From the NCBI RefSeq assembly GCF_963576545.1, contig NC_083637.1, forward strand, positions 24,460,507 through 24,524,506: a stretch of 64,000 bases of DNA, given 5' to 3'. The position numbers and the translations under genes were made by a program. Positions 1 through 64,000 of the stretch are shown one piece after another. Each line of letters begins with the position of its first letter. Within the stretch, counting starts at the first letter, position 1. The DNA comes from Limanda limanda (taxonomy: Eukaryota; Chordata; Actinopteri; Pleuronectiformes; Pleuronectidae). The notes under the pieces were generated by a model. It did not search any database. It was not told the DNA's origin and was given only the letters and a program-made list of their open reading frames with translations.

Positions 1-294
1 ACTAAGGCCAAACAGTCTCCGTAAATTCAATAAAGCTTCAGCAAATTTCATAAACACTCACAGATATATGTTGCTTAACATGTCAGATTTTGGGGAAAGC
101 TGTGAAAATGTCAAAAAGCACAATGCAATCTTAAAATGTTGGTTGATGTTTTTGATGTGACCGTGGTTACGAACATACAAGCCTCACAATACACAAACAG
201 ACACAGGTGAAAACATAACCTTCTAAGATTTACTGCATCGCCAAATCCAGGTTGTAGGTTGAAATGCGCAAATTCAATTGCACATTTATAGTGC
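1..294. other. Left flank, no gene seen
   Basis: AT-rich sequence with no recognisable coding region or repeat family. It is the left flank of the TTAA target site and is not similar to the flank of the second piggyBac copy before position 51846. Confidence 0.5.
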
Positions 295-364
295 TTAACC
301 CTTGTGTTGTCCCAGGGTCTGGTTGACCCAGCATGTGTTTGTGTGCGTGTGACAGTGTCCCGAC

Positions 365-1740
365 TTGGCGCTTGGTCATGTGGAGCAATACAAATTATTT
401 TTTAAAAAAAGAGTAAACCGTGTGCCATCCCATTTTCTTCTTCTTCTTCCTCTTCTTCCTATTATTGTTATAATTTGTATCATCACCGAGCAAGAACAGG
501 CTCCAGTACACAACACTGGCAGCCAGAGAGATGCTCGCGTGCCCTCGGGTCACGGGGACCCCAACCGACAAGCGACGGGCCCTACGTCTTCGCCGTGCGT
601 CGCGTGGCCATGTGGAGCAATACAAATTATTTTTAAAAAACAGAGTAAACCGTGTGCCACCGCATTTTCTTCTTCTTTTTCTTCCTCTTCTTGTTATAAT
701 TTTTATCATCACCAAGCAAGAACTGGCTCAAGTACACAACACTGGCAGCCGCAGAGATGCTCGCGTGCCCTCGGGTCACCCAACCGACAAGCGACGGGCC
801 CTACGTCTTTGCGCGTGGTGTGTGCAGCAATACAAAAATAAAATAAAAATGAATGCATTTTCTTTATTATTATTACTGAGCAAGAGTCTTCTTCGGCGTC
901 TTCTTCCTCTTGTTTGTCTTTTTCTTCTTCTTCATCACATCACCGAGCAAGAACAGGCTCGAGTACGCAACGCGGGCGGCCAGGCGGGCCCGTCGTCTCG
1001 ACTCTCAGGGTCACGGGTAGATGCCGAACGACAAGAGACAGGCCATACATCACCTTGTCTCGCGTCTTCGCGTGTGTCTTGTGTAGCTATAAAAATGAAT
1101 AAAAATGAGTTTCCTTCTTCCTCTTGTTCGTCTTGTTCTTCTTCTTCACATCACTGAGCAAGAACAGACTCGAGTACGCAACGCGGGCGGCCAGGCTGGC
1201 CCGACGTCACGACTCTCAGGGTCGGGGAGATGCCGAACGACAAGAGACGGGGCATACATCACCTTGTCTCGCGTCTTTGCGTGTGTCTTGTGTAGCTATA
1301 AAAAATAATAAAAATGAGTTTCTTTTTTGTTATTATTACTGCGCAAGAGTCTTTTTCTTCTTCTTCTTCTTCTAGTTCTAGTTCTCGTTCTTCTTCCCGT
1401 TCCCATCACCGAGCAAGAACAGGCTCGAGCGCAGCCGCGAGCCTTCGAGTTTCAGAGACCCAGGCCAAAGAGACTCCCCAACGCGGGCATCCCAGGGGTC
1501 CTTCGTCACACCGCCGTGCAACATGGAGCGTGGCGTGCTGAGATTACAAAAAAAGTAAAACGCTTTGCCACTGCATAGTAATTTTATTTTTTTCAACGAT
1601 CACTGAGCAACAACAGGCTCGAGTACGCAAAGCGGGCGGCCGGGAGGGCCCGTCGCGCGACTCTCAGGGTCGGGGAGACCACAAGAGTTACGCCGTCTCG
1701 CGTTTTTTACGCGTGTGTCGTGCAGATATACAAAATGATA
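365..1740 (+). repeat. Subterminal repeat array, about 6 units (copy A)
   Basis: Imperfect tandem units of about 190-255 bp. Each carries the motif GAGCAAGAACAGGCTC or a close variant, near 488, 714, 945, 1156, 1411 and 1601. The GAGC and GCTC ends of the motif can pair. Each unit also has a GC-rich half (GACAAGCGACGGGCC-like), a short AATAAA-like or AAATTATTT A/T stretch and a TTC-rich run. The last units diverge from the first. Reading frames across the array are low-complexity and not believable as genes. Confidence 0.85.
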
Positions 1741-1754
1741 CAAAAAAATTAGTT

Positions 1755-1885
1755 TCCTTCTTCCTCTTGTGCATCTTGTTCTTGTTCTTGTTCTTGTTCT
1801 TGTTCTCCTTCTTGTTCTTGTTCTTCTTGTTCTTGTTCTTGTTCTTGTTCTTGTTCTTGTTCTTGTTCTTGTTCTTGTTCCTCTT
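1755..1885 (+). repeat. TTCTTG microsatellite
   Basis: About 110 bp of TTCTTG/TTC repeats immediately upstream of the leader of the gag-like gene. Copy B has a TTC-richer version at about 53975-54072. Confidence 0.9.
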
Positions 1886-1937
1886 CTTCGTTGGTGGAGG
1901 TGTAGTTGTGAAGACAGAGGAGGTGAAGGAAAGCGCG

Positions 1938-2045
1938 TGCAAATTTATATAGGTTTCTGTATGTTTATTGAATGTTCAGTGTTGTGTAGTGTTTGTGTAC
2001 GTTTAGTGTAGTTTGTCTGTGTGTTTGCCGTGTCTCGTGGCGGGG
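1938..2045 (+). promoter_or_regulatory. Leader and possible TATA region of the gag-like gene
   Basis: A TTTATATAGG stretch lies about 100 bp before the ATG at 2046. It is followed by a T/G-rich leader shared with copy B (54120-54227), although copy B does not keep the TATA-like core. This is inference from position only. Confidence 0.3.
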
Positions 2046-2573
2046 ATGGCGTCCGCAGGGACGCCGCCGATGTCCCTGAGACATGGCGTCAGGCTGGTGC
2101 CTCAGCTCAGCTCCACGGTGGAGCAGGTGCTGCTGGCCGTGGGGGAGAAGGTGGGACATGAGAACATATCCTACGCTTCCAGGATGAACAAAGCGCTGGT
2201 GATCTTTTTTAAAGATCCAGACTCGGTCACTAAGCTCATTGAAAGCGGTTTAACTTTAGAGGAGGAGTTCATTCAAGTGTCCCCGCTATCGGTAGCTTCC
2301 ACCCGGATCACCGTGTCCGGCGTCCCCCCGTTCATCCCCAATGAAGCTCTGGAGCGAGAGCTGAGGCAGTTCGGGAAGTTCGCGAGTGGGTTCCGCGCGG
2401 TGGGTCTGGGCTGCAGAGACACAAAGCTGAAGCACGTCCAGTCTCTGAGGAGACAAGCCTTCATGTTTCTGGATAACGAGTCGCAGACACTAGACGTGTC
2501 TTTCCGGGTTCGCTACGAGGAGCAGAAGAAGAAGAAGGAGAAGAAGAAGGAGGAGAAGGAGAAGGAGGAGTAG
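2046..2573 (+). CDS. LINE ORF1-like gag protein carried by piggyBac, copy A (truncated)
   Basis: The start is the ATG at 2046, chosen because MASAGTPP aligns with the MASSETPP start of the Tx1-type LINE ORF1 at 47633 (minus); the frame is open further upstream. About 160 codons match that ORF1 closely, through ASRMNKA, the STRITVSG-PPFIPNE segment and KHVQSLRRQ. In LINEs this region belongs to the RNA-binding/assembly protein and leads into a CCHC zinc knuckle. Here the protein breaks off right after RVRYEEQ into Lys/Glu-rich codons from a GAA tract and ends at a TAG (2571-2573). The CCHC knuckle, present in copy B, is therefore missing. The transposase downstream is on the same strand in another frame. 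Whether this protein ever served the transposon is unknown. Confidence 0.8.
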   Translation: MASAGTPPMSLRHGVRLVPQLSSTVEQVLLAVGEKVGHENISYASRMNKALVIFFKDPDSVTKLIESGLTLEEEFIQVSPLSVASTRITVSGVPPFIPNEALERELRQFGKFASGFRAVGLGCRDTKLKHVQSLRRQAFMFLDNESQTLDVSFRVRYEEQKKKKEKKKEEKEKEE

Positions 2574-2632
2574 GAGAAGGAGGAGAAGGAGAAGAAACAG
2601 AAGAAGTAGAAGAAGGAGAAGAAGGAGGACGA
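2518..2632 (+). repeat. GAA/GAG-rich tract
   Basis: Purine tract of GAA, GAG and AAG triplets (TTC on the other strand). It replaces the CCHC-coding part found in copy B and separates the gag-like reading frame from the transposase. Confidence 0.9.
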
Positions 2633-2635
2633 CAC

Positions 2636-4499
2636 GTGAAAAGAGAGACCTTCCTGTCCAAGAACGGAGAAAAATCATGGTCCTCGACACCGTACGGCAG
2701 AGAGGGCCGCTCCGCCTCCACCTCCTCATATTCGTCCTCGGCTATGCACGTCGGGGTCCCTTCCCCGGGCCCCACGACGTCCAGCGGCGTCAGCGACGCG
2801 GCCTCGACGTTCGGGCTGTTCGTCACGCCGACGATAGAGAACATCGTCCTGCAGATGACGAATCTGGAGGGTCGTCGCAAGTACGGCGACGGCTGGAAAG
2901 GGATGGACGCGACCGACCTGCGCACCTACGTGGGGCTGCTGATCTTGGCGGGCGTGTACAGATCCCGGGGTGAGGCCGCCGCCAGCCTGTGGGACGCCGA
3001 GAGCGGCCGCGCGATATTCCGCGCCACGATGCCCCTGAAAATGTCTTTCACACATACTCCAGACTGCTGCGATTCGATGACCGCGATTCGACGACCGCGA
3101 GACGAGACGCGCGAGACGTGCCACCGACAAATTGGCGGCCGTGTGAGAGGTCTGGGACGCTTGGGCGGCGAAGTGACCGTGGACGAGCAACTGGTTGCGT
3201 TCAGAGGTTGGTCACTGCGTTGTTATGTTACGTGGCCTCGTCGTCCTTGTCCGCCTGTATGCACCTGGCGACTCTTGTTCTTCTTCTTGTTCTTCTTCTT
3301 GTTCTTCTTGTTCTTCTTCTTCCCTGAAGATATTGTCGGTATTCATGTTTCGTCTCTTCTCTTCCCCTCTCCCTCCCCCCCCCCCCCCCCCCCCCCTCAA
3401 ACACGCACACACACATGCCAGGCCGGTGTCCTTTCCGACAGTACATGCCCAGCAAGCCGGCGAAATACAGGATCAAGTCGTGGGTGGCGTGCGACGCCAG
3501 ATCCAGCTACGCTCGGAAGATGCAAGTCTACACCGGAAAGCCGAGCGGCGGGCACCCGGAGAGGAACCTGGGGCTGCGGGTCGTGCTCGACCTCACGGAG
3601 GGACTGAGCGGGCGCAACGTCACGTGCGACAATTACTTCACCTCCTACCAACTCGCGCGGCAGCTCCTGGACAGGAACATCACCGTGGTCGGCACGGTTC
3701 GGAACAACAAGCCCGAGCTCCCGCCCCGGCTGCTCGCGGTCAAGGGACGAGCGGTGTTCTCCTCCGTGTTCGCCTCCACGCCCGCCGCCACTCTGTTGTC
3801 TTACGTCCCGAGGAAGAAAAACAGGAACGTTGTGCTCCTGAGCACGCGGCACTCGGAGGCCCAAGTCAGCGACGGCGTGGACGGCAAACCAGTCGTCGTC
3901 CTGGACTACAACCGCAAAAAGGAGGCGTGGACAACCTGGACAAGGTGATCGGAATGTACAGCTGCCGGAGGAAGGCCGCGCGCTGGCCCCTGGTCGTCTT
4001 CCACAACATCCTCGACGTCTCTTCCTACAACGCCTTTGTGACATGGCGAGAGGTCAACCCCGACTGGATGCCGGGCAAGCGGAACAAGCGCAGGGTGTTC
4101 CTCGAGCAGCTGGGAAAGGCTCTCGTGGCGCCGTACATCGTGCGGAGGGAGCGCGTCCCACGCACCGAGGCGTCTGCCGCGGTTGTGAAGGCCGTGAAAG
4201 CGGCCGCTGCCGCCGCCGCAGCCACCACCGAGCCGAGAGACGATGACAGCGGCCGAGACGACGCTCAGGTCCAACAACAACAACAACAACCCCAGGGTGC
4301 GGCCTCCTGTCTAGACCTGGTCGTCGCAGCCGCCGCAGCCGCAGCCTCCGTGGCAGCCCCGCTCGCCGCGAGCAAGAGGAAGAGGTGTCAGATATGCCCC
4401 AGGAACAAGGACTGTAAAACTCACACAAGGTGCCGCGGGTGCGCCAAATACATCTGCAAGGGCTGTTGCCTTTTCTTTTGCCCTTCGTGCGCGTGTTGA
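2636..4499 (+). pseudogene. piggyBac transposase relic, copy A (two exons)
   Basis: This is a DDE_Tnp_1_7-type piggyBac transposase. Exon 1 (about 2636-3206) has the family N-terminal part (FVTPTIENIVLQMTN, WKGMDATDLRTYVGLLILAG) and ends in VDEQLVAFRG, which holds the first catalytic Asp. Exon 2 (3422-4499) has RCPFRQYMPSKPAKY, CDNYFTSYQLARQLL (second Asp) and GGVDNLDKVIGMY (third Asp). It ends in a Cys-rich domain (CQICPRNKDC, CKGCCLFFCPSC), as in other piggyBac proteins. Joining 3206 to 3422 restores an uninterrupted family motif. The gene is dead: a frame change near 3045-3060, a TGA at 3144-3146, a loss of about 30 bp near 3168 relative to copy B, and a one-base deletion near 3914-3920. 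No good ATG is evident. Confidence 0.88.
3207..3421 (+). other. Intron in transposase, copy A
   Basis: It begins GTTGGT and ends in a C-rich tract followed by CACATGCCAG. Removing 215 bp joins AGA-G to GC-CGG and gives the family motif FRGRC. It contains TTCTTG repeats and a run of about 22 C. Copy B has the matching intron (55348-55595, 248 bp) with identical splice borders. Confidence 0.8.
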
Positions 4500-4732
4500 T
4501 GTGTGGTGGGCTGTGCGAGCAAGAACAGGCTCGAGTACGGGCGGCTGGGCTGGCACGGCGTTGCGAGTCTAAGGGTCACTGTGATCCCGAACGACAAGAG
4601 ACGGGCCATACGTCTTTGCGGCGTGTGTCGTGTGTAGCTATAAAAAATAATAAAAATGAGTTTCCTTCTTCCTCTTGTTCGTCTTGTACTTGTTCTTGTT
4701 CTTGTTCTTGTTCTTCTTCTTCTTCTTCTTCT
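4500..4732 (+). repeat. 3' subterminal repeat unit, copy A
   Basis: One unit of the same repeat that forms the 5' array, with GAGCAAGAACAGGCTC near 4519, in the same orientation as the 5' units. It ends in a TTCTTG/TTC tract at about 4685-4732 where similarity to piggyBac stops. Confidence 0.75.
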
Positions 4733-5251
4733 TGTGAAGCAGCTTCGATCTCCTACCTGGAATAAACAGCAACACGTCCACAGAAACGAGCCGCTGACAT
4801 GGAGCCAGCAGCCCGCGGACATCACCCAGCGAGCCCAAGCTGAGGAGGGGGCTGTGGCAGGTAACTCACCCCGACCGCAGGCTCTGTTTCCTCCGCCTCT
4901 CACCCGGCTCCCTGGCTGGTTAGCGTCCCCCCTCAGCTAGCTCCCCAGCTAACACCCCCTGCCTCGAGTTGAGTAGGGTGCTCTGGCTCGTACTTCACCC
5001 TGGTCTCCGCCTCCGCCAGATCTCCACCTCCGGGGGGGGGGGGGCTAAGCCATGTAAACAGAGTGTGACGTCGGAAAAGCCCATAATCCCATTGGACGCA
5101 CTCTAGCGTAGCGTTTCTGACAGAGAGGAACCACAACAGATCACGGGAGTTGTTTTTTTCCATAGTTTTTGGGACGGTAGACATGCCAGATACCCAAATT
5201 AACGTGTAGAAGCACTACAAAAGTGGAATTTGCATAATATGGACCCTTTAA
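4733..5251. mobile_element. 3' part of the TTAA-flanked element (block 1)
   Basis: Nearly identical to 31143-31666, the right end of the complete TTAA element at 28148-31662. It ends TATGGACCCT followed by TTAA (5248-5251). A G-homopolymer near 5033-5043 differs in length from the copy at 31441. Confidence 0.8.
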
Positions 5252-6257
<1,006 letters not shown>

Positions 6258-6680
6258 TGTTGGGGGGAGACTCCTGAGTGCTGACTGTCACACAATGGCT
6301 CGTAAAACTTGAGGCCTACAAGACCAAGCTGAAACCAGTTCTACTGGTTTCTACTCTGAATCCACACATTCCTCAGACAGCCTGGGGCCTCGCCTTGGTG
6401 GGGAAAGCATTTCCTGGGCTCCCTCAGAGGACCCCCACTGTGTTTCTAACTGCTCCCTGAGATTTGAACCCTGACATCTCATTGGCTGAGAGCCAACTGA
6501 AGCCCATGACCACTTCCTGAGGAGGCAGGAACTCCTCAGGTTGTATAAAACTGTTGAGCCCACAGAGCTCGCGGCCATTTTCCTGTACTGAAGTTGCAAC
6601 AAGACCTCCCGAGGTCTTACCAGATAACCCAGTAAACTAAAGGAGGCAATAACTACTTTTGTTTCAGCTTTTTCCTTGCA
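6258..6680 (+). mobile_element. LTR fragment (block 1)
   Basis: Begins TGTTGGGGGG, as do the LTRs at 33419 and 57883 and, inverted, at 14578. It includes a TATA-like GTTGTATAAAACTG near 6541. It is cut at about 6681, where hAT-related sequence starts. Confidence 0.7.
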
Positions 6681-6939
6681 CTTTTTTAACCGGGGCAGCT
6701 TTTGTAGTCATTACTGTAATGGTTTAGCGGAGCTTCCGTTTTTTCTAACAGGCGCAGCTTTTGTAGTTATTACGGTACAGGTTTAGCGGATGAGGAAGCG
6801 CATTGACCAATTGCATGCGAGTAAAGCCATCCCATGTGATACTACTCAGCCAATCAAGTCTGTGCATTCACGGCGGTAAACATTGTGACGCTGCCGACAG
6901 ATGACAGAGTTAGAGGCAAGTTAGACACGAAAAGACGGT

Positions 6940-7340
6940 AGAAAGAAAAGGACAGATAGCGGTACAGGTAGAGAGAAACAGAGGAGTGAGCCGGAGAAAA
7001 GGAGAGAAGCAGGAGTGAAACGGAGGAAAGGAAAGACACAGGAGTGAGACGGAGAAAAGGAAAGAGGCAGGAGTGAGACGGAGAAAAGGAGAGAAGCAGG
7101 AGTGAGACGGAGAAAAGTAAAGACCCAGGAGTGAGACGGAGAAAAGGAAAGAAGAAGGAGTGAGACGGAGAAAAGAAAAAGACACAGGAGTGAGACGGAG
7201 AAAAGGAAAGAAGCAGGAGTGAGACGGAGAAAAGGAAAGAAGCAGGAGAGAGACGGAGAAAAGGAGAGAAGCAGGAGTGAGACGGAGAAAAGGAAAGAAA
7301 CAGGAGTGAGCCGGAGAGAAACAGGAGTGAGCCGGAGAAA
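6940..7340 (+). repeat. Minisatellite, about 30 bp unit
   Basis: About 13 imperfect copies of AGGAGTGAGACGGAGAAAAG plus AAAGAAGC. It lies just before the readable transposase, where the N-terminal zinc-finger part of the protein would be expected. The minus-strand Ser/Phe-rich frames here are low-complexity artefacts. Confidence 0.9.
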
Positions 7341-7361
7341 ACGTAAGATACACATGTCGCT

Positions 7362-9064
7362 GTGACAAAACATAAAGGTTTTGAACAAACATACCCACCT
7401 AAATCTGAAGTGAGATCACAGAAAATAAGTGGTCTCAGAGCCCAATATGACCAGTCCACCAGGATCCTGAGCCACTCATTCACTGCCCAACAACGTGCTC
7501 ATGAGTGTTCCCTCAGAGTTGCTTGGATTTGGGTCAACACAAAAAGCCATTTACTGATGGAGGGGTTATCAATGAATGCATGAGTGCAGTTGCCGAAACA
7601 CTTTTTGACGGAAAACAAAATCAAGAGGTTGGTGATAAATTAAAGCAAATACACATGTCAGCATCATCTGCCACAAAGAGAAGTGAACTATTAACTGAGG
7701 ATGTGCTAACCCAGCTAGATGAAGCCATGAAGAAGGCACCGTGTGTAGGCTTAGCCGTGGATGAGTCCATCGACGTGTGTGACAGTGCTCAGCTGTTGGT
7801 ATATGTCAGGTTTTTCAGCACCGACCAGATAGCGTTCTGTGAAGACCTGTTAGGTGTCACTCCCCTTCAGACCAGTACAAGAGGTGAAGACATCTACCTG
7901 GCTGTTAAGGAAATGTTAAAAAAGAGAGGGATACATCCAAAACAAGTGGTTTCAATTACCACAGATGGAGCCCCTGCAATGATAGGGAGAGAGAAAGGAG
8001 CTGTAGCAAGACTGAAAGAGGACAATCCTGAGCTCATAGCTTACCATTGTATTATTCATCAATCTGTCCACTGCGCCTCCCTATCAGATGAGCATGCTGA
8101 GGTGATGAACACAATGATGAAAATTATCAATTTTCTCAGGGCATCCTCTTCCTACCAGCATCGCATGCTAAGGGAATTCCTCAGAGAAGTTGATGCAGAC
8201 GCTGATGATCTTTTGCTGCACAACAATGTGAGATGGCTCAGTAAAGGCAGGGTGTTAGAGCGCTTTTGGTCCATCAGAAGGGAAGTTGCAGCTTTCATGG
8301 CAGAGCTAATAAGTCAGAAGGCAACACAGTTTTCTCTCTTTTTAGAAAATGAGAAACAGATGGATAATGTGGCCTTTTTGGTTGATATCACTTCGCATCT
8401 GAAGGAACTGAATTTGAGGCTACAGGGCAAGGACAATTCAATTTGTGAACTGATGACAGCTGTCCGCTCCTTTCAGAGGAAACTTGAGGTGTTCAAGGAA
8501 GACCTGCAGGGAGACTGTGCACACTTCCCAGCAGTGCAGGAACAGGTTCAGGGACAGAGAGATGTGTCTGCGTTTGTTGGCTTTATTGATAAGCTGATTG
8601 TAAACTTCAGCAACCGTTTTGACAGCTTCAGCTTTGGACAGCCGCTCACCATGTTCATTCAGAACCCATTTCTCATCACAGATGTCAGGGGGTTCTCAAA
8701 GGAAGTCACACAGCACTTTAAATGGGTAAACGCTGGGCCTCTCCAGATGCAATTGGTTGATCTCCAAGCAGATGTGGCCCTGAAAGAGCAGTTTGCAAGA
8801 ACTGACCCTTCCACTTTCTGGCTCCAAATGGTCTCATAGACAGCTTTCTCAGCTCTGAGGAAAGTAGCCCTGCACATCTTGACCATGTTTGGCTCAACAT
8901 ACAACTGCGAGGCAGCTTTCTCCAAAATGAACATTATCAAAACTAAATATCGTTCAAGGCTCACTAATGAGCACCTCCACATGTGTATGAGAATGGCCCT
9001 GACTCCATTCCGGCCCAGATTTAAAATCCTGGCAGGACAAGCTAGAGCTCAATTCTCTCACTGA
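7362..9064 (+). pseudogene. hAT transposase relic (GTF2IRD2/ZBED-like)
   Basis: It resembles the domesticated hAT proteins of the GTF2IRD2/FAM200/ZBED5 group. The first segment (7362-7530, QRAHECSLRVAWI) is in a different frame from the rest. A one-base shift near 7530 joins it to LGQHKKPFTDGG. The main frame, 7505-8839, has AVDESIDV (first catalytic Asp, about residue 86), ITTDGAPAMIG, AYHCIIHQ and VRWLSKGRVLERFW. It ends at a TAG (8837-8839). The same frame continues to 9064 with SKMNIIKTKYRSRL, the hAT C-terminal dimerisation region. The lesions seen are one frameshift, one stop and loss of the N-terminal BED finger to the minisatellite, so decay is mild. Confidence 0.88.
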
Positions 9065-9570
9065 GCAAAAAAGTGGGGGAGTGGGATATAGTAAGAGGGG
9101 AAGTCAGTCTTTCTAAAACTGTTCAATTGTTATCATCTGTGAAATTGGTTGAGACTTTTAAGTTAAGTTGTGAAATAGAAAAAGGGAAATTCAAGCTTTT
9201 GCTTTCTTTATTTTATTTTTCTGAAGTTAAGCACTTTATCTGCACATTTCTTATTTCTTATTTATTTATTATTTATTTTGAAATGCAGTCCTACTTTTAT
9301 TTAGTTAATGATATATTCCTGCAATCATACATATATGTTCAGTTCTATGTTACGTGATAATAAATATTGTCAAAAAGTTTTTGAATCGTACTGAATTCAT
9401 TTGATTTGACAGTCAGGTATTGAGTACATGCAGTTGCTGATACAACTACTAGGCTACTTAAATATATATCACACTAAATAGTTAGAAATTATGATCTTCC
9501 GGACCTTTGCTTCAAGAAATTTTCTCAAACTGGACCTCTTTAAATTTTAGTTGAATACCCCTGCTCTAGG

Positions 9571-10500
9571 GTTTAGTGACTCTTTAATGTTTTAAACCAT
9601 AAAAAAAACTTTTTGACATGCTTTACCTACCAGGCAATCTTCAAAAAGTTCCTCTTCTTTTTTGCCGAGGTACAGTATGGGGCTAAAGACGACAACTTTG
9701 CGTCTAATTTCAATGCTTTGGTTCTGTAAACAGATTAATATTGTGTTAACTGTTAATCATAATTCCGGATTTTTTAATTGTTGTATCCACAAGCATATTT
9801 TTCACCAGATAGCTCATCAACAACTGGTCTACAACGCTGAAGAAGATGAGGCCTTCTACATTAAGAAAACTGATGGGCGATTATTCCTTCCATTTTAGAA
9901 GTCTCACATCTGTTTGGTGTTTTGGCTGCTCAATGGGTGGGATGTCAGATGGAATAGTTAATGGTTCTTGTCAGAATGTGAAGTGGCTAGAAGGGCTGAA
10001 GGAGCAGGGTCTTATTGATAATACACCACTGTTCACACACATACACATACTTTAACGTGTAGTCAGATACACATTATGTCCTTTGAGCGTAAACGCACAC
10101 ACATTCACACATAACAGTACGTCATACTGCTCCTCAACTTCAGATACACACACACATCTCCAGCTAGTTGATTGAACATTCTCATACTCCGTATCAAACA
10201 GGGAGTCTAATACACAGCAGATTAGAGGTAGGGGAGGCTTTCTCTCACAGTGCTTTCATGAATAACTTCATTATATTAAATACTGAGATGTCCTTTCTCC
10301 TGTGAAATTATCAGTCTTAGAATGCTTTGAGGCCGGGACACTATGACCTCACTTCACTTCACTTCACACATATACTGAGCACACACACTCAGGCAACATG
10401 CTTATGACCTCTGGTAACCATAGCAATGGCGTGCACGTACAGCGTCATCATCACTCAACGCCAGGAAGGCAGGACCGTCTAGTCTCGACCAATCCCAATC
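9571..10500. other. No gene seen
   Basis: A/T-rich sequence with short ORFs only. 10360-10560 contains CACTTCACTT repeats and a TATATAAG motif near 10531 that could be part of an old LTR promoter. No other structure recognised. Confidence 0.4.
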
Positions 10501-10527
10501 CAAGAAGAACCTCTGTCATGCCCAGTA

Positions 10528-10833
10528 TCAATATATAAGCTTTGTGCGCACTCTGACTAAGCGCCATTTTTCCTGTGCAGGATCAGTGGACCATGCATGA
10601 TCATTTGCTAGACACCGCAGTTTCCTGACCTGTGACCTCTGAATTAACCTGCTTAATTTTAACTTGAGAACGACGCCTCCTGGCTTTGATTTCCACCCGC
10701 AACAGTCTATAAGTCTATTGCTGGTTTTAAAAAGGATTCCTGGATTGTGGTGATTACTGGTGATTAGATTGGAGAAATATTTAGCTCTGGCAATTTTACT
10801 TTTGTTATTATAGGAAGTTAAGAGGTCTTTCAT
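10528..10833 (-). mobile_element. LINE ORF2 scrap (L2/Rex1-like)
   Basis: The minus-strand frame contains KIARAKYFSNLITSNHHNP followed by GILFKTSNRLID. This is typical of the segment before the reverse transcriptase in L2/Rex-type fish LINEs. Only about 45 residues are convincing and the rest of the frame is unrelated. Confidence 0.5.
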
Positions 10834-10854
10834 ATAAAAATAGCTGACATGCAG

Positions 10855-11712
10855 TTAAGTCGAATGTACTCATCGACGAATCGTTGGTTACGTCATGGCG
10901 CGTGTTTCTCGTGCCGTGCAGCAGAACTAAAAGTCGTTTTACCGGAGGTGCTGATGGAAGTAGCTGAGGAGTGAGCCATCTCGCTTCCTTCCTATCTCTG
11001 AAAGTCGCGCATGTGCAATAGCGACAGAACATGGACCAATGGCGGCATCCGTTCCATCGCGTACCAGGAAGTCAAAAGCTCGGGAGAACTTCACCCTTTA
11101 CATAGTCCGAAAAAAAACTACCTGCAATATCTGTGCGGCGGACCTGCTCTCCATGGAAGCATGACACGCGCATTTGAGGAGGAGGCACGTCTGACATCGT
11201 AACGGAGACGATGTGGACTCGCCTCGTTAAGATAGCCTGTTAGCTAGCTTGCTATATAAACGTATACCTGTGTGCAGGATTCTAGAATCCATTACAAAAA
11301 TATGGTTTAAACTTTTTTTTTTAACGAGTTTAAAAGCGAAATGTTATCCTTTTGCCTGACAAACAGGAAAAATGGATACTTGATTATAAATTAATTTTTT
11401 TTTATTAGCACTTTGCCTGTCCTTGGTGTTAAATGGACAAAAACTTGATATTTATTTTCTTTTGTGTCAACAGTACCCTTATATGCAGCAGTTTATTAAA
11501 AGACATTTTTTTTAATGAAGTATCGATCTTTATTGTCTTTATTTTCAGTCATCAGATGACTCGAACAACCTCAAGCTAAATTTAAAAGCTGTTTGCTAAA
11601 TAAGAGCAATTGAGAATTTGTGTCATTCATAATCCGTCCGATTAGTCGATTAATAATTTCAATAATCGGTGACTAATCGACTATCAGAATAGTCGTTAGT
11701 TGCAGCCCTGGT
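10855..11712 (+). mobile_element. Non-autonomous hAT, 5'-truncated copy
   Basis: Matches 29803-30723 of the complete hAT element. It ends in the inverted terminus GTCGTTAGTTGCAGCCCT, preceded by ATTAGTCGATTAAT-type palindromic sequence. The inner part (about 11030-11200) holds remnants of a BED zinc finger reading frame (CxxC-type residues in ICAADLLSME-like sequence) with stops. Confidence 0.75.
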
Positions 11713-12104
11713 GAAGAATGACATTTATTTAATTTTTAAAAACCATTAATATAGATCTGTATAGTTCCCAAACCAAATGAAAATATCTAAATGTTGTAGC
11801 TATAATAGTTTACCAAAAAATTTAAATTCACTCATTATCTACTCAGCACTATACTGATGGAGGGGAGGGTGAAGTGTTTGAGTCCACAAAAAACTTTCGT
11901 CCTTAGCCCTTAGTTTCAGGGCTAAACTTTGATTTGTTCTTCAAAGGTAATTAAACAACAGAAAAACCATAACATGCCTCCATGCTGCTCCTGTTAGTGT
12001 CCGCAAGCCCGGCGGTTCAAATTTTACTGATCAATTAAGTTTACATTGAAATGAAAAGTGCAATTATAAAGGGACATTAAACTAATTTGCTTTATTTATT
12101 TTGT
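11713..12104. other. No gene seen
   Basis: Unremarkable A/T-rich sequence between two hAT elements. Confidence 0.4.
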
Positions 12105-12424
12105 ATAAGTATTAGTGATGGGAAGTTGGGATCATTTTACCGACTCGGTTCTTTGAATCTCGTTCAGTAAAATGAACAAATCTTTTTTCGGGTCATTCGT
12201 TCATTTCAACGGGGGGGATGGTCATTTATTATTACACTAGCATTTAATTATCACGGCAAACAATTACGCTGCACTGAACTGTAAGTAAAGTACAAAAAAG
12301 TTAAAATAACGAAACCTGTAATTATTACTTGTGAACGAATATCATTCACGTCTAACTAAACCTAGTCACGCGAAAGTGAACGAGGTAAACAAATCCTTTG
12401 TTTCCTTTTCTGAGCCTATGCAGG

Positions 12425-14578
12425 TGTTGTGCAATAGGAGTAGACTTGACGTTGGCTAATTATTAATAATCATGAAATATGATTATTAAAATAATTTATT
12501 AAAAATAATTAAAAATTATAAGGTTATCACTTAAGAATAGTAAAATAATCAATTAGAAATTATACGGTTATCCATTAAGAATAGTTAAATAATTAATGAA
12601 AACAATAAAATTATCAATTAAGAATGATACAATCTGTAAATATTACTTATCGTAGCGGGGCACCACCCTGGTTACAGGGACCAACGAATCAAGCTATAAA
12701 TATCAGTCTCATATGATAAATGTTAAATTAATAATCTCAATAGTTAATATTAATGATTATTTATTAAACAATGAAGGGTTTTCGAGTTCAAGCACAGGCT
12801 ATCGTTATCCAGCTGTATTCACACACATATGCACAAATAATCACAGACTACAGATACTTTAATTACAAAAGCATTTATTAAAGAAAGGGGAAATATAGTT
12901 AATGTTATTCAATGATTCATCATTTCAACAAACTCCAATATTTCAAAGATAACAACAGCAGCAGCACTTATCACAATTCAGAAAATACATGTAAAACCTG
13001 CGGTCTACCTATGTATGTCTGTCTGTGTGTGTGTGTGTGTGTCAATGTGTCTCTCTATGTGTGTTTGTGAGAGAGAGAGAGCGAGAGATAAGAGGGGGAG
13101 TGGCACATCCAAGATGGCGGCCAATAATGATTCGTGGAATCAAGAGGGCCGAAAACTCTCAAAATGGTGGTTTGACTACAAACAAGATGGCGGAGTCACT
13201 TTGGATGTTAGAGCCAGAATGGGAGGAGAGAGAGAGAGAAGGCGTGGCAATAATAGACTCTCAAAATGGTGGTCTAACTCATGTTATTCCAAAATGGAGA
13301 CTATGTTAATGACCATGTGGCCTGAGCTCACAATGGCGATCACCACATGTATTACACAAAGGAAATTTCAGACAAAGAGAATTCTTGATCTCTGCTTGGG
13401 TTTGGGCCGAATGGCTTCCAGATGTGTTATACCTCTCTAAATATAGATTTAACTATGTGACATGAACTGTCTGACTACAGGTCGGAACGTTTGTGTAAGC
13501 AGGTTCAGGAGAAGAGAGAGAGAGAGAGAGAGCATGCAAGGAGAGAACAAACTCTTACAACAAACACCGTCAGAGACAAGTTACATTTACTTTACCACTC
13601 AGCACCCAAACGGCGTTGTGTGCTGAAGTTTAACCGGTAAAATCTCTGTAAAATTGTTCAGACGGGAACAGTGCAGCCGGAGACGCTTCGTCACGGCGCT
13701 TAAAAACTGTAACACACGGCCGTAACCGCTACGTATTAAAACTAACATCTGCCCGGACAATATAAACCTCTCTTACTGTAACCATAGTTTCGTGGGGTGC
13801 ATGCGCGTTGGCGCGAATATCCCGGAAGTTCAGTGAATAGCTTGTAGTCTCTCAGGCGGACTCCCGTGAGCTCCGCAGCTGGGCCGAGCAGGAGAGGATA
13901 CGTAGTGCTCCGTGACGGGATGAGGCTTCGTCTTCTTCGGTAGCAGCGGAGATCATGCTGCCTTACAGGAATGTGCGGCTGATTGTAGCCGTTGTAGGTC
14001 GTGTGGATAAAGAATAAAAGTCTGTGGAAAGTGTCGGAATCCGTCCCGCAGTGCACTTCCTGTTTCGGTCTTTCAAGTTAAAACAGCAAAAAGTCCTATC
14101 AAAATAAAACTTCGACTGAGATAAAAAGAAAGAAATATGAAATGAGTTAAAAAAAACGTCTTAACGCCTCCATTAGCTTACTGGGTTGACTGGTAAGACC
14201 CCTGGGGGTCTAGTTGCAACGTCAGCACTGGAGTAAAAAGAGAAAGATTTCTGTGAGTTCAGCGGTTTTGTTCTACCTGAGAGGTCCAGCCTCTTCAGGA
14301 AGTGGTCATGGGATTCAGTTGGCTCTCAGCCAATGAGAATGTCAGGGTTCCGACCTTAGTGGGCGGGGATTCGACCTCAGTGGGCGTTTCAGGGTTACAG
14401 TTGGGGTTCTCTTGAAGGACACCCGAGATGCTCCCCTGCTGGGCGAGGCTTCACGTTGTCTGAGGAATGTGTGGATGCAAAGCAGAAACCGGTAGAACTG
14501 GTTTCAGCTTGTCTTGTAGGCCTCAAGTTTTATGAGCCATTGTGTGGAGTTCAGATCTCAGGACCTCACCCCCCAACA
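12425..14578 (-). mobile_element. LTR (probably solo) inserted in the hAT element
   Basis: In minus orientation it begins TGTTGGGGGG and ends CACAACA, so it has TG...CA termini. It is flanked by CAGG on both sides (12421-12424 and 14579-14582). Most of it is an inverted, diverged copy of the LTR at 33419-35812, including the CTTGAGGCC segment, the GAAGAAGACGAAGC segment and the AAAATGGTGG repeats near 13160-13290. It differs from that LTR over the last 420 bp. No internal retroviral genes are present. Confidence 0.72.
13024..13085 (+). repeat. GT and GA microsatellites in the LTR
   Basis: Short GT run followed by GA run. A second GA run lies near 13514-13532. These correspond to the CA and CT expansions of the homologous LTR at 34752-35260. 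Confidence 0.8.
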
Positions 14579-14960
14579 CAGGTCACGTGAAAAATGATCC
14601 AAAGACTCGTACCCGGCAGATCAACGAATCGTTCACCTCCCGACTGAGTCTTCGGATCAATCATTCGTTCTTCTGCCGTATACGAGTCTTTGGATCCTTT
14701 TTCACGTGACCTGCCGATGCGCGGCCACGAGAAAATGAACGAATCTCTCTTTGAGAGGACTCATTACACCCGAGTCCTTGTAAGGATTCGTTCAAAATGA
14801 AGGAATTGTTCACGAACGACACATCACTGATGAGTATATTAAATACATAAACAGATTTCAGGGGGGGGGGGCACCATTAGTGATGTCATTGAGCCCACGG
14901 CAGTTGATGCAGCGACTTGTCTTTCTCAATTTGGCCTTCTCAATATCTATTGGGACTGGA

Positions 14961-16035
14961 TCATGTGACAACCTTTCTTTCACACACATAGTGCCGGGTG
15001 CCAGAGCAATTAATGTCATCCCAGTTGGATAACGCCTTCTCTCCAACGTGCACAATGCCAACACAGTCCCATTGTCCCATTTCTAATTTATCCCAAGGGG
15101 ATAAAGCGTTGTTAGGATTAGGTTTTTTCCAGAAAGTGACACTTGATTGGAGTGTTTGGTTGTTGACCCACACATAATTGCCCTCACTCTCCTGGTCTCC
15201 CAATCCGATCCAGGCTGCACTGAAAGGCTCGCCAGTTTTATTCTCAAATTTATATTTATAAATCAGGTTGGTCAAGAATTTCTGGTCATTTGAATCCAAA
15301 ACAACTGCCAGGTCACCCCCCTGACTTTGGCAATCCTTACGAGCCAAGTCCCATTTTCTTTTAGTGCTGGTTAAAGAAAAGCAGCGTGACTCATGCTCCA
15401 CCCAGCCTGGACTGCAACGTGAAGGAGGCGTTCATTTTTTTATTGAGATCATAGATTAGAATTCCGATCTTGTCATCATTCAATTGGTTTGTATTTATTC
15501 CTTCTTCCAGTTTTGCAGTGAAATTTTGGATTAGAGCGCTGATCTTCTCTTCATTCAATCTGATCCTTATCGAACATGAAGAATCCAGTTCTTCCAGTTT
15601 TGAAGTGAAATTTTGGATTGGAGCGATGATCTTCTCTTCATTCAATCCGATCCTTTTTATTTCTTCTATCAGTTTTTCCAGTTTTGCAGTGACATTTTGG
15701 ATTGGAGCGCTGATCTCTTCATGCGATCTGTCCCTTATCCACAATTCTTTTTTCAGTGAAATGTGACCTGCCTGTAGGAATGTAAACTCTTTTTCTAGTT
15801 TTGCAATTTTTGCCATGAAATTTGGGATTAGAGTGCTGAACTTCTCTTCATGCGATCTGTTCCTTATCGACAAGTCTATTAAAAGAGCATTCAGTTTTTG
15901 TAAAGCGGTTTGCTCTTTTTTCTCGAAGATCAGAAGCCCGAGCACTGTAAGAGAGAACAACCCAAACATGATTTGTATCAAATGATTATGTTTAAGCTGC
16001 ATTATGCCTATATCTATTAGAACCAAACGGCTCAT
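14961..16035 (-). CDS. Type II membrane C-type lectin, with a frame break
   Basis: The first segment (ATG at 16035, to 15391) has a short cytoplasmic end, a membrane segment at about residues 19-37 (IQIMFGLFSLTVLGLLIF) and a coiled-coil stalk. The stalk is built from about five 25-30 residue repeats of the type EEKISALIQNFTAKLEE, with NVT/NFT glycosylation sites. The second segment (about 15415-14961) is a full C-type lectin domain in another frame: CSPGWVEHESRCFSLT, WIGLGD, NWDDINCSGTRHYVCE and all six expected Cys. The Ca-site motifs are altered: KPN in place of EPN, WDD in place of WND. The two parts join at ACGTTGCAGTCC (about 15412), which is either a one-base frameshift or a splice acceptor (TTGCAG). 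The lectin domain has no introns, unusual for this family. Ligand unknown. Confidence 0.78.
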
Positions 16036-16082
16036 CTATGTCTGCAATGACTACATGAATACAATATAGATAAGATAAAGGC

Positions 16083-16093
16083 TATTTTATACA
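16083..16093 (-). promoter_or_regulatory. TATA-like box of the lectin gene
   Basis: On the minus strand GTATAAAATAGC lies about 50-60 bases before the ATG at 16035. GATA-type motifs (AGATAAGATAAAG on the plus strand, about 16068-16080) follow. The position suits a short 5' leader. Confidence 0.45.
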
Positions 16094-16099
16094 GCCAAG

Positions 16100-17585
16100 A
16101 TCATAGGGCTATCGTAGATCTTGATTTGGCATTGATCATTGATTCTGACCTTTTACCATTGGTTGCATGTCCTACCCTTGTCTCTCTGTCTTCCCTTGCT
16201 CTCCTTCCTATCAATCAAAGGCAATAAAAGCGCCAAATATATGCTTAACAGAAATTTTGCCTGTGACCGTTATTTTGCTTGTGATGGGCATGCAATGACA
16301 AACTTCAAAGTAAAAAGATTTTTGATTCAGTGCTTAACATAAATATGCAATATTCAACTGAAACAAACAACAGCCGCAAAAACAACTTACATTTCAAATC
16401 ATTTGAGAGTTGATTTTAGAGGATTCTGTACCGTACCATTGAGTTGTGATAATCACAGTCTGAAAAAGAGTCAATTTATTATAGTCACACAGAAAACCCA
16501 AAGTTGTAATATAGATACAAATAAATATAATTATTAACAGTAACATAGAAAAAATAACGCAGCATGGTTTAACATGAATGTAGAATGGGTCTTTGTTTGT
16601 GTGATGCAATTTACATAGTATGAATATGTGTACCTGCCTTCCTGTATGTGTGCATCCTTGTATACAAATTGTTGTTCTGTGGTGGCATGAATGCAGGTAA
16701 AAAAATATTAAAAAAGGGAGGCAGCAATGGAAAGACATTTTTATTATTTGAATCCATCACAAGAATCTCTCTTTCTAGCATATCCTCTCACAGCCTGTGT
16801 ATGCAGTTTGGCAGGAAGTAATAGTAAAGAATATTTAGATAAGAAAGGGAAATAAAATATGTAACTGTTCAATTACTTTGTTGAAGGATACAGTAATTAC
16901 AGCGTGTTTTTAACTATTTTGGTTTTGGTGACCTTATCCCGGACACAGCTACACAGTCCTTGCTTATGACTAGTCTTGGACTGTTTTAAAATTGTACTTA
17001 TTGTGCTTATGACTTCATTATGTCCAGTCTTGCACCCACAACTTTTTGTTTTTTTCCCCAATTGTCACAATGCAAAGGGCAACCTTGCTCACGTTAAATT
17101 GAAATAATTTTAGTTAAGAACAGAGACAAAACTCTTTTGGAACCTAGAAGTTTTTAGAAATATAATGACACTTTCCAGGTCTTCTGCCCAGTGTATGAAG
17201 GTTATAATTATTTGACAAAGTTTTCTACAGTAGCATTTCATTCACTAGTCAGAGGAATAGAAATATTAGTAGTTAGCCACAAGTCCAAATGTTATTTCTA
17301 GATCTAACTTGATATGGTATTTGCTGAAAATCTGGAAAAAAATAAATGGAATAGTGATTAAATCGTATCTGCTGCTTGACTTTTGTTCCTCTTTTGCTTC
17401 CACTGTTGAGATATCTATGTTTTGTTCTTTATTTTATGACTATATTTTAACTATATCCTGTGAATTAATATTAGCTGTATAGTCTATAGAATCAATAATA
17501 CTGCAACTGTTTCTTTTAATTGGAATGATGTATATCTTTTTGACTCAGACGCAGGGTCAGACACAGAGCACAACCACAGGCAGAG
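16100..17585. other. No gene seen
   Basis: A/T-rich sequence upstream of the lectin gene. Only short, non-matching ORFs on both strands. No repeat family recognised. Confidence 0.5.
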
Positions 17586-18029
17586 CAACGAAGCAGGAAT
17601 CAGACTTAGCAACCAACTGGTAACCATGCACATGAGAGAGGACGTCTCAGAAGTAATACAATGAAGTACTTTATGAAATATTGTGAGAAAAAGATATAAA
17701 AACCTCCTCTAAGTCTAATCTGCTGTGTCTCTCCACTGTGGCAGACTCCCTGTTTGATAAGGGCACAGTAGTGGGACACCTGGTCGATTGGATTTTCCCT
17801 TATAAGTGAGATGCTTGCAAAAAACTGCACTTTGAGGAGACAGTATACATCTGGCCAATTGCTGAGTTCCCTCAAGGAAAGAACCGCCACTGTGTTGCAC
17901 CCTGTGTCTTTACAAATACTGTGGGCTGAGGATGAGGGGAGGCTTCTTCTCGACATGACCCAGTGAACCTGGTGACGTGTCCGGCAGAACCCCAGAGACT
18001 CTCTGTAAGTTTTTTTCTTATACAATAAA

Positions 18030-19044
18030 CTTATTACTAGAGATGAGCCGGATACTCGGCTGAAACGAGTATCCGGTACGGATAAAGCACTTTTGCCGAT
18101 CACGAATATTATACGAGTAATCGGAGTCATTATCTGTGCTCGGACTGAATGAAAATCCTCACACAGCGTCACAGCGCTCCTCGCCTTCACACACGGCTCT
18201 GCTCACTCACTCACAGAACAGCTCTCTGTCTCTCAGTCACTCAGGTTCACTGCGCATCGGGACTGTTCCATAGGCTCAGTCAAGGAAGCAGAAATGATTC
18301 GTTCATTTCCCGACTGGGTCTTAGGGTATGATTCTTTGGATCATTTTTCACGAGACCTGCATTGGCTCAGTAGAGGAGCGCTGGAGCTGTAGCGAGGGAC
18401 GTTCACTGTCTCCCGGAGAAATGAACACTCTGTGTTTTTAGTATAGAAAGACGTGAATTATATTTGTTCACAAGTCATAATGACTGGTTTTGTTATTTTC
18501 ACTTTACATTTACACTTACTTTACAGTAAAGTAAACCTCTATTAAATACAGTACAACATGACAGTTTTTAAGGTTTGAAATTGTCATTTATTATCACACT
18601 GGCATTTAATTATCACGGCAAACAATTACACTGCACTAAACTTTAAGTGTTAATGTAAAGTGAAAATAACAAAACCAGTCTGTATGACTTGTGAACGAAT
18701 ATAATTCACGTCTTTCTATACTAAAAACACAGAGTGTTCATTTCTCCGGGAGACTGTGAACGTCCCTCGCATCTCACTCACACACACACACACACACTCA
18801 CAAACACACACACACACACACAGACACACACACACACATACACACACACACACACACCTGGTGTGGAAATAAATTTAAAAAAAATAAAAAGTTAAAAAAG
18901 AACGTTATGTTGAACCAGCCCACTTCCGGGTTAAACCACACCCACTTCCGGGTTAGACCCACCCCGAGTACGGATACGGATACGGATAATTCATATGGTT
19001 AACAGATACAGATAATGCTGTACTCGCTCATCCCTACTTATTAC
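18030..19044 (+). mobile_element. 999 bp hAT element with 8 bp target duplication
   Basis: CTTATTAC at 18030-18037 is repeated exactly at 19037-19044. The element (18038-19036) begins TAGAGATGAGC and ends GCTCATCCCTA, inverted ends typical of hAT. It is non-coding. It holds GAGTATCCGG-type palindromes near its left end, CA microsatellites at 18778-18858 and a large hairpin (18392-18770). Confidence 0.9.
18392..18770. repeat. 119 bp near-perfect inverted repeat
   Basis: Arms 18392-18510 and 18652-18770 are reverse complements with only a handful of mismatches, separated by 141 bp. The left arm starts GCGAGGGACG and the right arm ends CGTCCCTCGC. Part of the loop resembles 12224-12290. Confidence 0.92.
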
Positions 19045-19150
19045 TGTGAAACTTTTGAACATTGAACTTGTCTAAATTATTAACCTTTCCCACTTGAACC
19101 TTGAATCTACGAACACGCTGTCTGGTCCGGATGGGACCGGGCCCAACACC

Positions 19151-19590
19151 ACCTAGGCAGTTGGGGGATGAAGAAAATGTTTGAGTCAACATATATACGA
19201 ATGTTACTAAAAATCTTTTCAAGTTTACACATATGAATACTTAAATCTATATGCCAGCTAGAGAAATACATAACTAGGGCAGGAAATTCCGTTTCCTTTA
19301 TATAGGCACGTGACAATTTATGCTTTCAAAGTCAACATTCCTTTAAATTTATTAACATCTTCTTTAAATCCCTACAAATTGGAACAGTAAATGTTGCCAA
19401 TGTTGCTGGTCTCTTACAGGGTTTATTTACAGGGTCTTACCTGGATACTTTAGTGAACAGCACTGATTGGTTTGGGGGAGATGGGGGTGGGGAACTTGGT
19501 CCTGGTGGTGAATGGGTTGTGGATGCTGCTGTGGTAGGAGCTGGAGATGCAGGTTTAGTGTACAGTTCGGTGGGTTCTCTTTCTTAGCAA
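19151..19590. other. Unassigned; possible Pro-rich minus-strand exon
   Basis: On the minus strand, about 19560-19442 reads a Pro/Ser/Thr-rich stretch. It ends at ATCCAG followed by GTAAGACC, a good splice donor. No homology recognised and no partner exon found, so this is weak. The remainder is A/T-rich. Confidence 0.25.
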
Positions 19591-20046
19591 TCGTTTCGAT
19601 GGGATACGCCCCTGGCGCGTATTCACAGAAGCACTTATACCAATTCGCCAGCCCTGATAGGCTGGCAGTCGTGACTTCCTCGTCAAGGTGCCGCACCTTA
19701 AATACGGTGGACGCGGCGTCACACGTCATTCAAACACCCCATTTTTAATCAGCGTCGATCCTAACTAGCTGCTGTCCATAGACCGGAGCTAACACCTCCA
19801 ATGCCGGACGCTAGTGGTAGCAACGCCAATCCAACTGCCTTCACCATAGGTAGTTTTCAAATTTAAATAGCTCACTAAACTGCCTGCCACCGGAGCTAGC
19901 TAGCTAACAGGGATTATCATTCCAGATAATTTTCTCCCCTTTAGCACACCAGGCTAAATGGGACAAGCTGTAAAGTTTCCCTCCACCTCGTAACTAGGCG
20001 ATGCCAATCGCCTGTGCACCTGTCGTGACGACGAGGATTATGAATC

Positions 20047-20945
20047 TTGCTTCGTTCCATCTGCACAGGCTCTCAGCTCTCCAAGCCCTGCAAAGGGCTT
20101 GTTGGGGTAATTCCGCCCCAGCCTAGCGGCGATATGCACGATGTGTGTAAACGCACCGCGGAGAGACTGAAGATTCCATGGCCTGCTGTCGTGGCAGAGG
20201 CCCCAAGGTCCCGCTACGAGGGGAAGAAATTACCCCAAGCAAAAAGGGCTGCGAGACAACTTCTCCCGGTGTTCCCGGAACTCATGGAGAAAGTTACTGC
20301 CTCATGGAAGCAAAACCCTTACTCCAGCAAAACCACCATTCAAGGTGCGTCTTCCCTGGATGTTGAAGGGATGGAGAAACATGCCATGGCCCGCATGCCT
20401 CCCATGGAGCCCCTGGTGGCAGCTCGCCTCCATCCACAGCTGTCAGCTGCCTCGCCCAGGGCCCCCACACTCCCCACGAAAGCCGATCGCCTCCAATCTG
20501 CCATGACTGAGCGAGCTTATAGAGCAGCGGCTTTGACAGTGAGGGCTCTTGACGTCACCTCCATGTTGTCAGCTTCGTGCCGGAATGGTCCGCGTGGGAT
20601 GAGATCACCACAATCGCTGATATCTGCCTGCGCGTACAGCGATGCGCTGTACAGGCGACAGGGAAGTGCATGTCGATGTTGGTGTTACAAGAGAGGATGA
20701 GATGGCTGAATCTGACCAATCTTCCGATAGAGAAAAGGAGGACATCCTGGACATGCCTATTGTCCCCGAGGGTTTCTTCGGAAAAAGGAGGATGAGGCTC
20801 TGCAGGTCTGCCTTCCAAGGAAAGCACCTGCCGCGGCCCAACCGCCCCCCCCCCCGTCAGACTTACGCTCAGGTGGCCTCTAGAAGCGCCCCCCCCCTGC
20901 GTTCCGTATCCCGAAACGCCCCAGGGCTCAACCGGGTGCTAACAC
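20047..20945 (+). pseudogene. DIRS gag relic
   Basis: The first frame (to about 20570) has IPWPAVVAEAPRSRYEGKKL and MARMPPMEPLVAARLHP, hallmarks of fish DIRS gag. The frame then shifts to one with WDEITTIADICLRVQRCAVQ (from about 20593). It shifts again to SDREKEDILDMPIVPEGFF (from about 20725). At least two frameshifts make it non-functional. Gag of this group forms the particle that carries the element RNA. Confidence 0.8.
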
Positions 20946-21223
20946 CAAGCCCGCTTGGCTGAGAAAGCCCTTCTATTCCCTGTCAACCTAGGCTGCTCAA
21001 CCGGGCCCGTCACCCAGTCAGCAGGCCAGGCGGAAATAGAAGGCGACTTAGCGGTCAACCCCACCGCAAGCGGAGCTGCCAGCCGCTCCCTGTTCCCTGG
21101 CAGCCCAGCTATCCCGTGTGTTAGGGGAGAAATTACCCAGTGCCACCAATCCCTCTCGGCGACGCGTGGGCCCTGAGCTCAGTTCGTGCTTCCCATTCAA
21201 GAGCCGAAGAGACATGTTTCAGA

Positions 21224-21638
21224 TGTGGGATTGATCAACACTGAAATATCCTCACGACCACAGGATAGGTTGGTTTAAAGGTTTGTTTATTAACCACTGC
21301 ACACATACATAGCATAGCCACGGACTTCACTTCCTCTATGGTATTGTCTCTCTAACCCCGTGTCTTATCCCTTCACCCCAACGTTACCTCCCCCTAGGGG
21401 ATTAGTGCAGGTAGGCTTTTCTCTGAACTTACAACAAACACCACACCAATGTCTCACAAGCACTCACACACAGTTTGTGTCAATAAAAAGTTTTCCACTG
21501 ACGCATCCAGGCTCAGGCCGAGGGCGCAGGGTTACAAAAACAAAAAAAAACACAAAAACGACACACAGAGGTGCAGAGCACACTGTTTTCCCCCATAACA
21601 CCACAAGGGAGAAGCAGCATCCCACCTGTGGTGAAACA
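21224..21638 (-). mobile_element. LTR-like insertion inside DIRS
   Basis: The 415 bp between DIRS gag and RT fits neither gene. In minus orientation it starts TGTTTCACC, has GTTAATAAACAAACC (polyA-like) near its end and closes CCCACA, giving TG...CA termini. No clear target duplication was found. Confidence 0.4.
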
Positions 21639-21739
21639 TCCCGTTCCGCTTATCCTGAGCCTATTAGACCTACATGCACAGTAATACTCGCAAGTGTACA
21701 GCTGGTACGGGCCCCCAGAGATCGTCTGTGTCAGACAGA

Positions 21740-22468
21740 GCTTCACTCCCCCCTAACTTTGAGGTTAGAGAGTTGGAAAGCATGCACAGCATCAGAGTGG
21801 GTATTGAGAACACTGGCCAAAGGCTACAGGCTTCAATTCGCCACAATGCCCCCCCGTTTCAGCGGCCTCATCGCTTCCCGTGCGCAGGGAGAGTAGGCCC
21901 GGGTGTTACGGGGAGAAATATCAGCTCTATTTAACAAAAGTGCCATACGAATAGTGCCACACCAGCAGAGACTGGAGGGTTTTTATTCAAAAATGTCCTG
22001 GTCCCAAAGAAAAGAGGGAGTTGCTTACGTCCCATCCTGGACCTTCGCATTTTGAACTCGTATCTCAGGAGATACAAGTTTCGCATGCTGACACATTCAA
22101 CGCTGATACGTTTGATCCGGCCGGGGGACTGGTTCACATCAAACGATCCGAAAGACGCATATTTTCACATTCCCATTAATCCTCTGCACAGGAAATATCT
22201 GAGGTTCGCTTTTCAGGACACTGTGTACGTGTACCTAGTACTCCCATTTGGCCTGTCACTGAGCCCGAGGGTGTTTGTGAAATGTGTCGACGCCGCTATA
22301 GCCCCCTTCAGGGAGCGGGGCATACGCGTGGCCACTTACCTGGACGACTGGCTGCTGCTGGCGCGCTCAGAGCAAGAGGCTGCGGCGCACACGGGCATTG
22401 TGCTGGCCCACCTAGCCGATCTGGGGTTTGTGGTGAACAGGGAAAAGAGCGTGTTAACACCGAGATAG
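21740..22468 (+). pseudogene. DIRS reverse transcriptase
   Basis: An upstream frame (21740-21896) has SEWVLRTLAKGYRLQFA and PPRFSGLIASRAQGE, the conserved lead-in to DIRS RT. After a shift, 22052-22468 carries NDPKDAYFHIPI (motif A), LPFGLSLSPRVF and the active-site YLDDWLLLA (TAC CTG GAC GAC at 22337-22348). It ends at a TAG (22466-22468) where family members continue into RNase H. Catalytic residues are kept, but the frame breaks make this copy inactive. Confidence 0.88.
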
Positions 22469-22469
22469 G

Positions 22470-23335
22470 ACATTGCCTTTCTGGGTCTCACGTTAAATTC
22501 ACTGACCTACACGGCTCGCCTATCAGCCGAGAGAGTGTACACTTTCAGGTCCACTCTCTCTCATTTTGCCGTAACACGTCAGGTCACGTACGGACTGTGC
22601 CTCCGGTTACTGGGACTGATGGCCTCAACCATATTGGTGGTGAGGCTGGGCAGGCTGTACATGAGAGATTTCCATCGTTGGGTGGATTCTCTCAGACTGG
22701 ATCCTATGCGCCACAGAGACTGCAGTGTCACGGTTTGCGCGCCTTGCGTCATCGCGCTGCGGCCATAGCAACAGCCTTCTCTGTTGACAGAGGGGGTGCG
22801 CATGGGCGTAATATCTGCCAGAAAAGTAGTGACAACAGACGCCAGCCTGTCAGGCTAGGGCGGTGTGTTCGAGGGAAGATCCACGAATGGGATGTGGAGC
22901 ACGGATCTCAAACATGCCCATATAAATTATCTGAAGTTGATGGCAGTGTTTCTGACGATGAAACATTTTCTGCCGTTCCTCCTTCATGTGTTAGTGAGGA
23001 CGGACAATACGACCACGGTGGCGTATATCAATCGCCAGGGGGGTCTACGTTCTCTACAGTTACACACTCTTGCACGCAGACTGATATTATGGGGCAAGGT
23101 GCATCTCCTCTCCGTGAGAGCGACCCACGTTCCCGGAATTCAGAATGTGGGTGCGGACCTCTTGTCCAGGTGAAATCCACTCTACGCGGAGTGGAAACTT
23201 CACCCATCTGTAGTAGCGCAGATTTGGTCACATTTCGGCCGCGCGACAGTGGATCTGTTTGCGTCGAAAGGGAACACACAGTGGCCACTGTTCTTCTCCC
23301 TGCACGACGGGAGCGCACCGCTGGGGCTGGATGCG
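22470..23335 (+). pseudogene. DIRS RNase H region
   Basis: Continues the pol polyprotein: RLSAERVYTFRSTLSHFAV, VVTTDASLSG (first RNase H Asp), LKLMAVFLTMKHFLP, LVRTDNTTTVAYINRQGG and HVPGIQNVGADLLSR. It ends TVDLFASKGNTQWPLFFSL, the usual join to the DIRS downstream domain. Several in-frame stops (for example near 22766, 22857 and 23171). Nothing of the tyrosine recombinase follows. Confidence 0.82.
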
Positions 23336-23339
23336 TTCG

Positions 23340-23625
23340 CTTGACCTCTGTCGGATCGTTTGTTCTTCTACCCGCTGTCTTCCATGGTGCTGTCCTGTGT
23401 TCCTGTTTTGCCCTGATCTCCTTCTCCTTTGAACCCCGCGTAAGCTTTGTTGTGTTGTGTTTTTTCCAGTTTTTTACCTGTTAGTGTTAATGTTTTGTTT
23501 TGTTAAAAGAACTTATTTAATTAAATTACCTTTTATTTTAAAATCTCTGCAGCTGGGTCCATCTCCATAAAACAAACCGTAACAACTTTGCTTTGATTGT
23601 TTGTAAGTAATGAAAACAGGTCTGT
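23340..23625. other. Possible LTR tail
   Basis: T-rich sequence ending AAAATCTCTGCAGCTGGGTCC. It resembles the end of a fish LTR element but cannot be assigned; the source is uncertain. Confidence 0.3.
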
Positions 23626-23627
23626 AC

Positions 23628-23699
23628 CTGGAGTCAGTTTGAAGTGATGACTCAGTGTTCAGTCTGGTTGGATTCCAGTTGTGTCTCATGTTGGACATC
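23628..23699 (-). other. Candidate small coding exon
   Basis: Minus-strand 72 bp segment bounded by a good acceptor (GTTCCTCTAG) and a good donor (CTCCAG then GTACAG). It reads MSNMRHNWNPTRLNTESS and onward. It could be an early exon of the minus-strand transcription unit starting near 24700, but no protein family was recognised. Confidence 0.35.
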
Positions 23700-24484
23700 C
23701 TAGAGGAACATTAAACACAAATACACATATGTTAAGTCATACATGTGCCAGATTAAGACCTTAACAACTTTTACATGGTAAAAATAAAAGTTTATCACTT
23801 TAAAGTTCATCAGATCATAGTCATTTCAGCTTAGGAAATAGGTTGTGGACATCAGCCTCAGCTTCTCTATGTGACTGTCTATTCTAGTAAAGTTACACTT
23901 CCTATAATTTATTTATAATTAACACAATAATTCAGTGAAGTCTGCCTAAGGTTAACAATGTAAAAACTGAAGGTAGCAGACACGTTTAGTTTTCAATGTA
24001 ACACTTTACAACACAACAACACCAATACTCTGAATAAAGAGCTTACATTACATGCTACTTTAAACAGCTGCTCTTACAATGCAGATGTGACTTTAAATAC
24101 TCAGGTTTCAGTTGATTACAGTAAATCTGTTTCTGCAGAATAAGAATCAGTGTAACACAGTCAAGTCAAATGGGTTGGCAAGTGAAACAGCTTTACATAA
24201 CATCAGATATCTTACGTGGTGGAGCTAATTCTCCGGACACGTTAGCTCCAGACACACACAGTCTCCTCTCAGTTTAAATGATTCATCACCAAACTCTACC
24301 GCATCTCTCTGCTGGGGGAATCGGCATGCGCGTGTGTAGGTAAAAACTTCCGGTCTGGTTAGCCCGGTTAGCATCGCTATTACTGATGGTGTCTTGACCG
24401 CTGGCTAGCGGAGCTAAGCTAACGAGCCTGCTACAGAGACACTGGTACACTAACACATCTTAATAAAAGACTAAACTTCACTTA

Positions 24485-24700
24485 CCACAGAAATGGGAGC
24501 GCAGACGTCTCTAGTTGCTCCGTCAGGAGAACCAGCCGAACTTCAAACTGTGTTACTCATCCGATGTGTGGGTGGAAGCCTGTCCACAGACTCAGGCTGT
24601 GTTTACTCTAACAAGGGTTAGCCTGTTAGCTCTGTTAGAGCCGAGCAGACACCAGGCTAGGAGTTGCAGTCGGCGCGCTTACTGTGACGTCACGTGAATT
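24485..24700 (-). promoter_or_regulatory. CRE/E-box promoter and candidate first exon
   Basis: TGACGTCA (24685-24692) overlaps CACGTG (24691-24696), a combined CRE and E-box in a moderately CpG-rich stretch. On the minus strand an exon would end at 24486 with CTGTG then GTAAGTGAAG, a near-consensus donor. GCTAAGCTAACG and related motifs frequent in fish promoters lie at about 24365-24425. The intervening 0.8 kb to the exon at 23699 has no stop-free coding. Confidence 0.4.
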
Positions 24701-25522
24701 TCAAACCTCTATATCGCTTAAACGAGAGAGTTAGAATAAAATTCACCCCCCTCAGAGTTGTCATGAAGCAAGAACCTCGCGATTGAGACTAAAACTAAAT
24801 TTTGAACCATGCTGTAAACAGGTTTAATTCTGCTCTAAAGTCGGACTTTTTAACATGGCAGTCAATGGGACTTTCTGTTTCTTGCAGCCAGGCTAGCGGC
24901 TTCCCATGGAACTGCAGCTTTTTTACACTTCCGTGTTCGCCTCATCGCTCAGCCCAGGATGTTGCCCCTTGCCTACAACATGCTGGGCATCACAGGAGGC
25001 AGTAGGCGAAGGACCATCAATGTGGCCACCGAGGCAGCGGAGTTGCATCAAGGTGGCCGTGGATCAGGAGAGGGTAGCCAAGGATGGGGTAGAACCATAG
25101 ACATATATAAAGACTAGATGTCTCGTTCGACCGAGCCGGACGTCACTACATGGCGGCCATCTTGCTACGGGGCAGCTGGCTCACCCATAACATTGTATTG
25201 GTAGTGGTAAATAACCATAACTTGCTCAATTTTCAACCGATTTTGAAACGGTCTGGTTTGTTGTAAACGTCAGAGATGTAGTTATGACCCTGCATAATTC
25301 ATGCTCAAAACGTCCTGATACCGATTGCACTGCATTGCATTTTCACATTTTCAGCATTCCAAAATGCTGTTATGAAATTGTGTTCACTACTGTTTTCAGT
25401 GTTTGGATTGTTGATGTTGTACTTTAAGCTATTTAATTTAATAGCAAAAGTAGCACCAGATAATTTAATCTTTTACAATGCATGATTAAAAAATGCTCAG
25501 TTCTGTAAATAACTGAAGAGCT
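24701..25522. other. Dispersed repeat sequence, no gene
   Basis: 24745-24895 and 25085-25260 (ATAGACATATATAAAGACTAG) look like common fish dispersed repeats. 24955-25080 reads a short PLAYNMLGITGGSRRR-like stretch that may be a LINE ORF2 C-terminal scrap. None can be assigned with confidence. Confidence 0.3.
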
Positions 25523-25918
25523 GTGTCTAATTGTAGGGGCCACATCCCTGTTGACTGCATTCGTAGACAGATTGCAGCGGCACAACTAGACTGTCCCGAT
25601 CTGAAGGCACCTCCAAATGCATCTGACAAATGTGTCTTTCCACCACAAGCAACAGAGGCTTACCCAGGTGGACCATTGGGCTTCAGTGACAACCTTTTTT
25701 TCAAAGAAGTAATGGCGGCAAGAAGCGGGGGGAGAACAACAGGAGAATTATTTTTTAAATGTAAGTACTCAATCCAACAGCTATTGGTCCACATCTTAAA
25801 AGAACATCTTTTCTATATTTTTAATCAACCGATTGCGGAAGCGTATTGCATTCACTTGAAAAAAAAAAAAAAGCGCCTAGAAAAAAGTTTGAAAACCCCC
25901 CCTGTTTTTCTGAGTTAA
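25523..25918 (+). other. Unrecognised ORF
   Basis: 131 codons, beginning after an acceptor-like CTAATTGTAG. The first 55 residues (GHIPVDCIRRQIAAAQLDC onward) look protein-like with several Cys. The rest runs into repeat and poly-A sequence. No family recognised; it may be an exon fragment carried by a transposon. Confidence 0.25.
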
Positions 25919-27396
25919 TTTTTCTCCGGAAAAGGTGTTCCCTTTATCCTGCCTGAAGCTCTCACACGTATGGAGTATGGTTGCTGCTGCATCAGCCTGA
26001 CCCTGCAACAGACTAATGTAGCCTAGCGTTTTGTTCTAGTATACTGTCAGGAGGCCTCAGCCGAAAGAGGACACGAGAGATGGTTATTGAATCGGGACAT
26101 CACACTTGTTTATTTTCCTTCACACTTTTCTCACCTTCACACCTATCTGTAGCATATCCCCCGAAAGATGGTCGAGACTTTAGGCTCTTATATACTTCTA
26201 CGTATCCGTTTCTCGGAGAGGGCTCAGCGGGAGACGAAGAGTCTTTTTGATTTTTACTTCTCCGACCACTGTACGTCGAATAAAATTCACCGCCAAACCC
26301 ATAGGTGGCGCAACGGAAGACGAGCTCAGAGAAGCCTACCCCAATTATCGGAAGAAGAAGTCCCCTTGTGTTTATATTTCTCTGTCAGCCTGCCTCCCAC
26401 ACACTGAACCATGGCAACTAACAGAACTAAATAAAGTGACACCCAGCGGGTCAAAATGCCAATGTAATCGTTTCTTAGCGCAGCGGTTCCCCGGTCTTGT
26501 TTCCGAACTGTGTTGCTGATTCCACAGCTTGAAGCTCCGTGTAGCTTGAAGCTAGCTCCCCTCCCAGCTTCCACACACAGTCAGCAGGGACTCCCGGCAC
26601 TAACTACTACCCAGTGTTTGCTTCTAACCTGGCGGTATTATAGAAACAGTGTCATGATAGAAGTGGAATTAAAGTCGTGACGGCGGGGTTATGAACTGTT
26701 ACCACCGCAGTTAGCATGGTTGCTAGCCCGCTAGCCTAGCCTGCTAGCGCCGTTTTGAAAGCTCGTTCTAACCGTGCGTGACCGTGCACACATGTCGTCA
26801 GTGCTCGAACGAGCCACCGTCAGCCGGACAACTCCCCTGGCTTAACACACACGTCACATTAATCGTAGAATCGTAGTTGTTTATGTGTTTATTGTGAATC
26901 AGGAAGTTACAGGTCCGGAAATGACGTCGAACAGAAATGACGTCGTACGGAAATGACGACATACGGAAATGATGTCGTTCGCGGACCAATCACAGCCAAG
27001 AGCTGTCCGCAGGCTCTCCGACACAACACGGAGAAGTTAGAAAAATCAGAGGTGTACGAAAAGCTGTCCGAAGCGCTCGGAGAGGGCGTTTCACGACGGA
27101 TAGGGCGGCCTTATCTATCCGTTTTACAAAATACGCTCAAGCATAAATTGGCCTTTTCATCTGATGTTTTCAGGTTTATTTGACGCTACGTCTATGGACG
27201 CTATACGTCACTTTGAAAATAAAAGCATGAAAAAAAAAGTACGAAAAACAGGATTTTTATCTTGGAAAAACTGAAAAAAAATTATTTTTAGAAAAACAGG
27301 AAAAAAAAAAGCTCAAAAAACAGGGAGAAAAAAAAAATTAGAAAAACAACTTTTTTTTTACCGAGAGCTTTTTTTTCAAGTGAATGCAATACGCTT
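25839..27396. mobile_element. Element with 22 bp exact inverted ends
   Basis: AAGCGTATTGCATTCACTTG with AA at 25839-25860 is the exact reverse complement of 27375-27396. Both inner sides continue into A or T runs. The 1.56 kb inside has AAAAACAGG-type repeats near 27235-27350 and non-coding sequence. A segment at about 26060-26640 may be a further insertion. Superfamily not determined. Confidence 0.65.
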
Positions 27397-27577
27397 CCTT
27401 AACCGATGAACCTTTTCTTCCATAGCTTTTTTTGTTTATAGCTTTGTTGGAGGATGCAGCCTGCGTTGGCTAGGTAGACCGGGTCCTCCACAGAATGCGG
27501 CCACTGAATTGAATCACAGCTACACACGTGAACAAAATTGTTGGTACCCTTCCGTTAAAGAAAGAAAAACCCACAAT

Positions 27578-27977
27578 CAGGGTTTCTACGGTTATGGAAA
27601 ACCTGGAAAAGTCATGGAATTTTGAAATGTGTTTTCCAGGCCTGGAAAAGTCATGGAAAAAAATGAAATCCCAAAAGTTTTGGAAAAGTCATGGATATTT
27701 GTTATATTCATATTTTCATGTCGTTCATTAACGCTGAGTATTAAATAATTCATATGCTTTTAAAGAAATATGCTCAAAATATAAGCAGGCATACTTGGGT
27801 TTGTGTCATTTCAGGTATACTGTATGCCTTGGAATTGTCATTGTTGGTTTAAATACTACATTTTGTCACTTTTTCGTGTATACATCGAGATTTCACAAAA
27901 TGTTCGATCATGGAAATTTGGTTTAAAGTTATTAAAAAGTCATGGAAATCCATTGGTCAAAATGTGTATGAACCCTG
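27578..27977. mobile_element. 400 bp CAGGG element
   Basis: Starts CAGGGTTTCTAC and ends GTATGAACCCTG (inverted ends) with CACAAT on both sides (27572-27577 and 27978-27983). Contains repeated CTGGAAAAGTCATGG. Non-coding; probably hAT-like. Confidence 0.75.
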
Positions 27978-28333
27978 CACAATGGTCACTGAAATAACTT
28001 GAAACTGACAAAAGTAATAATAAATACAAATTTACTGAAAATTGACTAATGAAAATCAGACATTGCTTTTGAATTGTAGTTCAACAGAATCATTCAAAAA
28101 AAACGAACTAATGAAAATGGCCTGGACAAAAATTATGGTAACCTTAAAGGAGACATATTATGCGCATTATACCACAAGTTGACCATTTAAAACAGCAGCC
28201 TTTTTACCCTGTCTAAAACAGCCCTCCTCAGATTGACCTGTTTTGAGTGCCCCGCCCCGCCCTCTCTCACCGCCCTGCCCCCCCGTCACTCACACACACA
28301 CATACATCCACTTTCACTTCCTAAATCTCTCCT

Positions 28334-28806
28334 TAGCATATTTAAGGTTGTTAAAATAATTGTAAGTCACTGTCCTACACATATATTTCTGTATTCGTTT
28401 GTTGTGTTCTTTCATTGAAGCTACAATTTTCAAACTACTACACCTTCTGATAAAGATTTACATTTATTTAAATACATGCATTAGATATGTGTGTATACAG
28501 TATATAATTGTATGTGTATATTTATTCATACAGGGCATATATTCTGAGCGCGCGCACACACAGACACACATAGCATATTTAAGGTTGTTAAAATAATTTT
28601 AAGCCACTGTCCTACACATATATTTCTGTATTCGTTTGTTGTGTTTCTTCATTGAAGCTACAATTTTCAAACTACTACACCTTCTGATAAAGATGTACAT
28701 TTATTTAAATACATGCATTAGATATGTGTGTATACAGTATTAATTGTATGTGTATATTTATTCATACAGGGCATATATTCTGAGCGCACGCACACACAGA
28801 CACAAA
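28334..28806. repeat. 237 bp tandem duplication
   Basis: TAGCATATTTAAGGTTG at 28334 recurs at 28571 and the following 235 bp are almost identical, ending in CA-rich sequence. Confidence 0.92.
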
Positions 28807-29470
28807 CACAAACACACACACACACACACACACACAGACAGACACACAGACAAAGGGATGTGGGGGCTAGTTTTGGAGGCTAACACTGCTGCTACTTTCC
28901 GGCGAAATGCACTTAAAACCCCGGGTATGAGTCTGTTTGAAAGCGAGCGACAGAGGCGGCAACGAGCTGCTGGTGACCGGCACCGGTGCATGCAGCTCGG
29001 GGCGCGTGGAGCAAATCTGTAGGAGCCACAAAAGTTATAAGGCGCAGCTCTCTCCCCTCCTCCTCCTCCTCCGCTTCGCCACCCGGGCATTACAGGAGAG
29101 GCTGCCGCGAGCGCCCCGGCACGGGTACAATGCAACCGGAGACCGGGAGGGGTCCTTGAACCGGTCCGGTGCTATTTTCTAACAAAGACAGACACACACA
29201 GAAGCTACGAGTCGGGTTAGCCTCCGAGTGCATTGTTTTCTATGTATTCCTGCTGCATTCCCGGGGAGCCCCACACACACACAAGCTCGACTCCGAGAGC
29301 ATTGTTCCTCCACTCCAGACCCGAAATGGGATCTCTCCCGCCACCTCCCAGTCTGATGCTTCCCGGGTGGGGGGCCACATGCAATACTGCTGTAAATACG
29401 TTCACAAGCAACAATTCCAGAAAGTGCTGGAACTTTAAACACAAACTAGCAGCTAGCTAGCGTTACCTCG

Positions 29471-30731
29471 CTGCTGATTAGGGGTGCAACGATTAGTTGA
29501 CGTCGTCGACAAAAATCGATGACAAGAATAGTCGCCGACGAATTTACTCGTCGGCGGCTGTGGCTGAGGGGTAGAGTGGTCGTCCTCCAACCTGAAGGTC
29601 GGCGGTTCGATCCCCAGTCTGAACCATCTGCATGCCGAAGTGTCCTTGGGCAAGATGCTGAACCCTCAATAGCCCCCCATAGAATAACAAAGTGCTGCAA
29701 GTAGATGAATGTGTGTGTGAATGGGTGAATGTGAAACTGTACAGTAAAGCACTTTGAGTGGTCTTCATCAGACTAGAAAAGCGCTATATAAATACAAATC
29801 CCTTACTCGTCGATGATTCGTTGGTTACGTCATAGCACGTGTTTTTCGTGCCGTGCAGTTGAACTAAACGTCGTTTTACCGGACGTGCTGATGAAAGCAG
29901 CAGGAGTGAGCCATCTCGCTTCCTTCCTATCTCTGAAAATCGCGCATGTGCAATAACGTCAAAACACATTCCAATGGCGTCCTCTGCTGCAGCAGCATCG
30001 CGTACCAGAAAGTAAAAAGTTCGGGAGAACTTCAACCGTAACAGCCCGAAAAAAACTACCTGCAGTACTTGTGCGGCGGACCTGCTCTCCATAGAAGCAT
30101 GACACGTGCATGTGAGGAGGAGGCACTTGTGACATCGTAACGGAGACGATGCGGACTCGCCTCTGTCAAATGTTATATATAAACGTATATACCTGTGCGC
30201 AGGATTCTAGCATCCATTACAAAAATATGGTTTAAACTTTTTATTAATGAGTTTAAAAGCGTTATGTTATCCTTTTGCCTGACAAACGTCTTTTTTTAAT
30301 CACAATTATTTTGTCAGAAGAAGACTGTAGTTTAATTTGTTGATGTTTTTATTAATGTTACTTTCCCTGTCATTTTTTTTGACAGGAAAAATACTTGATT
30401 TTTAATTTATTTGTTTTACAAGCACTTTGCCTGTCCTTGCTTTTAAATGGACAAAAACTTGATTTGTCTTTGCTTTTGTGTCAACAGTACCCTTATATGC
30501 AACAAAGTTTATTAAAAGACATTTTTTTTGAATGAAGTATCAATCTTTATTGCCTTTATTTTCAGTCATCACATGCCTCGAACAACCTCAAGCTAAATTT
30601 AAAAGCTGTTTGCTAAATAAGAGCAATTGAGAATTTGTGTCATTCATAATCCGATTAGTCGATTAATCGTTTCAATAATCGGTGACTAATCGACTATCAG
30701 AATAGTCGTTAGTTGCAGCCCTACTGCTGAT
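29471..30731 (+). mobile_element. 1245 bp non-autonomous hAT with perfect 8 bp target duplication
   Basis: CTGCTGAT at 29471-29478 and 30724-30731. The ends are TAGGGGTGCAACGATTAG and CGTTAGTTGCAGCCCTA. About 29975-30110 preserves a decayed BED zinc-finger reading frame (residues like KKTTCSTCAADLLS) with stops, so it derives from a ZBED-type hAT. Interrupted by the SINE at 29554-29802. Confidence 0.92.
29544..29812 (+). mobile_element. tRNA-derived SINE (AFC/V-SINE-like)
   Basis: TTACTCGTCG at 29544-29553 and 29803-29812 is a 10 bp target duplication. The 249 bp body (29554-29802) has pol III box A (TGGCTGAGGGGTAGAGTGG, 29561-29579) and box B (GGTTCGATCCC, 29604-29614). Its 3' tail is AAAAGCGCTATATAAATAC, as in fish SINEs of the AFC/V-SINE kind. 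Confidence 0.9.
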
Positions 30732-31922
30732 ACACGTAAATCATCTAAGTGGCCACAGCGGCAGAGACACGGTCCCCAACACCGGCAACCCCGGAGCTAA
30801 CACCGGCACCTCCACATCCCAGGAGCCGACACCGGGACGTCCCCGGAGCCGACACCGGGACGTCCCCGGAGCTAACACAGGCACCTCCACGGAGGTGCAC
30901 GGAGGTGCCGGTGCCGGAGCTAACGCTAACAGCAAGCTAACGTTAGCTCCCGACAAAAAGCTGTTTTCTATTTATACATGCTGCTTCTACCGGGGCAAAA
31001 CACACACACAGAAGACAGCGTTAGCTCGCTGCTGCTACCCGTAAACAAACACTGACACGTCCAACCTGGACAAAGTCACATCCAGCTGAGGCAGCACAGG
31101 CACAGCAGTGACACACAGTCAAACAGCCACAGCATCAACACAGTGAAGCAGCTCCGATCTCCTACCTGGAATAAACAGCAACACGTCCACAGAAACGAGC
31201 CGCTGACATGGAGCCAGCAGCCCGCGGACATCACCCAGCGAGCCCGAGCTGAGGAGGGGGCTGTGGCAGGTAACTCACCCCGACCGCAGGCTCTGTTTCC
31301 TCCGCCTCTCACACGGCTCCCTGGCTGGTTAGCGTCCCCCCTCAGCTAGCTCCCCAGCTAACACCCCCCGCCTCGAGTTGAGTAGGGTGCTCTGGCTCGT
31401 ACTTCACCCTGGTCTCCGCCTCCGCCAGATCTCCACCTCCGGGGGGGGGGGGGGGGGGGGGCTAAGCCATGTAAACAGAGTGTGACGTCGGAAAAGCCCA
31501 TAATCCCATTGGACGCACTCTAGCGTAGCGTTTCTGACAGAGGAACCACAACAGATCGCGGGAGTTCTTTTTTTCCATAGTTTTTTGGACGGTAGACATG
31601 CCAGATACCCAAATTAACGTGTAGAAGCACTACAAAAGTGGAATTTGCATAATATGGACCCTTTAACTTTATATCGTGTTGCACAACCGTCTGAGGTTAT
31701 CACTGCAATCAAGCGATTTCTTTAACTCTCCATGAGACTTCTGCACCTATCAACAAGTATTTTGGCCCACTCCTCGTGAGCAAACTGCTCCAGCTGTCTC
31801 AGGTTTGAAGGATGTCTTCTCCAGACTGCATGTTTTAGCACCTTCCACGGAAGTTCAATAGGATTTAGATCAGGGATCATAGAAGGCCACTTCAGAATAG
31901 TCCAATGTTTTGCTCTTAGTCA

Positions 31923-33418
<1,496 letters not shown>

Positions 33419-34749
33419 TGTTGGGGGGAGACTCCTGAGTGCTGACTGTCACACAATGGCTCGTAAAACTTGAGGCCTACAAGACCAAGCTGAAACCAGT
33501 TCTACCGGTTTCTACTCTGAATCCACACATTCCTCAGACAGCCTGGGGCCTCGCCTTGGTGGGGAAAGCATTTCCTGGGCTCCCTCAGAGGACCCCCACT
33601 GTGTTTCTAACTGCTCCCTGAGATTTGAACCCTGACATCTCATTGGCTGAGAGCCAACTGAAGCCCATGACCACTTCCTGAGGAGGCAGGAACTCCTCAG
33701 GTTGTATAAAACTGTTGAGCCCACAGAGCTCGCGGCCATTTTCCTGTACTGAAGTTGCAACAAGACCTCCCGAGGTCTTACCAGATAACCCAGTAAACTA
33801 AAGGAGGCAATAACTACTTTTGTTTCAGCTTTTTCCCTGCACTGATGACCTCTCCAGACCTCTCCAGGTCTATCCAGATGATTCAGTTGCTATAGGGAGC
33901 AACCACAGCCATTCCCTGCTTAAAGACTTTTGAACCAGACCCCCGGGTCTTTCCAGATGTTCCAGCTGCTATTGGGGGCGATTAGACGTTTGTTTAATTC
34001 ATTTTATTTTAATTCATTTCATTTCCTTTATTTTACCTTCAGTCAGATTTTATTTTGATAGGACTTTTTGCTGTTTTAACTTGAAAGACCGAAACAAGAA
34101 ATTCGCTCGCGGGACGAGCTCAGACATTTTCCACACGGACTACTGTTTCCTCCCACACGATCTTCAACCGGCTCCAAGCAGCCGCTCATCCCTGCAGAAG
34201 CGCGACGTTATTCCGCGGAGGAGTATGACAAAATCCACTCCGTTCCTGTAAAGCAGCACGATCTCCGCTGCCACAGAAGAAGACGAAGCTTCATCCCGTC
34301 AAGGAGCACGAGAAATCCGCTCCGAATTCGGCCCAGCTGAGCTCCGTGCCCCAATCAAACCACCGGAGCAAGCCTGAGAGGCCACGAGTTTTATTCACTA
34401 GACTTCCGGGACATTCGCGCAGCGCGCACGGACCCCGCGAAACCACGGTCACAGTAAGAGGCTTATATTGTCTGGGCAGATACTAGTTTTAATACTTAGC
34501 GTATTTTTTAACATTTGAGTGAATTTATTTGTGGGACCTCCGTGTCTCCTATTGTTTAGCCGCGACGAGCTGGCTACATCCGGTTCATTTCTGGGTTCTT
34601 TGTGTTACAGTGTTTGAGCGCCGCAACGAAGCGTCTCCGGCTGCACTGGGACCGTCTGAACAACTTTAAAGAGATTTTACCGGTCAAACTTCAACAGACA
34701 ACGCCGCTTGGGTGCTGGGTGGTAAAGTAACTGTAAAACTTGTTTCTTT

Positions 34750-34951
<202 letters not shown>

Positions 34952-35207
34952 CATGGTGTCATTAACATAGGCTCCATTTTGAATAACGCGAGTTAAACCA
35001 CCATTTTGAGAGTTTATTATTGCCACGCCTCCTCTCTCTCTCCTCCCCTTTTGGCTCTAAACTCCAAAGCGGCTCCACCATTTTGGTTTGTAGTCACCAC
35101 CATTTTGAGAGTTTTTCGGTGGATCATTATCGTCCGCCATCTTAGATGTGACCCAACTACGTCACCACGTGACTGTGTCATACGTCATCGCCACTCCCCT
35201 TTTTTTT

Positions 35208-35209
<2 letters not shown>

Positions 35210-35262
<53 letters not shown>

Positions 35263-35285
35263 AGAAACACACACACACACAGATA
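35210..35285. repeat. CA microsatellite in LTR
   Basis: CA run with interruptions; similarity to the LTR copy at 59727 ends at its left edge. Confidence 0.9.
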
Positions 35286-36065
35286 AACATAAACCATAGG
35301 TTTCACATGTGTTTCTGAATTGTGATAAGTGCTGCTGCTGCTGTTATCTTTGAAATATTGGAGTTTGTAAAAATTATGAATCATTAAATAACATTAACTT
35401 TATTTCACACACACTCACATAGACATCCACACACACACACACACACAGAGACACATTGACACAGACACACACGGACAGACGTACATAGACCACAGGTATT
35501 ACATGTATGGTCTGAGTTGTGATTAGTGCTGCTGCTGTTGTTATCTTTGAAATATTGGTGTTTGTTAAAATGATGAATCATTAAATAACATTACCTTTAT
35601 TTCCCCTTTTTAATAAATGCTTTTGTAATTGTAAGAGCCATTATGCAGTATGTGTGTGTATAGTTAAACATTTATGTTAGTTTACAATCTCTTATATTAT
35701 CCAGGTTTGTAGTTTAAGTTTTGTGCAGTTAAATTTTATGTTGTATATCGTGGTTTCTATATTTCAAGTATATTTTGTTTTGAGCACTGTTTGCGGGTTT
35801 TTTTTTGCAACAGTTTGATGAAGCCGTAAGGCGGTTCTCTATATCAGGTGGGTCGTGAGCCAGCGGGGCTGGTTAAGTGACGCACAAGAAGATTGGTGAG
35901 TTTAAGGAGTCTGCAGGAGTTTACTCCAACAAGTTTTGACCGTGAATTTAACGTGAAACATGCGTGCAATCTTGAGTGACATCGACGTGAAGACTGCCTG
36001 GGAATATCAGGTGCTGTAAGGCTTACAGCCTACCCTAAAATCACTTCAAGATTAACCCGCCTCAT

Positions 36066-37745
36066 GTGTTCGTGGAACAGTGGGTTGCCACGCAGGGTCG
36101 GGCCTGGCTAGTATGTGGACACGAGTCAGCTGTTACAAATACTCCCTCAGACAAAATCAAGTGGCCGTCATATTGGAACGGAGTGGAACGGCCAGTACAA
36201 AAGTCAAAACTTGAGAGCGCAGCGGACTGCGCAGCCATCGTGTTAAATATGGAGAAGGAGGAACTGGAACTCAAAACCGCTCTGGCAGTGTCTAATGCTA
36301 AAATCAAAATCTATGAAGAATATGATTCCCCTGTTAAAAGTGATCCTATGAACAAGTATGTAGCTGCTGTAAATCTGTCACACACTCATTTAAAGAAGGA
36401 AATTGCCCAGCCAGAAGCAGGACACCGTCGAACACACGACCCCATCAGGGATGAAAAGTCTCCTGATAGGATGCTTACTTACTCTTGGGCTGTCGTAACG
36501 CTTTAGAAGATGTGGACTACATGGATGAGTTGGATAACCCTACAAACATGAGTTATTGTCTCCAAGCTGCCCTACAAAATGAAAGAGCAATGGCGGGCGC
36601 TTGCATTCGAGATCCAGGAAAAGAGTCAGAGGAGAGTGACATTTGAAGATCTAGTCGCTTTTGTGGACAGGCAAGCAAGGATCATCACAGACCCTCTCTT
36701 TGGAGACTTGCAAGGTCCTGCTGCTGAAAATAAGGAAAAGAAAGTTTCAATGATGGAGAGAAATTTCCAGAAAGAAAGAATAAAAGGGAGCAGCTTTGCT
36801 ACAGATGTGGCCACAGCTGAAGAGAAAGACGATGAAAGGTCAAAGACATGGAATTTCAGTACATCAAACACTGTAGCTTTCACTAAGCCATGCTTGTTCT
36901 GCAAAAGGAATCGCACACTAGAGGAGTGTCGTTGTATTGCAGAAAAACCTCATAAGGACAAGCTGGATTTCATATGGCAGGCTGGACTTTGCTTCGGATG
37001 CCTAGTTAAAGGACATGTGAGTAAAGACTGTAAAAAGAAAATGTCATGTCAAACATGTTCAGGAAAGCATCCCAGCATGTTACACATTTACAGAGACGAG
37101 GACGCCTACAGCCAGTCAGGTGTAAAAAGGCAAGAGGATGCTTCTTCAGATCGAGCTGTTGTCTCCAGTGCATTAGTGAGCCTAAGCCAGAAGAAAGACG
37201 CCTGTGTTGGGGCTGGAGACAAGTGTGTTCTTGCCATACTTCCAGTCTACGTCAAGGCAAAGAACGGGAACAAGGTTGTTGAAACTTATGCATTTATTGA
37301 CCCTGGGAGCTCAGCAACCTTTTGCACAGACTCTTTAGCAAGGCAGCTCAATCTTCAGGGAAAAGGAACTGAGCTGATCTTAACCACAATGGGCTCAACA
37401 AAGGAAGTGAAAAGTTGCCTTCTTAGAGATCTGGAGGTCTGTGGAGTTGAGGAAACTAGTTTCATCAGCATGCCAAAGGTCTTTACTCAAAAGAGCCTTC
37501 CAGTAAAAAAGGAACATATTCCCATGGATGAAGACATACAAGCATGGCCGTATCTCCATAACGTGAGGCTGCCACACATCGATGCTGAAATAGGGCTCCT
37601 CATCGGAAATAATGTGCATGAAGCTTCCGAGCCATGGAAGGTTATCCACAGTCAAAGCAATGGGCCATATGCTGTGAAAACAATTCTTGGTTGGACTGTT
37701 AATGGTCCGCTCAGAGAATGCAGGGATAGTGCCATGGACACTTAA
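36066..37745 (+). pseudogene. BEL/Pao gag and protease fragment
   Basis: The first frame (36066-36506) is a charged, coiled-coil-like gag N-terminus (KEELELKTALAVSNAKIKIYE). A gap in the gag core follows: only EDVDYMDELDNPTN-like residues remain at 36509-36555. The frame then shifts. The frame 36579-37745 has the gag end, Cys/His knuckles (CLFCKRNRTLEECR, CFGCLVKGHVSKDC and CQTCSGKHPSMLH, about residues 104-176) and an aspartic protease with FIDPGSSATFC (Asp codon at 37299). It continues to IGLLIGNNVHEAS and stops at TAA after WTVNGPL, just where reverse transcriptase should begin. RT, RNase H and integrase are absent. Confidence 0.85.
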
Positions 37746-38385
37746 GAGTAAATACTGTGACTGGGAAAAAGAACTTCCTAATAAATACAAAACATACACT
37801 AGAAAAAGAAAAAGCTTTTAAACATAAACCACTCCCGAAGGAGGACAAACAAATGGCAAGAGCAAGAAATCAAAAGCGCTCCCGAAGGAGGAAAACCAAA
37901 CTACTAATAAATGGGGCAAAAGAAAAGGCTCACCTAAACAGGAGGCTCAACAAACTAACTAAATCTCTCTTAACATAAATCGCTCCAAAAGGGAGGAAGA
38001 AAAACAGTTTACAAACAACACAAAACAAAGCTAAACTGGAAAACTTTAACAAACAAAAAATCACTCTCAAGGAGGAAACAGAAAACAACTTACGTGGCGT
38101 AGAGAAAGAAATTCTTTGGCAAAAACGACTATGACTGTGGGTAAGGCTTAGGTGCACGAACAAGAACGAAACACTTCGGCACAAGACAAAGGGGAGACGC
38201 AGACTATAAGCACTTGAGGGTGAAGGGAACAGGTGGAAACAATCAGAGACAATCAGACCGGTGACACATGAGGAAGGGCAAGTGACCTGAAACGAGAGGA
38301 GAGTTAGGATTTCAAAATAAAACAGGAAGTTACGAGACAAAAACCCCAAGACAAGACAAACCTCACCGCGGTGTGACAATTGAAT
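37746..38385. other. Dispersed repeat, unclassified
   Basis: A-rich sequence with repeated CGCTCCCGAAGGAGG-like motifs, then a stretch ending AACCTCACCGCGGTGTGACA. It looks like the leader or tail of an LTR element joined to the broken BEL element. No coding region supported. Confidence 0.4.
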
Positions 38386-38760
38386 GGCTAACACACTACA
38401 ACACACACTGAATTGTTGTGCAGGTTGAAAATAAATCCTTATACTTATTTATGCAGCCATGCTAATTGCTCTGTTATTTATTGCTGAAGGTTTGATGGGT
38501 TTTTTCTTCAGTAGTTTAAGACCCAGAGAAAAACGGCACATCCGGTGATGCCGGCACTCTGCTCTACGACAGTAAACAGACCTCTGCAGCATTCACAGTT
38601 TGAGTCTGCAGTTTCGCAGACAGCTCCACACTGGCTGGAGGAGAGATGCGTGTCCCATGGTGCAATGCTGCAGAAACCGCCTCAAGATTCGTTGCGTCAA
38701 AACTTGTCTCTGCTGTTTCTAGATTTGAACCTTGTACCAGTGATGCACACTTATTCTCAC

Positions 38761-39109
38761 CCCGCTCTATGTGCTCTTTGGCGGCTTCCAGCTGCTGCTC
38801 CGTGCCGATCTCCCCGATAACTATCAGCATGTAGTAGCCGCCCCGGTTGAAGGGAACCCCTCGCCGCCGTCTCCCTCCACCTCGCCGGCACCGTAGTCGC
38901 TCCTCGGACCCCGGCGGCGGCGGCGCGCTGAAGCCCTCGTCCTCCTCCACGACCGGGAGCGCAGCTCGCACCGGGATCTCCATGGTAACAACCAGTGGAG
39001 CCGACGCCGAGGATGACTCCATCGCCATGGCAACCACCGGTGCGATGAGAGGGGTAGAGTGCGGTAATGCTGCTGGTGGTGGTGGTGGTTTGGGGGGGTC
39101 AGAAATCAT
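38761..39109 (-). CDS. First coding exon of a MAP1-family gene (partial)
   Basis: MAP1A/MAP1B are microtubule-associated proteins of neurons. The minus-strand frame from ATG 39109 (later ATGs at 39028 and 39022 also possible) is Pro/Ala-rich, then reads RGGYYMLIVIGEIGTEQQLE and AAKEHIERG. It lines up with the conserved MAP1 start (YLLVVVGEI-TE-HL, IELG then IRSWD). Coding stops at 38761 in phase 1 inside the Gly codon, with GTGAGAA as donor. MAP1 genes carry an intron after this Gly, so the border matches. The next exon (IRSWD...) was not found to the left in this window; intron 1 may be long and full of transposons. Confidence is higher for the family than for the paralogue. Confidence 0.65.
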
Positions 39110-39134
39110 TTCCGTCAGAGCTTTCAAAATAAGA

Positions 39135-39149
39135 GCCCTTTATAGACTG
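39135..39149 (-). promoter_or_regulatory. TATA-like motif upstream of MAP1-like exon
   Basis: Minus-strand GTCTATAAAGGGC lies about 30 bases before the ATG at 39109. If used, the leader to this ATG would be very short, favouring the later ATG at 39028. Confidence 0.3.
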
Positions 39150-39159
39150 TGAGCCGACC

Positions 39160-39495
39160 ACAGAGCACAGACTATATATTATATAGAGATACATCTTTAT
39201 ATATGAAGAAAAAATATATGTGAGCAGACAACAGCCGGTATATAAAGATATATCTTAAACATAATCTTCATATATACAGATACAAGATATATCCTTAGTA
39301 ACTAGGCAAACTACCAAAATAATAAAAGCAGCAACACAGCCACAGTCTTTTATTTCATGCCACCATCTCATATAGATTCTGCATTACTGGATTGCTAAAA
39401 TTATTGACCTAGGCCTCTGAAATCTGATTCAGTGAAATGGTAATGGTAAATTAATGTTTATTCATGAATGTTACTGTTGTTCTGGACGACGTAGA
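39160..39495. other. A/T-rich palindromic stretch
   Basis: Repeated TATATAAAGATATATC-like words at 39170-39300, forming overlapping short inverted repeats. No gene. Confidence 0.5.
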
Positions 39496-39501
39496 CCACA
39501 C

Positions 39502-40610
39502 TACAGCCATGGCCTAAAGTTTTGAGAATGGCACAAATATTCATTTTCACAAAGTCTGCTGCCTTAGTTTTTATGATGGCAATTTGCATATACTCCAGAA
39601 ATTTATGAAGAGTGATCAGATAAATTGCAATTAATTGTAAAGTCCCTCTTTGCCACGAAAATTAACTTAATCCCCAAAAAAACATTTCCACTGCATTTCA
39701 GCCCTGCCAAAGAAGGACCAGCTGACATCCAGTGCTTCTCTTGTTAACACAGGTGAGAGTGTCGATGAGGACAAGTCTGGAGATCACTCTGTCCTCCTGA
39801 TTTAGACAAAATAGCAGACTGGAAGCTTTAAAAAGAGGGTGGTGCTTGAAATCATTGTTCTTCCTCTGTTAACCATGGTTACCTGCAAGGAAACCCGTGC
39901 AGTCATCATTGTTTTGCACAAAAAGGCCTTCAGAGGAAAGGCTATTGCTGCTAGTAAGCAGCAATAGCCCTGCACCTAAATCTACCATTTACCTGATCAT
40001 CAAGAACTTCAGGAGAGAGGTTCAATTGTTGTGAAGAAGGCTTCAGGGCGCCCAAGAAAGTCCAGCAAGCGCCATGACGTCTCCTAAATTTGATTCAGCT
40101 GCGGGATCGGATTGATTGATTTCAAGCATGATGGAGCACCTTTCCATGAGGCAAAAGTGATAACTAAGTGGCTCGGGGAACAAAACATCGAAATTTTAGG
40201 TCCATGACTAGGAAACTCCCCAGACCTTAATCCCATTCAGAACTTGTGGTCAATCCTCAAGAGGTGGGTGAACAAACAAAACTCCACAAATTCTGAAAAA
40301 CTCCAAGCATTGATTATGCAAGAATGGGCTACCATCTATCAGGATGTGGCCCAGAAGTTAATTGACAGCATGCCAGGGCGATTTGCAGAGGTCTTGAAAA
40401 AGGAGGGTCAACACTGCGAATATTGACTCTTTGCATAAACTTAATGTAATTGTCAATAATAACCTTTGACACTTATGAAATGCTTGTAATTATACTTCAG
40501 TATACCATAGTAACATCTGACAAAAATATCTAAAAACACTGAAGCAACACACTTTGTGAAAACCAATACCGGTACTTGTGTCATTCTCAAAACTTTTGGC
40601 CACAGCTGTA
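39502..40610 (+). mobile_element. Internally deleted Tc1 element
   Basis: TA at 39502-39503 and 40609-40610. Inverted ends CAGCCATGGCCTAAAGTTTT and, reversed right end, CAGCTGTGGCCAAAAGTTTT. The plus strand keeps the start of the transposase (about 39870-40105; MVTCKETRAVIIVLHKK, then GRPRKSSK-like). It jumps near 40105-40125 to the C-terminus (HDGAPFHEAKVITKWL, NPIQNLWSILKRWVN), losing the catalytic middle. A non-autonomous derivative of 1105 bp. Confidence 0.92.
40244..40426 (+). pseudogene. C-terminal end of Tc1 transposase
   Basis: Reads LWSILKRWVNKQN through QDVAQKLIDSMPGRFAEVL, the standard C-terminus of this Tc1 family, in the deleted element above. Confidence 0.85.
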
Positions 40611-41527
40611 CATCTATAGGTAATCGCTGAGAAAAGGTATAATTATACAAATGCATGGTGTAAAATCTAGCCCAATAGTTTTGATCATTTGAAAAAAAAA
40701 ATTGAAAGTTAAAGTTGAAGTTTTGATCTTTAACTTTAAAAAAAAATACAACAATGTATTTAACAGTTTTTTTTAGGGTTAGACATTTATTTGATTTAGT
40801 TCAGGAATAATTTTGAATAAATTATTTATTTAAAATGTTCCCTTTCATATATATTTTGATATTTGGGGTCTTATAGTTTTCAGATTTACTTTTTATTTTT
40901 TCATAAATAAAAAGGTTTCAAATCTTGTTTTTTCGTTTTTTTAATCTTTCAGACTTGATCTGGCGTGGGGGCCGTGGTACCAACTGAGAGGGCCGTGCCA
41001 TCTTCAGTGACAGCATAACAAAGGGTGACTCAACACTTTCTATGCACCATATTCACATTGTTGGCAGTGAAAAAACTGATGCAACTGACCAAGTTCTGTT
41101 TAGCAAGCTGTTTACACCATAGTTGGCACGAATCACATTATAAGACCAATAAACTATGCCAGATTGTGCCGTTCATCGACCACACTTTCAGTGGCGATTT
41201 TAGCCTGAAATTTCTGGTGGGGCAATTTTGTATGACGTCATGTCACCGTCACAAAAATAGAGGTAGCTGATTATTATAAGCAGTAGGCCTATATAGACCA
41301 GTAAGATATACCATGGGCTGCATTTTGAGCAGGGAGCAGAAATCCTATTTCAAATACATTTCACATGCTTGAGCGCTCAGCCCGACACAAAGATGTTGCC
41401 TATAATACAGCATTAAAGTAAAATGATTGCAACAAAGTAAAAAAAAAGGACAGACACATAGCTCAAATTACTTGCATAATTTATTATTATCAACATGAGG
41501 CGACATGCACCAGCTTCATCTGCACAA
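40611..41527. other. No gene seen
   Basis: A/T-rich sequence with no recognised family. 40935-41010 has a short GC-richer piece. Confidence 0.45.
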
Positions 41528-42202
41528 CACAGGAGGTGAGAGAGGAGGGGAGAGAGGAGCTCAGAGATGAGGTCAGAGAGGAGAGAGAGGAGGTGAGAGA
41601 GAGGAGATGAGAGAGGAGGGGAGAGAGGAGGTCAGAGAGGAGAGGAGAGGAGGTCAGAGAGGAGGTGAGAGAGGAGGGGAGAGAGGTGGTCAGAGAAGAG
41701 AGAGAGAGAGGAGAGAGAGAGGAGGGAGAGAGGAGGTGAGAGAGGAGGTCATAGAGGAGGTGAGACAGGAGAGGAGGTGAGAGAGGAGGTGAGAGAGGAG
41801 AGAGAGAGAGGAGGTCAGAGAGGAGGTCAGAGAGGAGAGAGAGAGAGAGAGGAGAGGAGAGGAGGTCAGAGAGGAGATGAGAGAGGAGGGGAGAGAGAAA
41901 GTCAGAGAATAGGTCAGAGAGGAGAGGAGAGGAGGTCAGAGAGGAGTTGAGAGAGGAGGGGAGAGAGGAGGTCAGAGAGGAGGTCAGAGAGGAGAGAGAG
42001 AGGATCTGAGAGAGGAGATGAGAGAGGAGGTGAGAGAGGAGAGAGAGGAAGTGAGAGAGAGGAGGTGAGAGAGGAGGTGAGAGAGAGGAGGTGAGAGAGG
42101 AGGGGATAGAGGAGGGGAGAGAGCAGGTCAGAGAGGAGGTCAGAGAGGAGAGAGAGAGAGAGGAGAGAGAGAGGAGGTGAGAGGGGAGGTGAGAGAGGAG
42201 GT
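41528..42202. repeat. GA-rich minisatellite
   Basis: About 675 bp of GAGAGGAGGTCAGAGAGGAG and GAGGTGAGAGAGGAGG variants. The same repeat resumes at 47838 on the other side of the LINE, so the LINE sits inside it. Confidence 0.95.
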
Positions 42203-42345
42203 TTTGGTTTTCAAATCCCTTTATTTTACCACTGCAAAAGAGAACAGCAGATCACTGTCACATCATCCCTTTGGAGCAAAAAAAACAAAAACAAAACATC
42301 CCTAAAATACAACAAAAACGTCCACTTGAGAGCGTGTTTCTCAAA

Positions 42346-45300
42346 TCAGAAACTTACATTCAGCTCTCCGTCACTCCCCACAGAGCATACAACCCCTCCA
42401 ACAGCCCATATGTGTCTGAAACCCTGCAAATCGTCCATCATTTGATAATAAGAATGCTCCACCCTCAGTCGGGCCTTCAGCAGTCCCTTCAGAACCAACA
42501 CCGGCTCCACACTACCGACACTCTGCGCCCGGTTCTTGCGTGTTAGCCAAATGGCCAATTTGGCAGAACCAGATAAAAAGTTCACCAATGTGTGTACACT
42601 CTTCTTCTGAGCACAGTACTTCGGGCCAAAAATAAACAAATCAAAAGAAAATTTCTCCCCTAGACCCAGAAACAACTTTTTTAAAAGTTCAAACAGCACT
42701 GTCAGCCGAGGACACTGAACGAATAAATGCACCAGGGTCTCGCTCTGAGAGCAGAAAATACACTCCTCCCCCTGCTCTGGATCCAGGTGCGCTCTGTATC
42801 TGTTCGTAGCTATCGCTCCATGTACAATCCTCCACTGGAGGTCTGCTGTCCGTTTTTCAACGGGCAGCTTGTACAGAGACCGCCAGCTGCCTTTCGGGGA
42901 AACGTCCGAACCAAAAAAACCCGTCCACTTCGACTCCTGCATGCCTGCCAAAGAGCGCAGGTTCAGCACCTTAGAACAGATTCGGTACAAATCCTTCTTC
43001 CCTGCAGCCTGAAAACTCTCCAGGTGTGGGGTTGTGAGAGACAGCAGCTGACCTCCTCCCTCCTGCCACTCCCCCGCAACTGGGGCGATAGACAGAGCGG
43101 GAAAACTGTATTCTCCCTCTTCGCTCCACTGGTCACATAGAGTGCGGTTCTGTGCAAATTCCCTCAGAGGTTGTTGCAGGGCAGCACAGACTTCCTCCAC
43201 CACTCGGTTGATCAACCTGATGGAGGTGATGTTGCTTCTCTCTCTTAAGGCTTCCACAGATGTTGCCGTCATCTTCATCAGATGCCCCAGTTTGGTACAG
43301 CCAGCCTCCCTAAGATAGGCTCGCAGGCTGGCAGACTGCAGTGTTTGAGTCTTTATGAAATTATTATAAAACAGAGGTTCCTCAAACAACCACATGCCCG
43401 GAATCTCATTTGTGGCACGTGAAACCTTAAAGATCTGCCATGCCTGCAATACCGAACTGTAAAAAGGTGTAAGTCCAGTTAGGTCCACATCCTCAAGCTG
43501 TAAAAGAAAAAGCTGTTTTTCGAAGCCCAATCGCCCAGCTCTCTTCAGCAGCAGCCGAGCTGTGTCAAACCAGCTTGGGCCGCAATTGTACATAAGTCTT
43601 TGGGCAGCCTGGAGTCTAAAAGAGGCAATTTTTGCCTGGATGTTAATTAGTCCCTGCCCCCCTTCAGCCACAGGCAGGTAGAGGGCTGCTGCCCGGACCC
43701 AGTGCCGGCCAGACCAGAAAAAGTCCAGGATGACTCGCTGAACATCCTCCATCAGGCCTCCCGGTGGCGTCAGAGCGAAGAGCCTATGCCAAAGAGTCGA
43801 GGCGACCAGGTTATTGGCCACCAGAACTCTTCCCCTATACGACAACTGGGGTAGCAACCATTTCCATTTAGACAACCGAGCGCACACTTTCTCCTTAACT
43901 CCCTCCCAGTTCTTCTTTTGAAAACCCTCAGTGCCCAAAAATACTCCCAACAATCTCAGGCCTTCCTTCCCCCACTCAAGACCTCCAGGCAGACTGGGCA
44001 CTGCCTGAACCCTCCACTGTCCCACCAATAAGGCTTCACTCTTTGCCCAGTTCACCCGAGCAGATGAGGCTTTTTCATACAGGGACAGGGTATCCTGCAA
44101 ACATTGAATATCCCCCTGGCTGGAGACAAAAATATTAACATCATCTGCATATGCAGAAACGGTAAGTGGACAATCAACATTATAAGACCCAGGCAGTGAG
44201 AGACCACTGAGCCGACCTCTCAACATGCACAGCAAGGGCTCAATAGCTAGGCTATATAGTTGACCGGAGAGAGGACAACCCTGTCTTATCCCTCGCTGTA
44301 CAGGGATTGGCCGACTCAGCCCTGCCCCCGTCCTTACCATACATTGAGCACCACTATACATTACACCAATCCAGGACAGGAACCCATCACCAATACCAAA
44401 AGCCCTAAGTGCAGAAAACAAATAAGAGTGATCCACCCTATCAAAGGCCTTCTCCTGGTCTAAAGAAACAATACCAACATCTACATTATGAGATCTACAT
44501 ACATCAATAATATCACGAATAAGAAAAATATTGTCCATAATTTTCCTGTCAGGTACACAATAACTTTGGTCTGTATGTACAAGTATTCCCAGGGTGTCCT
44601 TAAGTCTGTTGGATAGGGCTCTGGAAAGCACCTTATAGTCCGTACAAAGGAGAGCAACCGGCCTCCAGTTCTTAAGTAAGGCCAGGTCTCCTTTCTTGGG
44701 AAGCAGGGAAAGCACAGCTCGCTGACACGAGACAGGAAGCGATCCTGTTCTGAAACACTCCAATAAAACCCCATGTAAATCATGTCCGAGGGTATTCCAG
44801 AACCGCTTGTAAAAGTCAGTGGAGAGACCATCAATCCCAGGTGCCCGTCCTGATGCCATCTGATTTACAGCGACTGTCAACTCGTCCAGAGTCAGCTCAG
44901 AGTCCAGAGCAGTTTTCTCTCCTGGGATGAGCTGAGGAAGTCCCTCCAGGAGCTCCTCGCGGCACTCCATGCTGCATTGCTCTGCCCCAAAGAGGTCAGT
45001 GTAGAAATCCATTGCATGGGTCCTCATCTCAACTGGACTGGTGGTCACTCTGCCTCCAGGAAGCTTAAGACAGGTCATCTGCTTCCTCTGTGCCACCGAT
45101 TTCTCCAGATTAAAGAAGAAAGAGCTCGGGCCATCCATGTCCTTTAGCTGGAGGAAACGAGACCTGACAAGAGCTCCCTTCACTCTCTCCTGCAGGAGGG
45201 AACTCAACTCCAATCTCTTCTCCTGCAGCAGATTACCCGTGGTGGGATCTAAGACCCTATGTGACCCCTCTTCGATGTTCCTAATACTGGCTTCAAGCTC

Positions 45301-46323
45301 CTGAACTGCCGCTTTTATTTTTACAGTCGAATGGGAGGTATACTGCTGGCAAAAAACCCGAATTTGGGCCTTACCAACTTCCCACCACAGCTTCAAAGAA
45401 ACAAAATCTGCTCTCCTAAATTTCCATTGCTGCCAAAAACACTCAAAGCTTCTGCAGAAAGTACGGTCCTGCAGAAGACTATTATTAAATGACCAGTAGG
45501 ACTTAACCCTTTCACCTGGCGAAATGACCAAGTCTATGCTAACATAGTGGTGGTCAGTAAAGCCAACTGGACTTATGTGACTGCTGACTAATCTAGAGCT
45601 GAGACTTTTGGAAATGTAAATCCTATCTAGTCTAGCCGCACTTACCCTGTTATTTCTGACCCTCACCCATGTGTATTGACGGGATTGTGGATGTTTGACC
45701 CTCCATGTATCTAACAGATCCAGGTGTGCGATAACACTGTTAAGGCTCTGAGATGACTGTGGGTGGGGTTCTTCACTTGTCCTGTCTACAGTGAAATCCA
45801 GAGTGCAATTAAAATCCCCGCCCAGGATGAAAAGATCATACTGGTAATTTCTTATCTCATTTTTTAGCAGGGTGAAAAACCCCACTCTTTCTGTACCTCG
45901 ATTTGGCGCATATACGTTAACAAAACAGAACACAGAGCCCTCTAATTCTGCCTGAACAATCAATAACCTGCCCTTCACCACTTCAGTAGAAGATAATACC
46001 TTTATATTGGCATCTTTCCTCAACAGAACAGCTACTCCTGCACTAAGGTTGGTGCCATGACTAAGGGTACACGAGCCCTCCCACCATAAACCCCAATCTA
46101 TCTCGTCTGCTGGATTTGTATGTGTCTCTTGCAAAAACAGCACATCAACCCTTTTTTGAGTGGCGACTTCAGAAATTAATGCCCTTCTGTGTCTGTCCCT
46201 CCCACCATTAATGTTTAAAGACCCTATTTTGAGGCTCCGCATAGAGGTCAGAAAAGAGAAACAGATAAGATGAACAAGAAAGGAACATAAAAAGAGGAAA
46301 AACACCGTGTGGTACATGATCAT
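42346..46323 (-). CDS. LINE ORF2: endonuclease and reverse transcriptase
   Basis: 1325 codons without a stop. The N-terminal apurinic-type endonuclease has SLNINGGRD, FLQETHTNP, LGGDFNC and FTDHHYVSID (about residues 30-270). The reverse transcriptase (about 490-780) has LLPKKGDLALLKNWRP, SLDQEKAFDRVDH, GIRQGCPLSG and YADD (about residues 724-727). A Cys/His motif, CIFCSQSETLVHLFVQC, lies near residue 1186. The order and motifs match Tx1/L1-type elements. The first 27 residues are very hydrophobic and may be leader read-through; MRSLKIGSLN at about 46242 is a likely true start. The ATG at 46323 lies one base after the ORF1 stop (TAACATG), suggesting coupled translation. Confidence 0.95.
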   Translation of the reverse strand: MIMYHTVFFLFLCSFLVHLICFSFLTSMRSLKIGSLNINGGRDRHRRALISEVATQKRVDVLFLQETHTNPADEIDWGLWWEGSCTLSHGTNLSAGVAVLLRKDANIKVLSSTEVVKGRLLIVQAELEGSVFCFVNVYAPNRGTERVGFFTLLKNEIRNYQYDLFILGGDFNCTLDFTVDRTSEEPHPQSSQSLNSVIAHLDLLDTWRVKHPQSRQYTWVRVRNNRVSAARLDRIYISKSLSSRLVSSHISPVGFTDHHYVSIDLVISPGERVKSYWSFNNSLLQDRTFCRSFECFWQQWKFRRADFVSLKLWWEVGKAQIRVFCQQYTSHSTVKIKAAVQELEASIRNIEEGSHRVLDPTTGNLLQEKRLELSSLLQERVKGALVRSRFLQLKDMDGPSSFFFNLEKSVAQRKQMTCLKLPGGRVTTSPVEMRTHAMDFYTDLFGAEQCSMECREELLEGLPQLIPGEKTALDSELTLDELTVAVNQMASGRAPGIDGLSTDFYKRFWNTLGHDLHGVLLECFRTGSLPVSCQRAVLSLLPKKGDLALLKNWRPVALLCTDYKVLSRALSNRLKDTLGILVHTDQSYCVPDRKIMDNIFLIRDIIDVCRSHNVDVGIVSLDQEKAFDRVDHSYLFSALRAFGIGDGFLSWIGVMYSGAQCMVRTGAGLSRPIPVQRGIRQGCPLSGQLYSLAIEPLLCMLRGRLSGLSLPGSYNVDCPLTVSAYADDVNIFVSSQGDIQCLQDTLSLYEKASSARVNWAKSEALLVGQWRVQAVPSLPGGLEWGKEGLRLLGVFLGTEGFQKKNWEGVKEKVCARLSKWKWLLPQLSYRGRVLVANNLVASTLWHRLFALTPPGGLMEDVQRVILDFFWSGRHWVRAAALYLPVAEGGQGLINIQAKIASFRLQAAQRLMYNCGPSWFDTARLLLKRAGRLGFEKQLFLLQLEDVDLTGLTPFYSSVLQAWQIFKVSRATNEIPGMWLFEEPLFYNNFIKTQTLQSASLRAYLREAGCTKLGHLMKMTATSVEALRERSNITSIRLINRVVEEVCAALQQPLREFAQNRTLCDQWSEEGEYSFPALSIAPVAGEWQEGGGQLLSLTTPHLESFQAAGKKDLYRICSKVLNLRSLAGMQESKWTGFFGSDVSPKGSWRSLYKLPVEKRTADLQWRIVHGAIATNRYRAHLDPEQGEECIFCSQSETLVHLFVQCPRLTVLFELLKKLFLGLGEKFSFDLFIFGPKYCAQKKSVHTLVNFLSGSAKLAIWLTRKNRAQSVGSVEPVLVLKGLLKARLRVEHSYYQMMDDLQGFRHIWAVGGVVCSVGSDGELNVSF

Positions 46324-46324
46324 G

Positions 46325-47633
46325 TTACTTCTTAGTCTTTTTAGCAGTTTTACCTTTTTTTGCTTTTCTCAGAATTGTAATATGCTTTTTAAGGCGAAAA
46401 CGCTTCTTTTCGTCCAAGAGGTCAAAACCGACCAATCTTTGCAGTACACCAACAGATCTGATGAACTTGTCAGCGTCACTGAAGTACTCATTTAGTTTAA
46501 CAGACTTTTTAAAAGTCACGTCCAGAAAATGGTTTATTTCCTCTAAAGAATAGAGATCTGTGTTCCTGATGGAAGCTTCACCTATCGATACTGTATCTGA
46601 CTCAGAGTCATACTCCATGTCTTCTCCTTCACCTGATGCCTGACTAATTAACATATCCTGTCCTTCATTGATAATCACAGTGGGATCTCTGCCTGCAGAA
46701 CTTGTGGAAGCTACTTCACTGCCTGCAGACTGAGAACTTCTCAGGTTCCCTGCAGCCACAGGAGCCTGCTGTTTCTCAGGCTCACTCTGTTCCTCCCTAT
46801 CTAAGTCATCATTCTCAGGACGTGAACCAGTGGCACCGGCTGCCACGTCCTCAGCACCGGGATCCGCACCCGCATCCGCGGCGCTAGCCGCGGACCCAGC
46901 ACCGGACTCGCCAGCCGCAGACCCGGCCGCGGACCCAGCACCGGACCCGACAACCGCGGACCCAGCACCGGACCCGACAACCGCGGACCCAGCACCGGAG
47001 CCGCCAGCCGCGGACCCACCGGAGCCGCTCGCCGCATCAGCGGAGCGAGCCGCCTCCTGCTGTCTATGTGGACACGCAAAGCGTTTATGTCCCACATCTC
47101 CACACTCAAAACATTTGAACTGTCCTGAGCTGGCGTACACCATATAAAACCCATCACCGTGCTTCACTCTGAACGACACATCGAGTGTTTGTGTCGGCGA
47201 GTCCAGGAACATGTACACCTGCCGCCTCAGAGACTGTACGTGCTTCAGTTTGGGATCCTTACATCCCAAACTCACCATTTTAAATCCACCGGCAAACTTG
47301 CCGAACCTACGTAGCTCGATCTCTAATAACTCGTTCGGTATGAACGGCGGAACACCGGACACGGTGATCCGCGTGGATGGGACTGACAGTGGGGAGACCT
47401 GCACGAATAAGTCCCTGATAAACACGCTACTCTCTACCAGCTGATACACAAGGGGCTCCTCTTTCATGAACACAACCACTGCTTTATTCATTCGAGATGC
47501 AAAAGATAAATTTTTCATGACCTACCTGCTCCCCGACAGCCAACCGAACTTCCTCCACGGTAACGCTACTATCCGGCGGGACTATCCTAACTCCCTGCCG
47601 GATAGACGGAGGTGGCGTCTCGGAGGACGCCAT
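46325..47633 (-). pseudogene. LINE ORF1 with one frameshift
   Basis: The ATG at 47633 (MASSETPPPSIRQGVRIVP) opens the protein. An extra base in an A-run at about 47511-47515 shifts the frame. From about 47515 the frame is open for 397 codons to a TAA (46325-46327). It contains ASRMNKAVVVF, STRITVSGVPPFIPNE, a CCHC knuckle (CFECGDVGHKRFAC, about 47070-47120), Gly/Ala/Ser repeats (GAGSAVVGS, about 46900-47040) and an acidic region. It ends in a basic tail (KAKKGKTAKKTKK). ORF1 proteins of this group bind the element RNA. The N-terminal 200 residues are the source type of the gag-like genes in both piggyBac copies. Confidence 0.88.
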
Positions 47634-47837
47634 TCCTCCCGAAAACCTCCCGACACAACCACTGCTCGATCGGCCAACACAGTAGAAATATTAATAAAAA
47701 TAAATCTTACCTGATCATGCACATAGAACAGACGGAAAACCCAGGAAAAAGGGACAGAAACCAATTCAAAACTCCGCGCCACTCGCACTCACACACCCCG
47801 CCACCGCCGCTCACGCTCACACACCGGAAACGGAAAC

Positions 47838-47888
47838 AGAGGAGAGAGGAGGTCAGAGAGGAGAGGAGGTCAGAGAGGAGGTGAGGGA
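47838..47888. repeat. GA-rich minisatellite, right part
   Basis: AGGAGAGAGGAGGTCAGAGAG and variants; the continuation of 41528-42202 beyond the LINE. It also cuts off the end of the TRIM gene. Confidence 0.9.
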
Positions 47889-49296
47889 GCATAGAGAGGC
47901 TGAGTGAACGTGGTCTGGACTCTGTGGAGGAGAGTCATAGTGTCAGAGACGCTGTAGAAGGACAGAACACCTGCACTGTGATCCAGGTACACTCCTACTC
48001 TGGAGGACACAGGACCTGACACTGGAGTTCTGATGCGGTTGTAATAAAAGATATAACTGTGTCCATTATAATAAAATGACCAAGATTTATCATTGTGTCC
48101 AAATAAACATTCACGTGATTCTCCTGCTCTGCTGATATTCTTATATGTGAATGCTACACCAACTTTTCCTCCCATCCCATCCCCACCTTCACCTCCACCT
48201 CCCAGTAACAATGTCCAGTCAGACTCTTTCTACTCAGGACCTGCCACCAATCATTGAATCTGTCTGGGTGATCAGAATAAGACTGATCTTCTCTCATCCA
48301 TGTTACTTTTCTGTTTCTCTCAGATAATAACAGAAGTTTGTGTGCTGTGTTTGGATCCAGTGTGATTTCCTGTGAATATCTTAAGAAGTCAGCTCTGGTC
48401 TCTGGCTCTGGTTGTCGCAGTAAAACATCCACTTGAGACACAATCTGTAAAATCTCTGTCACTGTCTTACTCAGAATGTCCTGTAGTCGACCTCTGACCA
48501 GTGACACAGCTGCTGTCACATCCTCAAAGTCCCTCAGAGGACGGATCCTGAAGCTGGATGAGTGTGTAGATTCACTGAGTGGTGACAGTGAGGGGTCGTT
48601 GTGTAGAAGCTGGTTGTGATCCTCTGTGTCTGACAGCTGCTTTAGTTCATGGTCTTTCCTCTTCAGCTCAGTTATCTCCTGCTCCAGTCTCTCCTGAAGC
48701 TCTCTGACTCGACTCACTTCAGTTTCCTGCTGGGATCTGATCTGCTGCTCCACATCAGAGCTTCTTTTCTCCAGCAGACGGATCAGCTCAGTGAAGATCT
48801 CCTCACTGTCCTCCAATGCTTTATCAGCAGAGCCATTGACGGCCTCCTCCTCCTGTTGAAGCAGCTTCACGTCTTTCTCTGTGTCCTGGACTCTCTGCTG
48901 GATTGTTTGTCTCCTCAGCCCGAGCTCTCTCTGCCTCTCAGTCCTTTCTGCTGCAGCTGACACTGTGTCGTGGCCTTTATGTTCCGCCACAGGGCAGAGA
49001 TAACAGATACACTGCTGATCATTGCGGCAGAACATCTTCATCCCCTCGTTGTGACGAGAGCAGATGTTCTCCTAGAGCTTCTCCAAGGGCTCCACCAGCT
49101 TGTGCTTCTTTAATGGAGCTGACTGAAGATGAGGCTGGAGGTGTTTTTTACAATAAGAGGCCAGACAATTCAAACAGGACTTGAGAGCTTTCACTTTTCT
49201 CCCAGTGCAGACATCACAGGCCACATCTTTAGGTCCAGCAGAGCAGTGATCAGCAGGAGCCACTTCTACACAACGACCCCTCACTGTCACCACCAA
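47889..49296 (-). pseudogene. TRIM (finTRIM-like) pseudogene
   Basis: Reads a B-box-1-like motif ([20 protein letters not shown]), then after a TAG at about 49074 a B-box 2 (CSRHNEGMKMFC, CICYLCPVAEHKGH). A long coiled coil follows (about 48960-48640). The PRY/SPRY domain has LDPNTAHKLLLLSERNRKV, WQVLSRKSLTGHCYWEVEV, then after a frameshift near 48180 YKNISRAGESRECLFGHND and GVYLDHSAGVLSFYSVSD. The last strand after FTQPLYA is lost in the GA-rich minisatellite. No RING domain lies upstream. Lesions: 5' truncation, one stop, one frameshift, 3' truncation. TRIM proteins of this kind are ubiquitin ligases with immune roles and are greatly expanded in fish. Confidence 0.88.
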
Positions 49297-51845
49297 GTCA
49301 CAGTAATCTTATATCTTCATTATCAATGTCTTGAGACCCATTTGACATAGTTTCACATGGTTTCGGAAAGTGGATGAGGAGGAGTACTTCCAAGTGTAAG
49401 ACGTACCAATCACAAGACATTTCCTGTTGCCACCAGGGGGCGCTGTGATTCTCAGTCACGATTTCTGTGTAGCTGTCAACTGGTTGCGACTCTTGTCTTA
49501 TGTGTCTAGTTTGGACTCGATAAGACCAAATATGTCTGAGATACAGAAGCCCGAGTTTTGATGGCGTTTAATCAAACTTTGACAGCAGGCCACGGTCACA
49601 CGCTCTGATGAAAAGTTGATCTTTTGATAACTTAAGTACTCCATCTTGTTCTGATTAGACTCATCTAAATTTTAAGTTGATATGATGAAAGCTCTAAGAC
49701 AAGTACTTTAAAGTAAAAATGTGGAATATGGCCAAAATGGCCACTAAATCCAAAATGGCGGGCTTCCTGTTTGGTTTAGCATATGTATCCAAGAGACTTA
49801 TTTCTTTGTCATGAAAAGGCACATGTCCCTGTCGATTTTTGTAGAAGTAGGCCAATCGTAGTGCCGGGGCTGCCATTTAGGGGGCGCTAGTCAGTGATTT
49901 TGCCACGCCCATTCTTTAAACCCATCTGACAGTCTTAAGGGGGGGGGGGCTGTTGATACCCACATGTAATTTGAGGGAGATGGAACCATGAACACGGAAG
50001 ATACAGCGATTTCGTGTGTCATGGGGAGTTGATGAACTTTGATGCCACGCCATTAGGGCTGCCACTAACGACTATTTTTCTATTGATTAATCTGACGACT
50101 GTTTTATCGATTAGTCGATTAATCTAAACGATTAATTTCCTCCAAAAAAATCTAATTGACCATTTAATTTCAGTTAATTTTATTTTGACAAAAACAAAAT
50201 GTATGTCATCGTATAATGCAGCACAAAAAAAAATGTAAACAAAGGCTCAAACATTATAGTCGATTAATCTAAACGATTTATTTTCCTCCAAAAAAAATCT
50301 AATTGACCATTTAATTTCAGTTAACTTAATTTTGACAAAAACAAACTTTATGTCATCGTATAATGAAGCACAAAACAAAATGTAAACAAAGGCTAAAACA
50401 TTAAAGTGCAAAACTGTAGGTTTAAACTAGCAACTCCAAAGTGATAAAAATAAATAAATAAGAGGGCTTATAAGTTGAGTCAGCAGTGCAACTCAAAAAG
50501 ATATCAAAGTTTCTATTTAAGCCCTTATCAAAATAACAAAGTTAGGTCTGCATATTAAACAAAGTGCAACATGTTTTAAGTATAAGAAACAATGGTGTAC
50601 AGCTCAAAATCCGACTCAAACGTTAGTTAGACATGTGTGTTGTAATGTGAACGGAGGGTTCCCCCAGCGGGCGCCGTAGCTGAGGTGGCCGCGAGAAGTA
50701 CCCGACATTCACCGATCCACACGAAAATGAGGACCGTTGTGTATCATGACCAGATGCACAAAAAAGTCTATCAGTGCATTATAAAAAACGCAACAGGAAG
50801 CCCGCCATTTTGGATTTAGTGGCCATTTTGACCATATTCCACATTTTCACTTTGATGTACTTGTCGTAGAGTTTTCATCAAATCAACTTAAAATTGAGAT
50901 GAGTGTCACGGTAACACGCTCTGACAAAAGGTTGATATTTTGATAACTTAGGTACGCCATCTTGTTCTGATTAGACTCATCTACATTTTAAGTTGATATG
51001 ATGAAAGCTCTAAGACAAGTACATTAAAGTAAAAATGTGGAATATGGCCAAAATGGCCACTAAATCAGAAATCGCGGGCTTCCGGTCATAATACACAACA
51101 GTACCAATTTTCGTGTGGAACGGTGAATGCTAAATGAAGGGCTTTTCCGTAGGTGGCGCTGTTGAGGTATTTTGCCACGCCCATTTCAAATTACTCCAGA
51201 ATATGTAAATTTTCACCACTTTCTAATTTACTGCAAACTTTAGAAACTTTTTGAGCATGGGAAAGTCATCAAAAAGCCCATTCACTACGCTCAGAATAAT
51301 CCTTACAATTTCAATAGGGCCTCCCACTGGAGGTGCTTGGGCCCTAAATATCATACTTGCAGCTAATTCCTGGTCAAGTTTTTTTTGAAAATAAGATACA
51401 GAAAAAAAAAAAAATCTTTGAACATATTCTGTTGAGTCACTGAAAAATGAATTCTCTTCGACATAGTAAGTCTTCCTGTTACCACGAGTCACTGGTTTCT
51501 GATGACTCAACACAAAGTGACTCTACCAGGAGAGTGTGGCTCTCACAGCTCCACTGCTTAACGCCACAACGACCGGTGATTATCAAACCTCCTTTCAATA
51601 GTTTTCACGACCAGATATAGCAGCACATCATGCTCTTTTAAAATCTGCAGTTATGCCTCCCACCTTTACCCTGGGTGACCTTTTGTGATGCACTTCTATG
51701 ATATTGTTAGTCACATGACATCACTTGAAGATTTTTGTCAGACGTTACCCTTTGGAGCCACGAAAGCTTTTGTCCAACTTTTTTTTAGTCCTTCCCCAAA
51801 AAAAACTGTGGACAGACATCGTCTAAAATAGGCAGAAAGTTCCCT
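49297..51845. other. Repeat mosaic without genes
   Basis: Contains three related segments: about 49592-49775 (direct), 50797-50900 (inverted) and 50917-51085 (direct). All contain a GTGGAATATGGCCAAAATGG core. A hAT remnant (50054-50640) lies between the first two. The words GGGGGCGCT and TTTTGCCACGCCCAT recur near 49436, 49880-49910 and 51160-51180. 51190-51845 has no recognised family. Confidence 0.6.
50054..50640 (+). mobile_element. hAT remnant with internal duplication
   Basis: Starts TAGGGCTGCCACTAACGAC, the terminus of the hAT group also seen at 29479 and 11712. A segment with TAGTCGATTAATCTAAACG is duplicated in tandem (50112 and 50257, period 145 bp). The right terminus was not found. 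Confidence 0.65.
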
Positions 51846-51959
51846 TTAACCCTTGTGTTGTCCCAGGGTCTGGTTGACCCAGCATGTGTTTGTGTGCGTG
51901 TGACAGTGTCCCGACTTGGCGCGTGGCCATGAGAAGCAATACAAATTATTTAAAAAAAA

Positions 51960-53945
51960 AAGAGTAAACCGTGTGCCATCGCATTTTCTTCTTCTTCTTC
52001 TTCCTCTTCTTCCTATTATTGTTATAATTTTTATCATCAATGAGCAAGAACAGGCTCCAATACACAACACTGGCAGCCAGAGAAATGCTCGCGTGCCCTC
52101 GGGTCACAGGGACCCCAACCGACAAGCGACGGGCCCTACGTCTTCGCCGTGCGTCGCGTGGCCATGTGGAGCAATACAAATTATTTTTAAAAAACAGAGT
52201 AAACCGTGTGCCACTGCATTTTCTTCTTCTTCTTCTTCTTCCTCTTCCTGTTATAATTTGTATCATCACCGAGCAAGAACAGGCTCCAGTACACAACACT
52301 GGCAGCCAGAGAGATGCTCGCGTGCCCTCGGGTCACGGGGACCCCAACCGACAAGCGACGGGCCCTACGTCTTCGCCGTGCGTCGCGTGGCCATGTGGAG
52401 CAATACAAATTATTTTTAAAAAACAGAGTAAACCGTGTGCCACCGCATTTTCTTCTTCTTTTTCTTCCTCTTCTTGTTATAATTTTTATCATCACCGAGC
52501 AAGAACAGGCTCCAGTACGCAACACTGGCAGCCAGAGAGATGCTCGCGTGCCCTTGGGTCACGGGGACCCCAACCGACAAGCGACGGGCCCTACGTCTTC
52601 GCCGTGCGTCTCGTGGCCATGTGGAGCAATACAAATTATTTTTAAAAAACAGAGTAAACCGTGTGCCACCGCATTTTCTTCTTCTTTTTCTTCCTCTGTA
52701 TAATTTTTAACATCACCGAGCAAGAACAGGCTCAAGTACACAACACTGGCAGCCGCAGAGATGCTCGCATGCCCTCGGGTCACGGGGACCCCAACCGACA
52801 AGCGACGGGCCCTACGTCTTCGCCGTGCGTCGCGTGGTCATGTGAAGCAATACAAATTATTTTTAAAAAACAGAGTAAACCGTGTGCCACCGCATTTTCT
52901 TCTTCTTCTTCTTCCTCTTCTTGTTATAATTTTTATCATCACCGAGCAAGAACAGGCTCCAGTACACAACACTGGCAGCCAGAGAGATGCTCGCGTGCCC
53001 TCAGGTCACGGGGACCCCAACCGACAAGCGACGGGCCCTACGTCTTCGCCGTGCGTTGCGTTGCCATGTGGAGCAATACAAATTATTTTTAAAAAACAGA
53101 GTAAACCGTGTGCCACCGCATTTTCTTCTTCCTCTTGTTTGTCTTTTTCTTCTTCTTCTTCACATCACCGAGCAAGAACAGGCTCGAGTACGGAACGCGG
53201 GCGGCCAGGCTGGCCCGACGTCGCGAGTCTCAGGGTCACGGTGACCCCGAACGACAAGAGACGGGCCATATGTATTTGCGTGTGTCGTGTGTAGCTATAA
53301 AAAATAATAAAAATGAGTTTCCTTCTTCCTCTTGTTCTTCTTCTTCTTCTTCACATCACCGAGCAAGAACAGACTCGAGTACGCAACGCGGGCGGCCGGG
53401 CTGGCCCGACGTCGCAACTCTCAGGGTCGGGGAGATGCCGAACGACAAGAGACGGGGCATACATCACCTTGTCTCGCGTCTTTGCGTGTGTTTTGTGTAG
53501 CTATAAAAAATAATAAAAATGAGTTTCTTTTTTGTTATTATTACTGCGCAAGAGTCTTTTTCTTCTTCTTCTTCTTCTAGTTCTAGTTCTCGTTCTTCTT
53601 CCCGTTCCCATCACCGAGCAAGAACAGGCTCGAGCGCAGCCGCGAGCCTTCGAGTTTCAGAGACCCAGGCCAAAGAGACTCCCCAACGCGGGCATCCCAG
53701 GGGTCCTTCGTCACACCGCCGTGCAACATGGAGCGTGGCGTGCTGAGATTACAAAAAAGTAAAACGCTTTGCCACTGCATAGTAATTTTATTGTTTTTAA
53801 CGATCACTGAGCAACAACAGGCTCGAGTACGCAACGCGGGCGGCCGGGAGGGCCCGTCGCGCGACTCTCAGGGTCGGGGAGACCACAAGAGTTACGCCGT
53901 CTCGTGTTTTTTACGCGTGTGTCGTGCAGATATACAAAATGATAC
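51960..53945 (+). repeat. Subterminal repeat array, about 9 units (copy B)
   Basis: GAGCAAGAACAGGCTC or a variant near 52042, 52271, 52497, 52718, 52944, 53170, 53361, 53616 and 53808. The first five units are nearly identical and about 226-229 bp apart; the last four match the last units of copy A. Three extra copies of the first unit type account for the difference from copy A. Confidence 0.88.
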
Positions 53946-53974
53946 AAAAAAATGAGTTTCCTTCTTCCTCTTGT

Positions 53975-54072
53975 GCATCTTGTTCTTGTTCTCCTTCTTG
54001 TTCTCCTTCTTGTTCTTGTTCTTCTTCTTCTTCTTCTTCTTGTTATTCTTCTTCTTCTTCTTCTTCTTCTTC
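53975..54072 (+). repeat. TTC-rich microsatellite
   Basis: TTCTTG, TTCTCC and TTC repeats before the gag leader, matching 1755-1885 of copy A. Confidence 0.9.
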
Positions 54073-55032
54073 GTTGGTGGAGGTGTAGTTGTGAAGACAG
54101 AGAAGGTGAAGGAAAGCGCGTTCAAACTTATTCAGATTTCTGTATCTTTATTGTATGTTCATTGTTGTGTAGTGTTTGTGTACGTTTAGTGTATTTTGTC
54201 TGTGTGTTTTCCGTGTCTGTGGGGGGGATGGCGTCCGCAGGGACGCCGCCGATGTCCCTGAGACATGGCGTCAGGCTGGTGCCTCAGCTCAGCTCCACGG
54301 TGGAGCAGGTGCTGCTGGCCGTGGGGGAGCAGGTGGGACATGAGAACATATCCTACGCTTCCAGGATGAACAAGGCGCTGGTGATCTTTTTTAAAGATCC
54401 AGACTCGGTCACTAAGCTCATTGAAAGCGGTTTAACTTTAGAGGAGGAGTTCATTCAAGTGTCCCCGCTAGCGGTAGCTTCCACCCGGATCACCGTGTCC
54501 GGCGCCCCCCCGTTCATCCCCAATGAAGCTCTGGAGCGAGAGCTGAGGCGGTTCGGGAAGTTCGCGAGTGGGTTCCGCGCGGTGGGTCTGGGCTGCAGAG
54601 ACACGAAGCTGAAGCACGTCCAGTCTCTGAGGAGACAAGCCTTCATGTTTCTGGATAACGAGTCGCAGACACTAGACGTGTCTTTCCGGGTTCGCTACGA
54701 GGAGCAGTTCTATATGGTGTATGCGAGCTCGGGGAGCATGAAGTGTTTTCAGTGTGGAGAAGTGGGACACAAGAAAGTGACGTGCCCGAACGGGAGATGG
54801 GCGGGGGGGGCCGCTGGAGCGGAGGGCAGCGCCGGGGTGACTCGTCCTGCGTGGGGCCGGGCGGCCGGTGCTGCTGCGTCCTCTGCGGCTGCGGTTTCTG
54901 CTGCAGCGGGTCCCGGTGCCGCGGATGCGGTTCCGGAGGCGGCGGCTCCCGGTGCCGCGGATGCGTTTCCGGTGGCTCCCGGTGCCGCGGATGCGTTTCC
55001 GGTGGCGGCGGCTCCCGGGTCGGCTCCGGTGG

Positions 55033-57882
<2,850 letters not shown>

Positions 57883-59727
57883 TGTTGGGGGGAGACTCCT
57901 GAGTGCTGACTGTCACACAATGGCTCGTAAAACTTGAGGCCTACAAGACCAAGCTGAAACCAGTTCTACCGGTTTCTACTCTGAATCCACACATTCCTCA
58001 GACAGCCTGGGGCCTCGCCTTGGTGGGGAAAGCATTTCCTGGGCTCCCTCAGAGGACCCCCACTGTGTTTCTAACTGCTCCCTGAGATTTGAACCCTGAC
58101 ATCTCTTTGGCTGAGAGCCAACTGAAGCCCATGACCACTTCCTGAGGAGGCAGGAACTCCTCAGGTTGTATAAAACTGTTGAGCCCACAGAGCTCGCGGC
58201 CATTTTCCTGTACTGAAGTTGCAACAAGACCTCCCGAGGTCTTACCAGATAACCCAGTAAACTAAAGGAGGCAATAACTACTTTTGTTTCAGCTTTTTCC
58301 CTGCACTGATGACCTCTCCAGACCTCTCCAGGTCTATCCAGATGATTCAGTTGCTATAGGGAGCAACCACAGCCATTCCCTGCTTAAAGACTTCTGAACC
58401 AGACCCCCGGGTCTTTCCAGATGTTCCAGCTGCTATTGGGGGCGATTAGACGTTGGTTTAATTCATTTTATTTTAATTCATTTAATTTCCTTTATTTTAC
58501 CTTCAGTCAGATTTTATTTTGATAGGACTTTTTGCTGTTTTAACTTGAAAGACCGAAACAGGAAATTCGCTCGCGGGACGAGCTCAGACATTTTCCACAC
58601 GGACTACTTTTTCCTCCCACACGATCTTCAACCGGCTCCAAGCAGCCGCTCATCCCTGCAGAAGCGCAACGTTATTCCGCGGAGGAGTATGACAAAATCC
58701 ACTCCGTTCCTGTAAAGCAGCACGATCTCCGCTGACACAGAAGAAGACGAAGCTTCATCCCGTCAAGGAGCACGAGAAATCCGCTCCGAATTCGGCCCAG
58801 CTGAGCTCCGTGCCCCAATCGAACCACCGGAGCAAGCCTGAGAGGCCACGAGTTTTATTCACTGGACTTCCGGGACATTCGCGCAGCGCGCACGCACCCC
58901 GCGAAACCACGGTCACAGTAAGAGGCTTATATTGTCTGGGCAGATACTAGTTTTAATACTTAGCGTATTTTTTAACATTTGAGTGAATTTATTTGTGGGA
59001 CCTCCGTGTCTCCTATTGTTTAGCCGCGACGAGCTGGCTACATCCGGTTCATTTCTGGGTTCTTTGTGTTACAGTGTTTGAGCGCCGCAACGAAGCGTCT
59101 CCGGCTGCACTGGGACCGTCTGAACAACTTTAAAGAGATTTTACCGGTCAAACTTCAACAGACAACGCCGCTTGGGTGCTGGGTGGTAAAGTAACAGTAA
59201 AACTTGTTTCTGACGGTGTTTTTAAGAGCTTCTTTGATATCTCCTTGCATGTTTTCTCTCTCTCTCTCTCCTCCTAAACCTACCTACACATACGTTCCGA
59301 TCGGTATTTATACAGTTCATGTCACATAGATAAATCTATACTTAGAGAGGCTGAACACAATTGGAAGCCATTCGGCCCAAGGCCAAAGCAGAGATTAAGA
59401 ATTCTCTTTGTCAGAAAATTCCTTTGTGTAATTCCTGTGGTGACCGCCATTTTGAGCTCCGGCCACATGGTGTCATTAACATAGGCTCCATTTTGAATAA
59501 CGCGAGTTAAACCACCATTTTGAGAGTTTATTATTGCCACGCCTCCTCTCTCTCTCTCCTCCCCTTTTGGCTCTAAACTCCAAAGCGGCTCCACCATTTT
59601 GGTTTGTAGTCACCACCATTTTGAGAGTTTTTCGGTGGATCATTATCGTCCGCCATCTTGGATGTGACCCGACTACGTCACCACGTGACTGTGTCATACG
59701 TCATCGCCACTCCCCTTTTTTTTCTCA
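57883..59727 (+). mobile_element. LTR, 3'-truncated (block 3)
   Basis: TGTTGGGGGG start and the same TATA region (about 58168) as the LTR at 33419. Similarity runs to the TTTTTTTTCTC at 59718-59727 and stops there. It includes a segment (about 59210-59460) that the 33419 LTR lacks at its CT expansion but the inverted LTR at 13310-13560 has. Confidence 0.7.
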
Positions 59728-61360
59728 GCCCACTGAAGACACATTCAGTCCTCATCCACTCCCCGGAATTAAAACGGAGAGGAGAACCTACATGACACAG
59801 TTGGAGCTGTGTATCTCATGAACAGTTTACGTACCGATGAGGATGATGAGCCACTTTCCCGGAGAGTTGTGTGTCTAGAGAAGCCCAGAGAGTGGCGTCG
59901 GCGGTGCGTGTGCGTCAGGCAGAGACGAGAGCACAATGGAGGAGATTTGGCACATTTGAACGCAACCTGCTGGCGGAGCGAAGCGCATGCAGCGCGCCGG
60001 GATGCGGCAACATCCGTCTGCAGATGACCAGGTCCAACCAGGGAGGGGCGCACCACACTCACACTGCACCAGCACTAACTCATTCACTGCCGAGGTGGTG
60101 TGGGTGGGTGCACTGCTTCTATGAGCAGAGAGAGAGTAGCAGGTCTGTCTGTCTGTGTGTGTGCGTGCGAGTGTGTGTATTATGCACCACACCACAGAGC
60201 GCTTAATAAAGACATATGTTGTCAGCCAATCGTCAATGACGTGAGGATGTAAGCAACGACCTCTATGTTAAATCTGATAGACTAAACAAGACACAGTAAA
60301 AAAAAAACCCTTAAAACTATGTCACATTTATATATTCCTGACTGTATGGAAAAAGATAGTAATAATATAGGGGGGGCATAGATAGGATTGTACTTCACTA
60401 TTAACTAGATATGGACTCCATCAGGTACATCATGACAATACAGATGTATTGTCCCGTTATATGTCTCAATGAAGGTGGGGAAAGGTACATAACATCACCG
60501 CTTATTCTGTACAGGCTCATATGCACGAGCAAATCACGTGAGACAGTTACTAATGCCACCAAAAATGTTCACAACTAAAATTGTCACATTTTGTACTAAT
60601 GCTGGCACTAGAAGCGATCAGGGACTCACCAAAATCCTTAGAAATCATTGTTGGGACCCAAACTATCAAAATCACATTTCAATGGAAACCAGGTAGGAAA
60701 TGGTCACTTCCGGCAATGATGCAGCACTTCTGGCCATCTTGTGGCCTGCACAAAATGGATGTGTACCTAAAGTAGCCCACTTGACAAATAGCAAATGTGG
60801 CCCAAATATCCCAAAGCTAGTGTGGGCCCTTTTGGACAAACAAGCAGTAATCAAGTCTAGGCAAGGTGTAATCTGCATGTGAACCTTAAGTGGTAACACC
60901 AACACTCTGTGTTTAATTAGTGTTTGTTTGATTCACTCCAGAATTTATATGAGGCTGCATTTAAACAACAATAAGTCGTCAACATTTTGTGCTCAGTACA
61001 AACTAAATCCATGATTTAAAGTTTGACATATAAACTATAATCATCCAAAATACAAAAAACAGAACAAATGAATGTGAACTTGTTCTTTTTTGGAACTGTG
61101 AGCTTTCATCTGTATGAACTGAACTTTAAACTAGTTATTTTAAAGTATGAACTGCCACAGCACTGCACCCAGGTGCCATCATTCCTCATGGTATGTGGGC
61201 TGGATGTGGGATGTTTGGGATGAAGGATGTAAAGCAAATCTTGGCACAACAATTTTGCTATGTAGGTAAGAGGGGCCCAAACAGGATAAACACACCTTTA
61301 ACATCCTAAAGTACATCTAAAATTATTTTCCCTCTAAAGCAGCCTTTTTACTCCTGTGAC
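59728..61360. other. No supported gene
   Basis: 59740-60070 is somewhat CpG-rich with short ORFs on both strands but no recognised protein. The remainder is A/T-rich. GT-rich run at 60147-60180. Confidence 0.4.
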
Positions 61361-61705
61361 AAATCAATCAATAAATCATTCAAATTTTATTTGTATAGCC
61401 CATATTCACATATTGCAATTTGTCTCATAGGGCTTTATTTAACAAGGTGCGACATCCTCTGCCCTTAACCCCCAACAAGAGTAAGGAAAAACTACTAAAA
61501 AACACTTTTAACAGGGTAAAAATAACGTAGAAACCTAAGAGAGAGCCACATGTGAGGGACCCGTCTCCCAGAAGTGACAGTAGTGCAATATATGTCATGT
61601 GTAAAGGAGAACATGATCAAGATAAGGGTTTTAGCAGCATTAATAAGAATAAACATTTTGAAGCATAACTCCACAGTCATTGTCCAAAATGACAGTGTCA
61701 CTGTT
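61361..61705. repeat. Dispersed fish repeat
   Basis: CAATCAATAAATCATTC, ATTTTATTTGTATAGCCC and CTCATAGGGCTTTATTTAAC followed by GAGAGAGCCACATGTGAGGG. This resembles a very common teleost interspersed repeat (non-LTR tail-like). Family name uncertain. Confidence 0.55.
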
Positions 61706-63066
61706 AGTAAGATAAAGAAATGGTTTGCACATATTTTAATATGAAATATCTTGGCTGTCCCACTAAGAGTTCAAACACATCCAACATCTGCAACAACAGT
61801 GTACATTTCTAATAACTGTGTAGTTGAACATAGAGTGTCATCCTAGTTATTAGAGAGAAATAGAACAAAGAGCAGTGATCTGGATGCTGGCTCAGTGCAC
61901 AATGGCCGCCCACAACAGTGATAGGTTTGTTGTTGACTTATTGTCACATGTGACAACTAAGAGCAGCCCATCATCTCTCTCACCCCCTCTCTCCAGTCTT
62001 TAATACCTCTCTCTGCCATTCCTTGTAATTAAATAGCTTACAAATGTTTATCAAGGTAACTGATGATATTGTTTTTACGCTCCAATTACCAGGATGGTGG
62101 GACTGTGTATATGTGTGTATTTACTCTATACGTTTGTGAGGACCATTTTAAGCATATACCCTACAGAGTGAGGACATTTTGTCCGGTCCTCACTTTTTCA
62201 ATGGACTGTTTGAGAGTTAAGACTTACTTTCACAAAGATAAAAGAACATCTACACTCTCTCTCTCTATTCCATTTGTCACTGGAATGAAAACCTGTTGGC
62301 TGATTGCATCACATTCTGGCCTCCTAGTATAAAGTCTGTAGATATCCAAATGAAGTCGACGTGTGCACACACTGAAAGAAATAACTTAGCTAGCATTTCC
62401 TAAGTAAAGTTTACTGCTGTAATATCAGGTACAACTCACTTGCCAGTATCAAGGAAAATGTACTTAACACTAAACCAAACATTTGTGAAGATATTAAGTA
62501 AATGTTACTTGATTGTTTTTTAGTTATAAGTTAGATTTATTGAAAATAATTAGGTAAAGTTAATTTAATGTTTTCAGGGAGGAAGATTGCTGTACTCAAA
62601 ATATTAAGTTAATCTTGCAATGTTTGTTATGAAGTACATTAGTAGAGTTTATTTTACAAAGTTATTTCACTCACTATAATTATGTAAATATTGCATTTCA
62701 GAATTATATTTTGATAAATGTTACAACCGATCACACAACAAAAGTACCATTAAACTATTAATTTTATTAAACAGTTATTCATTAAAAAAGGAGCCTTCAT
62801 GTTTGAAATGTTCATGTTTGGGGACATGTTTGAAAGACAAACATGTCCCTAAAGATTGGAGCCATTGTTATAAACAAGTGAAATCTTAGCAACCATAAAC
62901 ATAATTGTAACATGGCATGCAGGCATTAATCAATAAAACATTCATACACCACTGATATAGACAGGTCATGGACATTGTACATTCATATTGATGCATCTTA
63001 CAAACAGCAAAATAGTTTTCTAAATTAACCATATCAAAGTCCTCGATATATTTGACCACACCCAAC
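61706..63066. other. No gene seen
   Basis: A/T-rich. 62370-62720 contains several AAGTTA/TAACTT words that may be a decayed short inverted-repeat element. No coding region supported. Confidence 0.4.
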
Positions 63067-63620
63067 CAGTGTTGATTTCGTTGACGATAACGATAACGAA
63101 AAATATTCGTTAACGCCCCTTTTCCCATGACTAAGACGAGACGAAGACGTAACGAAATGGATCTTTGAAAATAAAAACTATGACGAAATCTATTTTAATT
63201 TTCGTTAACGAGACGAGACGAAACGAAAATGTTGGCGGTTGACTAAGTCACAACAATTTTTAAAAACATAATTGTATCAGGCCGTTATGAAGTACCCGGA
63301 GCGGCGAGTGTGTGTGTCTGTGTGTGTGTGCGTGTGTGTGTGTGTGCTGCCAGACAGCGCACCGGTCCCGAGGCTCCGCCCCCGCGCACTCGCTCAGAGA
63401 GACACAGTGAGATCAGAGCTCGTTCAGGTGATGCAGGCAGGTCACTCACCGGCTGCTTCTTAACTATGGAAACAGTGAAAACACAGAGTTCCTCTGGTCT
63501 CAGCTGCTCTGAGATCAGCGCCGCAGCTTCTGGATCAGAGCAGAAGCTGCAGTTGGTTTCTACCGAGCTTCAGTTTCCTCCTCCAGTCTGATCTGCTTTC
63601 AATTTTTGTTTTCACATTTC
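63067..63620. mobile_element. Possible hAT-like repeat
   Basis: Starts near CAGTGTTGATTTCGTTGACG and is rich in GACGAAACGAAA and CGTTAACG words, as in a common fish hAT-derived repeat. A GT microsatellite lies at 63310-63345. The right end is not defined. Confidence 0.4.
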
Positions 63621-64000
63621 GCCAACGCCAGCTAAATATATAGGCTGCTGCTATATGTTTTTATTTATTTCAAAATAGGGTACTTCTTATTTCATACATT
63701 TCCCACAAATATGGGGATGACTCAAATAACCCTACATAGTTCTGCGTTAAATTTATTTCAAAGTAGGCCTACACTTGCCTGTGTATTTTCTTCTCTTCAT
63801 AAGCATTTGGTGTTTCCCTTTGTTGTAACAGGTAAAAATAAATAAAATGTCAACAGTTTTCTTTATTGTTGTTCTAAAATTTCATAAATGCAATAATCTA
63901 CAGATTAGTATAGTATAACTTTATATAAAATGTTATCAGCTTTGTTATTAATATGTTTTGCGGCTCCAGACAAATTTTATTTGGGGGAAGAGGGGGCAAA
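63621..64000. other. No gene seen
   Basis: A/T-rich sequence to the window edge. Confidence 0.4.

What the first reader, a model, noticed from the sequence alone, without database searches (positions are those of the whole stretch)
2046..4499. piggyBac element carrying a LINE ORF1-type gag gene (copy A)
A coding region that starts MASAGTPP and matches the ORF1 of the Tx1-type LINE at 47633-46325 sits upstream of, and on the same strand as, a piggyBac transposase, behind the TTAA terminus. Capture of a retrotransposon RNA-binding protein by a cut-and-paste transposon would be a new kind of composite element. In Xenopus, the Tx1L LINE is known to insert into the piggyBac-like Tx1D, so a Tx1 LINE landing in a piggyBac is a plausible origin. 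Function is inference.
Basis: partly seen in the sequence, partly recalled or inferred. Interest (0 to 1): 0.88.

Follow-up and report, generated by a model that had tools for sequence, protein, structure and literature searches.

The report
Broken piggyBac carrying LINE gene fragment
Two decayed copies of a cut-and-paste fish transposon carry, ahead of their dead transposase gene, the first part of a gene from a copy-and-paste retrotransposon; most likely one mobile element landed inside another and was then trimmed and carried along, and nothing yet shows that the borrowed gene works for its host element.

Summary
A Tx1-type LINE ORF1 (gag-like: two predicted RRM folds, plus a CCHC knuckle in copy B) lies upstream of, and on the same strand as, a piggyBac transposase in copy A (2046-4499) and copy B (54228-56545). 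Each element begins far upstream, at an identical TTAA/TIR end (295 and 51846) in unrelated left flanks. The composite therefore existed before these copies and probably moved as a unit.

The 'captured gene' reading is not supported. Neither copy has both genes open. A and B share a frameshift and a stop in the transposase, so their ancestor was probably already dead and moved in trans. The gag is cut at a different place in each copy. None of the 255 database proteins retrieved holds both parts. The window's own LINE is a different lineage from the gag's source. The 5' edge of the gag segment lies in the (TTC)n tract that ends internal repeats of the piggyBac; in copy A another repeat (X) joins at the downstream (CTT)n tract.

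Best reading: a Tx1 LINE inserted into a (TTC)n tract of a piggyBac, lost its 3' part, and hitch-hiked. A working captured gag remains possible (about 12%). Other genomic copies could not be examined: the genome search did not complete.

The parts
295..312 (+). Copy A left end: TTAA target plus piggyBac-type terminal repeat (CCCTTGTGTTGTCC)
   Evidence: exact match, chance 0.08; the match to copy B starts at this base
369..1322 (+). Copy A internal tandem repeats (226-bp and 209-bp units, with (TTC)n tracts at unit ends)
1774..1889 (+). (TTCTTG)n/(TTC)n tract that closes the last upstream repeat unit; the gag segment begins at its edge
1890..2045 (+). Leader between (TTC)n and gag ATG, probably LINE 5' UTR (inference); 10% different between A and B
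2046..2525 (+). Copy A gag-like gene, 160 codons, Tx1 LINE ORF1 N-terminal part, no CCHC
2526..2638 (+). Copy A (GAA)n stretch, acidic run in the transposase frame; the gag frame stops at 2571-2573
2639..3206 (+). Copy A transposase exon 1, broken by frameshifts and a stop
3207..3421 (+). Copy A transposase intron (GT...AG) with (TTC)n inside
3422..4499 (+). Copy A transposase exon 2, DDE_Tnp_1_7 and cysteine-rich C-terminus, one frameshift near 3916
4516..4733 (+). Copy A downstream repeat unit and (CTT)n tract
4734..6682 (+). Repeat X (also at 31143-35211 and 56545-59727) with a Tc1-like piece, joined to copy A at its (CTT)n tract
51846..51863 (+). Copy B left end, TTAA plus the same terminal repeat
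51920..53527 (+). Copy B internal tandem repeats (5.6 copies of the 226-bp unit, then units like those at 900-1322 in A)
54228..55029 (+). Copy B gag-like gene: RRM-like part, CCHC knuckle, Ala/Gly/Pro-rich tail; cut into the transposase at about 55030 (ORF runs on to 55109)
55030..56545 (+). Copy B transposase remains (intron 55348-55595), N-terminus missing, C-terminus cut at 56545 into Tc1/X
46325..47633 (-). Tx1-type LINE ORF1 used for comparison (one frameshift near codon 39)
42346..46368 (-). ORF2 of that LINE, endonuclease and reverse transcriptase, 1340 aa stop to stop

Best explanation
A fish piggyBac element (TTAA target, CCYT-type end, one-intron transposase, internal tandem repeats rich in (TTC)n) was hit by a Tx1-clade LINE that inserted at a (TTC)n tract just upstream of the transposase gene. 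The LINE's 3' half and the transposase N-terminus were then lost through deletions with different end points in each copy. The piggyBac carrying the LINE 5' part was moved to new TTAA sites by transposase supplied in trans, since its own gene was already broken. Shown: composite structure in two copies, left ends, unrelated left flanks, shared lesions, different gag cut points. Inferred: LINE insertion as the origin, (TTC)n targeting, transposition as a unit, trans mobilisation. The gag is a passenger, not a working part of the transposon.
For: Same order (terminal repeat, tandem repeats, (TTC)n, gag, transposase) in both copies from the first base of the TTAA, with left flanks that match nothing else in the window. 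Both transposases carry the same frameshift (A 3041, B 55177) and the same stop (A 3144, B 55254). Gag is cut after codon 160 in A and at about codon 267 in B. The 5' edge of the gag segment is in a (TTC)n tract, where upstream repeat units also join, and repeat X joins copy A at the downstream (CTT)n tract, so these tracts look like landing sites. Gag falls inside the fish Tx1 ORF1 tree. Of 255 database proteins retrieved, 125 match the gag, 130 the transposase and 0 both; 0 of the 120 listed transposase relatives match the gag. In 32 of those 120 an N-terminus was recognised, and those of the 25 printed are acidic or other leaders.
Against: No trace of LINE ORF2 or of the ORF1 C-terminal domain in either copy, so LINE insertion is not shown directly. 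Both copies kept the 5' part of the LINE, the opposite of ordinary 5' truncation (recalled). The 6 rows of the gag clade all lack the ORF1 C-terminal domain, as a shortened separate gene would; but 42 other rows lack it too, and at least A, B and P0058 are cut short. Distinct changes within the clade favour variable columns (30 changes, p 0.013; 23 not in A or B, p 0.037), as in a working protein, though only 2 of 6 rows are below 0.05 alone. The gag frame has no stop or frameshift up to the cut in either copy. The shared stop could in principle arise twice. Right ends are missing, and A and B both adjoin repeat X, so part of their likeness could come from segmental duplication.
Confidence: 0.68

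Rival explanations
1. True capture: an active lineage of this piggyBac carries a shortened Tx1 ORF1 (RRM-RRM-CCHC) as a second gene or as an N-terminal extension of the transposase, giving an RNA- or nucleic-acid-binding helper. A and B are dead offshoots of it.
For: Same position in two copies. Gag clade of six with 99% SH-aLRT, none with the ORF1 C-terminal domain. Weak sign of purifying selection inside the clade. In copy A the gag runs into the acidic transposase N-terminus with only a frame change between them.
Against: 0 of 255 database proteins retrieved match both parts (the lists were capped at 120 per search). The two closest transposases (P0121, P0122; Pleuronectes platessa, 90 and 84%) show no gag, though their N-termini look incomplete. 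Transposase lesions are shared by A and B. No copy with both genes open was seen.
Confidence: 0.12
2. The gag belongs to a small non-autonomous LINE derivative that encodes only ORF1 (like mammalian HAL1), and one such copy sits in the piggyBac.
For: Gag clade members P0001, P0002, P0003, P0058 are all short and lack the ORF1 C-terminal domain. HAL1 sets the precedent (PMC5753468, passage seen).
Against: No contig of these members could be read, so it is unknown what follows them. Many other ORF1 rows also lack the domain: 48 of 123 rows in all.
Confidence: 0.12
3. A and B are parts of one segmental duplication and the gag-piggyBac junction arose once by chance rearrangement, without transposition of a composite.
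For: Both copies adjoin repeat X on the right, and A-B divergence is low (0.9-3.8% outside the leader).
Against: Likeness begins exactly at TTAA/terminal repeat in both, with unrelated left flanks, as expected of transposition. Repeat X has a third copy (31143) without piggyBac.
Confidence: 0.08

Closest known systems
piggyBac superfamily (PGBD4-like transposons of teleost fish)
   Same: TTAA target, CCYT-type end, DDE_Tnp_1_7, cysteine-rich C-terminus; P0121 of Pleuronectes platessa 90% identical over 73% of the query
   Different: Gag-like LINE ORF1 upstream of the transposase; transposase broken; right end missing
Xenopus Tx1D/Tx1L composite (recalled, Garrett, Knutzon and Carroll 1989; not seen in any call)
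   Same: A Tx1 LINE inside a DNA transposon made largely of internal tandem repeats; gag-like ORF1 with CCHC (recalled)
   Different: There the LINE is full length and sits in a repeat unit (recalled); here only its 5' part remains next to the transposase
Tx1-clade LINEs that target microsatellites (Kojima and Fujiwara 2004, seen only as a reference; names such as Koshi and Kibi recalled)
   Same: ORF1 family and (TTC)n at the 5' edge
   Different: No 3' end and no target duplication can be seen, so targeting is inferred
HAL1 (half L1) elements (PMC5753468, passage)
   Same: ORF1 without ORF2
   Different: Mammalian L1 derivative that moves as a retroelement, not inside a DNA transposon
Teratorn (PMC5601938, abstract start and passages; PMC6431247, passages)
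   Same: Fish piggyBac carrying genes of another kind of mobile element
   Different: There the fusion is active and the cargo is a herpesvirus genome; here a gene fragment in dead copies

Membership tests
piggyBac superfamily | TTAA target and ends starting CCYT | tested here: met
   left ends TTAA-CCCTTGTGTTGTCC at 295 and 51846; rule read in a passage of PMC5601938
piggyBac superfamily | DDE_Tnp_1_7 transposase | tested here: met
   E down to 5.6e-29; broken in both copies
piggyBac superfamily | Matching inverted right end with TTAA duplication | tested here: not met
   none found in the window; both copies are cut or interrupted and adjoin repeat X
Tx1-clade LINE ORF1 | Sequence falls among Tx1 ORF1 proteins | tested here: met
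   tree of 123 rows; a 70% identical hit, P0018, is named Transposon TX1 putative 82 kDa ORF 1
Tx1-clade LINE ORF1 | RRM-like fold followed by a CCHC knuckle | tested here: met
   copy B: two RRM-like folds in the model, CCHC below the Pfam cut-off at 18.3 of 20.8 bits; copy A keeps only the RRM-like part
Tx1-clade LINE ORF1 | Conserved C-terminal domain | tested here: not met
   absent in A and B
Tx1-clade LINE (whole element) | ORF2 with endonuclease and reverse transcriptase downstream | tested here: not met
   no ORF2 match in copies A or B up to E 1
Microsatellite-targeting Tx1 LINE | Insertion at a fixed point of a microsatellite | tested here: inconclusive
   5' edge at (TTC)n in A and B; probably the same ancestral junction, so one event only
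Captured accessory gene of a DNA transposon | Present and open in autonomous copies | not testable with these tools
   The genome search unanswered throughout; 0 of 255 database proteins retrieved hold both parts

The most novel reading that the evidence does not exclude
A fish (probably flatfish) piggyBac lineage took over the RNA-binding half of a Tx1 LINE ORF1, together with the LINE's own leader as a promoter, and active copies elsewhere in the genome express it beside or fused to the transposase.
Probability: 0.12. Interest if true: 0.75.

Novelty: new variant of a known kind. Interest (0 to 1): 0.3.

Why it matters
If only nested, it is a fish counterpart of the Xenopus Tx1 composite and suggests that a cut-and-paste element with microsatellite-rich internal repeats can pick up LINE gene pieces and spread them. 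If the gag were kept and expressed, it would be a DNA transposon using a retrotransposon RNA-binding protein, and the old question whether Tx1 composites ever act as units could be tested in fish.

Tried and rejected
Chance resemblance: rejected (for the LINE ORF1; exact terminal repeats). Gag from the window's own LINE: rejected by the tree (path 0.72 against 0.06 to P0001 and P0002). A versus B selection test on gag: 6 codon differences in 159, 4 non-synonymous and 2 synonymous, too few. Gag does not differ significantly in divergence from the upstream stretch, exon 1 or exon 2 (p 0.76, 0.38, 0.38; exon 2 tail 0.08), only from the leader (p 3.7e-06). Disabling lesions are too few to show that the gag was spared. 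Transposase on the same contigs as P0001, P0002, P0003 or P0058: contig lengths 4297, 7959, 7963 and 95919 do not appear among the listed transposase hits, which proves nothing because lists are capped and short broken ORFs are not candidates. Viral and genome collections: no relatives; those tools warn that records near the window's genome may be left out. Solved structures by profile: best is Terminal uridylyltransferase 4 at 1.3e-4, then uS15 (0.015) and retroviral Gag knuckles (0.035 and weaker); nothing identifying. Literature: no paper with Tx1, piggyBac and Tx1D, none with piggyBac, gag-like, CCHC and fused, and nothing describing this composite in the titles and abstract starts listed (lists capped). 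Christensen 2000 on Tx1L is not held; I did not look up the 1989 Xenopus paper, so what I say of Tx1D is recalled.

Full report
What is there. The gag-like reading frame starts MASAGTPP at 2046 in copy A and at 54228 in copy B. Both lie on the + strand upstream of piggyBac transposase pieces that match Pfam PF13843. The elements begin with an identical TTAA plus terminal repeat at 295 and 51846, and the likeness between the copies begins exactly there. The left flanks (1-294 and 51545-51845) match only themselves in the window. Behind the end lie tandem repeats of 226 bp and about 209 bp, then a (TTC)n tract, a leader of about 150 bp, the gag, and the transposase with one GT-AG intron (A 3207-3421, B 55348-55595). 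A repeat unit follows the transposase in copy A. No right terminal repeat was found for either copy.

State of the genes. Aligned to P0121 of Pleuronectes platessa, both transposases share a frameshift (A 3041, B 55177) and a stop (A 3144, B 55254). A has further lesions at 3109, 3165 and 3916; B has one at 56030, and one called at 55005, in the gag part just before the junction. The ancestor of A and B was therefore probably already unable to make transposase and, by inference, moved in trans. The gag is open up to its cut, which is after codon 160 in A and at about codon 267 in B. In A the next stretch is (GAA)n, which in the transposase frame reads as an acidic run like those at the N-terminus of piggyBac relatives. 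In B the cut leads into the middle of exon 1, at 55030. The common ancestor must therefore have held more gag than A and more transposase than B. What lay between, an ORF2 or nothing, is lost.

Divergence. Outside the leader A and B differ by 0.94% (426 bp upstream), 1.26% (gag), 2.09% (exon 1 part), 2.06% (exon 2 part) and 3.80% (exon 2 tail); the leader of 150 bp differs by 10%. The leader value is unexplained.

Origin. Upstream repeat units end in (TTC)n tracts, and the gag segment begins at the edge of such a tract. In copy A repeat X joins at the downstream (CTT)n tract; X has another copy at 31143 with the same left edge, without piggyBac. In copy B the transposase is cut straight into the Tc1 part of X. 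X in A, B and C (the 31143 copy) differs by 12 (A-B), 7 (A-C) and 5 (B-C) of 923 bases, so X may have been part of the ancestor of A and B, but this is not shown. Together this suggests that the TTC tracts of this piggyBac received other elements, and that the gag is what is left of one.

Test of capture. Of 846 transposase relatives the best 120 were listed; none matched the gag at E 0.01. A query joining gag and exon 1 gave 422 proteins, of which the best 120 were listed. Of all 255 proteins retrieved in the three searches, 125 match the gag, 130 the transposase and 0 both at E 0.001. Against this, the six gag-clade rows all lack the ORF1 C-terminal domain, as do 42 other rows of the 123, and distinct changes within the clade favour variable columns (30 changes, p 0.013; 23 not in A or B, p 0.037), though row by row only winA and P0002 fall below 0.05. 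These are weak signs that the gag lineage was working, and they fit an active LINE as well as a captured gene.

Limits. The genome search did not answer in 16 tries, so the share of genomic copies with gag is unknown. The host is inferred to be a flatfish or a near relative from the best hits only. Recalled, not seen: Tx1D structure, names of microsatellite-targeting LINEs.

Verdict. A real composite of two known kinds of element, probably mobile once as a unit, most likely a nested LINE fragment carried by a dead piggyBac.

Noticed in passing
1895-2045 and 54077-54227: The 150-bp leader before gag differs 10% between copies A and B (15 of 150, 11 transversions) while both sides differ about 1%; unexplained, perhaps recombination with another subfamily.
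   Followed up: partly
31143-35211, 4734-6682, 56545-59727: Repeat X with a Tc1-like insert (type recalled), 97.7-99.3% alike over the longer blocks of three copies, an older copy near 12861-14578 on the other strand; identity of X unknown.
   Followed up: partly
42346-47633 (-): Nearly intact Tx1-type LINE: ORF2 frame of 1340 aa open, ORF1 with one frameshift; CT-rich repeats lie at both sides (41531-42202 and 47844-47880), so it too may target a microsatellite.
   Followed up: partly
48154-49071 (-): TRIM-type gene (B-box, TRIM coiled coil, PRY), just beyond the 5' side of the LINE.
   Followed up: no
14961-16035 (-): C-type lectin domain frame with an 87-bp tandem repeat in the adjoining open frame.
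   Followed up: no
20044-23484 (+): Broken retroelement with a reverse transcriptase (RVT_1, 2.9e-22, at 21935-22465), possibly DIRS-like (type recalled).
   Followed up: no
36039-37745 (+): Frames that look by eye like a retroelement gag with cysteine knuckles followed by a protease-like part; no Pfam match.
   Followed up: no
7505-8839 (+): 444-residue open frame with a DUF4371 match below cut-off, hAT-like (type recalled).
   Followed up: no
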